This document shows, piece by piece, positions 1-64,000 of a stretch of DNA of 64,000 nt (within the stretch, counting starts at the first letter, position 1; every line of letters begins with the position of its first letter). This DNA comes from Propionicicella superfundia DSM 22317. Its GTDB lineage: Bacteria > Actinomycetota > Actinomycetes > Propionibacteriales > Propionibacteriaceae. Under the pieces are notes generated by a model. It was not told where the DNA came from. It worked only from the letters and a program-made list of their open reading frames with translations, and ran no database searches. The position numbers were made by a program, and so were the translations under genes. The DNA lies in assembly GCF_000423465.1 (NCBI RefSeq), contig NZ_KE384020.1:17409-81408 (forward strand). Direction: 5' to 3'.

Positions 1-23
1 GGACTTCGTGCGGTGTGTGATCG

Positions 24-109
24 TTTCGACAGGCTCAACGATCGGGTCGGTGAGCTTGCCCCCCGGGTCCTTGGGCTTGCCCCCACCGGGGTCCTTGAGC
101 TTGTCGAAA
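24..109. repeat. Inverted repeat hairpin downstream of eccC
   Basis: TTTCGACAGGCTCAA at 24-38 is the near-perfect inverse (one mismatch) of TTGAGCTTGTCGAAA at 95-109. A third partial copy of the half-site, GTGAGCTTGCC, lies between them at 50-60. This kind of TTCGACAAGCTCA dyad is a familiar interspersed intergenic element in high-GC actinobacteria. It sits directly after the eccC stop on the minus strand, so it could also end transcription of that operon. Confidence 0.6.
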
Positions 110-122
110 GGACGTGGGGAGT

Positions 123-2603
123 TCACCGGTCAGCGGCGCGAAGATCTTCGTCGGGGCAGATGACCTGAACGCGTTCGATCTTGCCGGAGCGGACCAGGTA
201 TCCGGCGCCTGGGGGGAGGGCGGCGCCGAGCACGGACCTGGGCAGGGGCACGCCGAACATATCGGGATCCTGGCTGGACTGGGGTGACAGCATCACCCCG
301 GATCGTGACCGTTTCAGCGCGACGATCGGCCCCCGGTACAGGCCGGTCATCTCAGCGGGCGACCCGGCTCCGACGAGCATGGATCCGGTGTCGCGCAGTC
401 GTGCCAGATGCTCGGTGAGCGCGTCGGGAAGCCAGCCGTCGGCTCCGAGGATCTCGATGTCGTCGACGAGCACGAGCGAGGGAGCTGTGCTCGCTCTCAG
501 GTCCGCGAGCAGGCTCTCGGTCGCTTCCCGGTCGCAGTCGGCGTTGAGAACGCCCAGCATTCCCGGCCCTGTGAGGGTCCTCAGCGGGCTGGATCGCGGG
601 GTGAAGGCGACGACGCGCCAGTCGTGGGCCAACGCGTGCCGGGCCAGGGTGAAGAGCACGGTTGAACGGCCCGACCGTGGCGGTCCTGTGACGAGAAGGC
701 CGGGACCGTGCTCCACGGCGTCGAGGGTGCGAACCCTGAGGGTGTCGCCGCCGACCGCCACGGGGAACTCGGTCGGCTTCCAGGGATCGTGCGGGAGCTC
801 AGCGGCTTCGGCCTGGCTCATCCGCACCGGCAGGACATCGACGCGCTGGGGGCGCCGGCGGTCGGGCATCGCCCTCCAGGTGTCGATGGCACGGGTGGCG
901 ATCAGATGGAGGGCGGCGACCTGCGCGGTGCCTGCCGGGTCTCCGGCGATCAAGGCGACCTGCGTCTCGTCCAGCGTCTCGGCACGGAACCCGCGGCCCG
1001 GTGGCATCGTCGCCGGCACCGCCTTGGACGGCATGCCGATGGCGGAGTAGTCGGAGGGATCGGGCAGCCTGAGCAGCAGCTTGTCGGGGAAGAGGGCGGA
1101 TACCCGCCCGGTCAGCAGGCTGCGGTCCCCGGTCACGACCATGCGCAGACCGGCGGCCGGGCCTTCTTGGAGGATCTGCTGCCAGGCCGCGATGATCTGT
1201 CCTCCGTCCGGGGTGTCGTATGCCTGGACGAACTGTTCCCACGCGTCGAAAAGGACCAGAACGTAGGGGATCCGGTCGTCCGGCGGGGTGCTCGCCCGCT
1301 GTTCTTCCACATCGGCGTAGCCGTCCGTGGCGAGTCGCTGCTGTCGTTGCGAGATCATCCGGCGTAGGAGCGCCGTCAGCCTTCCCATCCGCTCACTCTG
1401 ATCGCGGGTGACGACGGCGCCGGCGTGCGGCAGCCGGGTCAGCGGGAGCAGCGCGTTGTTACCGCAATCGACGCCGTACACGTGGACGTCGGCCGGGCTC
1501 AGCCACCGTCCGACACCGGCGGCGAGCGTGCGCAGCACCGTGGAACGCCCCGAGCGCGCGGTGCCCACGACGGCCAGGTTTCCGCCCTGAGCCAGGTCCA
1601 GCGCGGCCACGCCGCGCGCCTGCCGGGCCGGCATGTCGGTCGCTCCGAACGGGACGGTCATGGTGTCGCCGCCCGGCGTCGCCTGCGGCGAACCGGCCAG
1701 CAGTTCGTCGATGGTGAGGGCCTGGCCCATCGGCGGGAGCCACGGGGGCGGGGGCGTGGCGATTCCGGCCGCCGCGGCCGCGTCGCGTATCGATGTGACC
1801 AGTGTGGCCAGGTCCGTGGGGGTCGCGGCGTCGTCGTCGGCCTGCTCGGGGACCGGGGCAACACGGGGCAGGTCGGCCGGCGTGTACGCCCACAGCCACG
1901 GTTCGCTCGGCCCGTCGGCGGCAGCGGGCCGCCCGCCGACGCGCGACGACTGGAACGCGACGAGGCTGGAGTGCCCGAGCCGGGCGTAGGCACGTCCCGG
2001 AAGCGACTTGGCGATGTGCGCGGCGTCGGGCGCCTCGATCACGTCCGACGAATCGGCCGGGTCTGTGACGCGCAGCGCGATCCGCAGGTTCGTATTGGAC
2101 TTGATCTCCGCGCTGACGACGCCGGCAGGGCGCTGGGTGGCCAGGATCAGGTGCACGCCCAGCGATCGACCGCGGCGGGCGATGTCGATGAGGCCGGCCA
2201 CGAAGTCGGGCAACTCCTGGACGAGCGCCGCGAACTCGTCGATGACGATCAGCAGTCGCGGCATCGGGGCGTCCCCGGCGTCCTTCCCGGCCAGGTAGTC
2301 CTCGATGTCTTTGGCCCCGGCCCCGGCCAGTTGGTGCTCGCGGCGGCGCAGTTCGGCGCCGAGGCTGGCCAGTGCCCGGTTGGTGAGGTGCCCGTCGAGG
2401 TCGGTCACCATGCCGACGGTGTGCGGGAGCCGCCCGCAGTCCTTGAACGCGGCGCCGCCCTTGTAGTCGATGAGCACGAAGTTCAGCTCGTCGGGCCGGT
2501 TCACGCACGACAGCGACGCGATGAGGGTCTGCAGGAGCTCCGACTTCCCCGAGCCGGTCGTGCCTGCGACCAGACCGTGCGGGCCGTCTCGGCGGATGTC
2601 CAC
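123..2603 (-). CDS. eccC: EccC-type T7SS ATPase, N-terminally truncated (FtsK/SpoIIIE domains only)
   Basis: This is the C-terminal motor part of a type VII (ESX/WXG100) secretion ATPase, which binds substrates and drives export at the membrane. Three P-loops are visible: GTTGSGKS at residues 14-21, GTARSGRS near 346 and GPPRSGRS near 638. The first domain has Walker B IVIDEF near 119 and the EccC-typical IALRVTDPADSSDVI. An intact EccC is about 1300 residues with two N-terminal membrane helices and a linker before the first P-loop; all of that is missing. The frame opens only at a TAA at 2643-2645, and the GTG at 2601-2603 has no clear ribosome site. Upstream, in another frame, is the toxin gene. 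It is probably a remnant and non-functional as a membrane motor unless the missing half lies elsewhere. Confidence 0.85.
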   Translation of the reverse strand: MDIRRDGPHGLVAGTTGSGKSELLQTLIASLSCVNRPDELNFVLIDYKGGAAFKDCGRLPHTVGMVTDLDGHLTNRALASLGAELRRREHQLAGAGAKDIEDYLAGKDAGDAPMPRLLIVIDEFAALVQELPDFVAGLIDIARRGRSLGVHLILATQRPAGVVSAEIKSNTNLRIALRVTDPADSSDVIEAPDAAHIAKSLPGRAYARLGHSSLVAFQSSRVGGRPAAADGPSEPWLWAYTPADLPRVAPVPEQADDDAATPTDLATLVTSIRDAAAAAGIATPPPPWLPPMGQALTIDELLAGSPQATPGGDTMTVPFGATDMPARQARGVAALDLAQGGNLAVVGTARSGRSTVLRTLAAGVGRWLSPADVHVYGVDCGNNALLPLTRLPHAGAVVTRDQSERMGRLTALLRRMISQRQQRLATDGYADVEEQRASTPPDDRIPYVLVLFDAWEQFVQAYDTPDGGQIIAAWQQILQEGPAAGLRMVVTGDRSLLTGRVSALFPDKLLLRLPDPSDYSAIGMPSKAVPATMPPGRGFRAETLDETQVALIAGDPAGTAQVAALHLIATRAIDTWRAMPDRRRPQRVDVLPVRMSQAEAAELPHDPWKPTEFPVAVGGDTLRVRTLDAVEHGPGLLVTGPPRSGRSTVLFTLARHALAHDWRVVAFTPRSSPLRTLTGPGMLGVLNADCDREATESLLADLRASTAPSLVLVDDIEILGADGWLPDALTEHLARLRDTGSMLVGAGSPAEMTGLYRGPIVALKRSRSGVMLSPQSSQDPDMFGVPLPRSVLGAALPPGAGYLVRSGKIERVQVICPDEDLRAADR

Positions 2604-4762
2604 CGAGAACAGGCCGTCGAGGCCAGGGTGGTGACGGTGATTTTACCGTCGGCGGCGGCGTGGACGAGCTGGTAGTCGACCTCGATCGTGCCGTTCCTGA
2701 TGCCCCGAACCACGTCGGGACGTGTCCCGAGCCACTTCTGGAAGTCCGTGTCGGCGGCCCACACGTCGTGGAAGTAGGCGGGCGATCCCTGGGCGGCACG
2801 GGTGCCGTCGGGCAGCTTGCGACCGTGCTTCGACAGATCCGCCGCGCCGCCCTTGGCCTCGGCCACCACGAGCCGTCTGCCGTCGCCGCTCAGCCCGGCC
2901 ACGTCGAACGTGTCCTTGCCCCGGGCCGCCGCCAGCTCGGGGATCGGCACCGCGCCCTGCGCGCCCAGCACGTCCCGCGCCGCCTTGTCTCCCAGCGCCT
3001 CGCTCGCTGTTCTCTGATCTGCGTACGTCTTCCGCTCCGTCGCGCAGGCCGACATGAGCTCGTCGATCAGAGTCTTCGCCTGCGGGGATGCATGGGAAGA
3101 GGCGTGGGCCAGCCTGTTGATTTCTGCGTCGATCTTTTTCTCGGAGGACAGATCGTTGACCGTGATGCCGAGCTGGTCGAGCTGGTCGATGATGGCGTCA
3201 CGGTCGGCGATGGCCTCCGCTCGTTTGATGACGGCCGCGTCACGCGCGTCGAGGGCCCCACCGAATGCTGCGGAGCGTGGAAGGTCGGGGACGACTGTGG
3301 CGATGCGGTGGGCGATCCTGGGGTTGAGCATGTCGGCGACCCGCGAGGAGGTGACCAGGAGCTTGGCGACCTCGGTGACATCCATGCCCTTCTTCAGCCA
3401 CTTGCCGGCGTGGACAACGCCGCCGACGACGGAGGGGAGGAACACGTTCGCCACCGACAGCGACCCGTTGACGACATCGCCCTCGGCGTAGTACCACACA
3501 GCGTTCACGCCGTCGGCGACCTCACCGACGAACGGGACGAGGCTGACGACGTCGATGATCGCGTGCCCCCACTTGTCCCAGAATCCCTTGGCGTTCTCGA
3601 TGCGTTCGAGCCGGGTGTAGACGCCGATCTGCTTCTGGACGTCGGCCAGCAGGCCGCTGGTGCCTCCGTTCTGGATGGAGGCCGCCTCGGCGGTCAGGAC
3701 CGACTGGATGAACCAGGTCATCGTGGCCTGGTCGGGCTGCCGGTCGAAGAGCTGCTTGGCTCGGAGGTCGATCTGGCCCTTCTGATCGGTCTGGTTCGCG
3801 GAGTCGTAGTCGAACGGGTCGGTCAGCGGGCCGCCGGAGAAGTTGTCGAGGATCCATTGCGGATTGTTCACCGCGGCACGGAACAGGCCGTACATCGGGT
3901 CGGAGATCTGCGGGTGATCGCCGGTGTCCGGATCCGCCTCGGGATCGATCATGATCGGCGCGGCATGCCCGAGCCAGGCGTCCACTCGCGGGTCGCCGCC
4001 ACGGAACAACCTGTAGGACCAGCTCGACACGAAGTCGTTCTCGACCTTGTCGATCGACGCCTTGACGGCCGACAGGAAGTCGTCGGACCACGTGCCGCGC
4101 GACACGATCAAGGCCAGCGGCGTGCCTGCCGTCGGCTCGGCGAAGCTGTCGGCCCACTTCTTGTTGAACTGTGCCTGCCCGGTCGCGTCCATCGACGCCG
4201 CACCCAGGCTCAGTGTCGCGCCGAGCCCGTCCAGCAGTTCTCGGTAGCGCGCCATGTAAGCCGGATCCTGGGCGGGTGAGCCCGGCGCGACGTGGTTGTT
4301 GATGAGCGTCAGCAGCATGGCTGCCGCCAACGGGTCGAGGCCGACGGCGAACTGCCTGGCGAAGTCGGGGTCGCCCTGATTCCGTTTCAGCAGATCCAGC
4401 AGTTCCTGCGGGATGTCGTCCAGTTGGTCGTAGTCGATGTTGCCGATCAGGGCCGCGGCCTGCTGGGCGTCCTCGGTGACGAGCTGATCCTCGTCGACCG
4501 ATACCACCCTGCCCATGCCGGGGTCGCTCTGGTACAGCTCCCAGGCCTTGTTCAACCGGCGACGGCAACTCTCGGCGATCGACTCGATGGCCCAGATCGC
4601 CTGCCCGCCCGCCCGCCACCGAGACAGGCCGGGATAGGACAGCCACACGTAGTCCAGGTCGGAACGGATCCGGGACGCCGCCGCGGGAGCATCCCGCGCC
4701 GCCGCGTCCAGGGCCGCGACCAGCGCGGCCATCGCATCGAGATCGATGCTGATCTTCGTCAT
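2501..4762 (-). CDS. Large T7SS polymorphic toxin: helical N-domain, PT-TG pretoxin, PD-(D/E)XK nuclease
   Basis: I do not recognise a named gene, but the architecture is that of a secreted polymorphic toxin. Residues 1-70 form a helical region rich in Ala. About residues 392-450 read as a pretoxin TG region (HAIIDVVSLVPFVGEVADG with a following hydrophobic stretch). The C-terminal part has FDVAG near 619 and VVAEAKGG near 635, the D...ExK core of a PD-(D/E)XK nuclease, then QGSPAYFHDV near 657. The ATG at 4760-4762 is chosen because it follows the upstream gene by 8 bases and starts the conserved helical segment; the frame stays open further upstream to 4987. Codons 3' of about 2624 read antisense-shifted eccC sequence, so the true C-terminus was probably replaced by roughly 40 foreign residues. 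No immunity gene is recognisable next to it. Confidence 0.7.
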   Translation of the reverse strand: MTKISIDLDAMAALVAALDAAARDAPAAASRIRSDLDYVWLSYPGLSRWRAGGQAIWAIESIAESCRRRLNKAWELYQSDPGMGRVVSVDEDQLVTEDAQQAAALIGNIDYDQLDDIPQELLDLLKRNQGDPDFARQFAVGLDPLAAAMLLTLINNHVAPGSPAQDPAYMARYRELLDGLGATLSLGAASMDATGQAQFNKKWADSFAEPTAGTPLALIVSRGTWSDDFLSAVKASIDKVENDFVSSWSYRLFRGGDPRVDAWLGHAAPIMIDPEADPDTGDHPQISDPMYGLFRAAVNNPQWILDNFSGGPLTDPFDYDSANQTDQKGQIDLRAKQLFDRQPDQATMTWFIQSVLTAEAASIQNGGTSGLLADVQKQIGVYTRLERIENAKGFWDKWGHAIIDVVSLVPFVGEVADGVNAVWYYAEGDVVNGSLSVANVFLPSVVGGVVHAGKWLKKGMDVTEVAKLLVTSSRVADMLNPRIAHRIATVVPDLPRSAAFGGALDARDAAVIKRAEAIADRDAIIDQLDQLGITVNDLSSEKKIDAEINRLAHASSHASPQAKTLIDELMSACATERKTYADQRTASEALGDKAARDVLGAQGAVPIPELAAARGKDTFDVAGLSGDGRRLVVAEAKGGAADLSKHGRKLPDGTRAAQGSPAYFHDVWAADTDFQKWLGTRPDVVRGIRNGTIEVDYQLVHAAADGKITVTTLASTACSRWTSAETARTVWSQARPARGSRSSCRPSSRRCRA

Positions 4763-4770
4763 GGGGCCGC

Positions 4771-5073
4771 CTATCTCGCCAGATTGCGCCAGTGCACCTG
4801 CCAGGCCGTGGTCGGCACGCGTGCCGGCTGCCGGGACGCCGCGTCGGAGAACTCCCCGGCTGCCCCGTCGGCGACCAGCGACGCGTCGACCTGCAACTGC
4901 ACGATCTCCTGATAGGTCGCCTCCGCCCGTCCGCCCTCCCACGCGCGGGCCTGGAACGCTCTGATCGCGCCGGCCAGGATCGAGCACAGATCGTCGCGCT
5001 CGCCCGCGCAGGAGCCCTTCCGGCTCTTGATCGCGGCCCGATACGGATTGTCGACATAGACAGGGTCACTCAC
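4771..5073 (-). CDS. Small WXG100-like protein, T7SS effector partner
   Basis: A 100-residue, mostly helical protein with AWEGGRAEATY near the middle, a WxG turn as in WXG100 proteins. It lies between the WXG100 gene and the toxin gene, all on the same strand, and so is likely the dedicated partner or chaperone of the toxin. The GTG start at 5073 is preferred over the TTG at 5088 because GGAGG lies 8 bases upstream of it. Similar small proteins form helical hairpin heterodimers with LXG or WXG toxin N-termini. That role here is inferred from position and shape, since the family was not recognised precisely. Confidence 0.6.
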   Translation of the reverse strand: MSDPVYVDNPYRAAIKSRKGSCAGERDDLCSILAGAIRAFQARAWEGGRAEATYQEIVQLQVDASLVADGAAGEFSDAASRQPARVPTTAWQVHWRNLAR

Positions 5074-5156
5074 GAGAAACGCCTCCAAGATGGCACCCCG
5101 ACAACAGGCTCGGACGGGCGAGGACCGCCCGCCCGAGCCGAATCACCAACGTTCGC

Positions 5157-5420
5157 TCAGAACCCGCCGACTGCGGCGTAGCCGTCACGCTGCTTCTGAA
5201 CGTCGGCCGAGGCGTCCTGCAGCGCATTCTGGATCTTCTCCAGCGTCAGACGGAACTCCTGCCACGACTCACGGAACGCGTCTGCGTTACGGCCCTCCCA
5301 GACCGCGCTCTGCACCGTCGAGTCGATGCTCGACCGCAGGGTGCTCGTCGACCCCGCCGCATCCGTCAGCGTCTTCTTCAACGCATCCAGATCCTCAAGA
5401 TTCGCGCCGGACTTCGCCAC
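5157..5420 (-). CDS. WXG100 family secretion protein (EsxA/EsxB-like)
   Basis: An 87-residue protein of the usual WXG100 length. Two predicted helices flank the turn W-E-G-R (residue W near 41) in VWEGRNADAFRESW, the family signature. Such proteins are exported as helical hairpin dimers by the EccC machinery and often pair with a toxin N-domain. It starts at GTG 5418-5420 with a strong GGAGGTGG ribosome site and is the first gene of the minus-strand block leading to the toxin and eccC. Confidence 0.88.
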   Translation of the reverse strand: MAKSGANLEDLDALKKTLTDAAGSTSTLRSSIDSTVQSAVWEGRNADAFRESWQEFRLTLEKIQNALQDASADVQKQRDGYAAVGGF

Positions 5421-5470
5421 AGTTCCACCTCCACAATCAGACCCACGTCAGCACGCCCGCTGACGCGCGA

Positions 5471-5534
5471 AGCTAACAACCCCGGAAAGCTAACAACCAC
5501 GGCCAAGCGGCACAAACAGGTGCGTTATATAACG
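5471..5534 (-). promoter_or_regulatory. Likely control region of the WXG100-toxin operon
   Basis: Two direct copies of AGCTAACAACC lie at 5471-5481 and 5488-5498, 17 bases apart. A perfect 12-base palindrome CGTTATATAACG occurs at 5523-5534. The AT-rich palindrome could serve as a -10 element reading left toward the WXG100 gene, giving a leader of about 100 bases; no good -35 is evident. The repeats would suit binding of a regulator on one face of the helix every 17 bases. Function is inferred. Confidence 0.35.
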
Positions 5535-6101
5535 TCCACGCAAGAACGGTTCCGCGTGTGGCGTGTGAGCGCGCCCCTGCGGCGTCACCCGGCCGCGTCG
5601 GGGTCCGTAGTGGAGGTGTTGCGGCTACGTGTTGGTGGGCTCGGGGGGGCGGTGGTGCGGTGTTGGCTGCCCTTAGACCGGGCACGACGGCCACGGGCCT
5701 GGGTCGGGGCAGGGCAGAGTTGACCTCGTTGAAGCCGGTCAGCGCTCCCCCTGATATCCCCTTCGTTGCGCTGAGGCCCGTCCGAGGCCGGCTTCATCCC
5801 CCCAAAAGGGGCCGCGGTCGCCTGTGCGCCGCGGCCCCAAAGAAATTGTGGGTTGGTTCGTGGTGCGGGAAGGCGCCCCGGCCGGACCGGGGCGGCTTTG
5901 TGGTCGACGGGTTCCGCGGGCGGCGAGGCCGTCGGTTCAGGTGAACACGACGGTGGTCTTCTCCCCGTCGGGCGAAGAAACTCTCCATCGCCGCGTCGCC
6001 GCTTGAGCACTCGTCCCGGAAGGCGCGTGGGTTGCCCAGTCGCGTGCACGACGACCGGTTGCGCCTACGTCGGTAGGTGTCCGTCGTCGAGCTCGGGCAC
6101 G
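5535..6101. other. Non-coding stretch with one strong stem-loop
   Basis: I see no convincing gene here: open frames on both strands are short, Pro/Arg-rich and lack ribosome sites. The notable element is a perfect 10-bp stem, GGGGCCGCGG at 5808-5817 and CCGCGGCCCC at 5829-5838 with an 11-base loop, followed by AAAG. It may be a terminator or transcript-end structure. The rest is GC-rich sequence without recognisable motifs. Confidence 0.4.
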
Positions 6102-6133
6102 CAGAAAGGCCCGGCCGGGGCCGGGCCTTTCTG
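6102..6133 (-). terminator. Intrinsic terminator of the cold-shock gene
   Basis: A perfect 13-bp stem: CAGAAAGGCCCGG at 6102-6114 and CCGGGCCTTTCTG at 6121-6133 with a 6-base loop. It starts 7 bases after the csp stop codon. In the minus-strand transcript the stem ends in a U-rich run, as expected of a terminator, and it is almost symmetrical so could work both ways. Confidence 0.8.
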
Positions 6134-6139
6134 TGTGGG

Positions 6140-6346
6140 TCAGCTCAGGACGTTGATGTTGACCGCCTGCAGGCCCTTCGGGCCCTGCTGGGTCTCGAAG
6201 GACACGCGGTCGCCCTCGTTCAGCGAACGGAACCCGCTGGAATTGATCGCCGAGAAATGGGCGAACACGTCGGCCGAGCCATCCTCGGGAGCGATGAAGC
6301 CGAAGCCCTTGTCGCCATTGAACCACTTGACGGTGCCGGTAGCCAT
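6140..6346 (-). CDS. csp: Cold-shock protein, CspA family
   Basis: A 68-residue single cold-shock domain that binds single-stranded RNA and DNA and acts as an RNA chaperone. RNP1 is KGFGFI and RNP2 is DVFAHF; the N-terminal TVKWFN strand is typical. Length matches the family exactly. The start follows a GAGGAG ribosome site, and upstream lies a long AT-enriched leader of the kind that controls csp mRNA stability and translation on temperature change. It is monocistronic, with its own terminator. Confidence 0.95.
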
Positions 6347-6515
6347 AATGCTACTCCTCTACTCAGGAAGCGGAGCATCCGCGGTTGCGGTGCTCTCGTG
6401 ATGTAGCTGAAACAAACGCTTCCCGCAAGACCACCAAGGCTGGAGAAACCAGCGGTTCAGCCAAACAAGCAAACGAAGAATTCAAACAACAACGCGTGTC
6501 ACTTTACCAGGCGTG
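6347..6515 (-). promoter_or_regulatory. Long 5' leader and promoter region of csp
   Basis: About 150 bases upstream of csp are clearly less GC-rich than the surroundings and, read on the minus strand, contain repeated GTTTG units (CGTTGTTGTTTGAATTC then TTCGTTTGCTTGTTTGG). Cold-shock genes typically have long structured leaders, which fits. I cannot place the -35 and -10 boxes with certainty. Confidence 0.45.
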
Positions 6516-6990
6516 CCCTCACGACCACGAATCCTCGCCCCAAGGGTCGAGGCGACCAGACGCGTCGGATGCTGGATCCATGGGCGGACGCTCGGCATCA
6601 CGTGTCGGGCTCCTGCCGAGACGATCACGACGGCGGTGATCCTCTGACGACGCGCTCTGCTCCCAGGGCGCGTGTGAGGCTACGAGGGGACTCGCAAGAC
6701 CGCAGGCAGGGGACATGCCGACGTTCAGGTGGAGGTCCTGCTCGCCGACGCCAAGCATCTGACGTCGGGGGATGCGTAACTGCGGCTTTCTGAACCGAAT
6801 ACGGCGTCTTTGCCGCCCCATTCGGTAACCAAGTCCGCATGCGGCGGCCGCCGCCGCCGGGGAGCAACCTCAGCGGGCGGACATGCGTGATCCCGGATCC
6901 GGGACGGGGGGCCGGATCCGGGACCTGCAGGCCGTGGCCGGCCGGCCGAGGGAGATCTCTGCGGGATCCCCGTCGGCGGTCAGGGACGGA
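6516..6990. other. Non-coding stretch with stem-loop and repeated palindromes before iolE 3' end
   Basis: No gene is supportable. Frames are Arg/Pro-rich and lack ribosome sites, although the last 20 codons before TAA at about 6777-6779 on the plus strand (QVEVLLADAKHLTSGDA) look protein-like and may be a gene remnant. ACCGAAT at 6794-6800 pairs with ATTCGGT at 6820-6826. TCCCGGATCCGGGA at 6891-6904 is a perfect palindrome, and CCGGATCCGGGA recurs at 6912-6923. These may terminate the iolE transcript, which ends at 6991. Confidence 0.35.
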
Positions 6991-7857
6991 TCAGCGCGCG
7001 GCCAGGGCCTTGAGCGCCTCGAACGAGGCGCGCGCATCGTCGATCGGGCCGGTGCCCGCAGCGGGCTCGGCGTCGATCATGATGTCCTGCTCCAGGACGT
7101 AGTACCCGTCGAAGCCGGCATCGGCGAGGCGCCGCACGATCGCCGCGAAGTCGATGTCGCCCTGCCCGATCGGGACGAACATGCCGGCCTTCACCCCCTG
7201 GCTCCAGGTGATCTCACCGGTCAGCAGCTTGTCGGTCATGTCCTTGCGGATGTCCTTGGCATGGACGATGTCGATCCGGTCGGGGTAACGGTCCACGAGG
7301 TCGACCACGTCGGCGCCGCCGCAGGAGATGTGGCCCGTGTCCAGGCACAGGTTCATGGCGGACTCGACGAGCAGCTTCTCGACCTCGTCGGCGTTCTGGA
7401 TCATGGTGCCCCAGTGCGGGTGGACGCAGGCCGTCACGCCCCGCCCCGCGGCGTACTCCTTGATCCGCTCCAGGTTGGCGAACAGGGTCTTCCAGCCGTC
7501 CGCGTCGAGGACGGGTCGATCGTCGTACCCGTCGCGGCCGGAATCGCACGCGAGAATGAGGAACTCGCCGCCGGCCACCTCGAACGCGTCGAGCTCCTTC
7601 TCGACGGCAGGCAGCGGATCGACCTGCGGGTCGTGCATGACGGCCAGGAAGAAGGCGCCCACGGGCGTGAGCCCGTAGCCGCCGACCGCCGCGGCCCGGG
7701 CTGCCGGCTCGACGGGAAGCCAGCCCTGCGGGCCGAACTCCGTGGCCGTGAGGCCGATCTCGGCCATCTCGGTGAGCACCCGTTCGGGCGCGAGCTGGTG
7801 GCCCCAGCCGGGGACCTCGCAGACGCCCCAGGAAATGGGGGCTCCGGCGATACGCAT
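6991..7857 (-). CDS. iolE: Myo-inosose-2 dehydratase-like TIM-barrel protein
   Basis: A 288-residue sugar phosphate isomerase/epimerase-fold (TIM barrel) protein. N-terminal RIAGAPISWGVCEVPGWG is characteristic of the IolE-type proteins in actinobacterial inositol clusters; further barrel motifs include CVHPHWGT, LCLDTGHI and HAKD, which supply metal-binding His and Asp. The expected reaction is dehydration of 2-keto-myo-inositol to the trihydroxycyclohexanedione that IolD hydrolyses. No other dehydratase candidate exists in the cluster, which supports the role. The ATG at 7857 follows AGAAGGA; longer upstream frame is antisense to intergenic DNA. It is last in the operon transaldolase-iolG-iolE. 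An isomerase role (IolI/IolH) cannot be excluded. Confidence 0.75.
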   Translation of the reverse strand: MRIAGAPISWGVCEVPGWGHQLAPERVLTEMAEIGLTATEFGPQGWLPVEPAARAAAVGGYGLTPVGAFFLAVMHDPQVDPLPAVEKELDAFEVAGGEFLILACDSGRDGYDDRPVLDADGWKTLFANLERIKEYAAGRGVTACVHPHWGTMIQNADEVEKLLVESAMNLCLDTGHISCGGADVVDLVDRYPDRIDIVHAKDIRKDMTDKLLTGEITWSQGVKAGMFVPIGQGDIDFAAIVRRLADAGFDGYYVLEQDIMIDAEPAAGTGPIDDARASFEALKALAAR

Positions 7858-7894
7858 GGGCGTGTCCTTCTCTCGTGGGTTCATGGACGGGGTC

Positions 7895-8881
7895 TCACAG
7901 CCGGACGATCGCGCCGCTGTTCGCGGAGGCGGCCGCCGCCTCGGCGATCCGCAGCGCGGCGACGCCGTCGGCGATGGTGGGGGTGGGTGCCCGATTCTCG
8001 GCAATCGCGGCGATGAACTCGTCGAGCTCGCGGGCGTAGGCGGCCTCGTAGCGGGTGAGGAAGAAGTCCAGGTACGGGTCCTCGGCGGACGAGGCGTCCG
8101 CGCCGAACCGGCGCACCGTCGTCGCGCGGAGGTTCTCGACGGCGAGGGAGCCGCGCGGGCCGAACACCTCGACGCGCTGGTCGTAGCCGGTCGCGCAATG
8201 CCGCGAGTTCGTGATCGTCGCCACCGCGCCCTGCGCGCTCACCAGGGTGATGACCGCGCCGTCGAAGTCCCCCGTGTCGGCGAGCGCGGGATCGAGATGC
8301 TGCCCGACGGCACTGACGGCGACGATGTCGCCGAGGAGGTAGCGGGCCATGTCGAAGTCGTGGATCGTCATGTCCTTGAAGATGCCGCCGGACACCGCGA
8401 TGTACTCCGCGGGCGGAGCCGCCGGGTCGCGCGAGACGATGGTGACCTGCTCCACGGGCCCGACCTCACCGGCCGACACCAGGTCGTGGACCCGCCGGAA
8501 CGACGGATCGAAGCGACGCTGGAACCCCATCATGACGAGGGGTTCCAACCCGGCGAGCCGCCCCTGCAGCTCGTCGACGGCCGCGAGATCCATCGCGACG
8601 GGCTTCTCGCACAGGGCGGGCTTGCCGGCCTTCGCCGCGGCGACGATGTGGTCGACGTGCAGAGGGGTCGGCGAGCAGATGATGACCGCGTCCACCTCGG
8701 GATCGGAGAAGATCGCGTCGACGTCGCTCCCGGCGCGGGCGCCGTGCGCCTCGGCCAGGCTCTCGGCCGCGGCGAGGACAGGGTCGGCCACGAGACGGAG
8801 CGTGGCGCCGGCATTCGCGGCGACGGAGCGGGCGTGGACCCGGCCGATGCGGCCGGCGCCGATGAGCCCAACATTCAGCAT
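7895..8881 (-). CDS. iolG: Inositol 2-dehydrogenase, Gfo/Idh/MocA family
   Basis: A 328-residue NAD-dependent oxidoreductase that should oxidise myo-inositol to 2-keto-myo-inositol, the first catabolic step. The N-terminal Rossmann motif is GLIGAGRIGRVHA; CEKPVA supplies the conserved Lys and FKDMTIHDFDMARYLLG carries the catalytic Asp and His of the family. The ATG at 8881 is favoured because AAGGAAG lies 8 bases upstream and abuts the alternative GTG three codons earlier. It lies 37 bases upstream of iolE in the same operon. A paralogue acting on scyllo-inositol is possible. Confidence 0.85.
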   Translation of the reverse strand: MLNVGLIGAGRIGRVHARSVAANAGATLRLVADPVLAAAESLAEAHGARAGSDVDAIFSDPEVDAVIICSPTPLHVDHIVAAAKAGKPALCEKPVAMDLAAVDELQGRLAGLEPLVMMGFQRRFDPSFRRVHDLVSAGEVGPVEQVTIVSRDPAAPPAEYIAVSGGIFKDMTIHDFDMARYLLGDIVAVSAVGQHLDPALADTGDFDGAVITLVSAQGAVATITNSRHCATGYDQRVEVFGPRGSLAVENLRATTVRRFGADASSAEDPYLDFFLTRYEAAYARELDEFIAAIAENRAPTPTIADGVAALRIAEAAAASANSGAIVRL

Positions 8882-8957
8882 GGTGCGCACTTCCTTGTGG
8901 GTGGTGGTGTTCGCGTGGTCGCGAGGGGATCGGCTCGCCGGCTGTGCAGCCGGACGA

Positions 8958-10040
8958 TCATACGGCGGGGACGAGGACGTCTCGGACGAGGGCGTCGAGG
9001 TCGGCGTCGGCGGCGAGGAACTGCCGCAGCGTCCGGACCGTGGGACCGAAGGTCTCGAACTCGTCGATCGTCAGCCCGTCGAGCTCGTAGGCGCGGTTGA
9101 AATCGGGGATCCGGCGCAGCTCGGAGAGATAGTGCTCGTCGACCGGGACGTCCATCCGCGCCGTCGGCTCGTAACCGGAGGCGTTGATGATCTGCTGCCA
9201 GCCGAACGGCGGCGAGATGACCACATCGCCTCCTTGGAACTCCGACCACTGCATGACATTGCGGAACGCGGCGGTGAGCAGCCGCGAGCGCAGTCCCCGC
9301 TCCCGGAAGATCCGGTACGCCTCCTTGAAGGTGGCCACCCCGGCCCATTCGAGCGCCGAGGAGTCGATGAAGATCTTGTCCCGCGCGACCACATGCTTCA
9401 GCCAGTCGTCGAGGCGTCCGACCATGATGGTCACGACCGGGCCCATCGTCGCCGTGTCGAGCCCCTCCGCGTCGCGGCGCCGGAGCCCCCGCTCGATGGC
9501 CTCGCCCGCCACGACGGCCTGGGCCACGGAGAACGAGACGGTCACGTTGATCGAGACGCCCCGGTACGTCGCCTCCTCGATGGCCTCGATGCCGATGCGG
9601 GTGGCCGGGATCTTCACGATGATGTTCGGCGCCATGCGCGAGAACTCCTCGGCCTGGTCGGCGAGCGCGGCGGCGTCCCGGTGGAGACGCGGATCGGTCT
9701 GCACCGACAGGCGGCCGTTGCGCCCCTCGTGCTCCACGAAGATCGGTTCGAGCAGGGCAGCGGCCTCGACCGACATGTCCTTGACGGCCTGCCAGCCGAT
9801 CCGGGACTCGCCCCACTCCGGGTGCTCGGCGGCGATGGCGGCGATGCGCGGGTTCCAGATGTCGGGGTGCTTCGAGATGGTGGTGTAGGCGATGACGGGA
9901 TTGCAGGTGGCGCCGACGCCACCGAAGGAGATGGACTGCCGCAGTTCGGCGAGGTCCGACGAGTCGTTCCACAGGACGGTCGGGAACGCCTTCGCCGCCG
10001 TCAGCAGGGGGCCGGGAGTGTAGGTGGGTGTGGTGGGCAC
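8958..10040 (-). CDS. Transaldolase-family protein in the inositol regulon
   Basis: A 360-residue class I aldolase of the transaldolase family. The Schiff-base lysine is Lys143 in NIIVKIPAT; ATCNPVIAY and FIDSSALEW are further family motifs. Canonical transaldolase moves dihydroxyacetone units between sugar phosphates. Here the gene heads the tal-iolG-iolE operon, whose promoter has the same dyad as iolC, so it should be induced with inositol catabolism. Its substrate is not obvious since the classical pathway needs only an aldolase. Start is GTG 10040 after GAGGAG; an in-frame longer form to 10103 would overlap the promoter. Confidence 0.8.
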   Translation of the reverse strand: MPTTPTYTPGPLLTAAKAFPTVLWNDSSDLAELRQSISFGGVGATCNPVIAYTTISKHPDIWNPRIAAIAAEHPEWGESRIGWQAVKDMSVEAAALLEPIFVEHEGRNGRLSVQTDPRLHRDAAALADQAEEFSRMAPNIIVKIPATRIGIEAIEEATYRGVSINVTVSFSVAQAVVAGEAIERGLRRRDAEGLDTATMGPVVTIMVGRLDDWLKHVVARDKIFIDSSALEWAGVATFKEAYRIFRERGLRSRLLTAAFRNVMQWSEFQGGDVVISPPFGWQQIINASGYEPTARMDVPVDEHYLSELRRIPDFNRAYELDGLTIDEFETFGPTVRTLRQFLAADADLDALVRDVLVPAV

Positions 10041-10102
10041 GGGCTCTCCTCGTTGGGTCTCGCGGTCCGCCACCTTTGGCAGGTCCGCTTCGGCGCACGA
10101 CA

Positions 10103-10169
10103 ATTCAAAGCCATCGCGCGCCCCCTGTCAAGCAAATGTCCTCACAAAGAAGAACTTTGTTCGCACGTG
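10103..10169 (-). promoter_or_regulatory. Promoter and GntR-type operators of the transaldolase-iolGE operon
   Basis: On the minus strand TTGACA (10131 to 10126) and TTGAAT (10108 to 10103) are separated by 17 bases, a good sigma-70 promoter. Immediately upstream is AATGT-CCTC-ACAAA at 10135-10148, matching the dyad seen at three other promoters in the cluster, and a weaker TTTGT-TCGC-ACGTG at 10156-10169. ACAAAG at 10144-10149 and CTTTGT at 10155-10160 also form a perfect 6-bp inverted repeat. Confidence 0.65.
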
Positions 10170-10170
10170 A

Positions 10171-10953
10171 CTACTCGGCGAAGAGACTGAAGGTGAAGGA
10201 GTAGAGACCGGCATTGTAGACGTGGGAGCCGAACTCGATCACATTGCCCTCGCTGTCGTACGCGGTGCGCTCCATCGTCAGCAGGGCTGCTCCGACCTGA
10301 AGCGAGAGCTTGTCCGCGTCCTCCTCGTCGGCGTTGCGGGCGCCGACGCTCTGCTTGGCCGTCGCCGGGCGGATCCCGCGCTCCTCGAGGCAGGCGTAGA
10401 GCCCCGTGGACGACAGCTCGGTGAGGTTCGGTGCGATCGCCGCCGGGAGGATGTTCGTGAGCAGGGCGAGGGATCGGTCGTCGATCCAGCGTCGTCTGCG
10501 GATCCGCGCGATCTCGGTGCCCGCCGCGCAGCCCAGGTGTGCGGCCTCCTCGTCGTCGGCGAACTTCACCTCGAAGCTCAGGACCTCCGTGCGGGGCTCG
10601 AAACCCGCCTTGACGAGGTCGTCGTTGAGGGAGGTGAGCCCGAGCGGACGGTGGACGTGGGACGGCGTGACGCGCGTGCCCGCACCCCGGCGGCGATTGA
10701 GCAGCCCGCGGGTCACCAGATCCTGCAGAGCGCGGCGTGCGGTGGGCCGCGACACCTGGAGCCGGTTGGCCATCGAGACCTCGTCCTCGATGAGCCGGCC
10801 GGGCTCGAGCGATCCGGAGGTGATGAGCTCCTCGAGCGGCTGGGCGATCTGGTGGTACAGGGGGACAGGGGACGTGCGGTCGAGCTGGAGGTCGGGGGCG
10901 AACGGCGTGTCGGGGTCGGGTCGGGTCGACCCGTGAGCGGGCTGGTGCGACAT
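10171..10953 (-). CDS. GntR/HutC-family transcriptional regulator of the inositol genes
   Basis: A 260-residue regulator with an N-terminal winged helix (PLYHQIAQPLEELITSG, then SRPTARRALQDLVTRGLL) and a C-terminal UTRA ligand-binding domain. It is divergent from iolC and flanked by the transaldolase operon. The shared dyad (A/T)(A/T)TGT-N4-ACAAA in four nearby promoters is the probable binding site, and an inositol catabolite the probable effector. The ATG at 10953 follows AGGAGA. It replaces, in position, the DeoR-type IolR of Bacillus. Whether it represses or activates is not visible: three dyads sit just upstream of -35 and one overlaps it. Confidence 0.85.
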   Translation of the reverse strand: MSHQPAHGSTRPDPDTPFAPDLQLDRTSPVPLYHQIAQPLEELITSGSLEPGRLIEDEVSMANRLQVSRPTARRALQDLVTRGLLNRRRGAGTRVTPSHVHRPLGLTSLNDDLVKAGFEPRTEVLSFEVKFADDEEAAHLGCAAGTEIARIRRRRWIDDRSLALLTNILPAAIAPNLTELSSTGLYACLEERGIRPATAKQSVGARNADEEDADKLSLQVGAALLTMERTAYDSEGNVIEFGSHVYNAGLYSFTFSLFAE

Positions 10954-11045
10954 GGTTGTCTCCTGGTCCTGTTGTCGCGTTGCCGAATCCCTTGCGCGGC
11001 GCGTACATGATGGTCGTTTCCCGGCATCGAGGCAAGATTTGTCCG

Positions 11046-11092
11046 TTTGTAAGCACAAAACCTTGACCCAAAATGCGCGTGTCTGCCACACT
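11046..11092 (+). promoter_or_regulatory. iolC promoter with GntR-type dyad
   Basis: TTTGT-AAGC-ACAAA at 11046-11059 is a perfect inverted repeat. Three bases on is a -35 box TTGACC at 11063-11068, with CACACT at 11087-11092 as a possible -10 (18-base spacer). The dyad also lies in the region driving the divergent regulator gene, so it may mediate autoregulation. Confidence 0.6.
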
Positions 11093-11134
11093 ATCCGCGT
11101 ACTGCCCCGCTGACGTGGAAGGACACCCGCTCTC

Positions 11135-12124
11135 ATGACCAGTGTTGGCGTCGAGCCGCTCGATCTCCTGACGATCGGGCGCTGCGGGGTCGACATCTAC
11201 CCCTTGCAGACCGGGGTCGGCCTCGAGGACGTGGAGACCTTCGGCAAGTTCCTCGGCGGATCGCCCACCAACGTCGCCGTCGCCGGTGCGCGGATGGGAA
11301 ATCGTGTCGCCGTCGTGACCGGCGTGGGCGACGATCCCTTCGGGAGGTTCGTCAGGCTGGAGATGCGCCGTCTGGGCGTCGACGACCTCCACGTCGTGAC
11401 GAACCGCGATCTCAAGACGCCCGTCACCTTCTGCGAGATCTTCCCTCCCGACGACTTCCCCCTCTACTTCTACCGGCTGCCGTCCGCGCCCGACCTGCAA
11501 CTGCGCGACGAGGACATCCCGCTGGACGTCGTGCGCTCGGCCCGCGTGTTCTGGTTCACCGTCACGGGACTGAGCGTCGAGCCGACCCGCTCGGCGCACC
11601 ACGCGGCCCTGGCGGCCCGGCGGCGTGCGGAGTGGACGATCGCCGATCTGGACTACCGCCCGATGTTCTGGTCCGACGAGCAGACGGCGCACGACCAGGT
11701 CGAACGCGTGCTCTCCCAGGTCAATGTCGCGATCGGCAACAAGGAGGAGTGCCGGATCGCCGTCGGCGAGACCGTCCCCGACCGCGCCGCCGACGCCCTG
11801 CTGGACCGGGGCGTCGACATCGCGATCGTCAAGCAGGGGCCTCTCGGCACGCTCGCCAAGACCCGCGAGGAGCGGATCGTCGTCCCGGTCACCCCCGTGG
11901 AGATCTGCAACGGTCTCGGGGCGGGCGACTCCTTCGGGGGGTCCTTCTGCCACGCGCTGCTCGCCGGATGGGATCTCGCGCGATGCGTCCAGTTCGCCTC
12001 GACCGCGGGCGCGATCGTCGCGTCGCGGCTCGAATGCTCCACCGCCATGCCCACCGAGCAGGAGGTCCTGGATCTCATCGCGCAGCATCCTGAATCCGCT
12101 CCGATCATCGAGAAGCTGACATGA
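11135..12124 (+). CDS. iolC: 5-dehydro-2-deoxygluconokinase
   Basis: A 329-residue PfkB-family sugar kinase. It phosphorylates 5-dehydro-2-deoxy-D-gluconate with ATP, the fifth step of inositol breakdown. LGGSPTNVAVAGARMG near the N-terminus and NGLGAGDSFGGSF near the C-terminus are the PfkB signatures; Asp265 of GAGDS is the catalytic base. It begins the operon iolC-aldolase-iolB-iolD, and its stop overlaps the next start as ATGA. GGAAGGA lies upstream of the ATG. Length is normal for a stand-alone IolC; in some bacteria it is fused to the aldolase that here follows as a separate gene. Confidence 0.92.
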   Translation: MTSVGVEPLDLLTIGRCGVDIYPLQTGVGLEDVETFGKFLGGSPTNVAVAGARMGNRVAVVTGVGDDPFGRFVRLEMRRLGVDDLHVVTNRDLKTPVTFCEIFPPDDFPLYFYRLPSAPDLQLRDEDIPLDVVRSARVFWFTVTGLSVEPTRSAHHAALAARRRAEWTIADLDYRPMFWSDEQTAHDQVERVLSQVNVAIGNKEECRIAVGETVPDRAADALLDRGVDIAIVKQGPLGTLAKTREERIVVPVTPVEICNGLGAGDSFGGSFCHALLAGWDLARCVQFASTAGAIVASRLECSTAMPTEQEVLDLIAQHPESAPIIEKLT

Positions 12125-12990
12125 CCGCCTACATCGAACGTCTCGCCGCGATCCGCACCGGCGAACCGTCCCGGATCTCCGCCGCGTTGCGCACCCGCGC
12201 GCGCACGTCCGTCGCCGAAGCCGGCGGCCGGATCATGGTCCTGGCCTGCGACCACCCCGCCCGCGGCGCCCTCGGCGCCGGGCCCGACCCGATGGCGATG
12301 GCCTCCCGCGAGGACCTCCTGCAGCGATGCGTCACCGCCCTGTCCCGCCCCGGCGTCAACGGATTCCTCGGCACCGCCGACCTCGTCGAGGATCTCGCCC
12401 TGCTGGGGGCGCTGGAGGGCAAGCTCGTCTGGGGGTCGATGAACCGGGTGGGGCTGCAGGGCTCCACGTTCGAGATGGACGACAGGTTCAACGGCTATGA
12501 CGCCGCCGGGATCGCGGCGGCCGGGCTCGACGGCGGCAAGATGCTCGCCCGGATCAACTACGAGGACGCCGCGACCGCGTCCACGCTGGAAGCCTGTTCG
12601 GCCGCGGTGAACGGCTTGTCCGAGCAGGGCCGGCTGGCCCTGATCGAACCGTTCATCTCCCGCTGGGAGGAGGGCCGGATCGTCAACGACCTGTCGCCCG
12701 ACGCCGTCATCAGGTCGATCGCGATCGCCTCCGGTCTCGGCCGCACCTCGGCCATGACCTGGTTGAAGCTGCCGTGCGTCGCGGAGATGGAGCGGGTGAT
12801 GGAGGCCACGACTCTCCCGTCGCTCATCCTCGGCGGCGAGGTCTCCAGCGATCCCGACGCGACGCGCGAGGAATGGCGCCGGGCACTGCGGCTGCCGAAC
12901 GTCATCGGCCTGGTTCTCGGCCGATCCCTGCTGTACCCGCCCGACGGTGACGTCGCGGCGGCCGTGGACGAGGCGGTGTCTTTGCTGTGA
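12121..12990 (+). CDS. Cgl0159-family (beta/alpha)8 aldolase, probable deoxyketogluconate-phosphate aldolase
   Basis: A 289-residue TIM-barrel protein resembling the Cgl0159 family found in corynebacterial inositol clusters. It opens its catalytic region with IMVLACDHPARGALG, and TWLKLPCV near residue 220 has a lysine placed like the Schiff-base lysine of DhnA/DeoC-type aldolases. In context it should cleave 6-phospho-5-dehydro-2-deoxygluconate to dihydroxyacetone phosphate and malonate semialdehyde, the IolJ step, since no class II IolJ gene is present. Four-base overlaps tie it to iolC upstream and iolB downstream. Confidence 0.75.
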   Translation: MTAYIERLAAIRTGEPSRISAALRTRARTSVAEAGGRIMVLACDHPARGALGAGPDPMAMASREDLLQRCVTALSRPGVNGFLGTADLVEDLALLGALEGKLVWGSMNRVGLQGSTFEMDDRFNGYDAAGIAAAGLDGGKMLARINYEDAATASTLEACSAAVNGLSEQGRLALIEPFISRWEEGRIVNDLSPDAVIRSIAIASGLGRTSAMTWLKLPCVAEMERVMEATTLPSLILGGEVSSDPDATREEWRRALRLPNVIGLVLGRSLLYPPDGDVAAAVDEAVSLL

Positions 12991-13886
12991 AGGACAACTC
13001 GACGTGTCATATCCCTGCCGGAGCCACGGCTCATGGCGCCTGGGCGCTCGACGTGTCCGCCGAACGCGCGGGCTGGGAGTTCAGCTCGCTGCGTGTCCTG
13101 ACGCTGCCGGCCGGCGGGTCACAGGCCGTGGCGGGGACCGACAGCGAACTGCTCGTGCTCCCGCTGCAGGGCGGCTGCACGGTCGAGGTCGCGGGGGAGG
13201 TGATCGGCCTCGCGGGCCGGGAGTCGGTGTTCGCCGACATCACCGACTACCTCTACGTCCCGCGTCGCACCGACATCGTCGTCCACTCGTCCGCCGGCGG
13301 CCGGTTCGCCCTTCCTGCCGCGAAGGCGACGGCCGACCTGCCGGTGCGGTACTGTCCCCGCGACGAGGTCGTGACCACCCTGCGGGGCGCCGGAGCCTGC
13401 TCGCGGCAGGTCAACAACTATGCGCTGGGCAACCGCCTGCGGACGTCCCACCTGCTCGCCTGCGAGGTCCTCACCCCCGGCGGCAACTGGTCGTCCTACC
13501 CGCCTCACAAGCACGACGTGCACAACGCCGACGAGCGCGTGCTGGAGGAGATCTACTACTACGAGGTCCGTCCCGCCCCCCACGGCGGGCCGGGATTCGG
13601 CATGCAGGTCGTGTACCCGTCACCGGGGCACGAGATCGACGTGGCCACTCTCGTGCGCGACGGAGACATGGTTGTCATGCCGTACGGCTATCACGGCCCG
13701 AGCGCTGCGGCGCCGGGCTACGACCTCTACTACCTCAACGTCATGGCCGGTCCGGCCGAGGACTCCACCTGGCTCATGACCGACGACCCGGCCCACCGTT
13801 GGATCCGGGAAACCTGGGACGACGAGGCCGTCGATTCCCGCCTTCCGATGACCCCCATGAATCAGGCCCCGAAGGAGGACCGATGA
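12987..13886 (+). CDS. iolB: 5-deoxy-glucuronate isomerase
   Basis: A 299-residue bicupin enzyme converting 5-deoxy-D-glucuronate to 5-dehydro-2-deoxy-D-gluconate. The metal site appears as SSYPPHKHDVHN with following EEIYYYEV (His, His, Glu), and VVMPYGYHGPSAAAPGYDLYYLNVMAG is a late cupin segment typical of IolB. It starts at GTG within the stop of the aldolase gene (GTGA overlap) and ends with an ATGA overlap onto iolD, so translation is coupled. Length fits the family. Confidence 0.93.
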   Translation: MKDNSTCHIPAGATAHGAWALDVSAERAGWEFSSLRVLTLPAGGSQAVAGTDSELLVLPLQGGCTVEVAGEVIGLAGRESVFADITDYLYVPRRTDIVVHSSAGGRFALPAAKATADLPVRYCPRDEVVTTLRGAGACSRQVNNYALGNRLRTSHLLACEVLTPGGNWSSYPPHKHDVHNADERVLEEIYYYEVRPAPHGGPGFGMQVVYPSPGHEIDVATLVRDGDMVVMPYGYHGPSAAAPGYDLYYLNVMAGPAEDSTWLMTDDPAHRWIRETWDDEAVDSRLPMTPMNQAPKEDR

Positions 13887-15778
13887 CAGCACCGTCCGGG
13901 ACCGTCCGACTCACCGTCGGACAGGCTCTCATCCGCTTTCTCGTCAACCAGTACTCCGAGCGCGATGGCGCGGAGCACCGGCTCATCGCCGGTGCCTTCG
14001 GGATCTTCGGCCACGGCAACGTGTGCGGCGTCGGGCAGGCACTGCTCCAGAACGAGCTCGACCCCGCGGCGGACGGCGGTGAGCTGCCGTACATCATGCC
14101 GCGCAACGAACAGGGCATGGTGCACGCGGCGGCGGCCTTCGCCAAGTCCACGAACCGGATGCAGACCTGGGCGTGCACGTCGTCGATCGGCCCGGGCGCG
14201 CTGAACATGGTGACCGGCGCGGCACTCGCCACGACGAACCGGCTGCCCGTCCTGTTGCTGCCGTCGGACCAGTTCGCGACCCGGGTCCCCGATCCGGTGC
14301 TGCAGCAGGTCGAGAACCCGCAGACCCTCGACACGTCGGTGAACGACGCCTTCCGCTGCGTCGCCGCGTTCTTCGACCGGGTCAACCGCCCCGAGCAGCT
14401 CTTCCCGTCGCTCCTGCAGGCGTTCCGCACCCTCACCGACCCGGCGGATACGGGAGCGGTCGTGCTCGCCCTGCCGCAGGACGTCCAGGCGGAGGCATTC
14501 GACTTCCCCGTGGCGATGTTCCGCAAGCGGGTGTGGCACGTCCGGCGCACCCCGGCCGACACCGCGTCCCTGGATCGCGCGGTCGAGCTCATCCGCGCGG
14601 CCGAGCGCCCGCTGGTCGTCGCCGGGGGAGGGGCGATCTACTCCGCGGCGTCGCAGGAACTGCGTGAGTTCGCCGCGGCCACGGGCATCCCGGTCGCCGA
14701 CACCCAGGCCGGCAAGGGCGCGATCAACGCCGACCATCCGCAGTCGGTGGGCGGCGTGGGGTCGACCGGCGGTGCCGCGGCGAACCACCTCGCCGAGCGG
14801 GCCGACCTCGTCGTGGGCGTGGGAACGCGCTATTCCGACTTCACCACGGCGTCCCACACGCAGTTCAAGAACCCCGCCGTGACGTTCGTCAACGTCAACG
14901 TGCGGGCCTTCGACGCCGTGAAGCACAGCGCCGAGATGGTGGTCGCCGACGCGCGCGAGACGCTGGCCGCGCTCACCGCCGCACTGGACGGCCACACGGT
15001 CTCACCGGAGTACGCCGCGGAGGTCGCGGCCCAGAAGGCCGCGTGGGACGCGGCGTCCTACGCGGCGAGCCACACCGGTCACGGCCCGATCCCCGCCCAG
15101 ACCGACGTCTTCGGGGCGCTCAACGAGCTCATGGGCGACGACGACGTCATGATCAACGCCGCGGGGTCCATGCCCGGCGACCTGCAGGCCCTGTGGCGTG
15201 CGCGCACGCCCGTCCAGTACCACGTCGAATACGCGTTCTCCTGTATGGGCTACGAGATTCCCGCGGCGCTGGGGGTCAAGCTCGCGCTGCCGGAGTCCGA
15301 GGTCGTGGCGATCGTGGGCGACGGCACGTACCAGATGCTGCCCATGGAACTGGCGACGATCGCCCAGGAGGGCGTGAAGGTCATCTTCGTCCTGCTGCAG
15401 AACTACGGGTTCGCCTCGATCGGCGCCCTGTCGGAGTCGCACGGCTCGCAGCGGTTCGGGACGCGGTACCGCACGGGCGGATCGGGTCATCTGCAGGAGG
15501 GCGTGAAGCTCGGCGTGGACATCGCCCAGAACGCCCGCTCCTGGGGCATCGACGTCATCGAGGTCTCGACGATCGACGAGTTCAAGGAGGCGTACCGCAG
15601 CGCGGCTGCGAGCGACAGGGCCACGATGATCCACATCGAGACCGATCTCTGCGGCCCCAACCCGCCGTCGTCGTCCTGGTGGGACGTCCCCGTCGCCGAG
15701 GTGTCCCGGATCGAGTCGACCGCGCGGGCGCGCGCCGAATACGTGACGGGTCGCGCGTCGCAGCGTCACTACTGCTAG
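13883..15778 (+). CDS. iolD: 3D-trihydroxycyclohexane-1,2-dione hydrolase (ThDP-dependent)
   Basis: A 631-residue ThDP enzyme of the acetolactate synthase superfamily that opens the cyclic dione ring to 5-deoxy-glucuronate. The N-terminal Pyr domain has MPRNEQGMVHAA with the activating Glu. The PP domain has GDGTYQMLPMELATIAQEGVKVIFVLLQN near 478, the GDG...N cofactor motif. The central domain near 215-330 is the ALS-like Rossmann part. The ATG at 13883 follows GAAGGAGG and overlaps iolB. A longer in-frame extension upstream is antisense-like reading of iolB and is not used. Confidence 0.94.
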   Translation: MTAPSGTVRLTVGQALIRFLVNQYSERDGAEHRLIAGAFGIFGHGNVCGVGQALLQNELDPAADGGELPYIMPRNEQGMVHAAAAFAKSTNRMQTWACTSSIGPGALNMVTGAALATTNRLPVLLLPSDQFATRVPDPVLQQVENPQTLDTSVNDAFRCVAAFFDRVNRPEQLFPSLLQAFRTLTDPADTGAVVLALPQDVQAEAFDFPVAMFRKRVWHVRRTPADTASLDRAVELIRAAERPLVVAGGGAIYSAASQELREFAAATGIPVADTQAGKGAINADHPQSVGGVGSTGGAAANHLAERADLVVGVGTRYSDFTTASHTQFKNPAVTFVNVNVRAFDAVKHSAEMVVADARETLAALTAALDGHTVSPEYAAEVAAQKAAWDAASYAASHTGHGPIPAQTDVFGALNELMGDDDVMINAAGSMPGDLQALWRARTPVQYHVEYAFSCMGYEIPAALGVKLALPESEVVAIVGDGTYQMLPMELATIAQEGVKVIFVLLQNYGFASIGALSESHGSQRFGTRYRTGGSGHLQEGVKLGVDIAQNARSWGIDVIEVSTIDEFKEAYRSAAASDRATMIHIETDLCGPNPPSSSWWDVPVAEVSRIESTARARAEYVTGRASQRHYC

Positions 15779-15873
15779 GAGCCTGCCGAGCGCCCGGGTC
15801 CCGGCGCGTCCCCGCTGGGAGCCGCGTCGTCCGGGGCTGTGCCGACGGACCGGCCCGGGCCTGAGGTGTTCCC

Positions 15874-15990
15874 TCACCTCCCCGGCGCCGGGACGTCGGG
15901 CTCGACGGTGACATCGGCCGCCGTGGTGTCCGGGAGCACCGACCGGACGCGGCGGTGGCCCTCCGGCGTCTTCGGCAGTGCGCACGAGAC
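15874..15990 (-). pseudogene. Possible 3' remnant of a protein gene
   Basis: Read on the minus strand, about 38 codons ending in TGA at 15874-15876 give CALPKTPEGHRRVRSVLPD and then TTAADVTVEPDVPAPGR. Nearly every third base is G or C, a strong coding signature in this genome, yet no start or ribosome site fits because the mmsA promoter lies just upstream. It looks like the tail of a gene whose front was lost. I cannot name the family. Confidence 0.25.
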
Positions 15991-15999
15991 GCTCCCGTG

Positions 16000-16035
16000 A
16001 TTTGTGCTGACAAATGACCTGGCGTTGGTTACAGT
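16000..16035 (+). promoter_or_regulatory. mmsA promoter overlapped by GntR-type dyad
   Basis: ATTTGT-GCTG-ACAAAT at 16000-16015 is a perfect inverted repeat with 6-base arms. The -35 box CTGACA (16007-16012) lies within it and TACAGT (16030-16035) follows after exactly 17 bases. A protein bound here would block polymerase, so this copy looks like a repressor site. It matches the dyads at the transaldolase, iolC and alcohol dehydrogenase promoters. Confidence 0.7.
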
Positions 16036-16110
16036 GTTGCCGCGGCGCCGGACCGCACGCCGTGCGTCACCGGCGAGAACCCCTTCAACGATGAACGGCA
16101 AGGAGCACAG

Positions 16111-17604
16111 ATGAAGACGATCGTCCATTGGATCGACGGTGCGCCCTACGAGGGCAACCCGGTCGGCCGCCACCCGGTGGAGAACCCGGCGACGGGGGAG
16201 GCCGAGGCAGAACTCCTGATGGCCGGCCCCGAGGATCTGGACCATGCCGTCGAGGTCGCCGCTCGCGCTCAGCGGGAATGGGCCAAGGCACCGCTCTCGC
16301 AGCGCACCGAGGTCATGTTCCGGATGCGTCAGCTCGTGCTGGACCACCAGGAGGAACTGGCCGAGCTGATCGTCGCCGAGCACGGCAAGAACTACTCCGA
16401 CGCGATCGGCGAGATCCAGCGGGGCCGGGAGACCCTGGACTTCGCGACGTCCATCAACGCGGCGCTGAAGGGCGAGTTCTCCTACGACGTCTCGCGCGGG
16501 GTGGACGTGCACACGATCCGCCAGCCCATCGGCGTCGTCGCGGGCATCTGCCCGTTCAACTTCCCCGCCATGGTGCCGATGTGGATGCACCCGATCGCGA
16601 TCGCCACCGGCAACGCGTTCATCCTGAAGCCGGCGTCGCCGACGCCGTCGGCGGCCATCCTGACCGGCGAGCTGTACAAGGAGGCGGGCCTGCCCGACGG
16701 CGTCTTCAACGTCGTCTGCGGCGACCGCGAGACCGTGTCGCGCATCCTCACGCATCCCGGGATCGACGCGATCTCGTTCGTGGGGTCCACACCGGTCGCC
16801 CATGTCGTGCAGGACACGGGAACCTCGCACGGCAAGCGGGTGCAGGCCCTCGGCGGGGCGAACAACCACGCGATCGTCCTGCCGGACGCCGATCTCGACT
16901 TCGCGGCCGGGCACATCTCGGCCGCGGCGTTCGGAGCGGCGGGGGAGCGCTGCATGGCCCTGCCGGTCGTCGTCGCCGTCGGGGGGATCGGCTCCGACCT
17001 CGCGCGGCGGGTCAAGGCCCATGCCGAGCGGATCAAGGTCGGTCCCGGCATGCACGAGGGCGTCGAGATGGGCCCGGTCATCACGGGGTCGGCGAAGAAG
17101 CGGATCGTCGGGCTGATCGACGACGCCGAGCAGCGGGGCGCCACGGTGGTGCTCGACGGCCGCGGCCTCGTGGTCCCCGGGCACGAGGGCGGGCACTTCC
17201 TCGGCCCGACGGTGCTCGACGACGTTCCGCTCGAGGCGCCGGTGTACCACGAGGAGGTCTTCGGCCCCGTCCTCACGATCGTCCACGCCGACACCTATGA
17301 CGAGGCGCTGCGACTGGTGAACGGGCAGCCGTTCGGCAACGGTGCGGCGATCTTCACCAACGACGGCGGCATGGCTCGCCGCTTCCAGTTGGACGTCGAG
17401 GCGGGGATGGTCGGCGTCAACGTCCCGATCCCGACGCCGGTCGCCTACTACTCCTTCGGCGGCTGGAAGGAGTCGCTGCTCGGCGACACGCACATCCACG
17501 GTCCCGAGGGCGTGCGCTTCTACACGCGCGCCAAGGCCATCACGTCGCGCTGGCCCTCGGAACGGACCTACACCGCGACAATGTCCTTCCAGCGGGAGGA
17601 CTGA
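16111..17604 (+). CDS. iolA: CoA-acylating (methyl)malonate-semialdehyde dehydrogenase
   Basis: A 497-residue aldehyde dehydrogenase that turns malonate semialdehyde into acetyl-CoA and CO2, the last inositol step; the same enzyme (MmsA) handles methylmalonate semialdehyde from valine, giving propionyl-CoA. Seen are the family motif GICPFNFPAMVPMWM, the catalytic Cys281 in GERCMAL, and EEVFGPVL. MmsA-type enzymes differ from ordinary aldehyde dehydrogenases in lacking the general-base Glu in the ELGG motif, and here that place reads ALGGANNH, consistent. It has its own promoter with the cluster dyad and an AAGGAG ribosome site, and the TSUP gene follows. Confidence 0.94.
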   Translation: MKTIVHWIDGAPYEGNPVGRHPVENPATGEAEAELLMAGPEDLDHAVEVAARAQREWAKAPLSQRTEVMFRMRQLVLDHQEELAELIVAEHGKNYSDAIGEIQRGRETLDFATSINAALKGEFSYDVSRGVDVHTIRQPIGVVAGICPFNFPAMVPMWMHPIAIATGNAFILKPASPTPSAAILTGELYKEAGLPDGVFNVVCGDRETVSRILTHPGIDAISFVGSTPVAHVVQDTGTSHGKRVQALGGANNHAIVLPDADLDFAAGHISAAAFGAAGERCMALPVVVAVGGIGSDLARRVKAHAERIKVGPGMHEGVEMGPVITGSAKKRIVGLIDDAEQRGATVVLDGRGLVVPGHEGGHFLGPTVLDDVPLEAPVYHEEVFGPVLTIVHADTYDEALRLVNGQPFGNGAAIFTNDGGMARRFQLDVEAGMVGVNVPIPTPVAYYSFGGWKESLLGDTHIHGPEGVRFYTRAKAITSRWPSERTYTATMSFQRED

Positions 17605-17610
17605 CGCCGC

Positions 17611-17650
17611 CGCCCGGGCCCGGTGGACAGCCGTCCCCGGGCCCCGGGCG
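17611..17650 (+). other. GC-rich stem-loop between mmsA and the TSUP gene
   Basis: CGCCCGGGCCCGG at 17611-17623 can pair with CCGGGCCCCGGGCG at 17637-17650 with one bulged base. There is no T-run after it. It may lower read-through from mmsA into the downstream permease gene or protect the mmsA mRNA end. Confidence 0.45.
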
Positions 17651-17671
17651 CAGGGCCGGGAGGAGAGACTC

Positions 17672-18517
17672 GTGATCTGGGCGGTGACCGCGCTTGTCGC
17701 GGTCCTGATCGCCCTGGACAAGGCGTTGCTTCCCGGGTCGGCGATTCTCGGCGTGGCTCTGCTCGCCGGTGTCGTCCCTGCGAAGGAGGCGACCGGGACG
17801 ACCCTTGCGCTCATTCTCGTGGCGGACCTGGCCGCCATCTGGGCCTACCGACGCGACGTCGAGTGGCGCACCCTGCTCCGCCTGCTGCCGAACGTCGCCG
17901 CAGGTGTCGCGGTGGGCGCGGGGTTCCTGTTCGTGGCGGACGACGCACTGGTCGGCCGGACGATCGGGGCGATCCTGCTGGTCTTCCTCGCGATCAACGC
18001 CGTCGCGACGGTCCGCCGGCGACGCCGGGGCCGGCGCCCGGCAGGCGGTCTCGGCCCGGTCGCGGGCGAGCCGGCATCCACCGGGGAGACCACGGACGGC
18101 GTCACGGCCGAGGAGGGACCGGCCGAGGCGGGACCGGCGGAGGTCGCGGCCCGGCGCGGCACCCGGGCGAAGCGGATCGTGTTCGGTGCGCTGGCCGGCT
18201 TCACGACGATGGTCGCGAACGCGGGCGGGCCGGTCACGTCCATGTACTTCATGACGGAGGGCTTTCCCGTCCTGCGCTTTCTCGCGACGACGGCGTGGTT
18301 CTACCTGATCGTCAATCTCGTGAAGCTGCCCTTCTCGATCGGGCTCGGCATGATCGGGACGCAGACGCTGCCCGTGATCGCGGCCATGGCTCCCGTCATC
18401 GTCGGCACCGTCCTCCTCGCCCGGCGCCTCGCCCGCCGCATCGACCGCCGCGTCTTCAACGCGCTCGTCCTGGCCCTGACCGTCGTGACGGCGGTGCGGC
18501 TGCTCGTTGCCGGATAA
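17672..18517 (+). CDS. TSUP (TauE/SafE) family membrane permease
   Basis: A 281-residue inner-membrane protein with about eight hydrophobic spans and a hydrophilic Gly/Ala/Glu-rich loop near 125-165. N-terminal hydrophobic repeats and FTTMVANAGGPVTSMYFM near 190 fit the TauE/SafE family, which moves anions such as sulfite, sulfonates or carboxylates. It lies 67 bases after mmsA under the same promoter, so an organic acid intermediate or product of inositol breakdown is a possible substrate; that is inference. The GTG at 17672 follows AGGAGAG. The window's inositol genes otherwise include no importer. Confidence 0.75.
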   Translation: MIWAVTALVAVLIALDKALLPGSAILGVALLAGVVPAKEATGTTLALILVADLAAIWAYRRDVEWRTLLRLLPNVAAGVAVGAGFLFVADDALVGRTIGAILLVFLAINAVATVRRRRRGRRPAGGLGPVAGEPASTGETTDGVTAEEGPAEAGPAEVAARRGTRAKRIVFGALAGFTTMVANAGGPVTSMYFMTEGFPVLRFLATTAWFYLIVNLVKLPFSIGLGMIGTQTLPVIAAMAPVIVGTVLLARRLARRIDRRVFNALVLALTVVTAVRLLVAG

Positions 18518-18561
18518 ATGTTCGAACAAACACTGACGGAGCGCGTGTTTGTCTGTAGTGT
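18517..18561 (+). promoter_or_regulatory. Promoter and dyad of the alcohol dehydrogenase gene
   Basis: AATGT-TCGA-ACAAA at 18517-18530 matches the cluster operator and contains the palindrome TGTTCGAACA. Two bases on is CTGACG (18533-18538) then 17 bases and TAGTGT (18556-18561), a plausible -35/-10 pair. ACAAACAC at 18526-18533 and GTGTTTGT at 18545-18552 add an 8-bp inverted repeat. Confidence 0.6.
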
Positions 18562-18615
18562 CCTGGGTGAGCGACGGAGCTCCCGAGGCTCTCCCGATGC
18601 GGACGAAGGATCGCC

Positions 18616-19749
18616 ATGACCCAATCGATTCCCCGGACCATGCGCGCCGCGGTTCTCCGCGAGACCGGCGCCGGCCTGCAGATCGAGGAGCTTCGCACTC
18701 CTCGGCCGCGTGCGGGCGAGGTGCTGCTGAAGGTCAGCGCGTGCGGCCTGTGCCATTCCGACCTGCACGTCCTCGGCGGCGCGATCGCCTTCCCGCTCCC
18801 GTGCGTGCTCGGTCACGAGGTCGCCGGCGAGATCGTGGCGATGGGGCCGGCCAACGAGCACTCCGGGCTCGCCGTCGGGCAGCGCGTCGCCGGGGCGTTC
18901 CTGATGCCCTGCGGCCAATGCCCTGCGTGCGCCGCCGGACGGGACGACCTCTGCGGCCCGTTCTTCGATCTCAACCGGCTCAAGGGCCAGTTGTACGACG
19001 GCAGCACACGGCTGGCCGACCTCAGCGGTGCCCCGGTCGCGATGTACTCGATGGGCGGGCTCGCCGAGTACTGCGTCGTGCCCTCCACGGCCGCGACCCC
19101 GGTGCCCGAGTCGATCGACCCCGTCGCCGGAGCCATCCTCGGGTGCGCCGCCATGACCGCCTACGGCGCGGTCCGCCGCGGGGCCGATCTGCGACACGGC
19201 GAGACGGTGGCCGTGGTGGCCACAGGAGGCGTCGGCTCCAACATCATCCAGATCGCACGCGCATTCGGAGCGCGTCAGGTGATCGCCATCGACGTCGCCG
19301 ACGACAAGCTCGCCGCGGCGCGCGAGCTCGGCGCGACCGACGTCGTCAACTCGGCGACCGCGGACGTGCGGGAGGCCGTCCTCGCGCTGACCGGCGGGCG
19401 GGGCGTCGACGTGGCCTTCGAGGCGCTCGGCCGGCCGCAGACGTGGACGTCGGCGCTGGAGGCCCTGCGGGACGGCGGGCGCATGATCCCGATCGGCCTG
19501 GGCGCGGGGGTGCAGGCGGCGGCCGTCGAGATCAACCGCACGGTACGCCGGTCGCAGTCGATCATCGGCTCGTACGGCGCACGGACGCGTCAGGACCTGC
19601 CGGAGGTGGTGCGCATGGCCGCCGAGGGATCGATCCGGTACGCGGACATCGTGACGCGCCGGCTCCCGCTGGAACAGGTGGCCGCGGGATACGCGCTGCT
19701 GCGCAACGGCGAGATCCAGGGCCGGGCCGTGGTCGATCTCTCCCTGTAG
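18616..19749 (+). CDS. Zinc-dependent alcohol dehydrogenase (MDR family)
   Basis: A 377-residue medium-chain dehydrogenase. The catalytic zinc motif is GLCHSDLHVLGG with GHEVAGEI; structural zinc cysteines are in MPCGQCPACAAGRDDLC. The cofactor motif is VATGGVGSNIIQIA. It oxidises an alcohol or polyol with NAD(P); the substrate is not evident. The operator upstream is the same dyad as at iolC, mmsA and the transaldolase, so the gene appears to be part of the inositol regulon even though it lies after the TSUP gene with its own promoter. GAAGGA precedes the ATG. Confidence 0.85.
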   Translation: MTQSIPRTMRAAVLRETGAGLQIEELRTPRPRAGEVLLKVSACGLCHSDLHVLGGAIAFPLPCVLGHEVAGEIVAMGPANEHSGLAVGQRVAGAFLMPCGQCPACAAGRDDLCGPFFDLNRLKGQLYDGSTRLADLSGAPVAMYSMGGLAEYCVVPSTAATPVPESIDPVAGAILGCAAMTAYGAVRRGADLRHGETVAVVATGGVGSNIIQIARAFGARQVIAIDVADDKLAAARELGATDVVNSATADVREAVLALTGGRGVDVAFEALGRPQTWTSALEALRDGGRMIPIGLGAGVQAAAVEINRTVRRSQSIIGSYGARTRQDLPEVVRMAAEGSIRYADIVTRRLPLEQVAAGYALLRNGEIQGRAVVDLSL

Positions 19750-19929
19750 GAGGCCGTGGGTCGGAGCACGTCGGGGCGGGAGCCTCGAACGCGCCGGGGT
19801 CGCCGCTCCCGTCGTGTCCGCGGACGAGCCCGCCTCGGCCGCCGCCTGTGGACCGCTGCGAGGCGCCCGGCCACGCTGTGCGAGAGTGGGGCGGATGTCC
19901 CGTGTCCGGCAGGGAGGAGAGGCCACCGC

Positions 19930-21108
19930 ATGACCTGGAGGATGGCTCACCGAGCCGACCGGCTGGACCCGTCCACGATCCGCGAGGTGCTCAAGCTCAC
20001 CGAACGCCCGGGGATCATCTCCCTCGCCGGCGGCCTGCCCGCCGCCGACACCTTCCCGGTGGAGATCGTCGCCGAGGCGACATCGGCCGTCCTGCGCGCG
20101 TCGGGCCGGCAGGCACTCCAGTACGCGACCAGCGAGGGCTTCCCTCCGCTGCGCGAGTGGGTGGCCGACCGCGTGAGCCGGAAGGGGATCGCGGCCGGTC
20201 CCGACGACGTGCTCATCACGACGGGCTCGCAGCAGGCCCTTGACCTGATCGCGAAGGTCCTCGTCGAGCCGGGCGCGCCCGTGGCCGTCGAATCGCCGAC
20301 CTACCTGGGAGCACTGCAGGCGTTCAGTCCCTACGAGCCCTCCTTCGCCGAGGTGGCCTGCGACGAGGGAGGACCGGTTCCCGGCGCCCTGCAGGATGTC
20401 GGCGACGCCCGGTTGCTGTACCTCCTGCCCACCTACCAGAACCCGACCGGGCGATGTCTGTCGGCGCAGCGGCGGCAGCAGGTCGCGGCGGACCTGGGCG
20501 AGGCGGGCGTCCCGCTGGTCGAGGACGACCCGTACGGCGATCTCTGGTACGACGTCGAGCCGGCGCCGCCCGTGTCGGCCCTGATGCCGGGCCGCTCGGT
20601 CTACGTGGGCTCGTTCTCGAAGATCCTCGCCCCGGGCCTGCGCCTGGGCTATCTCGTCGCACCCCCCGACCTGTACCCCAAGCTGTTGCAGGCCAAGCAG
20701 GCTGCCGACCTGCACACGTCCGGCTTCACGCAGCGCATCGTCCACGAGGTCGTCAAGGACGGCTTCCTCGATGCCCACGTGCCGACGATCCGGGCCGACT
20801 ACACGCGACACCGCGACGCGATGGCGGAGGCGCTCACCCGCCACCTGCCACCGGGGTGCCGCTGGTCCGTCCCGGCCGGAGGCATGTTCTTCTGGGTCGA
20901 GCTTCCGCCCGGAGCGGACGCGGCGGCACTGTTGCCCGCTGCCGTGGCGGCCGGTGTCGCGTTCGTCCCCGGATCGCCGTTCTTCGCCGGCGGCGGACAC
21001 GAGAACACGCTGCGGCTGAGCTTCGTGACGGTGCCGCCCGACGTGATCGACGCCGGCGTCGCCCTCCTCGGCGGCGTCATCGACGGCGCGCTGCAGCCCA
21101 CCCGCTGA
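19930..21108 (+). CDS. PLP-dependent aminotransferase, class I (2-aminoadipate/MocR-type fold)
   Basis: A 392-residue fold-type I aminotransferase without an attached DNA-binding domain. ISLAGGLPAADTFP near the N-terminus is typical of the 2-aminoadipate/kynurenine aminotransferase group; TYQNPTG holds the PLP-contacting Asn, DDPYGDL the Asp, and Lys231 in GSFSKILAPG forms the Schiff base. The ATG at 19930 is preferred, with GGGAGGAGAG 9 bases upstream. A PhzF-like gene follows by 40 bases and is probably co-transcribed. Specific substrate is unknown. Confidence 0.85.
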   Translation: MTWRMAHRADRLDPSTIREVLKLTERPGIISLAGGLPAADTFPVEIVAEATSAVLRASGRQALQYATSEGFPPLREWVADRVSRKGIAAGPDDVLITTGSQQALDLIAKVLVEPGAPVAVESPTYLGALQAFSPYEPSFAEVACDEGGPVPGALQDVGDARLLYLLPTYQNPTGRCLSAQRRQQVAADLGEAGVPLVEDDPYGDLWYDVEPAPPVSALMPGRSVYVGSFSKILAPGLRLGYLVAPPDLYPKLLQAKQAADLHTSGFTQRIVHEVVKDGFLDAHVPTIRADYTRHRDAMAEALTRHLPPGCRWSVPAGGMFFWVELPPGADAAALLPAAVAAGVAFVPGSPFFAGGGHENTLRLSFVTVPPDVIDAGVALLGGVIDGALQPTR

Positions 21109-21148
21109 CCTGCGCCCGGCGCTCCAGCCCATCGGACCAGGAGGAGAC

Positions 21149-21988
21149 ATGCCCCATCGATTCCACGAGGTGGACGTGTTCACGGCCGTCGCGCTGCGCG
21201 GCAACCCGCTCGCCGTCGTCCACGCCGCGGAGGACGTCCCCGAGTCCGCGATGGCCGACTTCGCCCGCTGGACGAACTTCTCCGAGACCACGTTCCTCCT
21301 CCCGCCGGTCGACCCGGCCGCGGACTACCGGGTGCGGATCTTCACCCCCGGCGGGGAGCTGCCGTTCGCGGGCCATCCCACCCTCGGCTCCTGCTGGGCG
21401 TGGCTCGAGGCCGGGGGACGTCCACAGGCCGACGACGTCGTGGTGCAGGAGTGCGGCGTCGGGCTGGTCCCCGTGCGCCGCGACGGTCAGCGGCTCGCGT
21501 TCGCCGCGCCGCCGTTGCGCCGCTCGGGTCCGGTGGCGGCCGATATCCTCGCGCGCATCGTCGGTGCCCTCGGCATCGCGCCCGAGGACGTCCGCGGTCA
21601 TGCCTGGGTCGACAACGGCCCGGGGTGGTGCGCGGTGATGCTCCCCACGGCGGAGGCGGTGCTCGCTCTCCGGCCCGATGCCGCCGCGCTCGGCGGGCTC
21701 GCCCTCGGCGTGGTGGGGCCGCAGCCGGATGGTCACCCCACGGCGTTCGAGGTCCGCGCGTTCGTATCCACCCTCGGTGTCGCGGAGGATCCCGTCACCG
21801 GCAGCCTCAATGCGGGCCTCGCCCAGTGGCTCATCGGCGAAGGGATCGCTCCGGCGCGGTACGTGGTCTCGCAGGGCGCCGCACTCGGCCGGGACGGACG
21901 CGTCCACGTCGAGCGGGTGGGCGACGACATCTGGATCGGTGGCGACGTCACTCCGATCGTCGCCGGTGCGGTGTCGCTGGGGGTGTAG
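21149..21988 (+). CDS. PhzF-family isomerase-like protein
   Basis: A 279-residue protein with the diaminopimelate-epimerase-like fold of PhzF. The catalytic Glu lies in NFSETTF near residue 46; GELPFAGHPTLGS and AEDPVTGSLNAGL are the two matching half-barrel motifs of the family. Function in most bacteria is unassigned: no other phenazine genes are present, so it is not a phenazine enzyme here. CAGGAGGAGAC lies 7 bases before the ATG. Pairing with the preceding aminotransferase suggests amino-acid or amino-sugar chemistry. Confidence 0.88.
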   Translation: MPHRFHEVDVFTAVALRGNPLAVVHAAEDVPESAMADFARWTNFSETTFLLPPVDPAADYRVRIFTPGGELPFAGHPTLGSCWAWLEAGGRPQADDVVVQECGVGLVPVRRDGQRLAFAAPPLRRSGPVAADILARIVGALGIAPEDVRGHAWVDNGPGWCAVMLPTAEAVLALRPDAAALGGLALGVVGPQPDGHPTAFEVRAFVSTLGVAEDPVTGSLNAGLAQWLIGEGIAPARYVVSQGAALGRDGRVHVERVGDDIWIGGDVTPIVAGAVSLGV

Positions 21989-21994
21989 CGCCAG

Positions 21995-22402
21995 TCACTC
22001 GGGGGTGGTCCGGAAGCGCACCGACCCCACGGGTTCGCCGTCGCACTCGGCCCGCCACTCGTAGCCGCTTCCGGGCGACAGCCGCAGCGGTGAGAAGTTG
22101 AAGGCGAGCGGGATGCTCACCGTGTACCCCGGGACGATCCCCGCGGGCCGGCCGACCTCCAGGTCGGCGCGCAGCAGGATCGGCGTGTCCGTCCCGGGCT
22201 GAACGACGGCGCCGCCGTCCTCGTCGACCAGTTGCAGCACGAGGGACCTGGTGGTGTTCATCTCGTCCCACGGGACGTGCACCAGGAGCGCCAGAGCGGT
22301 CGGCGGACCGTTGGCGGGGAGTTGATCCCAGCCGCCGCCGTTGATGTACAGCTTTCCGTCGGCGACGACCGCGTGGTCGCAGAGCATGAGCATGACGTCC
22401 AC
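21995..22402 (-). CDS. Hypothetical DUF6941-like protein
   Basis: A 135-residue soluble protein with a beta-rich pattern. MLMLCDHAVVADGKLYINGGGWD at the N-terminus resembles the DUF6941 family often seen in actinobacteria; no catalytic motif can be seen. The start GTG at 22402 lies 5 bases after AGGAGG; ATG codons three and five codons on are alternatives. It is convergent with the PhzF gene, 6 bases apart, and lies downstream of lutR on the same strand. Role unknown. Confidence 0.65.
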   Translation of the reverse strand: MDVMLMLCDHAVVADGKLYINGGGWDQLPANGPPTALALLVHVPWDEMNTTRSLVLQLVDEDGGAVVQPGTDTPILLRADLEVGRPAGIVPGYTVSIPLAFNFSPLRLSPGSGYEWRAECDGEPVGSVRFRTTPE

Positions 22403-22460
22403 CGGTGCCTCCTGTTCGTCTCCCGCCACTATCCCACGCCGGGGCACCGCGACCGGTCGG

Positions 22461-23174
22461 TCAGCGTCGGTGGGACGCGGCGAGAACCGTGTACGAGGTG
22501 CGGATGTGCGCATTCATCTCGGTCACGGCGCGGTCGGCGTCCCCGGCCGCGATGGCGTCCAGGATCGCGGTGTGCTCGGCGATGAGCCGGGTGCGGAATC
22601 CCGGCCAGTCGTCCATCCTCACCTGCGCGTCGCGGATCGGTGTCGCGAGCGCGCGGCGAATGGCCACCGTGAGGTCTCCGATGAGGTCGCTCTGGCCGCA
22701 CCGCGCGATGGCGACGTGGAACTCGGTGTCGATCACCGTGAAGGCGTCGACGGACGCTGCGGCGGCCATGGCTGCGACGAGCTCCCGCAGAGGGGCGATC
22801 CGCTCGGGCGTCGCGGCCCGGGCCGCCGCTGCCGCGGAGGCGCGCTCCAGGGCGATGCGGGTCTCCGTGAGCTCGGAGAACTCTGCCCCGGTCACGGCGA
22901 GATGGAGCCGCAGGATGTGCGCGAGAGCGTCGCGTCGCGACGGGGTGATGTGCGTTCCGCCCCCGCGCCCCGTGGTCGCGGTGATGAGCCCCTGCGCCTG
23001 CAGCACGCGCATCGCCTCGCGCACGGCGGCCCGGCTGACGCCGAGCTGCGCGGCCAGGTCGCGCTCCGGAGGCAGTCGGTCGCCGGCCCGGTAGGTCGCG
23101 TCGAGAATGCCCGCCTCGATGTGCTGCAGGACGACCTCGTACGCCTTCGCGCCGTCTCGTCCGGTCGTGTTCAT
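22461..23174 (-). CDS. lutR: FadR/LldR-type GntR regulator of lactate oxidation genes
   Basis: A 237-residue regulator with an N-terminal winged helix (GDRLPPERDLAAQLGVSRAAVREAMRVL) and a C-terminal all-helical FCD domain (residues about 90-225; EFHVAIA supplies a metal His). It is divergent from lutABC. The palindrome AATGGTC-T-GACCATT between them is a FadR/LldR-type site TGGTnnnACCA, so this protein most likely represses lutABC until lactate or a related hydroxy acid binds. Naming as lutR rests on the neighbourhood. Confidence 0.85.
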   Translation of the reverse strand: MNTTGRDGAKAYEVVLQHIEAGILDATYRAGDRLPPERDLAAQLGVSRAAVREAMRVLQAQGLITATTGRGGGTHITPSRRDALAHILRLHLAVTGAEFSELTETRIALERASAAAAARAATPERIAPLRELVAAMAAAASVDAFTVIDTEFHVAIARCGQSDLIGDLTVAIRRALATPIRDAQVRMDDWPGFRTRLIAEHTAILDAIAAGDADRAVTEMNAHIRTSYTVLAASHRR

Positions 23175-23219
23175 CGACGTGTTCTCACCCCTGTCGACAC
23201 AGCCAATCCTCGCAATCGC

Positions 23220-23269
23220 TTGACGTTATCGCACAGGACGCATACGGTTCCACCAATGGTCTGACCATT
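23220..23269 (+). promoter_or_regulatory. lutA promoter and LutR operator
   Basis: TTGACG at 23220-23225 and TACGGT at 23243-23248 are 17 bases apart. The operator AATGGTC-T-GACCATT at 23255-23269 is a 7-bp perfect dyad centred about where transcription should start, which is the classic layout for repression. Confidence 0.75.
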
Positions 23270-23331
23270 AAATCCCTCCGCGGTGGCTCCGCCGGAGGTC
23301 CGATGGTCCATCCCAACGAAGGGAGTCCGCC

Positions 23332-24093
23332 GTGGTCGTACCGCCCGATGGCCTGCGGGTCGCGCTGTTCGCCACTTGTGTCAACGACGTCATGTTCCCG
23401 GACACGCCGAGGGCCGTCGTCTCCGTCCTGGAACGTCTCGGCTGCACCGTCGAGTTCCCGATGGAGCAGACGTGCTGCGGTCAGATGTTCACCAACACCG
23501 GCTATTTCGACGCGGCTGTCGGCTCGGTCCGCGCCTATGTGAAGGCGTTCGCCGAGTACGACTACATCGTCGCGCCGTCGGGGTCGTGCACCGGTGCCGT
23601 CCGGCACCAGCATCCGATGCTCGCCCGGCATGCCGGCGACACGGCCCTCATCGCGGCCGCCGACGAGATCGTCACGAAGTCCTACGACTTCTCCGAGTTC
23701 CTCGTCGACGTGCTCGGCGTCACCGATGTCGGCAGCTACTTTCCTCACCGGGTCACCTACCATCCGACCTGCCACTCGGTGCGGGTCGCCAAGGTGGGAG
23801 ACCGGCCGTATCGGCTGCTGTCGCAGGTCAAGGGCATCGATCTGATCCCCCTGGAGGACTCCGCGCAGTGCTGCGGCTTCGGCGGGACGTTCTCGGTCAA
23901 GAACCCCGATGTCTCGGTCGCGATGGGTGCCGACAAGGCCCGCCACGTCGCCGACACCGGTGCGGAGTACCTCATCACCGGCGACAACGCGTGTCTCATG
24001 CATATCGGAGGACTGCTGCACCGGCAGAAGTCCGGCGTGAAGCCGATCCACCTCGCCGAGGTCCTGGCACACACGGAAGGAGGGGCACGATGA
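23332..24093 (+). CDS. lutA: L-lactate oxidation complex subunit LutA
   Basis: A 253-residue protein with two CCG domains: TCCGQM with following SGSCTG, and a second at CHSVR and QCCGFGG. These cysteine motifs bind Fe-S clusters in heterodisulfide-reductase-like proteins. LutABC together oxidise L-lactate to pyruvate independently of LldD. The GTG start at 23332 follows AAGGGAG. The stop overlaps the lutB ATG (ATGA). It is the first gene of the operon controlled by the dyad at 23255. Confidence 0.92.
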   Translation: MVVPPDGLRVALFATCVNDVMFPDTPRAVVSVLERLGCTVEFPMEQTCCGQMFTNTGYFDAAVGSVRAYVKAFAEYDYIVAPSGSCTGAVRHQHPMLARHAGDTALIAAADEIVTKSYDFSEFLVDVLGVTDVGSYFPHRVTYHPTCHSVRVAKVGDRPYRLLSQVKGIDLIPLEDSAQCCGFGGTFSVKNPDVSVAMGADKARHVADTGAEYLITGDNACLMHIGGLLHRQKSGVKPIHLAEVLAHTEGGAR

Positions 24094-25586
24094 CCGTCAC
24101 CGACCCCGCAGCCCGGCGCCTCACGCCGGCACCGCCCAGCGGCACCCTCATCGGAATGCCGGCGTTCCCCGCCAATGCGAGGGCGCAACTCGACAACCCC
24201 CAGTTGCGCAGCAACCTGCGCAAGGCCACGGGGACGATCCGCGCCAAGCGCACCGCCCACGTCGCCGAGGTGGCCGAATGGGAGGATCTGCGTCTGGCCG
24301 CCGAAGCGATCAAGAACAGGACGCTGCGCCACCTCGACACGTACCTGATGCAGCTCGAGGAGTCCCTGCAGCGCGCGGGCGCGACCGTGCACTGGGCGCG
24401 GGACGCGGAGGAGGCCAACCGCATCGTCGTCGGCCTGGTGCGCGCCAAGGGCGCCGACGAGGTCGTCAAGGTCAAGTCGATGGCGACCCAGGAGATCGAG
24501 CTCAACGAGGCGCTGGAGGAGGCCGGGATCGCCGCCTGGGAGACCGACCTCGCCGAGCTCATCGTGCAGTTGGGGCACGACCGGCCGAGCCACATCCTCG
24601 TGCCCGCCATCCACCGCAACCGGTCGGAGGTGAAGGAGATCTTCGAGCGGGAGATGCATCAGTACGGCACACCCGCCCCCGACACCCTCACCGACGAACC
24701 GGCCGATCTCGCCGGTGCCGCGCGGCGGCATCTGCGCGAGAAGTTCCTGCGGGCGAAGGTCGCGGTCTCGGGAGCCAACTTCGCCATCGCCGAGACCGGC
24801 ACCCTGGTCGTCGTCGAGTCCGAGGGCAACGGCCGCATGTGCCTCACGCTGCCCGAGACGCTGATCTCCGTCGTGGGCATCGAGAAGACGCTGCCGACGT
24901 TCGCCGATCTCGAGGTGTTCCTGCGCCTGCTGCCCCGGTCGTCCACCGGCGAGAGGATGAACCCGTACACGTCGATGTGGACCGGAGTCACCCCCGGCGA
25001 CGGTCCGCAGGACGTCCACGTCGTCCTCGTGGACAACGGGCGGACCAAGGTGCTCGCCGATCCCGAGGGGCGCCCGGCGCTGCGATGCATCCGGTGCTCG
25101 GCGTGCCTCAACATCTGCCCCGTGTACGAGCGGGTCGGCGGACACGCGTACGGCTCGGTCTATCCGGGCCCGATCGGGGCCGTTCTCACCCCGCAACTGC
25201 GCGGCATCGGGTCGGACATCGACAAGTCCCTGCCCTACGCGTCGACTCTGTGCGGCGCGTGCTTCGAGGTGTGTCCCGTGCGGATCCCGATCCCCGACAT
25301 GCTGGTGCACCTGCGCCACAAGGTGGCCGACAAGAAGCGTCGTGGGCGCCCCCGGCTGGAGCCCACCGTGATGGCGGCCGGGAGCTGGGCGTTCTCCGAC
25401 CACACCCACCTGGAGAAGGTGGAGGGTCTGGCTCGGATCGCGGCCACGGTGATGGGGCGCACCACGCACCTCGGCCCGCTGCCCTGGCCGGCCGCGCCGT
25501 GGACGAACGCGCGCGACCTGCCGATGCCACCCCGGGAGTCCTTCCGGGCGTGGTGGAAGAAGAACCGGAGCGAGGAGGAGCAGTGA
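24090..25586 (+). CDS. lutB: L-lactate oxidation iron-sulfur protein LutB
   Basis: A 498-residue protein: an LUD domain over roughly residues 80-300 (IAETGTLVVVESEGNGRM is the signature), then a ferredoxin-like region with Cys333, 336, 339 and 343 in CIRCSACLNICPVY and a second set Cys388, 391, 395 in CGACFEVCPV, for two [4Fe-4S] clusters. A C-terminal tail of about 90 residues follows. It carries electrons from lactate in the LutABC complex. The ATG at 24090 follows GGAAGGAGG. Confidence 0.93.
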   Translation: MTVTDPAARRLTPAPPSGTLIGMPAFPANARAQLDNPQLRSNLRKATGTIRAKRTAHVAEVAEWEDLRLAAEAIKNRTLRHLDTYLMQLEESLQRAGATVHWARDAEEANRIVVGLVRAKGADEVVKVKSMATQEIELNEALEEAGIAAWETDLAELIVQLGHDRPSHILVPAIHRNRSEVKEIFEREMHQYGTPAPDTLTDEPADLAGAARRHLREKFLRAKVAVSGANFAIAETGTLVVVESEGNGRMCLTLPETLISVVGIEKTLPTFADLEVFLRLLPRSSTGERMNPYTSMWTGVTPGDGPQDVHVVLVDNGRTKVLADPEGRPALRCIRCSACLNICPVYERVGGHAYGSVYPGPIGAVLTPQLRGIGSDIDKSLPYASTLCGACFEVCPVRIPIPDMLVHLRHKVADKKRRGRPRLEPTVMAAGSWAFSDHTHLEKVEGLARIAATVMGRTTHLGPLPWPAAPWTNARDLPMPPRESFRAWWKKNRSEEEQ

Positions 25587-26230
25587 GCGCGCGAGCTGAG
25601 GTGCTGGGCCGGATCGGTCGCGCCCTGGCCGATGTGACGACGGTCGATCCGGTCGCGGACGTGCCGGTCGGCTGGCAGTACGGTCGGCCGACGCCGATGC
25701 CGGACGTCCTGACGCAGTTCGCCGAGCGCACCGCCGATTACAAGGCGACGGTGCGGCGCGTGCCCGCCGCGGACGTCCCGGCGACGATCGCCGAGCTGCT
25801 GACGGGCGCGGGAGTGTCGTCCGTCGTGGTCCCGTCGGGGCTCGAGGCGGCGTGGCGCGCCGCCGTCGAGGGGGCCGGTGTGGTGGTTCACGGGGACGAA
25901 CCGCCCCTGTCCCACGAGGAGCTCAACCGCATCGACGGGGTCGTGACGGCCGCAGCCGTGGGCGTGGCCGAGACGGGCACGATCGTCCTCGACCACGGGC
26001 CGGATCAGGGTCGGCGGGCGCTCACTCTCGTCCCCGACACCCACCTCGTCGTCGTCACCGCGTCGCAGGTGGTGTCCGACGTCCCCGAGGCCGTCGTGCG
26101 GCTGGGCGTCGCGGGCGGGTCCAATCCCCTCACCTGGATCAGCGGCCCCTCCGCCACCAGCGACATCGAGCTGAGCCGGGTCGAGGGCGTGCACGGACCG
26201 CGGACGCTGCTGGTGGTCCTGGCCGAGTAG
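25583..26230 (+). CDS. lutC: L-lactate oxidation protein LutC (LUD domain)
   Basis: A 215-residue LUD-domain protein. GVAETGTIVLDHGPDQGRRALTLVPDTHLVVV is the LutC core, followed by WISGPSATSDIE. It completes the lactate-oxidising complex with LutA and LutB. The GTG start overlaps the lutB stop (GTGA), and a strong stem-loop follows the gene, closing the operon. Length is as expected. Confidence 0.92.
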   Translation: MSARAEVLGRIGRALADVTTVDPVADVPVGWQYGRPTPMPDVLTQFAERTADYKATVRRVPAADVPATIAELLTGAGVSSVVVPSGLEAAWRAAVEGAGVVVHGDEPPLSHEELNRIDGVVTAAAVGVAETGTIVLDHGPDQGRRALTLVPDTHLVVVTASQVVSDVPEAVVRLGVAGGSNPLTWISGPSATSDIELSRVEGVHGPRTLLVVLAE

Positions 26231-26264
26231 CGGCGCAGCCAGGCCCGGCCGCGTGCCGGGCGGG

Positions 26265-26302
26265 CCGGGGAGCGGCCGGTCACCGGACGGGTCGCTCCCC
26301 GG
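26265..26302. terminator. Stem-loop after lutABC
   Basis: CCGGGGAGCG at 26265-26274 pairs perfectly with CGCTCCCCGG at 26293-26302; the loop contains a nested CCGGT/ACCGG stem. A second smaller GCCCGG hairpin precedes it at about 26243-26261. There is no U-run, as is common for stem-loops at transcript ends in high-GC actinobacteria. Confidence 0.65.
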
Positions 26303-26342
26303 ACGCCACGCCGGGCAGGCCGGCGTGGGCTAGTTTGAGATC

Positions 26343-27446
26343 ATGTCCTCGCTCTTCGACCCCATCACCGTGCGCGGCCTCACGATCCCGAACCGGATCT
26401 TCCTCTCGCCGATGTGCCAGTACATGTGCGAGCGCCGCGACGGCGTCCCGACCGACTGGCATCTCGTCCACTACGGCGCCCGCGCCGCGGGCGGCTTCGG
26501 TCTGGTCGTCGCCGAGGCGACCGCCGTCCTCCCCGAGGGCCGCATCTCACCCGAGGACTGCGGCCTGTGGGACGACGCCCAGCGCGACGCCTGGGCGCGG
26601 GTCGTCGACTTCGGCCATGCGCAGGGAGCCAGGATGGGCGTCCAACTGGCCCACGCGGGTCGCAAGGCGTCGGTCTTCCGCGGCCATCCCGGTGCCCACA
26701 GCGGGTCCGTTCCCGCCGCCGACGGCGGCTGGCAGACCGTCGCGCCGTCGGCGGTGGCGTTCCCCGGGCTCGCCACGCCCGCCGAGCTCGGCATCGACGG
26801 GATCACCGGCGTCGTGGACGCGTTCGCCGCGGCCGCCGCACGGGCCGATGCGGCCGGGTTCGACGTCATCGAGATCCACGCCGCCCACGGGTACCTGCTG
26901 TTCGAGTTCCTGTCGCCGCTCAGCAACCAGCGCACCGACCTGTACGGGGGCGACTTCGCCGGACGGACCCGGCTGCTGATCGAGACCGTCGACAGGGTGC
27001 GCGCGGTCTGGCCCGCGACGAAACCGCTCTTCGTCCGCCTTTCGGCGACCGAGTGGGTCGACGGCGGCTGGACGGTCGAGGAGTCCGCGCGACTGGGCGC
27101 GCTGCTGGCGGCCCACGGGGTCGATCTCGTGGACGTGTCCAGTGGCGGCAACGTGCTCGCGAAGATCCCGTTGGGCCCCGGGTACCAGGTGCCGTTGGCG
27201 CGGGCCGTCCGGGAGGCGGGGGTGCCCACCGCCGCCGTCGGGCTCATCACCGAACCCGCGCAGGCGCAGGCCGTCCTCGACGAGGGATCGGCCGACGCGA
27301 TCATGCTCGGGCGCGTGGCGTTGCGGGAGCCGGCCTGGCCGGCGCGCGCGGCCGCCGAGCTCGGCAACCCCGACCTCGCGCGGTACCCCGCCGCCTACTG
27401 GCGGGGACGGTGGCCGGATGTCGTGGTCCAGCCCGAGCGCGGCTGA
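26343..27446 (+). CDS. Old Yellow Enzyme, NADPH dehydrogenase NamA/YqjM type
   Basis: A 367-residue FMN-dependent ene-reductase of the OYE family. FLSPMCQYMCE near residue 21 holds the Cys of the YqjM subgroup; QLAHAGRKAS and IEIHAAHGYLLFEFLSP give the substrate His residues, and IMLGRVALREP the late phosphate-binding part. It reduces activated C=C bonds with NADPH. It is monogenic, preceded by a terminator and followed by the CtlX-like gene 75 bases on. Native substrate unknown. Confidence 0.9.
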   Translation: MSSLFDPITVRGLTIPNRIFLSPMCQYMCERRDGVPTDWHLVHYGARAAGGFGLVVAEATAVLPEGRISPEDCGLWDDAQRDAWARVVDFGHAQGARMGVQLAHAGRKASVFRGHPGAHSGSVPAADGGWQTVAPSAVAFPGLATPAELGIDGITGVVDAFAAAAARADAAGFDVIEIHAAHGYLLFEFLSPLSNQRTDLYGGDFAGRTRLLIETVDRVRAVWPATKPLFVRLSATEWVDGGWTVEESARLGALLAAHGVDLVDVSSGGNVLAKIPLGPGYQVPLARAVREAGVPTAAVGLITEPAQAQAVLDEGSADAIMLGRVALREPAWPARAAAELGNPDLARYPAAYWRGRWPDVVVQPERG

Positions 27447-27521
27447 CGACCGTCGGCCGCGTTCGCCGAGACGCGATCGCGCCGATTCGCGGCCGGCCGC
27501 GCGGCGCGCCACACTGGCGAC

Positions 27522-28478
27522 GTGACCGACGCAGAACGCATGCACGCGCGGTCGGGGCTGCGATCGGTGCAGGCCCCGTCCGCGGTCGTCATGATCCGAC
27601 CTCACCATTTCGCCTGCAACCCGCAGACCGCCGAGGACAACCCGTACCAGCGTGAGGACGCCACCGCGGAGCCCGCGGAGCTGGCCGGCCGGGCGCGTGC
27701 CGAGTTCGACGAGGCCGTCGCGCGGCTCACCGCCGCGGGGGTCACGGTCCACGTGTTCGAGGATCACGGCACCGACACGCCCTCCTCGGTGTTTCCGAAC
27801 AACTGGTTCAGCACCCATCACGGCGGTCGCATCGCGATCTTCCCGATGTACGCCCCGAGCCGTCGTCGCGAGCGGCGCGTCGACGTCGTCGAACTGCTCA
27901 AGGCGCGCTACCGGGTGCAGGAGGTCATCGACTACTCGGGCCTCGAGCACGACCACCTCTACCTGGAGGGCACCGGGGCGATGGTGTTCGACCACGTCGA
28001 GCGCGTCGCGTACGTGGGCAACTCGCATCGCGCCGATCCGGTGATCCTGGAGCGCTTCTGCACGGCGTTCGGCTACGAGCCGATGGTGTTCGCCTCCGAG
28101 GACGAGCTCGGGCGCCCCGTGTACCACACCAACGTCATCATGACGATCGGCACCGAGTTCGCCATCGTCTGCCTGGCCGCGATCGCCGATCCCGCCCGGC
28201 GGAGCGAGATCCGCTCGCGGCTGGCCGACAGCGGGCGCGCGATCATCGACATCACCCACGAGCAGGTCCGCGACTTCGCCGGGAACGCGCTGGAGCTGTC
28301 CGGGGCGGACGGCCGGGTGCTGGCGATGTCCTCGCGTGCCGTCGCCACGCTTCGCGCCGATCAGCGGGCCGTGCTGGAGGAGTCCGTCGCGCTGCTTCCG
28401 ATCACCGTCCCGACGATCGAACTCGACGGCGGCTCGGTGCGGTGCATGATGGCCGGCGTCCACCTGGCACCACGCTGA
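27522..28478 (+). CDS. Arginine-deiminase-like hydrolase, CtlX type
   Basis: A 318-residue guanidino/ureido-modifying enzyme of the pentein fold, resembling the citrulline utilisation hydrolase CtlX. Motifs include QAPSAVVMIRPHHFACNPQT, VFPNNWFSTH, LEGTGAMVFD, and the C-terminal SVRCMMAG whose Cys (near residue 310) should be the nucleophile. The start is not certain: the GTG at 27522 and the ATG at 27540 both lack a good ribosome site, and the conserved part begins after the latter. Possible role is citrulline or arginine use; no ADI pathway neighbours are seen. Confidence 0.8.
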   Translation: MTDAERMHARSGLRSVQAPSAVVMIRPHHFACNPQTAEDNPYQREDATAEPAELAGRARAEFDEAVARLTAAGVTVHVFEDHGTDTPSSVFPNNWFSTHHGGRIAIFPMYAPSRRRERRVDVVELLKARYRVQEVIDYSGLEHDHLYLEGTGAMVFDHVERVAYVGNSHRADPVILERFCTAFGYEPMVFASEDELGRPVYHTNVIMTIGTEFAIVCLAAIADPARRSEIRSRLADSGRAIIDITHEQVRDFAGNALELSGADGRVLAMSSRAVATLRADQRAVLEESVALLPITVPTIELDGGSVRCMMAGVHLAPR

Positions 28479-28501
28479 TCAGAGAGCCGCCACCATCAGA
28501 G

Positions 28502-28531
28502 TTGGTTCAACCAAGCCAGGGGCGCTAGGCT
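28502..28531 (+). promoter_or_regulatory. Palindromic operator over the promoter of the second OYE gene
   Basis: TTGGTT-C-AACCAA at 28502-28514 is a perfect dyad with 6-base arms. Its left half also reads as a -35 (TTGGTT) with TAGGCT at 28526-28531 as -10 after 18 bases. The HxlR gene downstream is the obvious candidate to bind it, giving redox or electrophile control. Confidence 0.55.
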
Positions 28532-28588
28532 CGGCCGTGACCAGCCGGACGGCCGCGACCGCGCGGCCCGGAGTCGAGGCGGTGTTCG

Positions 28589-29746
28589 ATGGAGCAGGAG
28601 CGCACGACGTCACGGGGGAGCCACACAGGTGCCGACCCGTCGTCACTTCTCGACGGGGCGGATCCCGCCCCGCTCTACACGCCGTTCTCCCTGTCGGGAG
28701 TGGAGTTGTCCAACCGGTTCGTGATGGCTCCGATGACGCGGTACTTCTCACCGGGCGGGGTGCCCGGCGATGACGTGGCGGCGTATTACGCGCGCCGCGC
28801 GGCCCACCTCGGGCTGATCGTGACGGAGGGCGTCTACATCGATCATCCGTCGGCCGGCACGAGTGACCGGGTGCCGCGGATGCACGGAGAGGACGCCCTG
28901 GAGGGGTGGCGGCGGACGGTGGCCGCCGTTCACGGTCAGGGCGGGCGGATCTTCCCGCAACTGTGGCATGTCGGGGCACGACGCAGCGCAGGGGCACCCC
29001 CGCACCCCGACGCGCCCGTGACCAGCCCGTCCGGAATCGCACCGGACGGGTCGACGGTGGGGGAGCCGGCCACCACAGCGGATCTCGACGCGATCGTCGC
29101 ATCCTTCGCGCGGGCCGCCGGGGATGCTCGGCGAGTGGGCTTCGACGGCGTCGAGATCCACGGCGCCCACGGGTACCTGCTCGACCAGTTCCTCTGGTCG
29201 GTCACGAACCGCCGCTCCGACGTCTACGGCGGGAGCCTCAGGGCCCGCGCGCGCCTGGCCGCCGAGGTCGTCGCGGCCGTCCGCGACGCGGTGGGTCCGG
29301 GCTTCCCCGTCGTCTTCCGCTTCTCGCAATGGAAGAGCAGCGATTTCGGAGCGCGCCTCGCCGACACGCCCGCCGAGCTGGGGGCCCTCCTGGGAGTGCT
29401 CGTCGAGGCGGGTGCCAGCGGGTTCCACGTCTCCACCCGGCGCTACTGGCTCCCCGGCTTCGAGGGGGATCGGCGCACTCTGGCGGGCTGGACGAAGAAG
29501 CTCACCGGACTGCCCACCATCGCTCTCGGATCGGTCGGCGTCGCCGCCCCGTACCGCGAGGACGGCACGGTGGCATCGTCGCTCAGCATCGCGCCGTTGC
29601 TGGAGCTGTTCGACCGCGGCGAGTTCGACCTGGTCGCGCTCGGGCGGGCCGTCCTGTCCGAGCCGGAATGGCCGGCGAAGCTGCGTGAGCGGCGCCTCCG
29701 GGAGATCCGTCCGTACGAGAAGAGCCACGAGACCGAGCTGTCATGA
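28589..29746 (+). CDS. NADH:flavin oxidoreductase, Old Yellow Enzyme family
   Basis: A 385-residue FMN oxidoreductase with an N-terminal extension of about 25 residues before LYTPFSLSGVELSNRFVMAPMTR. VEIHGAHGYLLDQFLW provides the active-site His pair and QLWHVGARR the next His-containing strand. This subgroup differs from the NamA-like one at 26343 by lacking its Cys at the flavin. It is followed within 24 bases by an HxlR regulator, a pairing typical of electrophile-responsive OYE genes. Catalysed reaction: reduction of enones or quinones; the real substrate is unknown. Confidence 0.88.
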   Translation: MEQERTTSRGSHTGADPSSLLDGADPAPLYTPFSLSGVELSNRFVMAPMTRYFSPGGVPGDDVAAYYARRAAHLGLIVTEGVYIDHPSAGTSDRVPRMHGEDALEGWRRTVAAVHGQGGRIFPQLWHVGARRSAGAPPHPDAPVTSPSGIAPDGSTVGEPATTADLDAIVASFARAAGDARRVGFDGVEIHGAHGYLLDQFLWSVTNRRSDVYGGSLRARARLAAEVVAAVRDAVGPGFPVVFRFSQWKSSDFGARLADTPAELGALLGVLVEAGASGFHVSTRRYWLPGFEGDRRTLAGWTKKLTGLPTIALGSVGVAAPYREDGTVASSLSIAPLLELFDRGEFDLVALGRAVLSEPEWPAKLRERRLREIRPYEKSHETELS

Positions 29747-29769
29747 ACGAGCGGGACACGGACTAGATC

Positions 29770-30270
29770 ATGGCGGCCCGGTCACAGGCGCTCGCAGGCG
29801 CACTGGACGACGCGTGCGCGATCACGCGGAGCCTGGGCGTGCTCACCGATTCGTGGAGCTTCCTGCTGCTGCGGGAGGCGTTCCTCGGCCGACGCACCTT
29901 CGCCGAGTTCCATGAGCGGCTCGGCATCGCCACGGATGTGCTGAGCGCGCGTCTCGGCAGCCTCGTCGAGCACGGGGTGCTCGAGCGAACCCCGTATCGA
30001 GCGCCGGGACAGCGGACTCGCCATGCATACACGCTGACCCCGGCGGGCGAGGATCTGAAACCGGTGCTGATCGCGCTGCAGCAGTGGGCCGAGGAGCACG
30101 TCCCTTCTGCGAAGAGCCTGCACGTCCTTCCTCTCGCCCGCGGCTCGGGGCGGCGGGTGAGGGTGTCACTCGTCGACGAGGACGGCGTCTTCGTCGACCA
30201 GGCGGATGCGGAGTTCGTGCGGGTGGCCCCGCCTGATCATCGCGCCGATGCTCCGGGCGCGAGGAGCTGA
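29770..30270 (+). CDS. HxlR-family transcriptional regulator
   Basis: A 166-residue regulator with a winged-helix domain: Cys near residue 16 in DDACAITRSLGVLTDSW, then FLGRRTFAEFHERLGIATDVLSARLGSLVEHGVLER. HxlR/YodB-type proteins often use this N-terminal Cys to sense quinones or thiol stress. Residues after 110 form a short Arg/Val-rich tail longer than in minimal members. It likely controls the OYE gene immediately upstream through the palindrome at 28502. Its last 34 bases overlap the 3' end of fadD on the other strand. Confidence 0.88.
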   Translation: MAARSQALAGALDDACAITRSLGVLTDSWSFLLLREAFLGRRTFAEFHERLGIATDVLSARLGSLVEHGVLERTPYRAPGQRTRHAYTLTPAGEDLKPVLIALQQWAEEHVPSAKSLHVLPLARGSGRRVRVSLVDEDGVFVDQADAEFVRVAPPDHRADAPGARS

Positions 30271-31925
30271 TCGCGGACCTGCTTGCGCACGACCTTGCCG
30301 AGCATCGAGCGCGGCAGTTCCTCGACGGCCACGAACTCGCGCGGCACCTTGTACCCCGCGAGGCGTTCCCGGCAGTGGGCGCGCAGCACGTCGGTCCGGA
30401 GCTCGACGCCGGGGCGAAGCTGGACGGCCGCCACCACCTTCTCGCCGCCGGTGGGCATGGGAACGCCGACCACGGCGCAGTCGGCCACGTCGGGATGGCC
30501 GCGCAGCACGCCCTCCACCTCGGACGGCGACACGTTGAACCCGCCGGTGATGATGAGTTCCTTCACGCGGTCGACGATCGTCGCGAACCCGTCCGCGTCC
30601 AGCGTCACGATGTCTCCCGTGCGCAGCCAGCCGCCCGGAAGCAGCGTCCGCTCGGTCTCCTCCGGGTTGTTCCAGTAGCCCTGGAACACCTGCGGACCCT
30701 TGATCAGCAGTTCCCCGCGTTCACCCTGGGGGACCTCCACGTCCGGGTCGTCGGGGTCGACGACCCGCATCAGGGTGCTGGGGAAGGGGATGCCGATGGT
30801 CCCTGTGCGACGGGACGGGTGGAACGGGTTGCCGAGGCACACCGGCGACGCCTCGGTCATGCCGTACCCCTCCACGAGGAGCCCGCCGGAGACGCTTTCC
30901 CACAACTCCACGACAGAAGCCGGCAGGTTCATGGCACCCGAGATGCAGTACTTGGCCGACCGCAGGCTGATCCCGCGCTCGGTCGCGCGCTGGGCGGTGC
31001 GTTCGTAGATCGGCGGCACCGCACAGAACACCGTGGGCGGGGAGGTCCGGGCGGCGTCCAGCACCAGATCCGCGTCGAAGGACGGGAAGATCACCAGGCG
31101 TGCCTGCTTGAGGATCCCGTAGGTGAGGAAGAGCGTCATGCCGAAGGCGTGGAACATGGGAAGGATCGCGTAGAAGGTCTCCTTGCGGTACTGCGCGCCG
31201 TGCATCCACGCCTCGCCCTGCCGGGCGTTGCTGAACAGGTTGCTGTGGGTCAGCATGGCGCCCTTCGGCATCCCCGTCGTGCCCGAGGTGTACTGGATCG
31301 CCGCCAGGTCGTGCACGCCGGGCCGCGGATGGGTCGCCACCAGGGGATCGGCGTCGAGCATCCGCTCCCAGGGCACCGTGCCGGAGACGGGGGCGGTCAG
31401 CCTGTTCCGTGTCGCCCGCAACCGGGGCAGCGGGAGCCGCAGGGCGAGGCGCTTGATCGCCGGGAACTCCCTCAGCAGGTTGACGGAGACGATCTTCTGA
31501 GGGGCCACGTCGCCGGGCATGTCCTGCAGCTTGGGGACCGCGACGTCCCAGCAGATCGCCACGCGCGCCGCGTGGTCCTCGAACATGTGGCGCAGTTCGC
31601 GCTCGGTGTACAACGGGTTGTGCTCCACCACGATCGCGCCCAGCCGCAGGACGGCGTAGAACGCCACCACGTGCTGGGGGCAGTTCGGCAGGACGAGCGC
31701 GACCCGGTCACCGGCCTGGACGCCCAGCCGGCGCAGCCCCTCCGCTGCCCGGGAGATCTGGTCGCCCAGTCGCGCGTAGGTCGTCGTGCGGCCGAAGAAC
31801 TCCATCGCGACGGCGGTCCCGGCCTCGGCCACGGACCTCTCGTACAAAGAGACCAGCGAGCCGGTCGGCAACTCGATCTCAGCCGGAACCCCCGGCTGGT
31901 AGTACTTCACCCACGGTGCGTCCAC
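30237..31925 (-). CDS. fadD: Long-chain fatty-acid-CoA ligase (AMP-forming)
   Basis: A 562-residue ANL-superfamily ligase activating fatty acids to acyl-CoA at the membrane. The P-loop motif is YTSGTTGMPKGAMLTH near 218; EGYGMTEASP, GWLRTGDIVTLD and LPRSMLGKVVRKQVRD (with the catalytic Lys) follow in the usual order. Hydrophobic substrate region is normal. Start is GTG 31925. It stands alone, divergent from the small YqeY-like gene and convergent with hxlR. Chain length preference cannot be read from the sequence. Confidence 0.93.
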   Translation of the reverse strand: MDAPWVKYYQPGVPAEIELPTGSLVSLYERSVAEAGTAVAMEFFGRTTTYARLGDQISRAAEGLRRLGVQAGDRVALVLPNCPQHVVAFYAVLRLGAIVVEHNPLYTERELRHMFEDHAARVAICWDVAVPKLQDMPGDVAPQKIVSVNLLREFPAIKRLALRLPLPRLRATRNRLTAPVSGTVPWERMLDADPLVATHPRPGVHDLAAIQYTSGTTGMPKGAMLTHSNLFSNARQGEAWMHGAQYRKETFYAILPMFHAFGMTLFLTYGILKQARLVIFPSFDADLVLDAARTSPPTVFCAVPPIYERTAQRATERGISLRSAKYCISGAMNLPASVVELWESVSGGLLVEGYGMTEASPVCLGNPFHPSRRTGTIGIPFPSTLMRVVDPDDPDVEVPQGERGELLIKGPQVFQGYWNNPEETERTLLPGGWLRTGDIVTLDADGFATIVDRVKELIITGGFNVSPSEVEGVLRGHPDVADCAVVGVPMPTGGEKVVAAVQLRPGVELRTDVLRAHCRERLAGYKVPREFVAVEELPRSMLGKVVRKQVRDQLLAPGASAR

Positions 31926-31993
31926 CGTTCAGACATTAGCCGCCGGATAACGGCCATGGGCGTGCCGCCGCGCGTTCGTGACAAGATGCCGCC

Positions 31994-32344
31994 ATGGCCG
32001 ATATCGCGATCCGGGATGCGCTGCGCGCCGCACTTCGAGCGGCGATGAGGTCCCGCGACACCGCGGCCGTCGCAGCCTGTCGGGGAGCGCTGTCGGCACT
32101 CGACAACGCGGGCGCCGTCCCGCTGGACGACCGGCACAGGGCTGGAGCGATCGAACTGTCGGCGGTCGGTCCGGGCGCCGCCGACGTCGCCCGGGCGGGC
32201 CTGTCCGAGGCGGAGTCGCGGGCCATCGTCCGGCGTGAGGCCGACGATGCGGACGAGGCGGCCGCCAGCCTGCCCGCCGATCACGCGACGGTCGCGGAAC
32301 TGCGGCGCCGCGCGCGCCTCCTGCGCGATCTGCTCGACGGGTGA
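31994..32344 (+). CDS. Short YqeY-like protein
   Basis: A 116-residue helical protein. RDALRAALRAAMRSRDTAAVAACRGALSAL resembles the N-terminal half of GatB/YqeY domain proteins, and the C-terminal DHATVAELRRRARLLRDLL is an amphipathic helix. It is shorter than full YqeY (about 150). Ribosome site is weak. It is convergent with yajQ, 7 bases apart, and divergent from fadD. Role unknown; a link to tRNA amidation is only suggested by the fold. Confidence 0.6.
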   Translation: MADIAIRDALRAALRAAMRSRDTAAVAACRGALSALDNAGAVPLDDRHRAGAIELSAVGPGAADVARAGLSEAESRAIVRREADDADEAAASLPADHATVAELRRRARLLRDLLDG

Positions 32345-32351
32345 GCGTCGC

Positions 32352-32843
32352 TCAGCGGTAGTTGGCGAACTGCACCGCGAAGTCGTAGTCCTGCGCCCGG
32401 ATGAGCGCCTGCACGGCCTGCAGATCGTCGCGCTTCTTGGAGAAGACCCGCAGTTCGTCACCCTGGATCTGGGTGCGAACGCCCTTGGGGCCCTCGTCAC
32501 GGATCAGTCTGCCGATCCGCTTCGCGTTCTCCTGGGTGATCCCCTCGGCGATGGAGACGGTGATCCGCCAGAGCTTGCCCGACAGTTTCGGAGGGCTCGC
32601 GTCCACCGTCAGGAGGTCGATCTTGCGGCGCACGAGCATCGTCTTGAACACGTCCAGGATCGCCTTCACCCGCTCCTCGCCGTTGGCGGACAGCTCGAAG
32701 GCGTCGCCGGAGGCCCGGATCTCGGCGTCGGTGCCTTTGAAGTCGAAGCGGGTGCGCACCTCTTTGGCCGCCATGTTCAGCGCATTCTGCACCTCTTGCG
32801 CATCGACCTTGCAGACGATGTCGAAGGAACTGTCGGCCGCCAT
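32352..32843 (-). CDS. yajQ: YajQ-family nucleotide-binding protein
   Basis: A 163-residue protein of the YajQ/UPF0234 family, which has two ferredoxin-like domains and has been shown to bind cyclic di-GMP in some proteobacteria. Signatures are [10 protein letters not shown] at the N-terminus, RFDFKG, and the C-terminal [26 protein letters not shown]. Length matches the family. It is the last of three minus-strand small genes, one base after the stop-adjacent monooxygenase gene, so likely co-transcribed. Confidence 0.94.
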
Positions 32844-32844
32844 G

Positions 32845-33144
32845 TCACAGCTCCGCGTGGTGGATCGCCGTGTACTTCAGTCCGTATCGCGGCTCGGCCA
32901 TGATGTCGGCGACGGCGTCGCGCCACGCCAGGTAGTGCGGGGTCGTCTTGTGGACGTCGAGCGCCGCCTGGTCGTCGTAGATCTCGTGCAGCACGAACTT
33001 CGCGGGATCGTCGATCTGCGCGATGACGTTGAACGCCTTGCAGCCCGGCTCCTTGATGGACTCCAGCGCATTGGCCGTCGAAGCCTGCGCGAAGGTCTCG
33101 ATCCCGTCCTCGGTCACATGGACGAAGGCCAGCATGATCAGCAT
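32845..33144 (-). CDS. Antibiotic biosynthesis monooxygenase-fold (ABM) protein, copy 1
   Basis: A 99-residue dimeric alpha-beta barrel (ABM/LsrG-like) protein. Marks are [58 protein letters not shown]. Family members include quinol monooxygenases and the autoinducer-2 isomerase LsrG. The ATG at 33144 follows GAGGAAG. It is closely similar to the next gene upstream (same length, same motifs), so the two arose by tandem duplication. It lies 1 base from yajQ. Confidence 0.85.
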
Positions 33145-33240
33145 CGGGTCTCTTCCTCTCCTTGGTTCGCCCGGACCATGACATGGCCCGGACCCTGACA
33201 CATCATCGCGACGGGACCGCCGGACCCGGCGGTCGCGGTC

Positions 33241-33540
33241 TCACAGGACGGTCGTCTCGATCTCGTGGTACTGCACGCCGACGCGCGGCGAGGCCATGAG
33301 GCCGGCGACGGCGTCCCGCCACGTCTCGTAGTGCGGCGTCGTCTTGTGCGCATGGAACGCGTCGAGGTCGGCGTACACCTCGTGGAGGACGAAGCGGGTC
33401 GGGTCGGCGTTGCTCTGCAGCACGTCGTACGACCTGCACCCCGGCTCCTTCAGGCTCTCGCGCGCGTTCGCGGCGGAGGCGGCGGCGAACGCCTCGATCC
33501 CGTCGTCGATGACGTGGACGTTGTTGAGCAGGATCAGCAT
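33241..33540 (-). CDS. ABM-fold protein, copy 2
   Basis: A 99-residue paralogue of the downstream gene: VHVIDDGIEAFAAAS, SLKEPGCRSYDV, FVLHEVYADLDAFHAHKTTPHYETWRDAV. The conserved His in HKTTPHY is shared and is the probable active-site residue. The ATG at 33540 follows AAGGGAG. About 96 bases separate the copies. They may form a heterodimer or act on related substrates; no metabolic neighbours identify those. Confidence 0.85.
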   Translation of the reverse strand: MLILLNNVHVIDDGIEAFAAASAANARESLKEPGCRSYDVLQSNADPTRFVLHEVYADLDAFHAHKTTPHYETWRDAVAGLMASPRVGVQYHEIETTVL

Positions 33541-33622
33541 CAGTGCTCCCTTCCTCTCCCTGGTCACTATCCCACACGTGCGCGCGCGGCCGGAGGCTGC
33601 GGGGTGATCGCCGGACGACTCC

Positions 33623-34354
33623 TCAGCGACCGGCGAGCGCGGCCAGGACGGGCGTCCCCGCGAGCGCGATCGTGGTCGCAGCCAGGCAGCCCACGAGAAG
33701 GGCGGTGTCGGCGCGGGTCCACGGGGCGGCGACCGCCCACGTCCGAGGCGTGCCGGTGCGGGCCGGACGGGAGAAACCGCGCGCCTCCATCGCGACCGCG
33801 CTGTCGGTGGCGTCCCGCAGCGCGCCGACGAGGAGGCCCATGGCCTGCGCCGCGCCGGCCCGGAGTGCCGAGACGGGGGAGCGGGACGGGCCCAGGCCGC
33901 GGACCCGTCGGGCTCGGCCGAGGTCCTCCCAGTCGGCCCCGAAGCGCTCGAACCGCTGCAGCGCCGCGACGGCGGCCAGCACGGGCCGGGCGGGCAGCCG
34001 CAGCCGCTGTCCGAGGTGGTCGCCGAGCACGGCCGGGTCCACGAAGGACGCGAACACGACGCCGGGGAGGACGAAGAACCCGATGCGCAGACCGGCGAAA
34101 CCGGCCGCCTCCCACGATCGCGGGGACGCCAGCAGCCAGTTCGACCAGGCGACGGACGCGATCGCCAGCAGCCCGGGAACGAGGCGCGCCCACGGGAATC
34201 GGCCCGGTCCGACCGTCAGCGGGACGGCGACGAGGAGGACGCCGGAGGCGAGGGCGAGCCCGGCCGGCCCGGGCGCCCCGAGACCGCCGACCATGAGAAC
34301 GAACGAGGCGCCGAGCAGCGACAACGGACCGCATCGCGCCAGCATCCCGATCAC
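33623..34354 (-). CDS. ykoC: ECF transporter T component (YkoC/EcfT)
   Basis: A 243-residue membrane protein with about five spans and the cytoplasmic coupling helices of EcfT: residues around ALQRFERFGADWEDLGRARRVRG and the second Ala-Arg-rich motif VAMEARGF, which dock onto the two ATPases. It is the energy-coupling scaffold of the transporter encoded with the two genes upstream. The GTG start overlaps the ATPase stop (GTGA). Under the TPP riboswitch of this operon it should serve uptake of a thiamine precursor. Confidence 0.85.
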   Translation of the reverse strand: MIGMLARCGPLSLLGASFVLMVGGLGAPGPAGLALASGVLLVAVPLTVGPGRFPWARLVPGLLAIASVAWSNWLLASPRSWEAAGFAGLRIGFFVLPGVVFASFVDPAVLGDHLGQRLRLPARPVLAAVAALQRFERFGADWEDLGRARRVRGLGPSRSPVSALRAGAAQAMGLLVGALRDATDSAVAMEARGFSRPARTGTPRTWAVAAPWTRADTALLVGCLAATTIALAGTPVLAALAGR

Positions 34355-35856
34355 GCGACCACCCGTCCCGCGTCGAGTGTCGTGCGGGCATCGGCGAGCA
34401 CGGCCAGCGAGGCGTCGTGCGTCGCGGCCACGACCGCGGTGCCCGCCGCGGCGGCCGCGCGGGCGATGCCCGCGACCACGGCCCAGGTCGCCCGGTCCTG
34501 CCCGACGGTCGGCTCGTCGAGCACGAGCAGATCCGGGCCGTGGACGACGGCGGTCGCAAGCGCGAGCCGGCGTGCCTCCCCACCCGACAGGCTGTGGGGG
34601 TGGCGTCCGGCGAGGTGAGCGATCCCGAGCCGAGCCAGCAGCGCATCGGCCCGGCCGGCGATGTCACGGGCCAGGACGTGCCCGGTGGCGAGAACGGACG
34701 CGCGGCATGTGATCCCGGCGACGGTGAGACCGGGGCGCTGCGGCACCCAGCCCACGCGCTCGGCGACCTCCCGGCTCGACCAGCCGGCGGGTTCCGGGGC
34801 ACGGCCGCGCGCCAGCGGCGGGAGTGCACGGACCCGGCCGGAGGCGGGGCGGCGGAGGCCGGCGACGGCGGCGAGCAGGGTGGACTTCCCGGCGCCGCTG
34901 GCGCCGCGGAGCGTGTGGACCTCCCCGGCGACCACCCGGAGGTCCACGCCGCGGATCGCGACCGCAGCGGACGGGGGTGTGCGGGAGACACGCAGTCCGG
35001 ACCGGAGCCGGTACTCCACGGTCAGCCCCTCGGCGAGCAGCAGGTCCTCGCCGGGCCGGTGGGCGAACCACGGGGAGCACAGGTCCGGCGGGATGTCGGC
35101 GGCGGGCGGATCGGCCGCACCGGGCACCCAGACCCCCGCCGAGAGCAGGTCGGCGGCGTGGTCGCGCAGGACGGCCGACGCCGGCCCGTCCGCGACGATC
35201 CGCCCGCCGACCAGGACGACGAGCCGATCCACCATCGGCAGCCACCCGTCGATCCGGTGGTCGACGACCACGAGGGTCGTGCGCCGGCCGCCGATGACGT
35301 CCGCGACGGCCGCACGCACCTGGGCGGCGGCGTCGTCGTCGAGCATCGACGTCGGCTCGTCCAGCAGCAACAGCCCGGCCGGGGGAGCGATGACGCCTGC
35401 CAGGCCGAGCCGCTGGGACTGTCCTCCCGAGAGCGCCAGGCTCGGGTGGCGGCGCCCGATGTCGAGACCGACCGCGGCGAGGGACTCGTCGACCCTGCGC
35501 CAGAGCTCGCCCCGCGGGATCGCGCGGTTCTCCAGGCCGAAGGCGACGTCCCGGCCGGCCGTCGAGGCCACGACGCCGGCGACCGGATCCTGCAGCAGCA
35601 GGCCGGAGTCGCCTCCCTGCGGGCGCGCACCGCCGACGTGCACCGTGCCGGCCAGCTCACCGTCCTCGACGGCGCCCAGCACGCCTGCGAGTGCGCGCAG
35701 CAGGGTCGACTTCCCCCCGCCGCTCGGACCGGTGACGAGCACCCGCTCGCCGGGCGCGATGTCGAGGTCGATGCCGTCGAGGACGGCCGTGCGCCGGCCG
35801 AGCGGCGTCCACGACAGGCCCCGGAGGCAGATGCCGGACGGAGCGCCGGTCGTCAT
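34351..35856 (-). CDS. ykoD: ECF transporter fused double ATPase (YkoD)
   Basis: A 501-residue protein with two ABC ATPase domains in one chain. Domain 1 has Walker A GPSGGGKST near 41, signature LSGGQSQ near 141 and LLLLDEPTSMLD; domain 2 has GASGAGKST near 317, LSGGEAR near 422 and LLVLDEPTVGQD. Fused EcfA pairs are typical of YkoD-type ECF systems. The ATG at 35856 overlaps the ykoE stop (ATGA). Coupled translation from riboswitch-controlled ykoE is expected. Confidence 0.9.
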   Translation of the reverse strand: MTTGAPSGICLRGLSWTPLGRRTAVLDGIDLDIAPGERVLVTGPSGGGKSTLLRALAGVLGAVEDGELAGTVHVGGARPQGGDSGLLLQDPVAGVVASTAGRDVAFGLENRAIPRGELWRRVDESLAAVGLDIGRRHPSLALSGGQSQRLGLAGVIAPPAGLLLLDEPTSMLDDDAAAQVRAAVADVIGGRRTTLVVVDHRIDGWLPMVDRLVVLVGGRIVADGPASAVLRDHAADLLSAGVWVPGAADPPAADIPPDLCSPWFAHRPGEDLLLAEGLTVEYRLRSGLRVSRTPPSAAVAIRGVDLRVVAGEVHTLRGASGAGKSTLLAAVAGLRRPASGRVRALPPLARGRAPEPAGWSSREVAERVGWVPQRPGLTVAGITCRASVLATGHVLARDIAGRADALLARLGIAHLAGRHPHSLSGGEARRLALATAVVHGPDLLVLDEPTVGQDRATWAVVAGIARAAAAAGTAVVAATHDASLAVLADARTTLDAGRVVA

Positions 35857-36491
35857 CCGTCGCCGGCCCGGCGCAGCGTCTCCTCGGCGCCGGGCGGGAA
35901 CCCGGAGAGCGCGCCGGTGCGAGCCAGCGCACGCACGAGCGCATGCCCGGCGAGGCCCGCGGCGAGACCCGACACGACCGCGAAGGCCAGCATCGCCAGC
36001 TTCCAGGGCCAGGAGTATTCGGCCGCGTAGGACCACCACTCGTAGACGACGATCTCCACGGTCGCCGATGCGGCGCCCGCGAGCATCGCGACGGCGGGCC
36101 CGAACCGGCGCCAGCGGAACGCCGCCAGGACGAGCTCGACGCCGAGGCCTTGCAGGAGACCCGACACGAGGACCCCCGGGCCCCAGGGATTTCCCAGCAG
36201 GTATTCGAGGATGGCCGCGACCAGTTCGACGAACAGGGCGGCGCCCGGCCGGCGCACGATGAGGCCGCCGCCGATCGCAGGCAGCAGCCACACTCCGAGT
36301 GCGAGGGACGCCGCGGGCGGGAAGGCGAGGGTGATCGCCGTCCACGGCGTGTTGAGCAGGTAGTCCCAGGCGATGAAGACGACGCCCATGGCGATGCCGA
36401 ACACGGCGGCGACGACGAAGTCGGCGCCGCGCCATGCCCAGGGGCCACCGCGTGCGAGCGCAGAGGGACGTGACGGAATGTCGGTGGTCAT
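35853..36491 (-). CDS. ykoE: ECF transporter substrate-binding S component, YkoE family
   Basis: A 212-residue membrane protein with about six spans. It resembles YkoE, the S component for hydroxymethylpyrimidine (HMP) or thiamine uptake: FGIAMGVVFIAWDYLLNTPW and EYLLGNPWGPGVLVSGLLQGLGVELVLA are family-like. The ATG at 36491 lies just after GGAAGGAG, which is also the 3' end of the riboswitch. A longer upstream frame would read through the riboswitch and is rejected. Order E-D-C matches the ykoEDC operon of other Gram-positive bacteria. Confidence 0.88.
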   Translation of the reverse strand: MTTDIPSRPSALARGGPWAWRGADFVVAAVFGIAMGVVFIAWDYLLNTPWTAITLAFPPAASLALGVWLLPAIGGGLIVRRPGAALFVELVAAILEYLLGNPWGPGVLVSGLLQGLGVELVLAAFRWRRFGPAVAMLAGAASATVEIVVYEWWSYAAEYSWPWKLAMLAFAVVSGLAAGLAGHALVRALARTGALSGFPPGAEETLRRAGDG

Positions 36492-36496
36492 GACGA

Positions 36497-36578
36497 CTCC
36501 TTCCACCGGTGCGAACCGGATCAAGTTCGAGGGTCTGCGAGGATCTCGCACTCTCAGCGCCGGAGCGCTCCCCTGTCG
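36497..36578 (-). ncRNA. TPP riboswitch (THI element)
   Basis: On the minus strand the conserved pieces appear in order: GGGGAGC, CGCTGAGAGT, GACCCTCGAACTTGATCCGG, then ACCGGTGGAAGGAG. CTGAGA and GAACYTGATC are the invariant thiamine pyrophosphate-binding internal loops. The switch ends in the ribosome binding site of ykoE (GGAAGGAG, 6 bases before the ATG), so TPP binding should hide it and stop translation. Positions on the plus strand are about 36497-36578. Confidence 0.95.
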
Positions 36579-36657
36579 ATTCCTCCACCCTACTGCGTCC
36601 CGGCCGGAGGGGAGAGCCGGTGTCCGTCCCCTACGATTGGCCGGTGGAGAGGACGAG

Positions 36658-37896
36658 ATGGATGTGATGGCGCGCGCCGTGAGACGGACGCCCGTACGGA
36701 TCGCGATCGCGGTGGTCCTCGTGGCGGTCGCGTGGTACCTGTGCATCGGCATCCCGGGCCTCAGCGATGTCCCGCCCTACCGGATCGACCTCGACGTGTA
36801 CCGCCTCGGTGCCGGAGTGTGGCTGCAGGGCGGCGATCTCTACGGCCAACTGCCGAAGACCCAGATCGGCGTCGCGCTGCCCTTCACGTATCCTCCGATC
36901 GCGGCCGTGCTGCTGGCGCCGCTCGTGTGGTTGCCCCTGCCGGTGGCGTCGGTCGTGGTGGGGATCGCCTCGGTGCTCGCGCTGTACGGCGTGGTGTGGT
37001 TGGCCACGCGCGAACTCTCCGATCTCACCGGTGCGGATCTGGCCTGGTTCAGCGCGGGGGCCACCGCATGCTCGCTCCTGCTCGGTCCGGTGCGGGAGAC
37101 GTTCGGGTACGGCCAGATCAACCTGTTCCTGATGCTGCTCGTCGTGGTCGACATGGTCGCGGGCCGCGGTCGGTGGTGGCGAGGCTCGCTCACGGGCATC
37201 GCCGCCGCGATCAAGCTGACTCCGGCCGTGTTCTTCCTCTTCTTCCTCCTTCGCAAGGACTTCCGGGCGATCGTGGTCGGCGGCCTCGCCTTCGTCGCCG
37301 CGCATGCGATCGGCTTCCTCGCGGCGTGGGACGACTCCGTCACCTACTGGACGACGACCCTGCGGGACACGTCGCGCATCGGCGGGCTGGCCTACGCCGC
37401 GAACCAGTCGCTGAACGGCTTCCTCTACCGGCTCGGACTGACGGGCACGGTCGCGCAGGTCGCCTGGCTCGTGCTGGTCGTTCTTCTCGTCGCCGCGGCC
37501 GCCGTCCTCATGGTGCGCCTCATCGGCAGCGGCGAGGAACTGGCGGCGGTTGTGGTGGTGGCCTTCGCCGGGCTGTACGCGTCGCCGGTGTCGTGGGCGC
37601 ATCACTGGGTGTGGGCGGTACCGGCGCTGCTGGTGTGCGCGTGGTGGGCGATGCGCCGCTCGGAGGTCGTCGGCCCCGGGCTGCGCGGGTGTCTGTGGGC
37701 GCTCGTGGTCGCGGGTGTGGCCGTCTTCGCGTCGACCCCGTACTGGTGGTTCCCGCACGAGGAGAACCGCGAGATCCAGTGGGAGTGGTACATGCACCTG
37801 TTCGGCAACGCCAATCTGTGGTGGGGGCTGGCGCTCTTCGCGGCTATGTGGTGGTACACGGTCCGTGTCCGCCGGGTGGCTCCCGCGCGGGGCTGA
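36658..37896 (+). CDS. GT87-type polyprenol-phosphate-mannose mannosyltransferase
   Basis: A 412-residue integral membrane glycosyltransferase of the DUF2029/GT87 family with about ten to eleven spans. IDLDVYRLGAGVWLQGGDLYGQLP places the acidic pair expected to bind metal or donor in the first external loop; FTYPPIAAVLLAPL and IKLTPAVFFLFFLLRKDFRA are further family motifs, and NQSLNGFLYRL is common to actinobacterial members. These enzymes add alpha-mannose from polyprenyl-phosphate mannose to lipomannan-like glycolipids. ATG 36658 follows GAGAGGA; a second ATG three codons on is possible. It is divergent from the riboswitch operon. Confidence 0.85.
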   Translation: MDVMARAVRRTPVRIAIAVVLVAVAWYLCIGIPGLSDVPPYRIDLDVYRLGAGVWLQGGDLYGQLPKTQIGVALPFTYPPIAAVLLAPLVWLPLPVASVVVGIASVLALYGVVWLATRELSDLTGADLAWFSAGATACSLLLGPVRETFGYGQINLFLMLLVVVDMVAGRGRWWRGSLTGIAAAIKLTPAVFFLFFLLRKDFRAIVVGGLAFVAAHAIGFLAAWDDSVTYWTTTLRDTSRIGGLAYAANQSLNGFLYRLGLTGTVAQVAWLVLVVLLVAAAAVLMVRLIGSGEELAAVVVVAFAGLYASPVSWAHHWVWAVPALLVCAWWAMRRSEVVGPGLRGCLWALVVAGVAVFASTPYWWFPHEENREIQWEWYMHLFGNANLWWGLALFAAMWWYTVRVRRVAPARG

Positions 37897-37917
37897 CCGC
37901 GTACGGGCCCCAGGGGC

Positions 37918-38322
37918 TCAGAATCCCCGTCCGGGCTGCTGCCGCGCGGAGGACGGCTGCTGAGCGTATGGCTGCTGCCCGGTGAACGACTGCGGCGGGT
38001 ACGGCGGTTGTGGCACAGAGGGTGGTTGGGCGGGCGTGCGGGGGGACCCGGCCACAGCCACGGCCGTGATCAGCAGGGCCACGCCGAGGACCAGGCCTCC
38101 GTACCCGAGGAGGGCCCGGATCACGGCCGTCTCGGGGATCGCGCCCGTGGAGAACAGCGCCATCCCGATGACCGCCGGCACGAGCTGAGAGGCCACGATG
38201 ACCAGCGTTCCGGCCCAGAGGAGGCCCCGCGCCCGCTTCGCGAGGACCGTACCGATCACAGCGACGGCGATCAGCAGCAGCGACACCAGGGACGGCCCGG
38301 CCAGAAACGCCCAGTAATACAT
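37918..38322 (-). CDS. Small membrane protein with Pro/Gln-rich tail
   Basis: A 134-residue protein I cannot assign. Three hydrophobic spans (about residues 5-27, 34-57 and 66-92) precede a cytoplasmic or external tail very rich in Pro, Gln and Tyr (PPSVPQPPYPPQSF). Such low-complexity tails occur on actinobacterial membrane proteins. It is convergent with the mannosyltransferase gene, 21 bases apart, and divergent from the MFS gene. Confidence 0.65.
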   Translation of the reverse strand: MYYWAFLAGPSLVSLLLIAVAVIGTVLAKRARGLLWAGTLVIVASQLVPAVIGMALFSTGAIPETAVIRALLGYGGLVLGVALLITAVAVAGSPRTPAQPPSVPQPPYPPQSFTGQQPYAQQPSSARQQPGRGF

Positions 38323-38484
38323 GCCTCGAGCCTATCGGCGCCGGAGGTCCCCGCCGTGCCGGTGGCGTCGGCCGCGGGGCGGGAGGTCCCGGTGGTGGTC
38401 CCGCTGTCCGCTCCGCAACCGCGATCCGGGACGGCGGGCGCCGGGTGTATCGTTGTCTCACCATTTGCTCATTAGGAGACTAAG

Positions 38485-39840
38485 GTGTCCGACCTCACCA
38501 CATCGCCGGTCCGTCCGCTCACGCGGGCAGAGCGCCTCGACCGGCTCCCGTTCACGCGCAAGCACGCCAGACTGCTGGTCGGCTCGGGCGTCGGCTGGGC
38601 GCTCGACGCGATGGACGTCAGCCTCATCTCGTTCGTCATGGCCGCACTGGCCAAACAGTGGCAGCTCGATGCGACGACCCTGTCCGTGATCGCCTCGGTC
38701 GGCTTCGTGGGAATGGCTCTCGGAGCCGGCCTGGCGGGCCTCCTGGCCGACCGCATCGGACGCAGGCAGGTGTTCGCGCTCACCTTGCTCGTCTACGGGC
38801 TCGCCACCGGCGCGTCGGCACTGGCGACGAGCGTCGCCCTCCTGATCGCGCTCCGCTTCGTGGTCGGTCTCGGGCTCGGCGGCGAGCTGCCGGTGGCGTC
38901 CACGCTCGTCTCGGAGTACGCCCCGCGAGCGATCCGCGGCCGGATGGTCGTTGCACTGGAGGCCTTCTGGGCGGTCGGATGGCTGGTCGCCGCTCTCATC
39001 GGCTACCTTCTCGTCCCCGCCGATCCCAACGGCTGGCGCTGGGCGTTGGCCGCAGGGCTGCTCCCGACCGTCTATGCCGTCTTCGTCCGGCTGCGGCTGC
39101 CCGAGTCGGTGCGTTTCCTGGAGAAGAAGGGCCGTCACGCCGAAGCGGAACGGGCCGTCCGCGAGTACGAGGAGGCGGCAGGCGTGCCCGCGCCCGCTCC
39201 GGACGAGATCGCCGCGGCGGACCAGGATGCGCAGAGCGGGGAGGCGGTCACGCGGCGGTCCATCTGGGCGCCCGACCTGCGCGTTCGCACCGCCGCGCTG
39301 TGGGCGGTCTGGTTCTGCATCAACCTGTCGTACTACGGGGCGTTCATCTGGATCCCGTCACTGCTGGTGGAGCGCGGGTTCCCTCTTGCCAAGTCGTTCG
39401 AGTTCACCTTGTACATCACACTCGCGCAACTCCCGGGATACCTGCTGGCGGCCATCCTTGTGGAGATCTGGGGCCGGCGCGCCACGCTCGTCACGTTCCT
39501 GGCCGGTTCGGCGGTCGCAGCGGCGCTGTTCGGGTTCGCCGCCGAGCCGTGGCAGATCATCGCCGCCGGCTGCATGCTGTCGGTCTTCAACCTCGGCGCG
39601 TGGGGAGCGCTGTACGCCGTCGGGCCCGAGCTGTATCCGACGAGCATCCGGGGGCGTGGCACGGGAGCGGCGGCCAGCTTCGGGCGCATTGCGTCGATCA
39701 TCGCGCCGCTGGCCGTGCCGCCGTTGCTGCATCTCGGCGGCGAGGCTCTGGTGTTCGGCGTGTTCGGCGTGTCGTTCGCGTTGGCGGCCGTATCGGCCGG
39801 TTTCCTTCCAGAACGGAAACACGTGGCGCTCGAAGGTTGA
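38485..39840 (+). CDS. MFS transporter, sugar/acid porter type
   Basis: A 451-residue major facilitator with twelve spans. The loop 2-3 motif reads GLLADRIGRRQVF, loop 4-5 has RFVVGLGLGGELPVASTLVSEYAP and the 8-9 loop has EIWGRR. GWALDAMDVSLISFVM in helix 1, with acidic residues, and GPELYPTSIRGRGTG resemble the SV2-like and aromatic acid/niacin porters more than the sugar porters. GTG start at 38485 follows AGGAGACTAAG. Substrate uncertain; it is not clearly linked to either catabolic cluster nearby. Confidence 0.85.
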   Translation: MSDLTTSPVRPLTRAERLDRLPFTRKHARLLVGSGVGWALDAMDVSLISFVMAALAKQWQLDATTLSVIASVGFVGMALGAGLAGLLADRIGRRQVFALTLLVYGLATGASALATSVALLIALRFVVGLGLGGELPVASTLVSEYAPRAIRGRMVVALEAFWAVGWLVAALIGYLLVPADPNGWRWALAAGLLPTVYAVFVRLRLPESVRFLEKKGRHAEAERAVREYEEAAGVPAPAPDEIAAADQDAQSGEAVTRRSIWAPDLRVRTAALWAVWFCINLSYYGAFIWIPSLLVERGFPLAKSFEFTLYITLAQLPGYLLAAILVEIWGRRATLVTFLAGSAVAAALFGFAAEPWQIIAAGCMLSVFNLGAWGALYAVGPELYPTSIRGRGTGAAASFGRIASIIAPLAVPPLLHLGGEALVFGVFGVSFALAAVSAGFLPERKHVALEG

Positions 39841-40194
39841 TGCACGCTTGAAACACCGCTTATGAGCGAACTCGAATCGTGGTTCTCGGGCGAGTGCCTA
39901 TGATACGTTCGAGCCACGCATGGGACGCGTCAGAGCGATGTTGCTTGTCCGGAAGGGGGTTGGCATGATCCTGGTCCAGGTTTTGGCGGTCTGTGGTCAG
40001 TCTCATACCTCTCCTCAGCGGGGCGACAGATGCCCTGAGGCGCGTACCGGTGGCGGCGCGGTCACGCTGTGCCGTCCGGGCGCCCCATGACAAAGGTCAA
40101 TCCTCGGCAAGGTCGAAGCCAGGTGCTTGGCCGCGCGACTGTCGGCGACGGGGCCACAGTCGTTACTCCTAGTCATCGAAAGTGATGGGAAAAC
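39841..40194 (+). promoter_or_regulatory. Upstream region of the permease-kinase locus
   Basis: Between the MFS stop and the permease start lie a -10-like TATGAT at 39899-39904, CTCGAA at 39871-39876 with its inverse TTCGAG at 39908-39913 (a loose dyad around the -10), and a small open frame with a strong ribosome site (listed separately). About 100 bases after it have no recognisable motif. The leader would be some 285 bases long. Confidence 0.4.
39965..40090 (+). CDS. Possible 41-residue leader peptide
   Basis: ATG 39965 to TGA 40088-40090 encodes 41 residues beginning MILVQVLAVCGQSHTSPQ. A strong ribosome site GGAAGGGGG at 39951-39959 lies 5 bases before the ATG, better than that of the permease gene behind it. 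The product resembles nothing I know. It could be a regulatory leader ORF or a chance frame; GC at third positions is not exceptional. Confidence 0.3.
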   Translation: MILVQVLAVCGQSHTSPQRGDRCPEARTGGGAVTLCRPGAP

Positions 40195-41280
40195 ATGACA
40201 TTCGACATCGTGCAACACCTGTTCTGGTTGATTGCGGCGCTCGGTGGCGGCTTCTTCGGCGCTGCTATCGGCGGTAACTTCTCGTTCGTCATCACCGGCT
40301 TCACCGCCCTGATGGCATTGGGTGCGGCCGCGATCCCCACCACCACGGGCGATCCGGGTGCCGTCTCCGCCACGGTCTTCGGCTACCTGGCGTTCGGTCC
40401 GTTCACCGGCCCGCACGTGGCCTTCGGTGGTGCGGTCGCCGGTGCGGCGTACGCAGCGCATAAGGGTTACACCGAGTCCGGCAAGGACATCGTCCTTCCG
40501 CTGGCACGCCTCGGCAAGCCCGACGTCCTGCTCGTCGGCGCCCTGTTCGGCGGCATCGGCTACATCATCCAGCAGATCTACGCGAACATCCCCTGGTTCG
40601 GGACCCACACCGACAGCGTGGCGGTCACCGTCGTCACCTCGGCGCTCATCGTTCGTGCTGTCTTCGGCAAGAACGCCACCGATCCCGAGCACGGCAGCTC
40701 GCTCGTCAACTTCGAGAAGCGGATCGACGGCCTCAAGCCGCGCGACGACGCTGCCTGGCTGCGTCATATGGAGACCCCGGGCCAGTTGGTCCCGCTGGGC
40801 TTCTTCGCCGGTCTGCTCGCCGCCGGTGCGGCCCTGTACCTGGCCTTCACGTTCCCGGGCATCGCTGGCAACGCCAACGTCTTCCCGTTCGCCATCTCGG
40901 CCGTGACGATTCTGTTCCTCAACATCGGCTACAACATCCCTGTCACCCACCACATCACCAACATCGCGGGTCTGGGCGCGATCATGTTCTTCCCGATCTT
41001 CCTCGGGAATGCTGCCTACGGGCCGAAGGGCTTCGACCCGACCGCGTTCGCGCACGCGCTGACCACCGACAGCAAGATGGCCGGTGCGGCCATCGGCGCT
41101 CTCATCGTCGGCGCTCTGTTCGGTGTCATGGCGGCGTTCCTGGGTGAGTTCGGCGCCCGGCTGCTCTACAACCGTGGCACGACCCACATCGACCCTCCGG
41201 CCTTCGCCATCTTCATCAGCAACACGATCGTCTGGGTCGTCGCGCTGATCGTGCAGGCCGCGGCCGGCATCGGGGCCTAG
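40195..41280 (+). CDS. Unrecognised multi-span permease of the polyol locus
   Basis: A 361-residue hydrophobic protein with about nine or ten membrane segments. I do not recognise a characterised family. Gly- and aromatic-rich helices carry polar residues inside the membrane: FGAAIGGNFSFVITG near 20-35, FGPFTGPHVAFGGAVAG near 65-85, and NIPVTHHITNIAGLGA near 245-262. A soluble loop around residues 165-195 contains charged residues. It is first in a set with an HAD phosphatase and a sugar kinase, so import of a polyol or sugar is the natural guess. The ribosome site is weak (GATGGG). No signal for a channel or a known transporter signature was seen. Confidence 0.7.
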   Translation: MTFDIVQHLFWLIAALGGGFFGAAIGGNFSFVITGFTALMALGAAAIPTTTGDPGAVSATVFGYLAFGPFTGPHVAFGGAVAGAAYAAHKGYTESGKDIVLPLARLGKPDVLLVGALFGGIGYIIQQIYANIPWFGTHTDSVAVTVVTSALIVRAVFGKNATDPEHGSSLVNFEKRIDGLKPRDDAAWLRHMETPGQLVPLGFFAGLLAAGAALYLAFTFPGIAGNANVFPFAISAVTILFLNIGYNIPVTHHITNIAGLGAIMFFPIFLGNAAYGPKGFDPTAFAHALTTDSKMAGAAIGALIVGALFGVMAAFLGEFGARLLYNRGTTHIDPPAFAIFISNTIVWVVALIVQAAAGIGA

Positions 41281-41337
41281 TAGCCACAGCACCATCCTGA
41301 GCACCATCAACAACTGATCGACAGACAGAGAGAGACA

Positions 41338-42213
41338 ATGCGCACCATGCAGGAGACGGACGTCCTGAAGTCCCCTGAGGAGTTTTACGACGCCTACATC
41401 TTCGACATGGATGGCACTATCTATCTGGGTGAGGGACTCCTGCCCGGCGCAGCGCGGATGATCAACGAGCTGCGCCGGCGGGAGATCCCCGTCCGCTATC
41501 TGTCGAACAATCCCACCAAAGATCCCGAGATGTACGTCAAGAAGCTCCAGAAGCTGGGGCTCCCGACGCCCATCGAGGACATCTCCAACACGGTCGTGAC
41601 GACAACGAACTGGCTCCTTCAGCACTACCCGGACGCCGTCTTGTTTCCGATCAGCGAAGAGCCTCTCAAGCGGGCCCTGCGCAACGCCGGGTTCGTCCTC
41701 TCCGAGGACCCCGAAGAGATCGACATCGTCATCGCGAGTTACGACCGCACTTTCGAGTACAAGAAGCTCCAGATCGCCTTCGATGCGATCTGGTATTACA
41801 AGCGCGCATTCATGATCCAGACCAACCCGGATCGATTCTGTCCCTTTCCGGGGGGGCGTGGAGAGCCCGACTGCGCGTGCATCGTCGCCGCCATCGAGGC
41901 CTGCACGCGGGTCAAGAGTCAGGCGAACCTCGGCAAGCCCGACCCCATCATGCTCGAGACGATCATGCAGAGCCTCCCGAGCGCCCGGGTCGAGCATTCG
42001 ATCATGGTCGGGGACCGGCTGCAGACGGACATGCAGATGGCCATCGACGCCAACATGGTGTCCGGCCTCGTCCTCACCGGCGAGGCGACCATCCCCGATG
42101 TGCTGAAGCGCACCGAGGAACAGCGCCCCTCCTTCGTCATGGATCGTGTTGACCGGCTCATCCCGCAATGGGCATGGGACGAGCTGGGCTGGACCGTCGA
42201 CAACGACGCGTAG
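41338..42213 (+). CDS. HAD-IIA sugar phosphatase (AraL/NagD-like)
   Basis: A 291-residue HAD hydrolase with a C2-type cap. The nucleophile motif DxD is Asp23 and Asp25 in FDMDGTIYLGEGLLPGA; SNNPTKDP is the motif-2 threonine/serine region, GKPDP near 200 has the motif-3 Lys and MVGDRLQTDMQMA the acidic motif 4. Bacillus AraL, in the arabinose operon, has this architecture and removes phosphate from sugar phosphates. It sits between the permease and the FGGY kinase and may detoxify over-accumulated polyol phosphates. Ribosome site is AGAGAGAGACA. Confidence 0.88.
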   Translation: MRTMQETDVLKSPEEFYDAYIFDMDGTIYLGEGLLPGAARMINELRRREIPVRYLSNNPTKDPEMYVKKLQKLGLPTPIEDISNTVVTTTNWLLQHYPDAVLFPISEEPLKRALRNAGFVLSEDPEEIDIVIASYDRTFEYKKLQIAFDAIWYYKRAFMIQTNPDRFCPFPGGRGEPDCACIVAAIEACTRVKSQANLGKPDPIMLETIMQSLPSARVEHSIMVGDRLQTDMQMAIDANMVSGLVLTGEATIPDVLKRTEEQRPSFVMDRVDRLIPQWAWDELGWTVDNDA

Positions 42214-42306
42214 CCGATGGCCCGGCCGGCCGCACACGACGTCCGTGTGCGGCCGAAGAGCTATATGCCCGCATCCATCCAGAAACTGAGTCCAACGGAG
42301 TTCTCA

Positions 42307-43869
42307 ATGTCATACGTCATGGGTATCGACTTCGGCACCGAAAGCTGCCGAGTCGCCCTCTTCGATCTCGAAGGCCGTCCCGTCACCTTTGCCGCGACGC
42401 CGTACAAGACCACTCATCCTCGCCCGGGTCGCGCCGAGCAGAGTCCCAAGGACTGGTGGGACTGTCTCATCGCCTCCACGCACAAGGTCATGGAGAGCTC
42501 CGGCGTCGCCGCCCACGAGATCGTCGGCATCGGCTACGACTGCACCACGGCGACCGTCGTGCCCATGGATGAGAAGGGCGAGGAGTTGCGCGACGCCATC
42601 ATGTGGATGGACGTCCGCGCGACGGAGCAGGTGCAGCGCCTCGAGGATGCGCGCGCGAACGGGTTCGACTCCAAGGGTCTGCTGTACAACGGCGGCGGCA
42701 CGGTGGGTGCCTCGGCCGAGTGGTACCCCTTCAAGGCCGCCTGGATCAAGGACAACGAGCCCGAGATCTACGCCAAGGCGTACCGGATCGTCGACGCCAC
42801 CGACTGGCTGACCTTCAAGCTCACCGGCGAGTGGAGCCTGTCGATCAACACCGCGGCCTTCCGCATGTACTACAACCGCGACTTCGGCGGCTGGCCGGTC
42901 GACCTGTACGAGACGATCGGCATCGGCGACGTCTTCGACAAGATCCCCGAGCGGATCCTCGACGTCGGCCAGCCCGTCGCGGGCCTGTCGACGGTCGCCG
43001 CCCAGCTCCTCGGCCTGCTCCCCGGCACGCCGGTGGCGCAGGGCATGGCGGACGCCTTCGCCGGCCAGGTCGGTCTCGGCGTGGTGACCCCGGGCAAGAT
43101 GGCCCTCATCACCGGCTCCTCCCACGTGCTCGCGGGCCAGTCCGACAAGCCCGCCTACGGGCCCGGCTTCTGGGGCTCCTACACCGACGGCGTCGTCCCC
43201 GGCCAGTACTCGGTCGAGGGTGGCCAGGTCTCCACCGGCTCGGTCATGAAGTGGTACAAGGACAACTTCGCCTCCGACATGGTGGCGACGGCCGACAAGA
43301 CCGGCCTGTCCGTGTACGACCTGCTCAACAGGGCCGCCGCCGACGTTCCGGTGGGCTCGGACGGCCTGATCGTCAACGAGTACTTCCAGGGCAACCGGAC
43401 GCCGTACACCGACGCGAAGGCGCGCGGCATCATCTGGGGCCTGTCGCTGGCGCACGGCACCGCGCACATCTACCGGGCCATCCAGGAGGGCATCTGCTAC
43501 GGCACCGCCCACATCCTGCGCGAGATGGGCAAGGCCGGCTTCGAGGTGAAGGAGCTCGTCGCGTGCGGCGGCATGACCAAGAGCCGCGAGCTCATGCAGC
43601 TCCATGCCGACATCACCGGCGTGCCGATCACGATCACCGAGGTCGGCGACGCGGTGGCGCTGGGCTCCTCGATGCTCGGTGCGGTGGGCGCCGGCGTGTA
43701 CGGCAACGTGGCCGAGGCCGCGTCGAAGATGGTGCACACGCTCGACCAGCTCACGCCCGACCAGGAGAAGCACGAGGAGTACAAGTTCTACTTCGAGAAG
43801 TACACCGAGTCCTACCCGGCGATGCGTAGCCTGGTGCACGAGGTTGTGGATCACGAAGCAGCCAAGTGA
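42307..43869 (+). CDS. FGGY-family carbohydrate kinase (pentulose/polyol type)
   Basis: A 520-residue kinase of the ribulokinase/xylulokinase superfamily. Phosphate-binding GIDFGTESCRVALFD starts the first actin-like domain; GIGYDCTTATVVPMDEKG and MWMDVRA lie in the sugar site; the C-terminal domain has ATP-binding GSSHVLAG, YFQGNRTPYTD and ACGGMTKS. It phosphorylates a ketose or polyol; the exact sugar is not readable. The motif pattern is closer to D- or L-ribulokinases than to glycerol kinase. A strong stem-loop follows its stop. Confidence 0.88.
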   Translation: MSYVMGIDFGTESCRVALFDLEGRPVTFAATPYKTTHPRPGRAEQSPKDWWDCLIASTHKVMESSGVAAHEIVGIGYDCTTATVVPMDEKGEELRDAIMWMDVRATEQVQRLEDARANGFDSKGLLYNGGGTVGASAEWYPFKAAWIKDNEPEIYAKAYRIVDATDWLTFKLTGEWSLSINTAAFRMYYNRDFGGWPVDLYETIGIGDVFDKIPERILDVGQPVAGLSTVAAQLLGLLPGTPVAQGMADAFAGQVGLGVVTPGKMALITGSSHVLAGQSDKPAYGPGFWGSYTDGVVPGQYSVEGGQVSTGSVMKWYKDNFASDMVATADKTGLSVYDLLNRAAADVPVGSDGLIVNEYFQGNRTPYTDAKARGIIWGLSLAHGTAHIYRAIQEGICYGTAHILREMGKAGFEVKELVACGGMTKSRELMQLHADITGVPITITEVGDAVALGSSMLGAVGAGVYGNVAEAASKMVHTLDQLTPDQEKHEEYKFYFEKYTESYPAMRSLVHEVVDHEAAK

Positions 43870-43875
43870 TCTGAT

Positions 43876-43913
43876 CGTGTGGGCTTGGCCGATCCGTCGG
43901 CCAAGCCCACACG
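43876..43913 (+). terminator. 17-bp perfect stem-loop after the FGGY kinase
   Basis: CGTGTGGGCTTGGCCGA (43876-43892) pairs perfectly with TCGGCCAAGCCCACACG (43897-43913), loop TCCG. It lies 7 bases after the kinase stop, 45 bases before the dehydrogenase start. With no T-run it may be a partial terminator or a stability element separating expression of the kinase and the dehydrogenase. Confidence 0.65.
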
Positions 43914-43958
43914 TGTGCGGTAACCAGTCAAGTCGACAACTATCCTGAAGGATCGGCG

Positions 43959-45314
43959 ATGTCAGAACTCATCGAACGGGCGCTGCAGAGCGCTCACGAA
44001 ACCAAGCAGGTCATCAGCGCCGCCGGGGCACTCGACGAGGTCGCGTCCGTGTTCTCCGAGGCGTTCCCGGGGGCCACCGCGATCGTGATCGGCGACGAGC
44101 GCACGATGGCGGCCGCCGGCGACAAGGTGGCCGCGGTCCTGGCCGCCGCAGGTGTGTCGACGCTCGACCCGTACGTGTTCCCCGGCGAGCCCGAGCTGTA
44201 TGCGAAGTACGAGAACGTGGAACTGCTGCGAGGCGTCCTGGAGCCGCTGTCCGCCGTCGCGATCGCGGTCGGCGGCGGTTCGCTGAACGACCTCGTCAAG
44301 CGAACCTCCGGCGAACTCGGGCGGCCCTACATGGTCGTCGCCACGGCCGCGTCCATGGACGGCTATACGGCGTTCGGTGCGTCCATCGCCAAGGACGGCT
44401 ACAAGAACACGCTCAACTGCCCGGCTCCCGTCGCGGCCGTCGCCGACATCGACGTGCTGGCCGCCGCGCCGTCGGTGATGACGGCGTCCGGCTACGGCGA
44501 CCTCATCGGCAAGGTGCCCGCCGGCGCGGACTGGCTGATCGCCGACGCGCTGGGCGTCGAAGCGGTCGACAAGGGGGTGTGGGATCTGGTGCAGGGCCCG
44601 CTGCGGACCTCGCTGTCCCGCCCCGACGCTCTGGCCGCCGGCGACGCCGACGCCGTCGCCGGACTGGCCGAGGGCCTGCTCATGTCCGGCCTGGCGATGC
44701 AGGCGCATCAGTCCTCGCGGCCCGCGTCGGGCGCCGAGCATCAGTTCAGTCACCTGTGGGAGATGGAAGGGCACGGCACCGACATCAAGCCGCGTCGTCT
44801 GTCGCACGGGTTCAAGGTGGCCCTGGGCACCGTCTCGATCGCCGCCCTGTACGAGATCCTGCTGGCGACCGATCTCACCCGTCTCGACATCGACGCCGCG
44901 GTGCGGGCCTGGCCGACACGCAGCCGGCTGGAGGAGAAGATCCGCCGCTACCACAGTCATCCGCAGGTGCTGCCGGCCGCGATCGAGCAGACGATGGCGA
45001 AGTACATCGAGCCCGCCGACCTGGCCGTGCGGCTGCACCAGGTGGTCGAGCTGTGGCCGACGCTGAAGGTCACGCTCGCCGATCAGCTCATCGGCGCCGC
45101 GGAGCTGCAGAAGATGCTCCGCGCCGCCGGAGCGCCCGCCCATCCCGACGACATCCGGCTCGGCTGGGGTGCGTTCAAGGACACCTACGTGCGCAGCCAG
45201 ATGATCCGCAAGCGCTACACGGTGCTGGATCTCGCGCTCGAGGCGAACCTGCTCGACGGGATCGTCGAGGAGCTCTTCGCGGCCGACGGATTCTGGGGCA
45301 CCCAGCAGCCCTGA
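43959..45314 (+). CDS. AraM/EgsA-like iron-type dehydrogenase (polyol-phosphate or sn-glycerol-1-phosphate dehydrogenase)
   Basis: A 451-residue member of the glycerol-1-phosphate dehydrogenase branch of iron-dependent alcohol dehydrogenases. The NAD-binding part has AVGGGSLNDLVK and VATAASMDGYTAFGASI; metal ligands are in SGYGDLIGK, GAEHQFSH and SHGFKVALG (Asp and two His). Bacillus AraM is the best-known bacterial homologue and makes sn-glycerol-1-phosphate. Next to a sugar kinase and AraL-like phosphatase, oxidising a pentitol or tetritol phosphate is an alternative. GAAGGAT precedes the ATG. Longer than AraM (about 394) by a C-terminal helical part. Confidence 0.82.
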   Translation: MSELIERALQSAHETKQVISAAGALDEVASVFSEAFPGATAIVIGDERTMAAAGDKVAAVLAAAGVSTLDPYVFPGEPELYAKYENVELLRGVLEPLSAVAIAVGGGSLNDLVKRTSGELGRPYMVVATAASMDGYTAFGASIAKDGYKNTLNCPAPVAAVADIDVLAAAPSVMTASGYGDLIGKVPAGADWLIADALGVEAVDKGVWDLVQGPLRTSLSRPDALAAGDADAVAGLAEGLLMSGLAMQAHQSSRPASGAEHQFSHLWEMEGHGTDIKPRRLSHGFKVALGTVSIAALYEILLATDLTRLDIDAAVRAWPTRSRLEEKIRRYHSHPQVLPAAIEQTMAKYIEPADLAVRLHQVVELWPTLKVTLADQLIGAAELQKMLRAAGAPAHPDDIRLGWGAFKDTYVRSQMIRKRYTVLDLALEANLLDGIVEELFAADGFWGTQQP

Positions 45315-45485
45315 CGCGCTGGCCGGGGTGCCGGCGGGGAGTCCGACCGTCGGCACACCCGCGCAATCGGGCCCGACCCCCGCGGACCGTTTCCCGTACT
45401 GCCCCCGTAGTCGCAGCGGGGAAGTAGGGTGAGGGATGCGCCCCTCATCGACTCTGCGCCGAGTAGATTCCACAGAAAGGCACTC

Positions 45486-47552
45486 ATGAACACTCCGCTT
45501 ACCTGGACCGAGCAGGACGCCAAAGCTGTCGACATCGCTCGGGTGCTGGCCGCCGACGCGGTCGACAAGGTGGGTAACGGCCATCCCGGCACGGCCATCT
45601 CGCTGGCTCCCGCCGCCTACCTGTTGTACCAGAAGGTCCTGACGGGCGATCCCGCCGATCCGCGCTGGGTCGGCCGCGACAGGTTCGTCCTGTCGGCGGG
45701 CCACTCGTCCATCACCCAGTACAACCAGCTCTTCCTCGCGGGGTACGGCCTCGAGATCACCGACATCGCCGCGCTCCGCACCTGGGGCTCCCTCACGCCG
45801 GGTCACCCCGAGTTCGGGCACACGGCGGGCGTGGAGACGACGACCGGGCCGCTGGGCGCAGGCATCTCCAACATGGTCGGCATGGCCATGGCCGCCAAGC
45901 GCGAGCGCGCGCTGCTCGATCCCGACGCCCCGGCCGGCGAGAGCATCTTCGACCGGTTCATCTTCGGGATCGCCGGCGACGGGTGCATGCAGGAGGGTGT
46001 CGCGTCCGAAGCGGCGTCCCTGGCGGGCAACCTCGAACTCGGCAACCTCATCCTCATCTACGACGACAACCGCATCACCATCGAGGGCGACACGAAGATC
46101 GCGTTCAGCGAGGACGTCCTGAAGCGCCACGAGGCGTATGGGTGGCACACGCAGCACGTCGACTGGACGCACGGCGGCACCGAGTACGCCGAGGACGTGC
46201 AGGCTCTCTACGACGCCATCGAGGCCGCCAAGGCGGTCACGGACAAGCCGTCGATCATCCGCCTGACGACCATCATCGGCTGGCCGCTGCCCACCAAGGC
46301 GGGCAGCCACAGCGTCCACGGCTCGAAGATCGGGGCGGAGGAGACGGCCGCGCTGAAGAAGGTCCTCGGTCTCGATCCCGAGAAGAGCTTCGACGTGGAC
46401 GCCGGGCTCTTGGCCTACACCCGCGGCAACGCCGCCGACCGCGCCGCCGCCGCGAAGCAGGCGTGGACCGCGAAGTACGAGGCGTGGCGCGCCGCGAAGC
46501 CCGAGAAGGCCGCGCTGTTCGACCGGCTCGTGAAGCGCGAACTGCCCGCCGACTTCGAGAGCGCGCTGCCGGTGTTCGCGCCGGGGAAGAAGGCGACGCG
46601 TGCGGCGTCCGGCGAGGTGCTGTCGGCCCTGGCCGATGCCATCCCGGAGCTGTGGGGCGGCTCGGCCGACCTCGCGGGTTCGAACAACACGACGATGAAG
46701 GGCCAGCCGTCCTTCCTCGCGCCGGGGCACAGCACGGCGGAGTGGTCGGGCGACTACAGCGGGCGGACCTTGCACTTCGGCATCCGCGAGCACGCGATGG
46801 GCGGTGTCATCAACGGCATCGCGCAGTCGGGCCTCACGCGGCCCTACTGCGGGACGTTCCTGGTCTTCTCCGACTACATGCGGCCGACCGCTCGCCTGGC
46901 GGCGCTGCAGAACCTGCCGAGCACGTTCGTGTGGACGCACGACTCGATCGGCGTCGGCGAGGACGGACCGACACACCAGCCGATCGAGCATCTCGCGTCG
47001 CTGCGGGCGATCCCGAACTTCGACGTCGTCCGTCCGGCCGACGCCAACGAGACCGCTGCGGCGTGGGCGCAGATCCTGCGCAACACGCGTCCGGCGACGA
47101 TCGTGCTGTCCCGTCAGGATCTGCCGATCTTCGACCGCGACAACGGGTTCGCCTCCACCGAGGGCGTCGCGAAGGGCGCCTACGTCCTCAAGGAGGCCAG
47201 CGCGGCGCCGCAGGTCGTCCTCATCGGGACGGGCTCTGAGGTGCAGCTCGCCGTGGCCGCCGCCGAGCGGCTGGAGGCCGGGGGAATCCCGGCGCGCGTC
47301 GTGTCCATGCCGTGTGTCGAGTGGTTCAACGAGCAGGACGACGCGTATCGGGCGAGCGTCCTGCCCGCGGGCGTGGTGCGCGTGAGCGTCGAGGCCGGTG
47401 TGCCGCAGGGCTGGCGCGAGATCGTCGGCGATTCGGGCCGGATCATCGGGATCGACCACTTCGGCGCGTCCGCCAACGGCAACCTGCTGTTCGAGAAGTT
47501 CGGCATCACGGCCGACGCCGTCTACGCGGCCGCCAAGGACGCCCTGGCCTGA
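45486..47552 (+). CDS. tkt: Transketolase
   Basis: A 688-residue ThDP enzyme moving two-carbon ketol units between sugar phosphates of the pentose-phosphate pathway. It has the conserved GHPGTAISLAP near 32, GPLGAGISNMVGMA near 120, the ThDP motif GDGCMQEGVASEAASLAGNLELGNLILIYDDN, and the pyrimidine-domain HFGIREHAMGG and THDSIGVGEDGPTHQP. The ATG at 45486 follows AAAGG; an upstream frame extension is rejected. It lies 171 bases after the dehydrogenase and may take up pentose or tetrose phosphates from the adjacent locus. Confidence 0.96.
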   Translation: MNTPLTWTEQDAKAVDIARVLAADAVDKVGNGHPGTAISLAPAAYLLYQKVLTGDPADPRWVGRDRFVLSAGHSSITQYNQLFLAGYGLEITDIAALRTWGSLTPGHPEFGHTAGVETTTGPLGAGISNMVGMAMAAKRERALLDPDAPAGESIFDRFIFGIAGDGCMQEGVASEAASLAGNLELGNLILIYDDNRITIEGDTKIAFSEDVLKRHEAYGWHTQHVDWTHGGTEYAEDVQALYDAIEAAKAVTDKPSIIRLTTIIGWPLPTKAGSHSVHGSKIGAEETAALKKVLGLDPEKSFDVDAGLLAYTRGNAADRAAAAKQAWTAKYEAWRAAKPEKAALFDRLVKRELPADFESALPVFAPGKKATRAASGEVLSALADAIPELWGGSADLAGSNNTTMKGQPSFLAPGHSTAEWSGDYSGRTLHFGIREHAMGGVINGIAQSGLTRPYCGTFLVFSDYMRPTARLAALQNLPSTFVWTHDSIGVGEDGPTHQPIEHLASLRAIPNFDVVRPADANETAAAWAQILRNTRPATIVLSRQDLPIFDRDNGFASTEGVAKGAYVLKEASAAPQVVLIGTGSEVQLAVAAAERLEAGGIPARVVSMPCVEWFNEQDDAYRASVLPAGVVRVSVEAGVPQGWREIVGDSGRIIGIDHFGASANGNLLFEKFGITADAVYAAAKDALA

Positions 47553-47571
47553 CCCGGGCGGCCTGCCGCAC

Positions 47572-47639
47572 ATACGCCGAGCGCTCCCGAACTGCCGGAT
47601 TCGCGTAGGTTTCCGCCAGTTCGGGAGCGCTCGGCGTAT
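47572..47639. terminator. Bidirectional 23-bp perfect stem between tkt and glgP
   Basis: Positions 47572-47594 (starting ATACGCCGAGCG) are the exact inverse of 47617-47639 (ending GCTCGGCGTAT), with a 22-base loop. It lies midway between the tkt stop and the glgP stop of two convergent genes, so should end transcription from both sides. The piece GAGCGCTCGG recurs at 47656-47665, hinting at a repeat element. Confidence 0.75.
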
Positions 47640-47666
47640 CTGGGCGACAGAAGCGGAGCGCTCGGC

Positions 47667-50243
<2,577 letters not shown>

Positions 50244-50309
50244 GGAGTGACAGGGTAGCCATGGAAGGCTACGAATGCGTAACGCCCTCGCCGGACCGGC
50301 CGGGCGGCG

Positions 50310-51350
50310 TCAGGGGAGAACGGCGATCTTCACGCCCGTGCGCTGCTTGAGGGCGTCATAGGCGCCGAACAGGTCGCTCAGCGGGAACTGGTGGCTGACG
50401 ATCGGCGCGGCGTCGATGAGCCCCGACTCGAGCACGGCGATGGCGCGGCGGACGTCGCGTCGGCGCGCATTGGACCCGCCGGTCACGACGAGTTCCTTGT
50501 AGTGGACCAGGTTCGGGTCCATGACAGCGGTCGATCCCTTGGGGAAACCGGCGAAGTAGCTCACGCGGCCGCCGATCCCGGCGAGATCGAGCGCGACGTT
50601 GGCGAGGTCGAGGCCGCCGATGCAGACCACGACGACATCGGCACCGGCGCCGTCGGTGGCGTCGCGGACGAACGCCGCCAGGTCGGTCGCGGAGGGGTCC
50701 ACGGTGTGGGTCGCGCCGCACACGAGTGCAGCTTCGCGCCGCGCGGCTGACCGATTGCTCACGATGATCTGCCGGGCGCCGGCCATCCTGGCCGCCAGTT
50801 GGGTGTGGAGGAGGCCGATCGGGCCCGCACCGAGGATCACCACGGTGTCGCCGGGCCCGGCCGCGTACTGGTCGAACCCGTTGAGGCAGCATGACACGGG
50901 CTCGGACAGCGCGAGCGTCGTCGGCGGGATCTCGACGGATGTCGTCATGAGGTTCCCCTTTGCGACGACATCGGCGGGGACGAGCATGTACTCGGCGAGC
51001 CCGCCGTCGATGCCGTACCCGAACAGGGCCAGGTCGGCGCACAGGTGCTCGCGGTCGTTGAGGCAGGCGCGGCACCTGTTGCACGACACGACGATGGAGA
51101 CGGTGGCCTGCTGGCCCACCGCGTAGCCGACGACGCCGTCACCCACCGCGGCGATGCGTCCGGCGATCTCGTGCCCCGGGACGACGCCGGGACGGACGCC
51201 GGCCGTCTTCGACCCGTCGAGGATGCGGATATCGGTCCCGCACAGGGTCGTCGCCTCGATCTTGAGGAGGACGTCCCCCGGCCCGGGCTCGGGGACGTCC
51301 CGTGTGACCAGCTCCAGATGGTTCGGCTCGTGCAGCACTGCGCTCAGCAT
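50310..51350 (-). CDS. Zinc-dependent polyol/sorbitol-type dehydrogenase (MDR)
   Basis: A 346-residue MDR dehydrogenase. TTLCGTDIRILDG and PGHEIAGRI give the catalytic zinc site; SCNRCRACLNDREHLC gives four structural-zinc Cys; ILGAGPIGLLHTQLA binds NAD. LSEPVSCCLNGFDQ is typical of the sorbitol/threonine dehydrogenase group. Substrate is likely a polyol such as sorbitol, galactitol or ribitol. Both neighbours (glgP on the same strand, sppA divergent) are unrelated, but it could supply ketose to the FGGY kinase pathway 7 kb away. Confidence 0.85.
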   Translation of the reverse strand: MLSAVLHEPNHLELVTRDVPEPGPGDVLLKIEATTLCGTDIRILDGSKTAGVRPGVVPGHEIAGRIAAVGDGVVGYAVGQQATVSIVVSCNRCRACLNDREHLCADLALFGYGIDGGLAEYMLVPADVVAKGNLMTTSVEIPPTTLALSEPVSCCLNGFDQYAAGPGDTVVILGAGPIGLLHTQLAARMAGARQIIVSNRSAARREAALVCGATHTVDPSATDLAAFVRDATDGAGADVVVVCIGGLDLANVALDLAGIGGRVSYFAGFPKGSTAVMDPNLVHYKELVVTGGSNARRRDVRRAIAVLESGLIDAAPIVSHQFPLSDLFGAYDALKQRTGVKIAVLP

Positions 51351-51486
51351 GGCGTTCAGTGTAGTGAGAACAGCGCCCGCCGTGGGGGTGGCCGCGTGAG
51401 AGCGGGTGAGGTGACGAGCCTTGTCACGGGTGACTCCAGCGTTCGCGGCCGGACTCGGCTGGGCGACACGACACTAGTCTTGGCAC

Positions 51487-53193
51487 ATGGACCCGATCAC
51501 GCGCGTCGTGCGGCGCTTCGTCCCGCAGGCGGCCTCCCGGATGATCCTCGAACTCGATCTCGACCTGGGCGTGACGATGTACCCGCCCGCCGATCCGGTC
51601 TCCGCGCTGCGGGCCATGAACGCGCCGGCGATGCGCGCGCTCGTGGCGGGGTTGCGTGAGGGGGCGCGCGATCCCCGCGTGGTGGGTCTCGTCGTCCACG
51701 TCGGCACATGCCCGTACACGCCCGCGCAGCTCGACGAGCTGGCGACGGTCGTCGAGGACTTCGCGCGCGAGAAGCCGGTCATCGCGTACTCGGAGACGTT
51801 CGGGGAGTTCGGCAGTGCGACCCTCGCCTATCGTTTCGCGACCGTCGCGCACCAGGTCTGGCTGCAGCCATCGGGAGAGGTGGGGCTGAGCGGCCTCGCG
51901 CTTGCGGTCACGCTGCTGCGCGGGACGCTCGACAAGCTCGGCGTCGAGCCGCAGTTCGGGCAGCGACACGAGTACAAGACGGCCGCGGACCAGTTCGTCG
52001 CCCGGGAGGTGACCGACGCCAACAGGGAGATGATGCAGCGGATCGCCGACTCCATCGTCGATGACACCGTCGAGGTGGTGGCGAAGCGGCGCGGCCTGAC
52101 GACCGACGATGTCCGGGCCATCACCGACGGACCGGCGCTCGGTGCCTCTGCCGCCCGGGAGCTCGGGCTGGTCGACCATATCGGCTACCGCGACGAGGTC
52201 TATTCGGCGGCGCGAGAGCAGTGGGGGAGCGATGCCGAGCTGCGGTATGTGCACCGACTGCATCCCGCCCTGCCCGCGCTCCGTCTGGTGACCGAGCAGC
52301 GCAAGCCGGTCGTGGCGGTCGTGCCGGTCCGGGGCGGCATCGTCTCGGGCCGTCCGCAGCCGGGGCCCGGAGGCCCGCAGGCGTCCGCCGATGCCGTCGG
52401 GGCACATCTGCGGCGCGCGGTCGCCGACCCCGACGTGCGGGCGATCGTGCTGCGCGTCGACAGCCCCGGTGGTTCCTATGTCGCCTCCGACGCCATCCGC
52501 CGGGAGGTGATCCAGGCGAAGGCGGCGGGCACGCCCGTCGTCGCGAGCATGGGCGACGTCGCGGCGTCCGGCGGGTACTTCGTCTCGATGGCCGCCGACG
52601 AGATCGTCGCCTGCCCCACGACGCTCACCGGTTCCATCGGCGTGCTCGCCGGGAAGTTCGTGCTGACCGGCCTCACCGAGAAGCTCGGTCTGACGGCCGA
52701 GGACATCGCGGCCGGACGATGGGCGACGCTGATGAGCGTGAACGCCGGCTTCACCGACGAACAGTGGGACGTGCTCAACGCCCGCCTGGACGAGATCTAC
52801 GACGACTTCACCGCCAAGGCCGCCGCCGACCGGCGCGTCGACATCGCCGCCCTCCGAGCGGTCGCACGAGGACGCGTCTGGACCGGTCACGATGCGCAGC
52901 GCCACAACCTGGTCGACCATCTGGGCGGCCTGGAGACGGCCGTGCAGCGGGCGTGCGCGCTGGCAGGGCTCGACCGGGGCCGGGCCGCGGTGCGGATGAG
53001 CCCGCGGCTGCCGTTCCTGGAGCGCCTCCGTCCCGCCGACTCCTCCCAGTCCGCGATCGCGGCGCCGGCCACCGAATCCTGGGCGGCGATCGCCGCGGGC
53101 GGCCCCGACGCCGTCGTGCGGATGGCCGGGGCGGCGATCGGGTGGGACGTGCCCGGCGTGCTGACGATGCCCTGGCGGATCGCGATCCGCTGA
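51487..53193 (+). CDS. sppA: Signal peptide peptidase SppA, S49 family, 67K type
   Basis: A 568-residue Ser-Lys protease with two S49 domains. Lys164 in HEYKTAADQF is the N-domain catalytic lysine and Ser361 in VAASGGYFVSM the C-domain nucleophile; LTGSIGVLAGKF follows. Unlike E. coli SppA no clear N-terminal membrane anchor is seen: the chain starts MDPITRVVRRFVPQAASRM, so it may be cytoplasmic or peripheral, as in many actinobacterial members. It degrades membrane-left signal peptides. It precedes the dpp operon by 183 bases. Confidence 0.9.
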   Translation: MDPITRVVRRFVPQAASRMILELDLDLGVTMYPPADPVSALRAMNAPAMRALVAGLREGARDPRVVGLVVHVGTCPYTPAQLDELATVVEDFAREKPVIAYSETFGEFGSATLAYRFATVAHQVWLQPSGEVGLSGLALAVTLLRGTLDKLGVEPQFGQRHEYKTAADQFVAREVTDANREMMQRIADSIVDDTVEVVAKRRGLTTDDVRAITDGPALGASAARELGLVDHIGYRDEVYSAAREQWGSDAELRYVHRLHPALPALRLVTEQRKPVVAVVPVRGGIVSGRPQPGPGGPQASADAVGAHLRRAVADPDVRAIVLRVDSPGGSYVASDAIRREVIQAKAAGTPVVASMGDVAASGGYFVSMAADEIVACPTTLTGSIGVLAGKFVLTGLTEKLGLTAEDIAAGRWATLMSVNAGFTDEQWDVLNARLDEIYDDFTAKAAADRRVDIAALRAVARGRVWTGHDAQRHNLVDHLGGLETAVQRACALAGLDRGRAAVRMSPRLPFLERLRPADSSQSAIAAPATESWAAIAAGGPDAVVRMAGAAIGWDVPGVLTMPWRIAIR

Positions 53194-53232
53194 TTTCGGG
53201 CGAACATCGCCACCGGCGAGGGGCGTCATGTT

Positions 53233-53242
53233 ACCGATCGGT
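53233..53242. promoter_or_regulatory. Palindrome in the dpp upstream region
   Basis: ACCGATCGGT is a perfect 10-base palindrome in the 183-base gap before the binding-protein gene. TAGAAA near 53299 could be a -10 but no clear -35 pairs with it. A small regulator may bind the palindrome; none is encoded nearby. Confidence 0.3.
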
Positions 53243-53376
53243 CGATAAAGGTCTGGTCACGAAACGGTAACTGCGCCCACCATTTCGCCGAGAGTGGACT
53301 AGAAATAGAGCCCACGACAGGCGCATTGCGCCCGGAGCCGGCGTGCCCGGCTCCGACATACTCACAGGGAGGTCAC

Positions 53377-55008
53377 ATGCGAGTTCGCACTCGCTCGATC
53401 GCGGCCGTGGCTTTGGCGTCTTCCGTCGCCTTGCTCGCCGCTGCATGTGGGGGTCAGTCCGGAACAGGGTCCACCACCGCGCAGGGGCAAGAGGGTGGAG
53501 AGATCTCGGTCCGCGGTTGTACGCCCGAGAATCCGCTGATCCCGACGAACACCAACGAGGTCTGCGGCGGCAACGTCCTCGACGCCGTGACCGCGAAGCT
53601 GGTCCACTACAACTCCGACACGGCGAAGCCCGAGAACGACATCGCCGAGTCCATCGAGACCACCGACAACCAGAACTTCACGATCAAGCTCAAGACGGGC
53701 TACAAGTTCTCCGACGGCACCGAGGTCAAGGCGCACAACTTCGTGGATGCCTGGAACTGGGGCGCCTACGGTCCCAACGGCCAGTTGAACTCGTACTTCT
53801 TCGAGCCGATCGAGGGTTTCGCCGACACCCAGTGCACCGATGAGGCGTGCAAGACCGCGAAGTCGGAGACGATGAGCGGGCTGAAGGTCGTCGACGACTA
53901 CACCTTCACGATCAAGACCACGTCGCCGGTGTCGAACCTGCCCGTGCGCCTCGGCTACACCGCCTTCGCGCCGCAGTCCGACGCCTTCCTGAACGCCTCC
54001 GACAAGACCGAGCTCGGCAAGCTCCCGATCGGCGCCGGCCCGTTCAAGGTGACGTCCAACACGGCCACCGAGATCGTGATCGAGAAGTTCGCCGACTACT
54101 CCGGCTCCAACAAGCCGCACGTCGACAAGGTGACCTTCAAGATCTACAACGACACCAGCGCGGCCTTCAACGACGTCGTGGCCAACAACCTCGATCTCAC
54201 CGACGTGATCCCGGCCGACCAGTTGGTGGGCGACGCGTGGAAGAGCCAGCTCCCCGACCGCAACGGCTCGCGTGAGACCGGCATCATCCAGGTCATGACC
54301 TTCTCGTCGAAGGACACGCAGCTCAAGAACGTCGACCTGCGCCGGGCGCTGTCCATGGCGATCGACCGCGACCTCATCACCAAGCAGATCTTCAACGGCG
54401 CCCGGACGCCGGCCACCGGCTGGGTCTCCCCGGTCGTCGACGGCTACAAGGCCGGCGCCTGCGGCGACAACTGCACCTTCAACAAGGACGAGGCCAAGAA
54501 GCTCTACGACGCGGCCGGCGGCTACGACGGCACCCTGCTGCTCTCGGTGAACGGCGACGGCGGCCACAAGCTGTGGGCCGACGCGGTCTGCAACCAGTGG
54601 AAGGCCAACCTCGGCGTCGACTGCAAGGTCAACATCACGCCCGACTTCAAGACCCTCCGGCAGCAGATCAACAACCGCGAACTGACCGGTCTGTTCCGCA
54701 GCGGCTGGCAGATGGACTACCCGTCGATCGAGAACTTCCTCACCCCGATCTACGCCACGGGTGCCTCGTCGAACGACGGCGACTACTCCAACGCGAACTT
54801 CGACGCGAAGCTGAAGGAGGCCGCGGCGGCGACATCGTCCGACGAGGCCAACACGCTGTACCAGGAGGCCGAGCAGATCCTCGGGCAGGACATGCCGACC
54901 ATCCCGCAGTGGTACCAGAACAGCCAGTTCGGCTACTCGACCAAGGTGACGAACGTCAAGATGACCCCGTTCAGCACCTGGGATCTCTCCGCCGTTCAGG
55001 TCAAGTGA
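53377..55008 (+). CDS. dppA: Dipeptide/oligopeptide ABC transporter, substrate-binding lipoprotein
   Basis: A 543-residue family 5 extracellular binding protein. It has a signal peptide with lipobox ALLAAAC, Cys24 being lipidated, so it is membrane-anchored outside. Family features include FSDGTEVKAHNFVDAW, LPIGAGPFKV, DLRRALSMAIDRDLI, and a late FRSGWQMDYPSIENFL. It collects peptides for the DppBC channel. ATG 53377 follows AGGGAGG. It is first in dppABCDF and is separated from dppB by a stem-loop. Peptide class is not readable; opine or nickel use is not indicated. Confidence 0.93.
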   Translation: MRVRTRSIAAVALASSVALLAAACGGQSGTGSTTAQGQEGGEISVRGCTPENPLIPTNTNEVCGGNVLDAVTAKLVHYNSDTAKPENDIAESIETTDNQNFTIKLKTGYKFSDGTEVKAHNFVDAWNWGAYGPNGQLNSYFFEPIEGFADTQCTDEACKTAKSETMSGLKVVDDYTFTIKTTSPVSNLPVRLGYTAFAPQSDAFLNASDKTELGKLPIGAGPFKVTSNTATEIVIEKFADYSGSNKPHVDKVTFKIYNDTSAAFNDVVANNLDLTDVIPADQLVGDAWKSQLPDRNGSRETGIIQVMTFSSKDTQLKNVDLRRALSMAIDRDLITKQIFNGARTPATGWVSPVVDGYKAGACGDNCTFNKDEAKKLYDAAGGYDGTLLLSVNGDGGHKLWADAVCNQWKANLGVDCKVNITPDFKTLRQQINNRELTGLFRSGWQMDYPSIENFLTPIYATGASSNDGDYSNANFDAKLKEAAAATSSDEANTLYQEAEQILGQDMPTIPQWYQNSQFGYSTKVTNVKMTPFSTWDLSAVQVK

Positions 55009-55022
55009 TCTGACCCCTCAAG

Positions 55023-55053
55023 GTTCGGCCCGTCACCGGTTGGCGGGCCGAAC
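55023..55053 (+). terminator. Stem-loop between dppA and dppB
   Basis: GTTCGGCCCG at 55023-55032 pairs perfectly with CGGGCCGAAC at 55044-55053, followed by TCTT. It begins 14 bases after the dppA stop. Such leaky stem-loops commonly make binding-protein mRNA more abundant than that of the membrane subunits. Confidence 0.65.
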
Positions 55054-55097
55054 TCTTGCGGGGCCTTATCATTCTCGAAGTCGAAAGGGGACCGGAC

Positions 55098-56021
55098 GTG
55101 GGGAAGTACATCGTGCGGCGGCTGCTGCAGATGATCCCGGTGCTGCTGGGGACGACCTTCATCATCTACATGATGGTGTTCGTCCTTCCCGGCTCGCCGC
55201 TCGACGGCAAGTGCGGGGAGCGGCCGTGCCCCGACGCCTTCGTCAAGAAGTTCGAGGAGGAGTTCAACCTCGACAAGCCGGTCCTCCTGCGCTATCTCCT
55301 GTACCTGGGCAATCTCTTCCGCGGCAATCTCGGCACGAACTTCTACGGCAACTCGGTGCTCGACGAACTGAGGCAGCGCTTCCCCACCACCTTGGAACTC
55401 GCCCTCATCGCCGTCTTCTTCATCATCGTGGTCGGCATCGGGCTCGGGGTCATCGCCGGCATCCGCAAGGGCCGGTTCGCCGACCACCTCATCACCGTCA
55501 CCACGCTGATCCTCATCTCGATGCCGGTGTTCGTCATCGGCGGGCTCGCGCAGATGGTCTTCGGGCTGAAGCTCGGCTGGTTCCCCGTGACCGCCACGGA
55601 CGGCACCTTCAACCAGCTCCTTCTGCCCGGCATGGTGCTGGCGTCGTTGTACATCGCCTACGTCGCGCGGCTGACACGCACCAGCCTCATCGAGAACCTG
55701 CGCGCCGACTACGTGCGGACGGCGAAGGCCAAGGGGCTCACCCGCGGCAGGCAGGTCGGGCTGCACGCGCTGCGCAACTCCATGATCCCTGTCGTCACCT
55801 ACATCGGGCTCAGCTTCGGCGGTCTGATGGGCGGGGCGATCGTCACCGAGCGGATCTTCAACATCAACGGCATCGGCTTCTTCCTGTACCGCTCGATCAC
55901 CCAGCGCGACGGTGTCTCGGTGGTCGGCACGATCGCGCTCATCGTGATCGTGTACCTTTTCGTGAACCTGCTCGTCGACCTCCTCTACGGGGTTCTGGAC
56001 CCGAGGATCAGCCTTGACTGA
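55098..56021 (+). CDS. dppB: Peptide ABC transporter permease DppB
   Basis: A 307-residue inner-membrane permease with six spans, the first at VRRLLQMIPVLLGTTFIIYM. The cytoplasmic EAA loop reads RADYVRTAKAKGLTRGRQVGLHALRNSMIPVVTYIG. It pairs with DppC to form the channel. GTG 55098 is chosen because GAAAGGGGA lies 6 bases upstream and the N-terminal amphipathic MGKYIVRR is typical; an upstream start at 55056 overlaps the stem-loop. The stop overlaps the next gene's TTG start. Confidence 0.92.
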   Translation: MGKYIVRRLLQMIPVLLGTTFIIYMMVFVLPGSPLDGKCGERPCPDAFVKKFEEEFNLDKPVLLRYLLYLGNLFRGNLGTNFYGNSVLDELRQRFPTTLELALIAVFFIIVVGIGLGVIAGIRKGRFADHLITVTTLILISMPVFVIGGLAQMVFGLKLGWFPVTATDGTFNQLLLPGMVLASLYIAYVARLTRTSLIENLRADYVRTAKAKGLTRGRQVGLHALRNSMIPVVTYIGLSFGGLMGGAIVTERIFNINGIGFFLYRSITQRDGVSVVGTIALIVIVYLFVNLLVDLLYGVLDPRISLD

Positions 56022-56973
56022 CATCGCCACAGAAGAGTCCCTGGTCCCGACCGACCCGGCCGGGGGAGACGACAGGGAGGCGTCGCTGTGGGGGGACGCG
56101 TGGGACGTCCTCCGACGCAATCCGCTGTTCTGGATCTCGGCCGTCCTCATGGTGCTGTTCGTCGTGATGGCGGCGGTCCCGCAACTGTTCGCACCCAACG
56201 ACCCGAGCGCGCCGGGCGCCTGCGATCTCAACAACGCCCGTCTCGGACCCAGTGCCCAGGCGTGGTTCGGGTACGACCTGCAGGGCTGCGACGTCTACGC
56301 ACTGACGATCTGGGGCGCTCGGTCGTCGATCCTCGTCGGCCTCTTCACGACGCTGGTGACCGTGATCATCGGCGTGTCCCTCGGGGTCATCGCCGGCTAC
56401 GCGGGCAAGTGGGTCGACACGCTGCTGTCGCGGGTCGCCGACGTCTTCTTCGCGATCCCGCTGCTGCTCGGCGGCATCATCTTCATGTACACCTTCCCCA
56501 CACCCACCAACTCGGGGTTGAGCGAGACCGCGCTGTACTTCCTCATCGTCTTCAAGGTGACGCTCGCGATGGCGATCCTCGGCTGGCCGGGCCTGTTCCG
56601 GCTGATGCGGAGCTCCGTCATGCAGGTCAAGCCGCAGGAGTACATCCAGGCGTCGAGGGCGCTCGGCGGCTCGCCGCTGCGCATCATCCGCCGGCACATC
56701 ATCCCGAACGCGTTCGCGCCCGTCCTCGTTGTCGCCACGATCGACCTCGGCGGCTACATCGCCACGGAGGCGACGCTGTCCTTCCTCGGCATCGGCCTGC
56801 AGGACCCGGCGATCTCCTGGGGCATCGCGATCTCGTCGGCATCCCAGCTCGGCTACATCGTCGCGGCCCCGCACATGCTGCTGTTCCCGTCCGTGTTCCT
56901 GTCGCTGACGGTGCTGGCGTTCATCATGATGGGCGAATCCCTGCGCGACGCCCTGGATCCGAAGCTGCGGTAG
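56014..56973 (+). CDS. dppC: Peptide ABC transporter permease DppC
   Basis: A 319-residue permease with six spans and the N-terminal cytoplasmic segment of OppC type. The EAA loop is QEYIQASRALGGSPLRIIRRHIIPNAFAPV. It forms a heterodimer with DppB. Its start is TTG 56014, overlapping dppB by 8 bases; GACTGACATCG follows, and translation is likely coupled. The large periplasmic loop after the first span has two Cys (CDL...GCD), which may form a disulfide. Confidence 0.92.
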   Translation: MTDIATEESLVPTDPAGGDDREASLWGDAWDVLRRNPLFWISAVLMVLFVVMAAVPQLFAPNDPSAPGACDLNNARLGPSAQAWFGYDLQGCDVYALTIWGARSSILVGLFTTLVTVIIGVSLGVIAGYAGKWVDTLLSRVADVFFAIPLLLGGIIFMYTFPTPTNSGLSETALYFLIVFKVTLAMAILGWPGLFRLMRSSVMQVKPQEYIQASRALGGSPLRIIRRHIIPNAFAPVLVVATIDLGGYIATEATLSFLGIGLQDPAISWGIAISSASQLGYIVAAPHMLLFPSVFLSLTVLAFIMMGESLRDALDPKLR

Positions 56974-56981
56974 GGGAGAAC

Positions 56982-58040
56982 ATGACTTCATCACCCATAC
57001 GGTTCGTTCCCGGAGGCCGAAAGGCGCTCCGCGACTGGCGTGACGACACCAAGCCCCTGCTCAAGGTCGACGACCTGCACGTCGAGTTCCGCACGCGGGA
57101 GGGGGTCGCCAAGGCGATCAACGGCGTGTCGTTCGATCTGGCCGAAGGCGAGACGCTCGCGATCCTCGGCGAGTCCGGCTCGGGCAAGTCGGTCACCGCA
57201 CAGGCCATCATGGGCATCATCGACACGCCTCCCGGCTACGTCACCGGCGGGCGCGTGGAGTACTACGGGACCGATCTGCTGGCGATGCCCGAGAAGGAGC
57301 GCCAGTCCGTGCGGGGCGCCCAGATCGCGATGATCTTCCAGGACTCCCTGTCGGCGCTGAACCCGGTGCTGCCGGTCGGCTGGCAGATCGCCGAGATGAT
57401 GCGCATCCACTGGGGGATGAACAAGTCCGACGCGATGACGCGAGCCGTCTCCCTCATGGAGCGCGTCCGGATCCCCGGCGCGGCGCAACGGGTCAACGCC
57501 TTCCCGCACCAGTTCTCCGGCGGCATGCGGCAGCGCATCATGATCGCCATGGCCATCGCTCTCGACCCGGCCGTGCTCATCGCCGATGAGCCGACGACCG
57601 CCCTGGACGTGACCGTGCAGGCCCAGATCATGCGTCTGCTGGAGGAACTGCAGGACGAGCGGCAGATGGGCCTCATCCTCATCACCCACGACCTCGGCGT
57701 CGTCGCCGACGTCGCGGACCGGATCGCTGTCATGTACGCCGGACGGATCGTCGAGACGGGTGGCATCTACGACGCGTACGCCGCGCCGTCCCACGCCTAC
57801 ACGCGCGGTCTGCTCGACTCGATCCCGCGGCACGACCAGAAGGGCGAGACCTTGTACGCGATCGGAGGTCTGCCGCCGAGCCTGACGCGGATCCCCGCCG
57901 GGTGCGCGTTCAACCCGCGCTGCCGGTACGCCACGGACGACTGCCGCGTCGGCGCCCCGCCGCCACTGGTCGAGGTCCGGCCCAGCCAGTGGAGCGCATG
58001 CCTGCACGCGGAGGAGGTGATCGCCGATGCCCAGCGGTGA
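56982..58040 (+). CDS. dppD: Peptide ABC transporter ATPase DppD
   Basis: A 352-residue ATPase with Walker A GESGSGKS near 68, Q-loop MIFQDS, signature FSGGMRQR, Walker [13 protein letters not shown] and the C-terminal oligopeptide/dipeptide domain with [14 protein letters not shown]. This last part in DppD/OppD proteins may hold a [4Fe-4S] cluster through its cysteines. ATG 56982 follows AGGGGAG, 8 bases after dppC. The stop overlaps dppF by 14 bases. Confidence 0.94.
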
Positions 58041-59040
58041 GGTCATCCTCGAGGCGCGCGATCTCGTCAAGCACTACCCGATCAAGACGGGCGTGATCCG
58101 GCGCACCACCGGCCACGTGCGGGCTGTCGACGGGGTGTCCTTCGACCTGCACAGGGGCGAGACCCTCGGCGTGGTGGGGGAGTCGGGCTGCGGAAAGTCC
58201 ACACTCGGGCGGATGCTGATGCGGCTGGAGGAGCCGACGGGCGGCTCCTTGCGGTTCGGCGACGTCGACGTGTACAGCCAGTCGGGCGCGGCGATGCGCA
58301 GGCTGCGCCGGGATATCCAGATCGTCTTCCAGGATCCCTACACATCGCTGGATCCGCGCAAGACCGTCGGCGACATCGTCGTCGAGCCGTTCCAGATCCA
58401 CCCCGACTTCCTGCCCCGCAACAAGTGGCGCGCGCGGGTCCGCGAACTGCTCGACCTCGTCGGGCTCAACCCCGAGCACATCAACCGCTACCCGCACCAG
58501 TTCTCGGGTGGCCAGCGGCAGCGCATCGGGATCGCGCGCGGCATCGCCCTCAACCCGAAGGTCCTCATCTGCGACGAGCCGGTGTCCGCCCTCGACGTGT
58601 CGGTGCAGGCGCAGGTGGTGAACCTGCTGGAGTCGCTGCAGGACGAGCTCGGCCTCGCGTACGTGTTCATCGCGCACGACCTGTCCGTGGTCCGCCACAT
58701 CTCCGACCGGGTGGCGGTCATGTACCTGGGCAAGATCGTGGAGATCGGCGACGATCAGCAGATCTACGAACGGCCCACCCATCCGTACACGCAGGCGCTG
58801 CAGTCGGCCGTCCCCGTGCCCGACCCCGCGGTGCGCGGCCAGCGGGAGCAGATCGTCCTCCAGGGCGACGTTCCCAGCCCCGCCAATCCGCCGAAAGGCT
58901 GCCGCTTCCACACCCGGTGCTGGAAGGCGCAGGCGATCTGCGCCACGACCGAGCCGCCGCTCGCCGTCGCGTCCGATGGCGCCGGGGAGCACGCGGTGGC
59001 CTGCCATTTCCCCGAGGTGCGGGCTGCGATCGCGCCCTGA
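58027..59040 (+). CDS. dppF: Peptide ABC transporter ATPase DppF
   Basis: A 337-residue ATPase partner of DppD: Walker [11 protein letters not shown]-loop [12 protein letters not shown], signature FSGGQRQR, Walker [12 protein letters not shown], and the C-terminal domain [15 protein letters not shown]. Together with DppD it powers peptide import. The ATG at 58027 overlaps dppD by 14 bases with a ribosome site GGAGGTGA inside dppD. The operon ends here; no obvious terminator follows before the vanW promoter. Confidence 0.94.
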
Positions 59041-59130
59041 GAATCATCACCGCGACCTCTCAGACTCCTCACGTACACTGACCGAGGATCAGTGGATCCA
59101 CGGCCATGTCCGCGGGAGCTTGGGGTCAGA

Positions 59131-60858
59131 TTGAGCAAGGCGAAAACATCCGGCAGGACGTCGCGGCGCGTTCGCGTCGTCGCCCTCTCGATCGGTGGGG
59201 TCATCGTCCTGGCAGGCGGAGCGTATCTTGCGGGCTACTTCCTGGTCGGCGACAATCTGCCGGCCAACACCGTCGTCGAAGGCGTGAAGGTCGGGGGCCT
59301 CTCCCGCGACCAGGCCGTCGCCAAGCTCGAGTCCGAACTCGCGGCCACCACCGACCCGCAGCTCACGCTCACGGCCGACGACGTCTCGGTGACCCAGGCC
59401 GCCAGCGCCTGGGGACTGACCCCCGACTACGAGGGGTCCGTCGATGCCGCACAGCCCAGTCGCAGCCTCGATCCCACCCGGATCTGGTACGCGCTGACCG
59501 GGGGCGGGTCCTTCGAGCTCCTCGCGAAGGCCGACGAACCGACACTCGACACCACCGTCGCAGCCTTCGCGGCGAAGGCCGACCGCGACGCCGCCGACGC
59601 GACGATCACGTACAAGGATGCGACTCCCGCCGTGACCAACGGCCGGTCGGCCGTCTCGGTCGACACCGCGGAGACCAAGACCGCGCTCGCCGACGCCTAT
59701 CTGCAGACGACCAGCGTCACGGCCGCGGCGACGGTGACCGAACCCGACGTGACGACCGCCGAGGCGCAGGAGACGCTCACCTCCTTCGCCGAACCCGCGG
59801 TCTCCGGCAACATCACGGTGACGGTCTCCGGCCGCAAGCTCACGATCACTCCGGCCCAGATCGCCTCCGCGACCGGCTTCAGCGCGCAGGACTCCGCGCT
59901 CGTGGGCAAGGTCGACTACACGGCGCTGCTGAAGGCGCTGCAGTCCCAGATCTCCGAGCTGGGGCTGGCCAAGGCGCAGGACGCGAGCTTCACGTTCAGC
60001 AGCGGCAAGCCGGTGGTGGTCCCGTCGAAGGACGGCGTCGAGCTGACCGCGGACGCACTGTCGAAGGCCGTCGATCCCGTTGTGACCGCCTCGGGCTCCG
60101 CGCGTACGGCGACGGCGCAGGTCACCGGCAAGAAGGCCGACCTGACGACCGAAGAGGCCCAGAACCTGGGCATCAAGGAGATCACCGGCGAGTTCACCAC
60201 CTACTTCCCCGGCCAGTCCTACCGCTTCACCAACATCGGCCTGGCGGCCAAGGGGATCAACGGCAGCCTCGTCCTGCAGGGCGAGACGTGGAGCCTCAAC
60301 GACACGCTGGGCGAGCGCACCACGGCGAAGGGATACGTCCCGGGCTCCTACATCGCCGGCAGCACCCTGCGCGAGGTCGTGGGCGGGGGAATCTCGCAGA
60401 GCGCCACCACGACCTACAACGCGATCTTCTTCGCCGGTCTGAAGGACGTGGAGCACCACCCCCATTCGCTGTACTTCAGCCGCTACCCGGTGGCTCGGGA
60501 GGCCACGGTCTCCTGGGGATCGCTGGACCTGAAGTTCCAGAACGACAGCAAGTACGGCGTCCTGATGCAGGCCTACATCTCGAGGCTCTCCGACGGCTCC
60601 GGGTCGATCACCGTCCGGGTCTGGTCGACCAAGACCTACGACGTCAAGGCGACCGATGCCGTCAAGGGCGGATACTCGTACGGCACGACCCGCTACGACA
60701 CCTCGTCGAACTGCGTCGGGCAGTCCGCGACGCCGGGATTCACCGCGACCTACAAGCGGCTGTTCTACCAGAGCGGAAACCTGGTGAAGAGCGAGTCGTT
60801 CACCTGGACCTACGATGCGGGGGACAGGGTGATCTGCGGATCACCACCCAAGAGTTGA
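59131..60858 (+). CDS. VanW-family wall-associated protein with peptidoglycan-binding domains
   Basis: A 575-residue membrane-anchored extracellular protein. One N-terminal span (residues about 15-38, VVALSIGGVIVLAGGAYLAGY) precedes two PG-binding-4-like repeats, then a VanW domain starting at YFPGQSYRFTNIGLAAKGINGSLVLQGETWSLNDTLGERT near 356 and ending in LMQAYISR. It probably binds peptidoglycan; VanW function in glycopeptide resistance clusters is unclear. TTG at 59131 is preferred with GGGG 5 bases upstream; a GTG at 59092 lies only 12 bases after the likely -10 TACACT (59074-59079), so would be nearly leaderless. Confidence 0.8.
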   Translation: MSKAKTSGRTSRRVRVVALSIGGVIVLAGGAYLAGYFLVGDNLPANTVVEGVKVGGLSRDQAVAKLESELAATTDPQLTLTADDVSVTQAASAWGLTPDYEGSVDAAQPSRSLDPTRIWYALTGGGSFELLAKADEPTLDTTVAAFAAKADRDAADATITYKDATPAVTNGRSAVSVDTAETKTALADAYLQTTSVTAAATVTEPDVTTAEAQETLTSFAEPAVSGNITVTVSGRKLTITPAQIASATGFSAQDSALVGKVDYTALLKALQSQISELGLAKAQDASFTFSSGKPVVVPSKDGVELTADALSKAVDPVVTASGSARTATAQVTGKKADLTTEEAQNLGIKEITGEFTTYFPGQSYRFTNIGLAAKGINGSLVLQGETWSLNDTLGERTTAKGYVPGSYIAGSTLREVVGGGISQSATTTYNAIFFAGLKDVEHHPHSLYFSRYPVAREATVSWGSLDLKFQNDSKYGVLMQAYISRLSDGSGSITVRVWSTKTYDVKATDAVKGGYSYGTTRYDTSSNCVGQSATPGFTATYKRLFYQSGNLVKSESFTWTYDAGDRVICGSPPKS

Positions 60859-60916
60859 CCGGGCAGCGGGGCGCATTGGGTAAGGTGCTACAGGCTAGAT
60901 TTCGAAGGAGCTCTGC

Positions 60917-61234
60917 ATGATCTGGGTCATCACCGAGGCTTGTGTGGACGTCAAGGACCTGGCGTGTGTCGACGCCTGTCCGGTCGACTGCATCTACGAG
61001 GGCAACCGGATGCTGTACATCCAGCCCGACGAGTGCGTGGGCTGTGGGGCCTGCGAGCCGGTGTGCCCGGTGGAGGCGATCTACTACGAGGACGATCTCC
61101 CGGCCGACCAGGAGAAGTACCGCGAGATCAATGCCGAGTTCTTCGACGAGCTCGGGGCGCCCGGCGGCGCCGCCAAGCTCGGCAAGCTCGACACCGACCA
61201 CCCGGCCGTCGTCGCGCTTCCGCCCCAGGAATGA
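60917..61234 (+). CDS. fdxA: 7Fe ferredoxin FdxA
   Basis: A 105-residue ferredoxin with one [3Fe-4S] and one [4Fe-4S] cluster. Cys9, 17 and 50 fit the 3Fe site; Cys21, 40, 43 and 46 the 4Fe site; Cys25 is the free one known from this family. It carries electrons at low potential, for instance to ferredoxin-dependent oxidases or nitrite reductase. GAAGGAG lies 8 bases before the ATG. The stop overlaps dapC (ATGA); the fdxA-dapC pair is common in actinobacteria. Confidence 0.96.
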   Translation: MIWVITEACVDVKDLACVDACPVDCIYEGNRMLYIQPDECVGCGACEPVCPVEAIYYEDDLPADQEKYREINAEFFDELGAPGGAAKLGKLDTDHPAVVALPPQE

Positions 61235-62322
61235 GACTCTCCGGGCGACTGCCCGATTTCCCCTGGAACACGATCGCGGCAGACAGGCAGCGCGCCCAGG
61301 AGCATCCGGGAGGGCTGGTCGACCTGTCCGTCGGGACGCCCGTCGACCCGACCCCCGCCTTCGTGCAGTTCGCCGCGAGGTCCGCGGGCGACAGCCCGGG
61401 CTACCCGCAGGTGTGGGGCACCCCCGAGGTGCGCGCCGCCATCGTCGGGTATCTGGTGCGCCGGTGGAACTCGCCCCAGTTGAACGAACGCCGGGTCATG
61501 CCCGTCGTCGGGACGAAGGAACTCGTCGCTCTGCTCCCGACCCTGCTCGGGCTCGGCCCGCAGGACACCGTCGTGATCCCGCGAACCGCCTATCCGACGT
61601 ACCGGGTGGGGGCCGAACTCGTCGGCGCGCGTGTCGTCGCCAGCGATGATCCGGCCGAGCTCGGCGGGCTCTCGCCGTCCTTGATCTGGATCAACTCACC
61701 GGCGAACCCGCATGGCGCGACCTTCGATCGGGACGGTGTGCGCCGCTGGATCGACTTCGCCCGCCGACAGAACTCGCTGCTCGCCTCCGACGAGTGCTAC
61801 GGAGAGTTCGGCTGGGACGTCGCGCCGGTCTCGGTCCTCGACCGCGAGGTCAGCGAGGGCGAGACCGCCGGCGTGCTGGCCGTCCACTCGCTGTCGAAGC
61901 GGTCGAACATGGCCGGCTACCGGGCCGGTTTCGTGGCCGGCGACATCAACGTCGTGACCGAGTTGATCGCCGTCCGCAAGCATCTCGGGCTGATGGTGCC
62001 TACCCCGGTCCAGGCGGCCATGGTCGCCGCCCTGGCGGACCAGGGGCACGTCGAGGAACAGCGAGCCCGCTATCTGGCGCGCCGGACGGTGCTGGCCGCC
62101 GCGCTGGAGGCGGCGGGGTTCCGGATCGACGCGAGCGAAGGATCGCTGTACCTGTGGGCGACGCGTGCCGAACCGTGCCGCCGCACGGTCGCCTTCCTCG
62201 CCGAGCGGGGGATCCTCACCGCTCCCGGCGACTTCTACGGTGACCCGACGCACGTGCGGGTCGCCCTGACCGCGACGGACGAGCGGGTGGCTGCCGCGGC
62301 CGAGCGGCTCGTGGCCGGCTGA
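61231..62322 (+). CDS. dapC: Succinyldiaminopimelate transaminase DapC
   Basis: A 363-residue PLP aminotransferase of the actinobacterial DapC type, making N-succinyl-diaminopimelate in lysine and wall biosynthesis. Lys223 in HSLSKRSNMAGYR is the PLP lysine, NSPANPHG the PLP-pyridine Asn region, DECYGEF the Asp. DLSVGTPVDPTP is typical of this group. The ATG at 61231 overlaps fdxA, so the two are coupled. dapD lies 0.9 kb away on the other strand. Confidence 0.92.
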   Translation: MRLSGRLPDFPWNTIAADRQRAQEHPGGLVDLSVGTPVDPTPAFVQFAARSAGDSPGYPQVWGTPEVRAAIVGYLVRRWNSPQLNERRVMPVVGTKELVALLPTLLGLGPQDTVVIPRTAYPTYRVGAELVGARVVASDDPAELGGLSPSLIWINSPANPHGATFDRDGVRRWIDFARRQNSLLASDECYGEFGWDVAPVSVLDREVSEGETAGVLAVHSLSKRSNMAGYRAGFVAGDINVVTELIAVRKHLGLMVPTPVQAAMVAALADQGHVEEQRARYLARRTVLAAALEAAGFRIDASEGSLYLWATRAEPCRRTVAFLAERGILTAPGDFYGDPTHVRVALTATDERVAAAAERLVAG

Positions 62323-62334
62323 CGCCCGCCCGCG

Positions 62335-63216
62335 TCACCCCGCGCGCGTCACCACGACGCCGGTGACCGCCTCGGCGGCGTCGGCCCAGGTGCCCAGGGC
62401 GGCGTCCGCCGGTGTCCAGGAGGACTGCTCCAGCGACACGCCCGTCACGCCGTAGCGGGCGTAGTTCGCCGCCACCGCGTGAGCGACCGCCCAGCCGATC
62501 TGCGCGTTCGCCGGCGTGATGCGGATCTCCTGGCCGCTCGTGGCGATGGTCACCCTGGTCCCGAACACCGTCGTCAGGAACTCGCCCAGGGAACTCGCGT
62601 CGGCGGTCACCTCGACCCGGTCGAGGCAGGTGAGCGAGCGCTGCGTCTGCCCGGTGAGAGCGGCCGCGACCGCACGGGCGTCGTCCTCGTGCTGGGCGTA
62701 GGCGTTGGGATAGGCGCTGCGCTGCACGGCCTGGGCGGCCTCGGTGATCTCCATCTGCTGCCAGCCCGTGACCTTGACGAGAGCGTCGTAGAACGCGTTC
62801 GTCGAGTAGACCGGATCCATGATCTCCTCCGCCGTGCCCCATCCCTGCGAGGGCCGCTGCTGGAACAGGCCGACGGAGTCGCGGTCGCCGTAGTCCAGGT
62901 TCGCGATCTTCGACTCCTGGTAGGCCGTGGCGATGGCGACGGTCGCCGCTCGCTCCGGCAGGCCGCGTTTCACCGACAGGCCGACGATGATCGACGCGTA
63001 GTGCGCCTGGTCGGGGGTGAGCGTCGCGGTGTGGTCGGACGTGGCGGCCGTGCACTGATCGATCGCGGTCGCCTCCCGGGCGGCGTTGGAGATCAGGACG
63101 TACAGGCCGACGGCCGCGGCGACGGCCGCAACGGCGACAGCCAGGACCACGATCGCGGACATCGTCACGGCCGTGGCCGAGGCGGCTCGGCGTTCGGCCC
63201 GTCGGGGTCGGGTCAC
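62335..63216 (-). CDS. Membrane-anchored lysozyme-like (transglycosylase-fold) protein
   Basis: A 293-residue protein with one N-terminal span (residues about 16-43, then outside). LPERAATVAIATAYQESKIANLDYGDRDSVGLFQQRPSQGWG near 88-122 has the catalytic-type Glu and GLFQQ of lysozyme-like transglycosylases. The rest (EVTADASSLGEFL onward) is an unassigned C-terminal domain. Relatives are often mislabelled as metal transporters. It is likely a wall-modifying protein; enzymatic activity is not proven because key residues past Glu are few. It sits between dapC and dapD, 9 bases downstream of the latter. Confidence 0.7.
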   Translation of the reverse strand: MTRPRRAERRAASATAVTMSAIVVLAVAVAAVAAAVGLYVLISNAAREATAIDQCTAATSDHTATLTPDQAHYASIIVGLSVKRGLPERAATVAIATAYQESKIANLDYGDRDSVGLFQQRPSQGWGTAEEIMDPVYSTNAFYDALVKVTGWQQMEITEAAQAVQRSAYPNAYAQHEDDARAVAAALTGQTQRSLTCLDRVEVTADASSLGEFLTTVFGTRVTIATSGQEIRITPANAQIGWAVAHAVAANYARYGVTGVSLEQSSWTPADAALGTWADAAEAVTGVVVTRAG

Positions 63217-63225
63217 GGGAGCTCC

Positions 63226-64000
63226 TCAGTTGGCATGGAGAGCATCGTTGAGAGTCACCGACCGGCCGTCCTTGACGCGGGCCTCCACGGCCCCGGTCAC
63301 GGAATTGCGCAGGAACAGCAGGCCGGGCCGGCCGCTCAGCTCGCGGGCCTTCACGATCGAACCGTCGGGCAGGGTCACCTTCGTGCCGCCCGTGACGTAC
63401 AGGCCGGCCTCGACGACACAGTCGTCGCCCAGGGAGATCCCGATCCCCGACTCGGCGCCCAGCAGGCACCTGCGGCCGATGCTGATGACCTCGGTCCCGC
63501 CCCCGGACAGCGTGCCCATGATCGACGCTCCGCCACCGATGTCGGAGCCGTCGCCGACGACGACGCCGGCCGAGATGCGTCCCTCCACCATGGACGTCCC
63601 GAGGGTGCCGGCGTTGTAGTTCACGAAACCCTCGTGCATCACGGTCGTGCCTTCCGCCAGGTGGGCACCGAGCCGCACGCGGTCGGCGTCGGCGATGCGC
63701 ACGCCGTGCGGGACGACGTAGTCGACCATGCGGGGGAACTTGTCCACGCCGAAGACCGTGACATGGCCGGTGGCGCGCAATGCCGCCCTGACCTCTTCGA
63801 AATCCGACACCGCGCACGGTCCGGCCGACGTCCAGACGACATTGGGCAGGACCCCGAAGATCCCGTCGAGGTTGAGCTCACGTGGCTTGACGAGACGATG
63901 GGACAGCAGGTGCAGCCGCAGATAGGCGTCCGGGACAGTGGCGGGGGGCCGGTCGAGGTCGATCGTGACCGTGACCGGTTCGACCGTCACCCGCCGCCGG
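63226..64000 (-). CDS. dapD: Tetrahydrodipicolinate N-succinyltransferase DapD, 5' end beyond window
   Basis: Open through the right edge; 258 codons are visible with no trustworthy start (a GTG at 63990 is internal by comparison). Actinobacterial DapD is about 315-330 residues, so some 60 are missing. The left-handed beta-helix region has hexapeptide repeats: [30 protein letters not shown] and [42 protein letters not shown] is the active-site region with Glu. It transfers succinyl from succinyl-CoA in the lysine/DAP pathway, upstream of DapC. Confidence 0.92.

What the first reader, a model, noticed from the sequence alone, without database searches (positions are those of the whole stretch)
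39965..45314. Candidate undescribed polyol/pentitol utilisation locus with a new permease type
An unfamiliar 361-residue, 9-10-span permease is followed by an AraL-like HAD phosphatase, an FGGY kinase and an AraM-like dehydrogenase, then transketolase. AraL and AraM occur together in the Bacillus arabinose operon without a settled pathway role, so their pairing here with a kinase and a permease but without arabinose isomerase or epimerase suggests another substrate: for example erythritol, ribitol or another pentitol, phosphorylated by the kinase and oxidised by the dehydrogenase into the pentose-phosphate pool, with the phosphatase as overflow valve. Alternatively it produces glycerol-1-phosphate-like compounds.
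Basis: inference. Interest (0 to 1): 0.8.

Follow-up and report, generated by a model that had tools for sequence, protein, structure and literature searches.

The report
Probable polyol catabolism operon, new permease
A conserved gene set in propionic-acid bacteria, with a transporter of an unnamed family, a sugar kinase and a relative of an archaeal-type glycerol-phosphate enzyme, probably breaks down a small sugar alcohol such as erythritol, for which clear genes were still missing in the papers I could read.

Summary
In detail: an unclassified 361-aa permease, HAD-IIA phosphatase, FGGY kinase, AraM-like dehydrogenase and transketolase lie in a row. The order is conserved: 8 of 10 genomes with the permease (own included, of 57 searched) have the phosphatase beside it, and a genome of another class carries RpiB-AraM-permease-HAD-kinase together. 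The permease has no Pfam, NCBIfam or PDB relative; elsewhere it often sits beside glycerol or dihydroxyacetone kinase genes, also in a haloarchaeon. AraM paralogues follow a glucitol-type PTS, which points to polyol-phosphate substrates. Best reading: polyol uptake, phosphorylation, NAD-linked oxidation by AraM, entry into the pentose-phosphate pool; erythritol is the first candidate, ribitol the second. Propionibacterium freudenreichii ferments both, and a 2015 study could not assign the genes (PMC4437456). Substrate, transport and phosphatase role are inferred. Against: 34 of 86 family AraM genes share an operon with none of these genes; the window lacks the DeoR and RpiB genes of its sisters; sister RpiBs mostly fit a ribose-5-phosphate isomerase model best; the transketolase is the genome's only full-length one.

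The parts
38485..39840 (+). MFS transporter (sugar/aromatic-acid porter type), upstream; loosely linked
   Evidence: Pfam Sugar_tr/MFS_1; below the cut-offs of the 25 NCBIfam models shown; a 67% identical gene lies upstream of the sister operon in L019
40195..41280 (+). permease of an undescribed family (361 aa)
   Evidence: no Pfam, NCBIfam or PDB relative for it or for a 23-sequence family alignment, chance-level hits only; 28 invariant columns in 23 sequences
41338..42213 (+). HAD-IIA (NagD/AraL-type) phosphatase; catalytic motifs kept
   Evidence: motif conservation in 37 aligned sequences
42217..43869 (+). FGGY-family kinase, AraB-like but below the cut-off of each of the 13 NCBIfam models it hits; likely start 42307
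43959..45314 (+). AraM-like dehydrogenase (Fe-ADH_2) with the Asp and His residues of the metal site kept (D181, H261, H283; ligand role recalled)
45486..47552 (+). transketolase (only full-length copy found in the genome; a 283-aa open frame on C2 holds a shorter transketolase N-domain)
50310..51350 (-). zinc-dependent MDR dehydrogenase whose 44-54% relatives lie near permease, HAD, AraM, kinase or dihydroxyacetone-kinase genes elsewhere; possible outlying member

Best explanation
The locus is a small-polyol catabolic operon. The permease brings in a meso-polyol (erythritol first, ribitol second). The FGGY kinase phosphorylates it. The AraM-type enzyme oxidises the polyol phosphate to a ketose phosphate with NAD(P)+. 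An isomerase (an RpiB in sister operons; here perhaps one encoded elsewhere) and transketolase pass it into the pentose-phosphate pool. The HAD phosphatase probably clears the dead-end polyol phosphate that arises when a meso substrate is phosphorylated at the wrong end. Shown: gene content, conservation, family assignments, intact catalytic motifs. Inferred: every reaction, their order, the substrate and the phosphatase role.
For: Order conserved: HAD beside the permease in 8 of 10 genomes (own included) that hold the permease among 57 searched; of 26 family permease loci read (window included; some found through AraM, so biased) 22 have HAD, 20 AraM, 19 the kinase, 19 DeoR and 16 RpiB within three genes; another class has RpiB-AraM-permease-HAD-kinase-ZnADH contiguous. 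On a Rubrobacter plasmid, permease, TKT and kinase precede DAK-HAD-AraM-RpiB-kinase. Outside the family, 14 of 19 readable permease loci have a gene labelled glycerol/DHA/polyol within three genes (some labels weak), GlpK in 8; GlpK also in Microbacterium and in a haloarchaeon. AraM shares a same-strand operon with a glucitol-type PTS in 15 of 86 family cases, 6 with HAD; of 20 PTS-linked loci only 1 has a gene with a crude SDR motif within eight genes. RpiB of five sister operons: 134-186 bits to the DerI model, housekeeping RpiB 53. No AraA found in this genome although it carries AraM-AraB-AraD; 12 of 20 genomes with AraM near AraB show no AraA. P. freudenreichii: all 21 strains ferment erythritol, adonitol and glycerol, the erythritol and adonitol pathways could not be reconstructed, and a locus with two araB, araM and araL is reported in all (PMC4437456, passages).
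Against: 34 of 86 AraM genes in the fetched family stretches lie in operons with none of the tested genes (7 of the 34 run to the edge of the stretch). 2 of 10 permease genomes (L021, L022), and the Tessaracoccus locus L014, show none of the tested genes nearby. The window lacks DeoR and RpiB; the own genome's second RpiB, about 68 kb away, fits the general RpiB model best and scores 113 bits to DerI. Of five sister-operon RpiBs, four fit the ribose-5-phosphate isomerase model TIGR02133 best and one passes its cut-off; none passes the DerI cut-off (240 bits); the lead of DerI over the general RpiB model is 0.6 to 17.5 bits. The transketolase may be the housekeeping one. The kinase looks AraB-like, so it may phosphorylate a ketose. 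Some permease-HAD-AraM loci (L055, L058, L060) have no FGGY gene between them and sit next to glp genes. The PTS IIA, GutM and HPr calls are below curated cut-offs, and P. freudenreichii does not ferment sorbitol. PMC2909200 states that annotation of its genome confirmed use of erythritol and adonitol, without genes in the passages seen.
Confidence: 0.55

Rival explanations
1. Same kind of locus, but oxidation comes first or the substrate is a pentitol: the AraM-type enzyme oxidises ribitol or L-arabitol to a ketopentose and the kinase is a ketopentose kinase.
For: The kinase is AraB-like and shares the D-x-T and E-x-G-Q segments with ribulokinase 3qdk. The own genome carries AraM-AraB-AraD and no AraA was found. 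The G260 subtype of AraM goes with AraB in 19 of 20 loci. Four of five sister-operon RpiBs fit a ribose-5-phosphate isomerase model best.
Against: The window AraM is of the E260 subtype, like the aligned PTS-linked ones (18 of 18) and the four solved relatives shown. A PTS delivers phosphorylated polyols.
Confidence: 0.23
2. A glycerol locus: the permease moves glycerol, and AraM plus HAD interconvert dihydroxyacetone phosphate, glycerol-1-phosphate and glycerol as a redox valve.
For: Permease beside GlpK, GlpABC or GlpD in several lineages. AraM of B. subtilis is a G1P dehydrogenase (PMC5059525, passages). Some loci hold permease-HAD-AraM without the FGGY kinase.
Against: The FGGY kinase of the window is not GlpK-like (TIGR01311 167.7 bits of 590.35). 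AraM paralogues follow a glucitol-type PTS. An RpiB in sister operons has no place in a glycerol route.
Confidence: 0.13
3. Accessory part of L-arabinose catabolism, as assigned to the araB/araM/araL locus of P. freudenreichii and the B. subtilis ara operon.
For: Gene families AraL, AraB-like and AraM; the authors of PMC4437456 assigned their locus so.
Against: No AraA in this genome at E 0.001, with 5 of 14 control genomes ringing; 12 of 20 genomes with AraM near AraB show no AraA; 8 of 20 do.
Confidence: 0.05
4. AraM supplies glycerol-1-phosphate for archaeal-type lipids.
For: Described for B. subtilis AraM (passages of PMC5059525 and PMC13400652; the role of PcrB there is recalled).
Against: No PcrB family member found in this genome (control rings in B. 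subtilis). The linkage to kinase, phosphatase and permease looks catabolic. PlsY and PlsC may also use G1P (title of PMC13400652), so this is not excluded.
Confidence: 0.02

Closest known systems
Bacillus subtilis ara operon, araL-araM pair (gene order recalled)
   Same: HAD-IIA phosphatase and AraM-family dehydrogenase encoded together with an FGGY kinase
   Different: no arabinose isomerase found in this genome; a different permease; kinase below the ribulokinase cut-offs; transketolase next door
Propionibacterium freudenreichii second 'arabinose' locus (araB x2, araM, araL; PMC4437456, passages)
   Same: reported gene content matches HAD-kinase-AraM-AraB of the sister operons
   Different: its sequence was not identified here; the paper assigns it to arabinose and the passages seen name no permease
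Rhizobial/Brucella erythritol operon (eryABC, rpiB, tpiB; recalled)
   Same: FGGY kinase; an RpiB and a DeoR-type regulator in sister operons; feeding a sugar phosphate into the pentose-phosphate pool
   Different: the dehydrogenase is AraM-type, not the GlpD-like EryB; no EryC seen; a different transporter
Mycobacterium smegmatis tetritol loci (zinc dehydrogenase, DAK-type kinases, DerI, LerI; recalled)
   Same: zinc dehydrogenase, DAK kinase and RpiB occur around the same gene set in L134, L135, L169, L015 and L017
   Different: here an FGGY kinase, AraM, HAD and, in most of these loci, the new permease are added
Glucitol (gut/srl) PTS operon
   Same: glucitol-type PTS genes precede an AraM paralogue in the same bacterial family
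   Different: AraM stands where the sorbitol-6-phosphate dehydrogenase (SrlD, recalled) is expected; the window locus has a permease and kinase instead of a PTS
Glycerol facilitators (GlpF/MIP)
   Same: genome context beside GlpK and glycerol-3-phosphate dehydrogenase genes
   Different: no MIP or other Pfam match beyond chance; about nine hydrophobic spans; conserved FGPxxGPH-, PVTHH- and HIDPPA-like segments

Membership tests
AraM / glycerol-1-phosphate dehydrogenase family | Fe-ADH_2 fold with Asp and His residues of the metal site | tested here: met
   Pfam PF13685 100.6 bits; D181 in 87 of 88, H261 in 88 of 88, H283 in 88 of 88 aligned AraM sequences; aligned to 9h4x, 5fb3, 3ce9 and 4rgq
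AraM / glycerol-1-phosphate dehydrogenase family | curated score for the glycerol-1-phosphate dehydrogenase equivalog | tested here: not met
   NF002022 147.8 bits, cut-off 413
AraM / glycerol-1-phosphate dehydrogenase family | activity on G1P/dihydroxyacetone phosphate | not testable with these tools
   needs purified enzyme
L-arabinose (ara) operon | L-arabinose isomerase AraA in the genome | tested here: not met
   PF02610 no match at E 0.001; 5 of 14 controls ring; the genome is a draft, 97.97% complete
L-ribulokinase AraB | curated ribulokinase scores | tested here: not met
   window kinase 319.7 of 428 and 257.8 of 583.25; the second kinase of a sister operon (L076) meets both: 709.5 and 663.6
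Rhizobial-type erythritol (ery) operon | GlpD-like EryB dehydrogenase in the operon | tested here: not met
   no such gene among the six scanned proteins of 38485-47552
[quoted passage not shown]
   sister-operon RpiBs 134-186 bits to NF051858, cut-off 240; four of five fit TIGR02133 (ribose-5-phosphate isomerase) best; no RpiB in the window operon; own RpiBs 53 and 113 bits
Any known permease family (Pfam, NCBIfam, PDB) | recognisable relative | tested here: not met
   the structure model failed (mean pLDDT 35.6), so fold kinship is open
HAD-IIA (NagD/AraL) phosphatases | DxD nucleophile motif, Lys and acidic motif | tested here: met
   (37 sequences); subfamily model TIGR01460 94.0 bits, just below its 100.15 cut-off

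The most novel reading that the evidence does not exclude
This operon is the missing erythritol/ribitol pathway of propionibacteria. It founds (a) a new class of polyol-phosphate dehydrogenases within the AraM family, with paralogues for PTS-delivered polyols and for pentitols, which would explain the unexplained AraL-AraM pair, and (b) a new glycerol/polyol permease family shared by Actinomycetota and haloarchaea.
Probability: 0.34. Interest if true: 0.75.

Novelty: new variant of a known kind. Interest (0 to 1): 0.6.

Why it matters
Erythritol use by a propionibacterium is in print since 1968 (titles seen in reference lists), and all 21 P. freudenreichii strains of PMC4437456 ferment erythritol and adonitol, yet that study could not reconstruct the pathways. 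This locus gives concrete candidates. It also offers a catabolic role for bacterial AraM/AraL, and a candidate family of small-polyol permeases outside all libraries searched.

Tried and rejected
Structure of the permease: AlphaFold2 with the two sequences that the rule allows and that I had (window and L014) gave mean pLDDT 35.6, so no fold search was run. Rfam scan of 37900-48000: nothing at gathering score. Promoter/terminator scan: 0 promoter-like sites, 3 terminator-like against 3.1 in shuffles. 'Transketolase as a dedicated operon enzyme' was weakened. Arabinose operon judged unlikely. G1P lipids judged unlikely. A haloarchaeal gene name (glpX) for the permease was recalled; searches did not confirm it, so it is not used. 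Paper searches: (all 10 used); none of the titles and abstract starts listed there describes this operon as a polyol pathway; only the top 10-20 of each search were listed, and papers outside the held library were not searched. On re-checking I lowered the best explanation from 0.58 to 0.55, the novel case from 0.38 to 0.34 and erythritol from 0.35 to 0.3, and raised the pentitol rival from 0.20 to 0.23, because four of five sister-operon RpiBs fit a ribose-5-phosphate isomerase model better than the DerI model.

Not every row was fetched. L169 (52% GC) was missed by the caller and read by plain ORFs. The AraM tree is a quick tree with a midpoint root, 84 of 88 rows (L109_7, L117_8, L138_6 and L139_4 dropped as distant). 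The E/G260 split follows the tree, so it is few independent events. That the 117 genomes are the same draw is assumed from equal settings and handles; 42 non-matching genomes of each call were not listed.
Full report
What is there. Window 40195-47552 (+) encodes a permease (361 aa), a HAD-IIA phosphatase (291 aa), an FGGY kinase (550 aa as listed, probably about 520 from the inner ATG at 42307), an AraM-like dehydrogenase (451 aa) and a transketolase. An MFS gene lies upstream (38485-39840) and a zinc MDR dehydrogenase 2.8 kb downstream on the other strand (50310-51350). The permease hits no Pfam or NCBIfam model and no PDB chain beyond chance, alone or as an alignment of 23 sequences, itself included. 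That alignment has 28 invariant columns, among them D140, H252, H253, E318, R322 and D333.

The genome. The window lies in a 3.6 Mb draft (23 contigs, 97.97% complete).

Conservation. Of 57 genomes searched (own included), 10 hold the permease. In 8 of these 10 the HAD gene is next to it (own, L015, L016, L017, L018, L019, L020 and L023, the last a contig that starts inside the permease); 6 of 10 also have the window-type FGGY kinase (own, L015, L017, L018, L019, L020) and 6 of 10 AraM (own, L015, L017, L018, L020, L023). The full sister operon reads DeoR, RpiB, permease, HAD, kinase, AraM, second FGGY kinase, sometimes AraD, transketolase. The second kinase is an L-ribulokinase by both curated cut-offs in the two copies scanned (L076, L114); the window-type kinase is below every cut-off it was shown against, as are its relatives in L062 and L182. 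In the 26 family permease loci that I read (window included; some found through AraM, hence biased) HAD is within three genes in 22, AraM in 20, kinase in 19, DeoR in 19 and RpiB in 16.

Beyond the family. 16 of 396 genomes drawn from the phylum hold the permease, own included. Of 20 loci fetched from the others, 19 were readable with my gene caller: 14 have at least one gene labelled glycerol, DHA or polyol within three genes (some labels weak), GlpK in 8 and DAK in 8; 5 have none. The twentieth, L169, in a genome marked 'same phylum' only, was read by plain ORFs and has AraD (34%), zinc dehydrogenase, GpsA-like, transaldolase, RpiB (65%), AraM (52%), permease (41%), HAD (59%), kinase (62%) and zinc dehydrogenase (45%) in a row, with DAK on the other strand. 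On a Rubrobacter radiotolerans plasmid the permease and a transketolase precede a kinase, and then zinc dehydrogenase, DAK, HAD, AraM, RpiB and kinase; that L182 and L134 lie on one plasmid follows from equal contig length and the kinase position. A Microbacterium plasmid has FAD oxidoreductase, permease, GlpK, glycerol-3-phosphate dehydrogenase/oxidase; a haloarchaeal plasmid has GlpK and the permease opposite glpABC-like genes.

AraM. The own genome has five AraM-family matches: the window one; AraM-AraB-AraD on C11 (L114); one beside a GlpK-type kinase and a RuBisCO-like gene on C2 (L115); one behind a glucitol-type PTS on C6 (L116); and a distant one on C13 (L117). Of 86 AraM genes in the family stretches that I fetched, 15 share a same-strand operon with glucitol-type PTS genes, 6 of them with HAD too; 34 share an operon with none of the tested genes (7 of them at the edge of a stretch), which weakens the claim that AraM is always part of such a pathway. 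Of the PTS parts scanned, one copy each, IIC and IIB pass curated cut-offs, IIA, GutM and the HPr-like protein do not. Of 20 PTS-linked loci only 1 has a gene with a crude SDR motif within eight genes, so AraM may stand in for the usual sorbitol-6-phosphate dehydrogenase; but P. freudenreichii does not ferment sorbitol, so the PTS substrate is open. A tree of 84 AraM proteins separates a clade of 30 rows that holds the PTS-linked ones and others, a clade of 14 with the window (mostly permease/HAD/kinase/RpiB; SH-aLRT 94) and a clade of 13 in permease operons, 12 of which also carry AraB. Residue 260, just before a metal-site His, is Glu in 18 of 18 aligned PTS-linked AraM, in 14 of 16 permease/HAD loci without AraB (window included) and in the four solved relatives shown; it is Gly in 19 of 20 AraB-linked AraM. 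This suggests two substrate classes but follows the tree.

Isomerase. [quoted passage not shown] the housekeeping RpiB of the own genome scores 53, its second RpiB 113. Against a tetritol reading: in four of the five the best model is TIGR02133, ribose-5-phosphate isomerase (159.5-179.0 bits; L169 passes its cut-off of 168.2), and the lead over the general RpiB model is small (0.6 to 17.5 bits). So the isomerase data fit D-erythrulose-4-phosphate or D-ribulose-5-phosphate, and the window operon itself has no RpiB.

No arabinose. No AraA was found in the own genome (E. coli and B. subtilis are among 5 of 14 controls that ring). Of 20 genomes whose AraM lies near AraB, 12 show no AraA in the family search and 8 do. 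In the 12, L-ribulose should come from another source, for which oxidation of L-arabitol or ribitol by AraM is the simplest guess.

What is known. PMC4437456 (passages read): all 21 P. freudenreichii strains ferment glycerol, erythritol and adonitol, about half L-arabitol, none sorbitol or D-arabitol; the authors failed to reconstruct the erythritol and adonitol pathways and put a locus with two araB, araM and araL under arabinose, while noting that araM and araL are not essential for it in B. subtilis. PMC2909200 (passages), older, says that annotation confirmed import and use of erythritol, glycerol and adonitol, but the passages seen name no genes for erythritol or adonitol; it mentions an extra araB at another locus. 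The 1968 Propionibacterium pentosaceum papers were seen only as reference entries. PMC3245297 (passages) lists EryA as erythritol kinase, found there only in Alphaproteobacteria. PMC9700705 (passages) shows that a haloarchaeal protein annotated as G1P dehydrogenase is a glycolaldehyde reductase, so the annotation name is not a safe guide.

Mechanism and how sure. Polyol catabolic locus: likely (about 0.85). Kinase first, then AraM on the phosphate: more likely than not (about 0.6), because a PTS delivers phosphorylated polyols to AraM paralogues. Erythritol as main substrate: about 0.3; ribitol or L-arabitol next. HAD as clean-up of dead-end polyol phosphates: a guess that explains why it travels with AraM both with kinases and with the PTS.

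Verdict. The parts belong to known enzyme families except the permease; the combination, its likely role and the permease family were not described in the listings and passages that I saw. I rate it a new variant of a known kind (polyol catabolic operon), with a realistic chance of being more.

Noticed in passing
L115:7874-12264 (own genome C2): RuBisCO-like protein (319.7 bits to NF007095, a 2,3-diketo-5-methylthiopentyl-1-phosphate enolase model, cut-off 409) next to a GlpK-type kinase and an AraM paralogue, with aldolase-, isomerase- and HAD-like genes (sequence impression) on the other strand: possibly another uncharacterised sugar pathway.
   Followed up: partly
L116:8413-14626 (own genome C6): Glucitol-type PTS genes, an HPr-like protein and an AraM paralogue in one operon with no SDR-motif gene near.
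   Followed up: partly
window 6991-17604: Looks like a myo-inositol catabolic cluster (iol-type genes on both strands); labels from sequence impression only, not searched.
   Followed up: no
AraM residue 260 (window numbering): Glu in PTS-linked and window-type AraM, Gly in most AraB-linked AraM, right before a metal-site His.
   Followed up: partly
L138:6632-8804 and L139:6641-10327: Rhizobial plasmids carry AraM with a HAD-IIB phosphatase, a GlpD-like gene, an FGGY kinase and sugar ABC transporter genes: a parallel AraM-HAD pairing.
   Followed up: no
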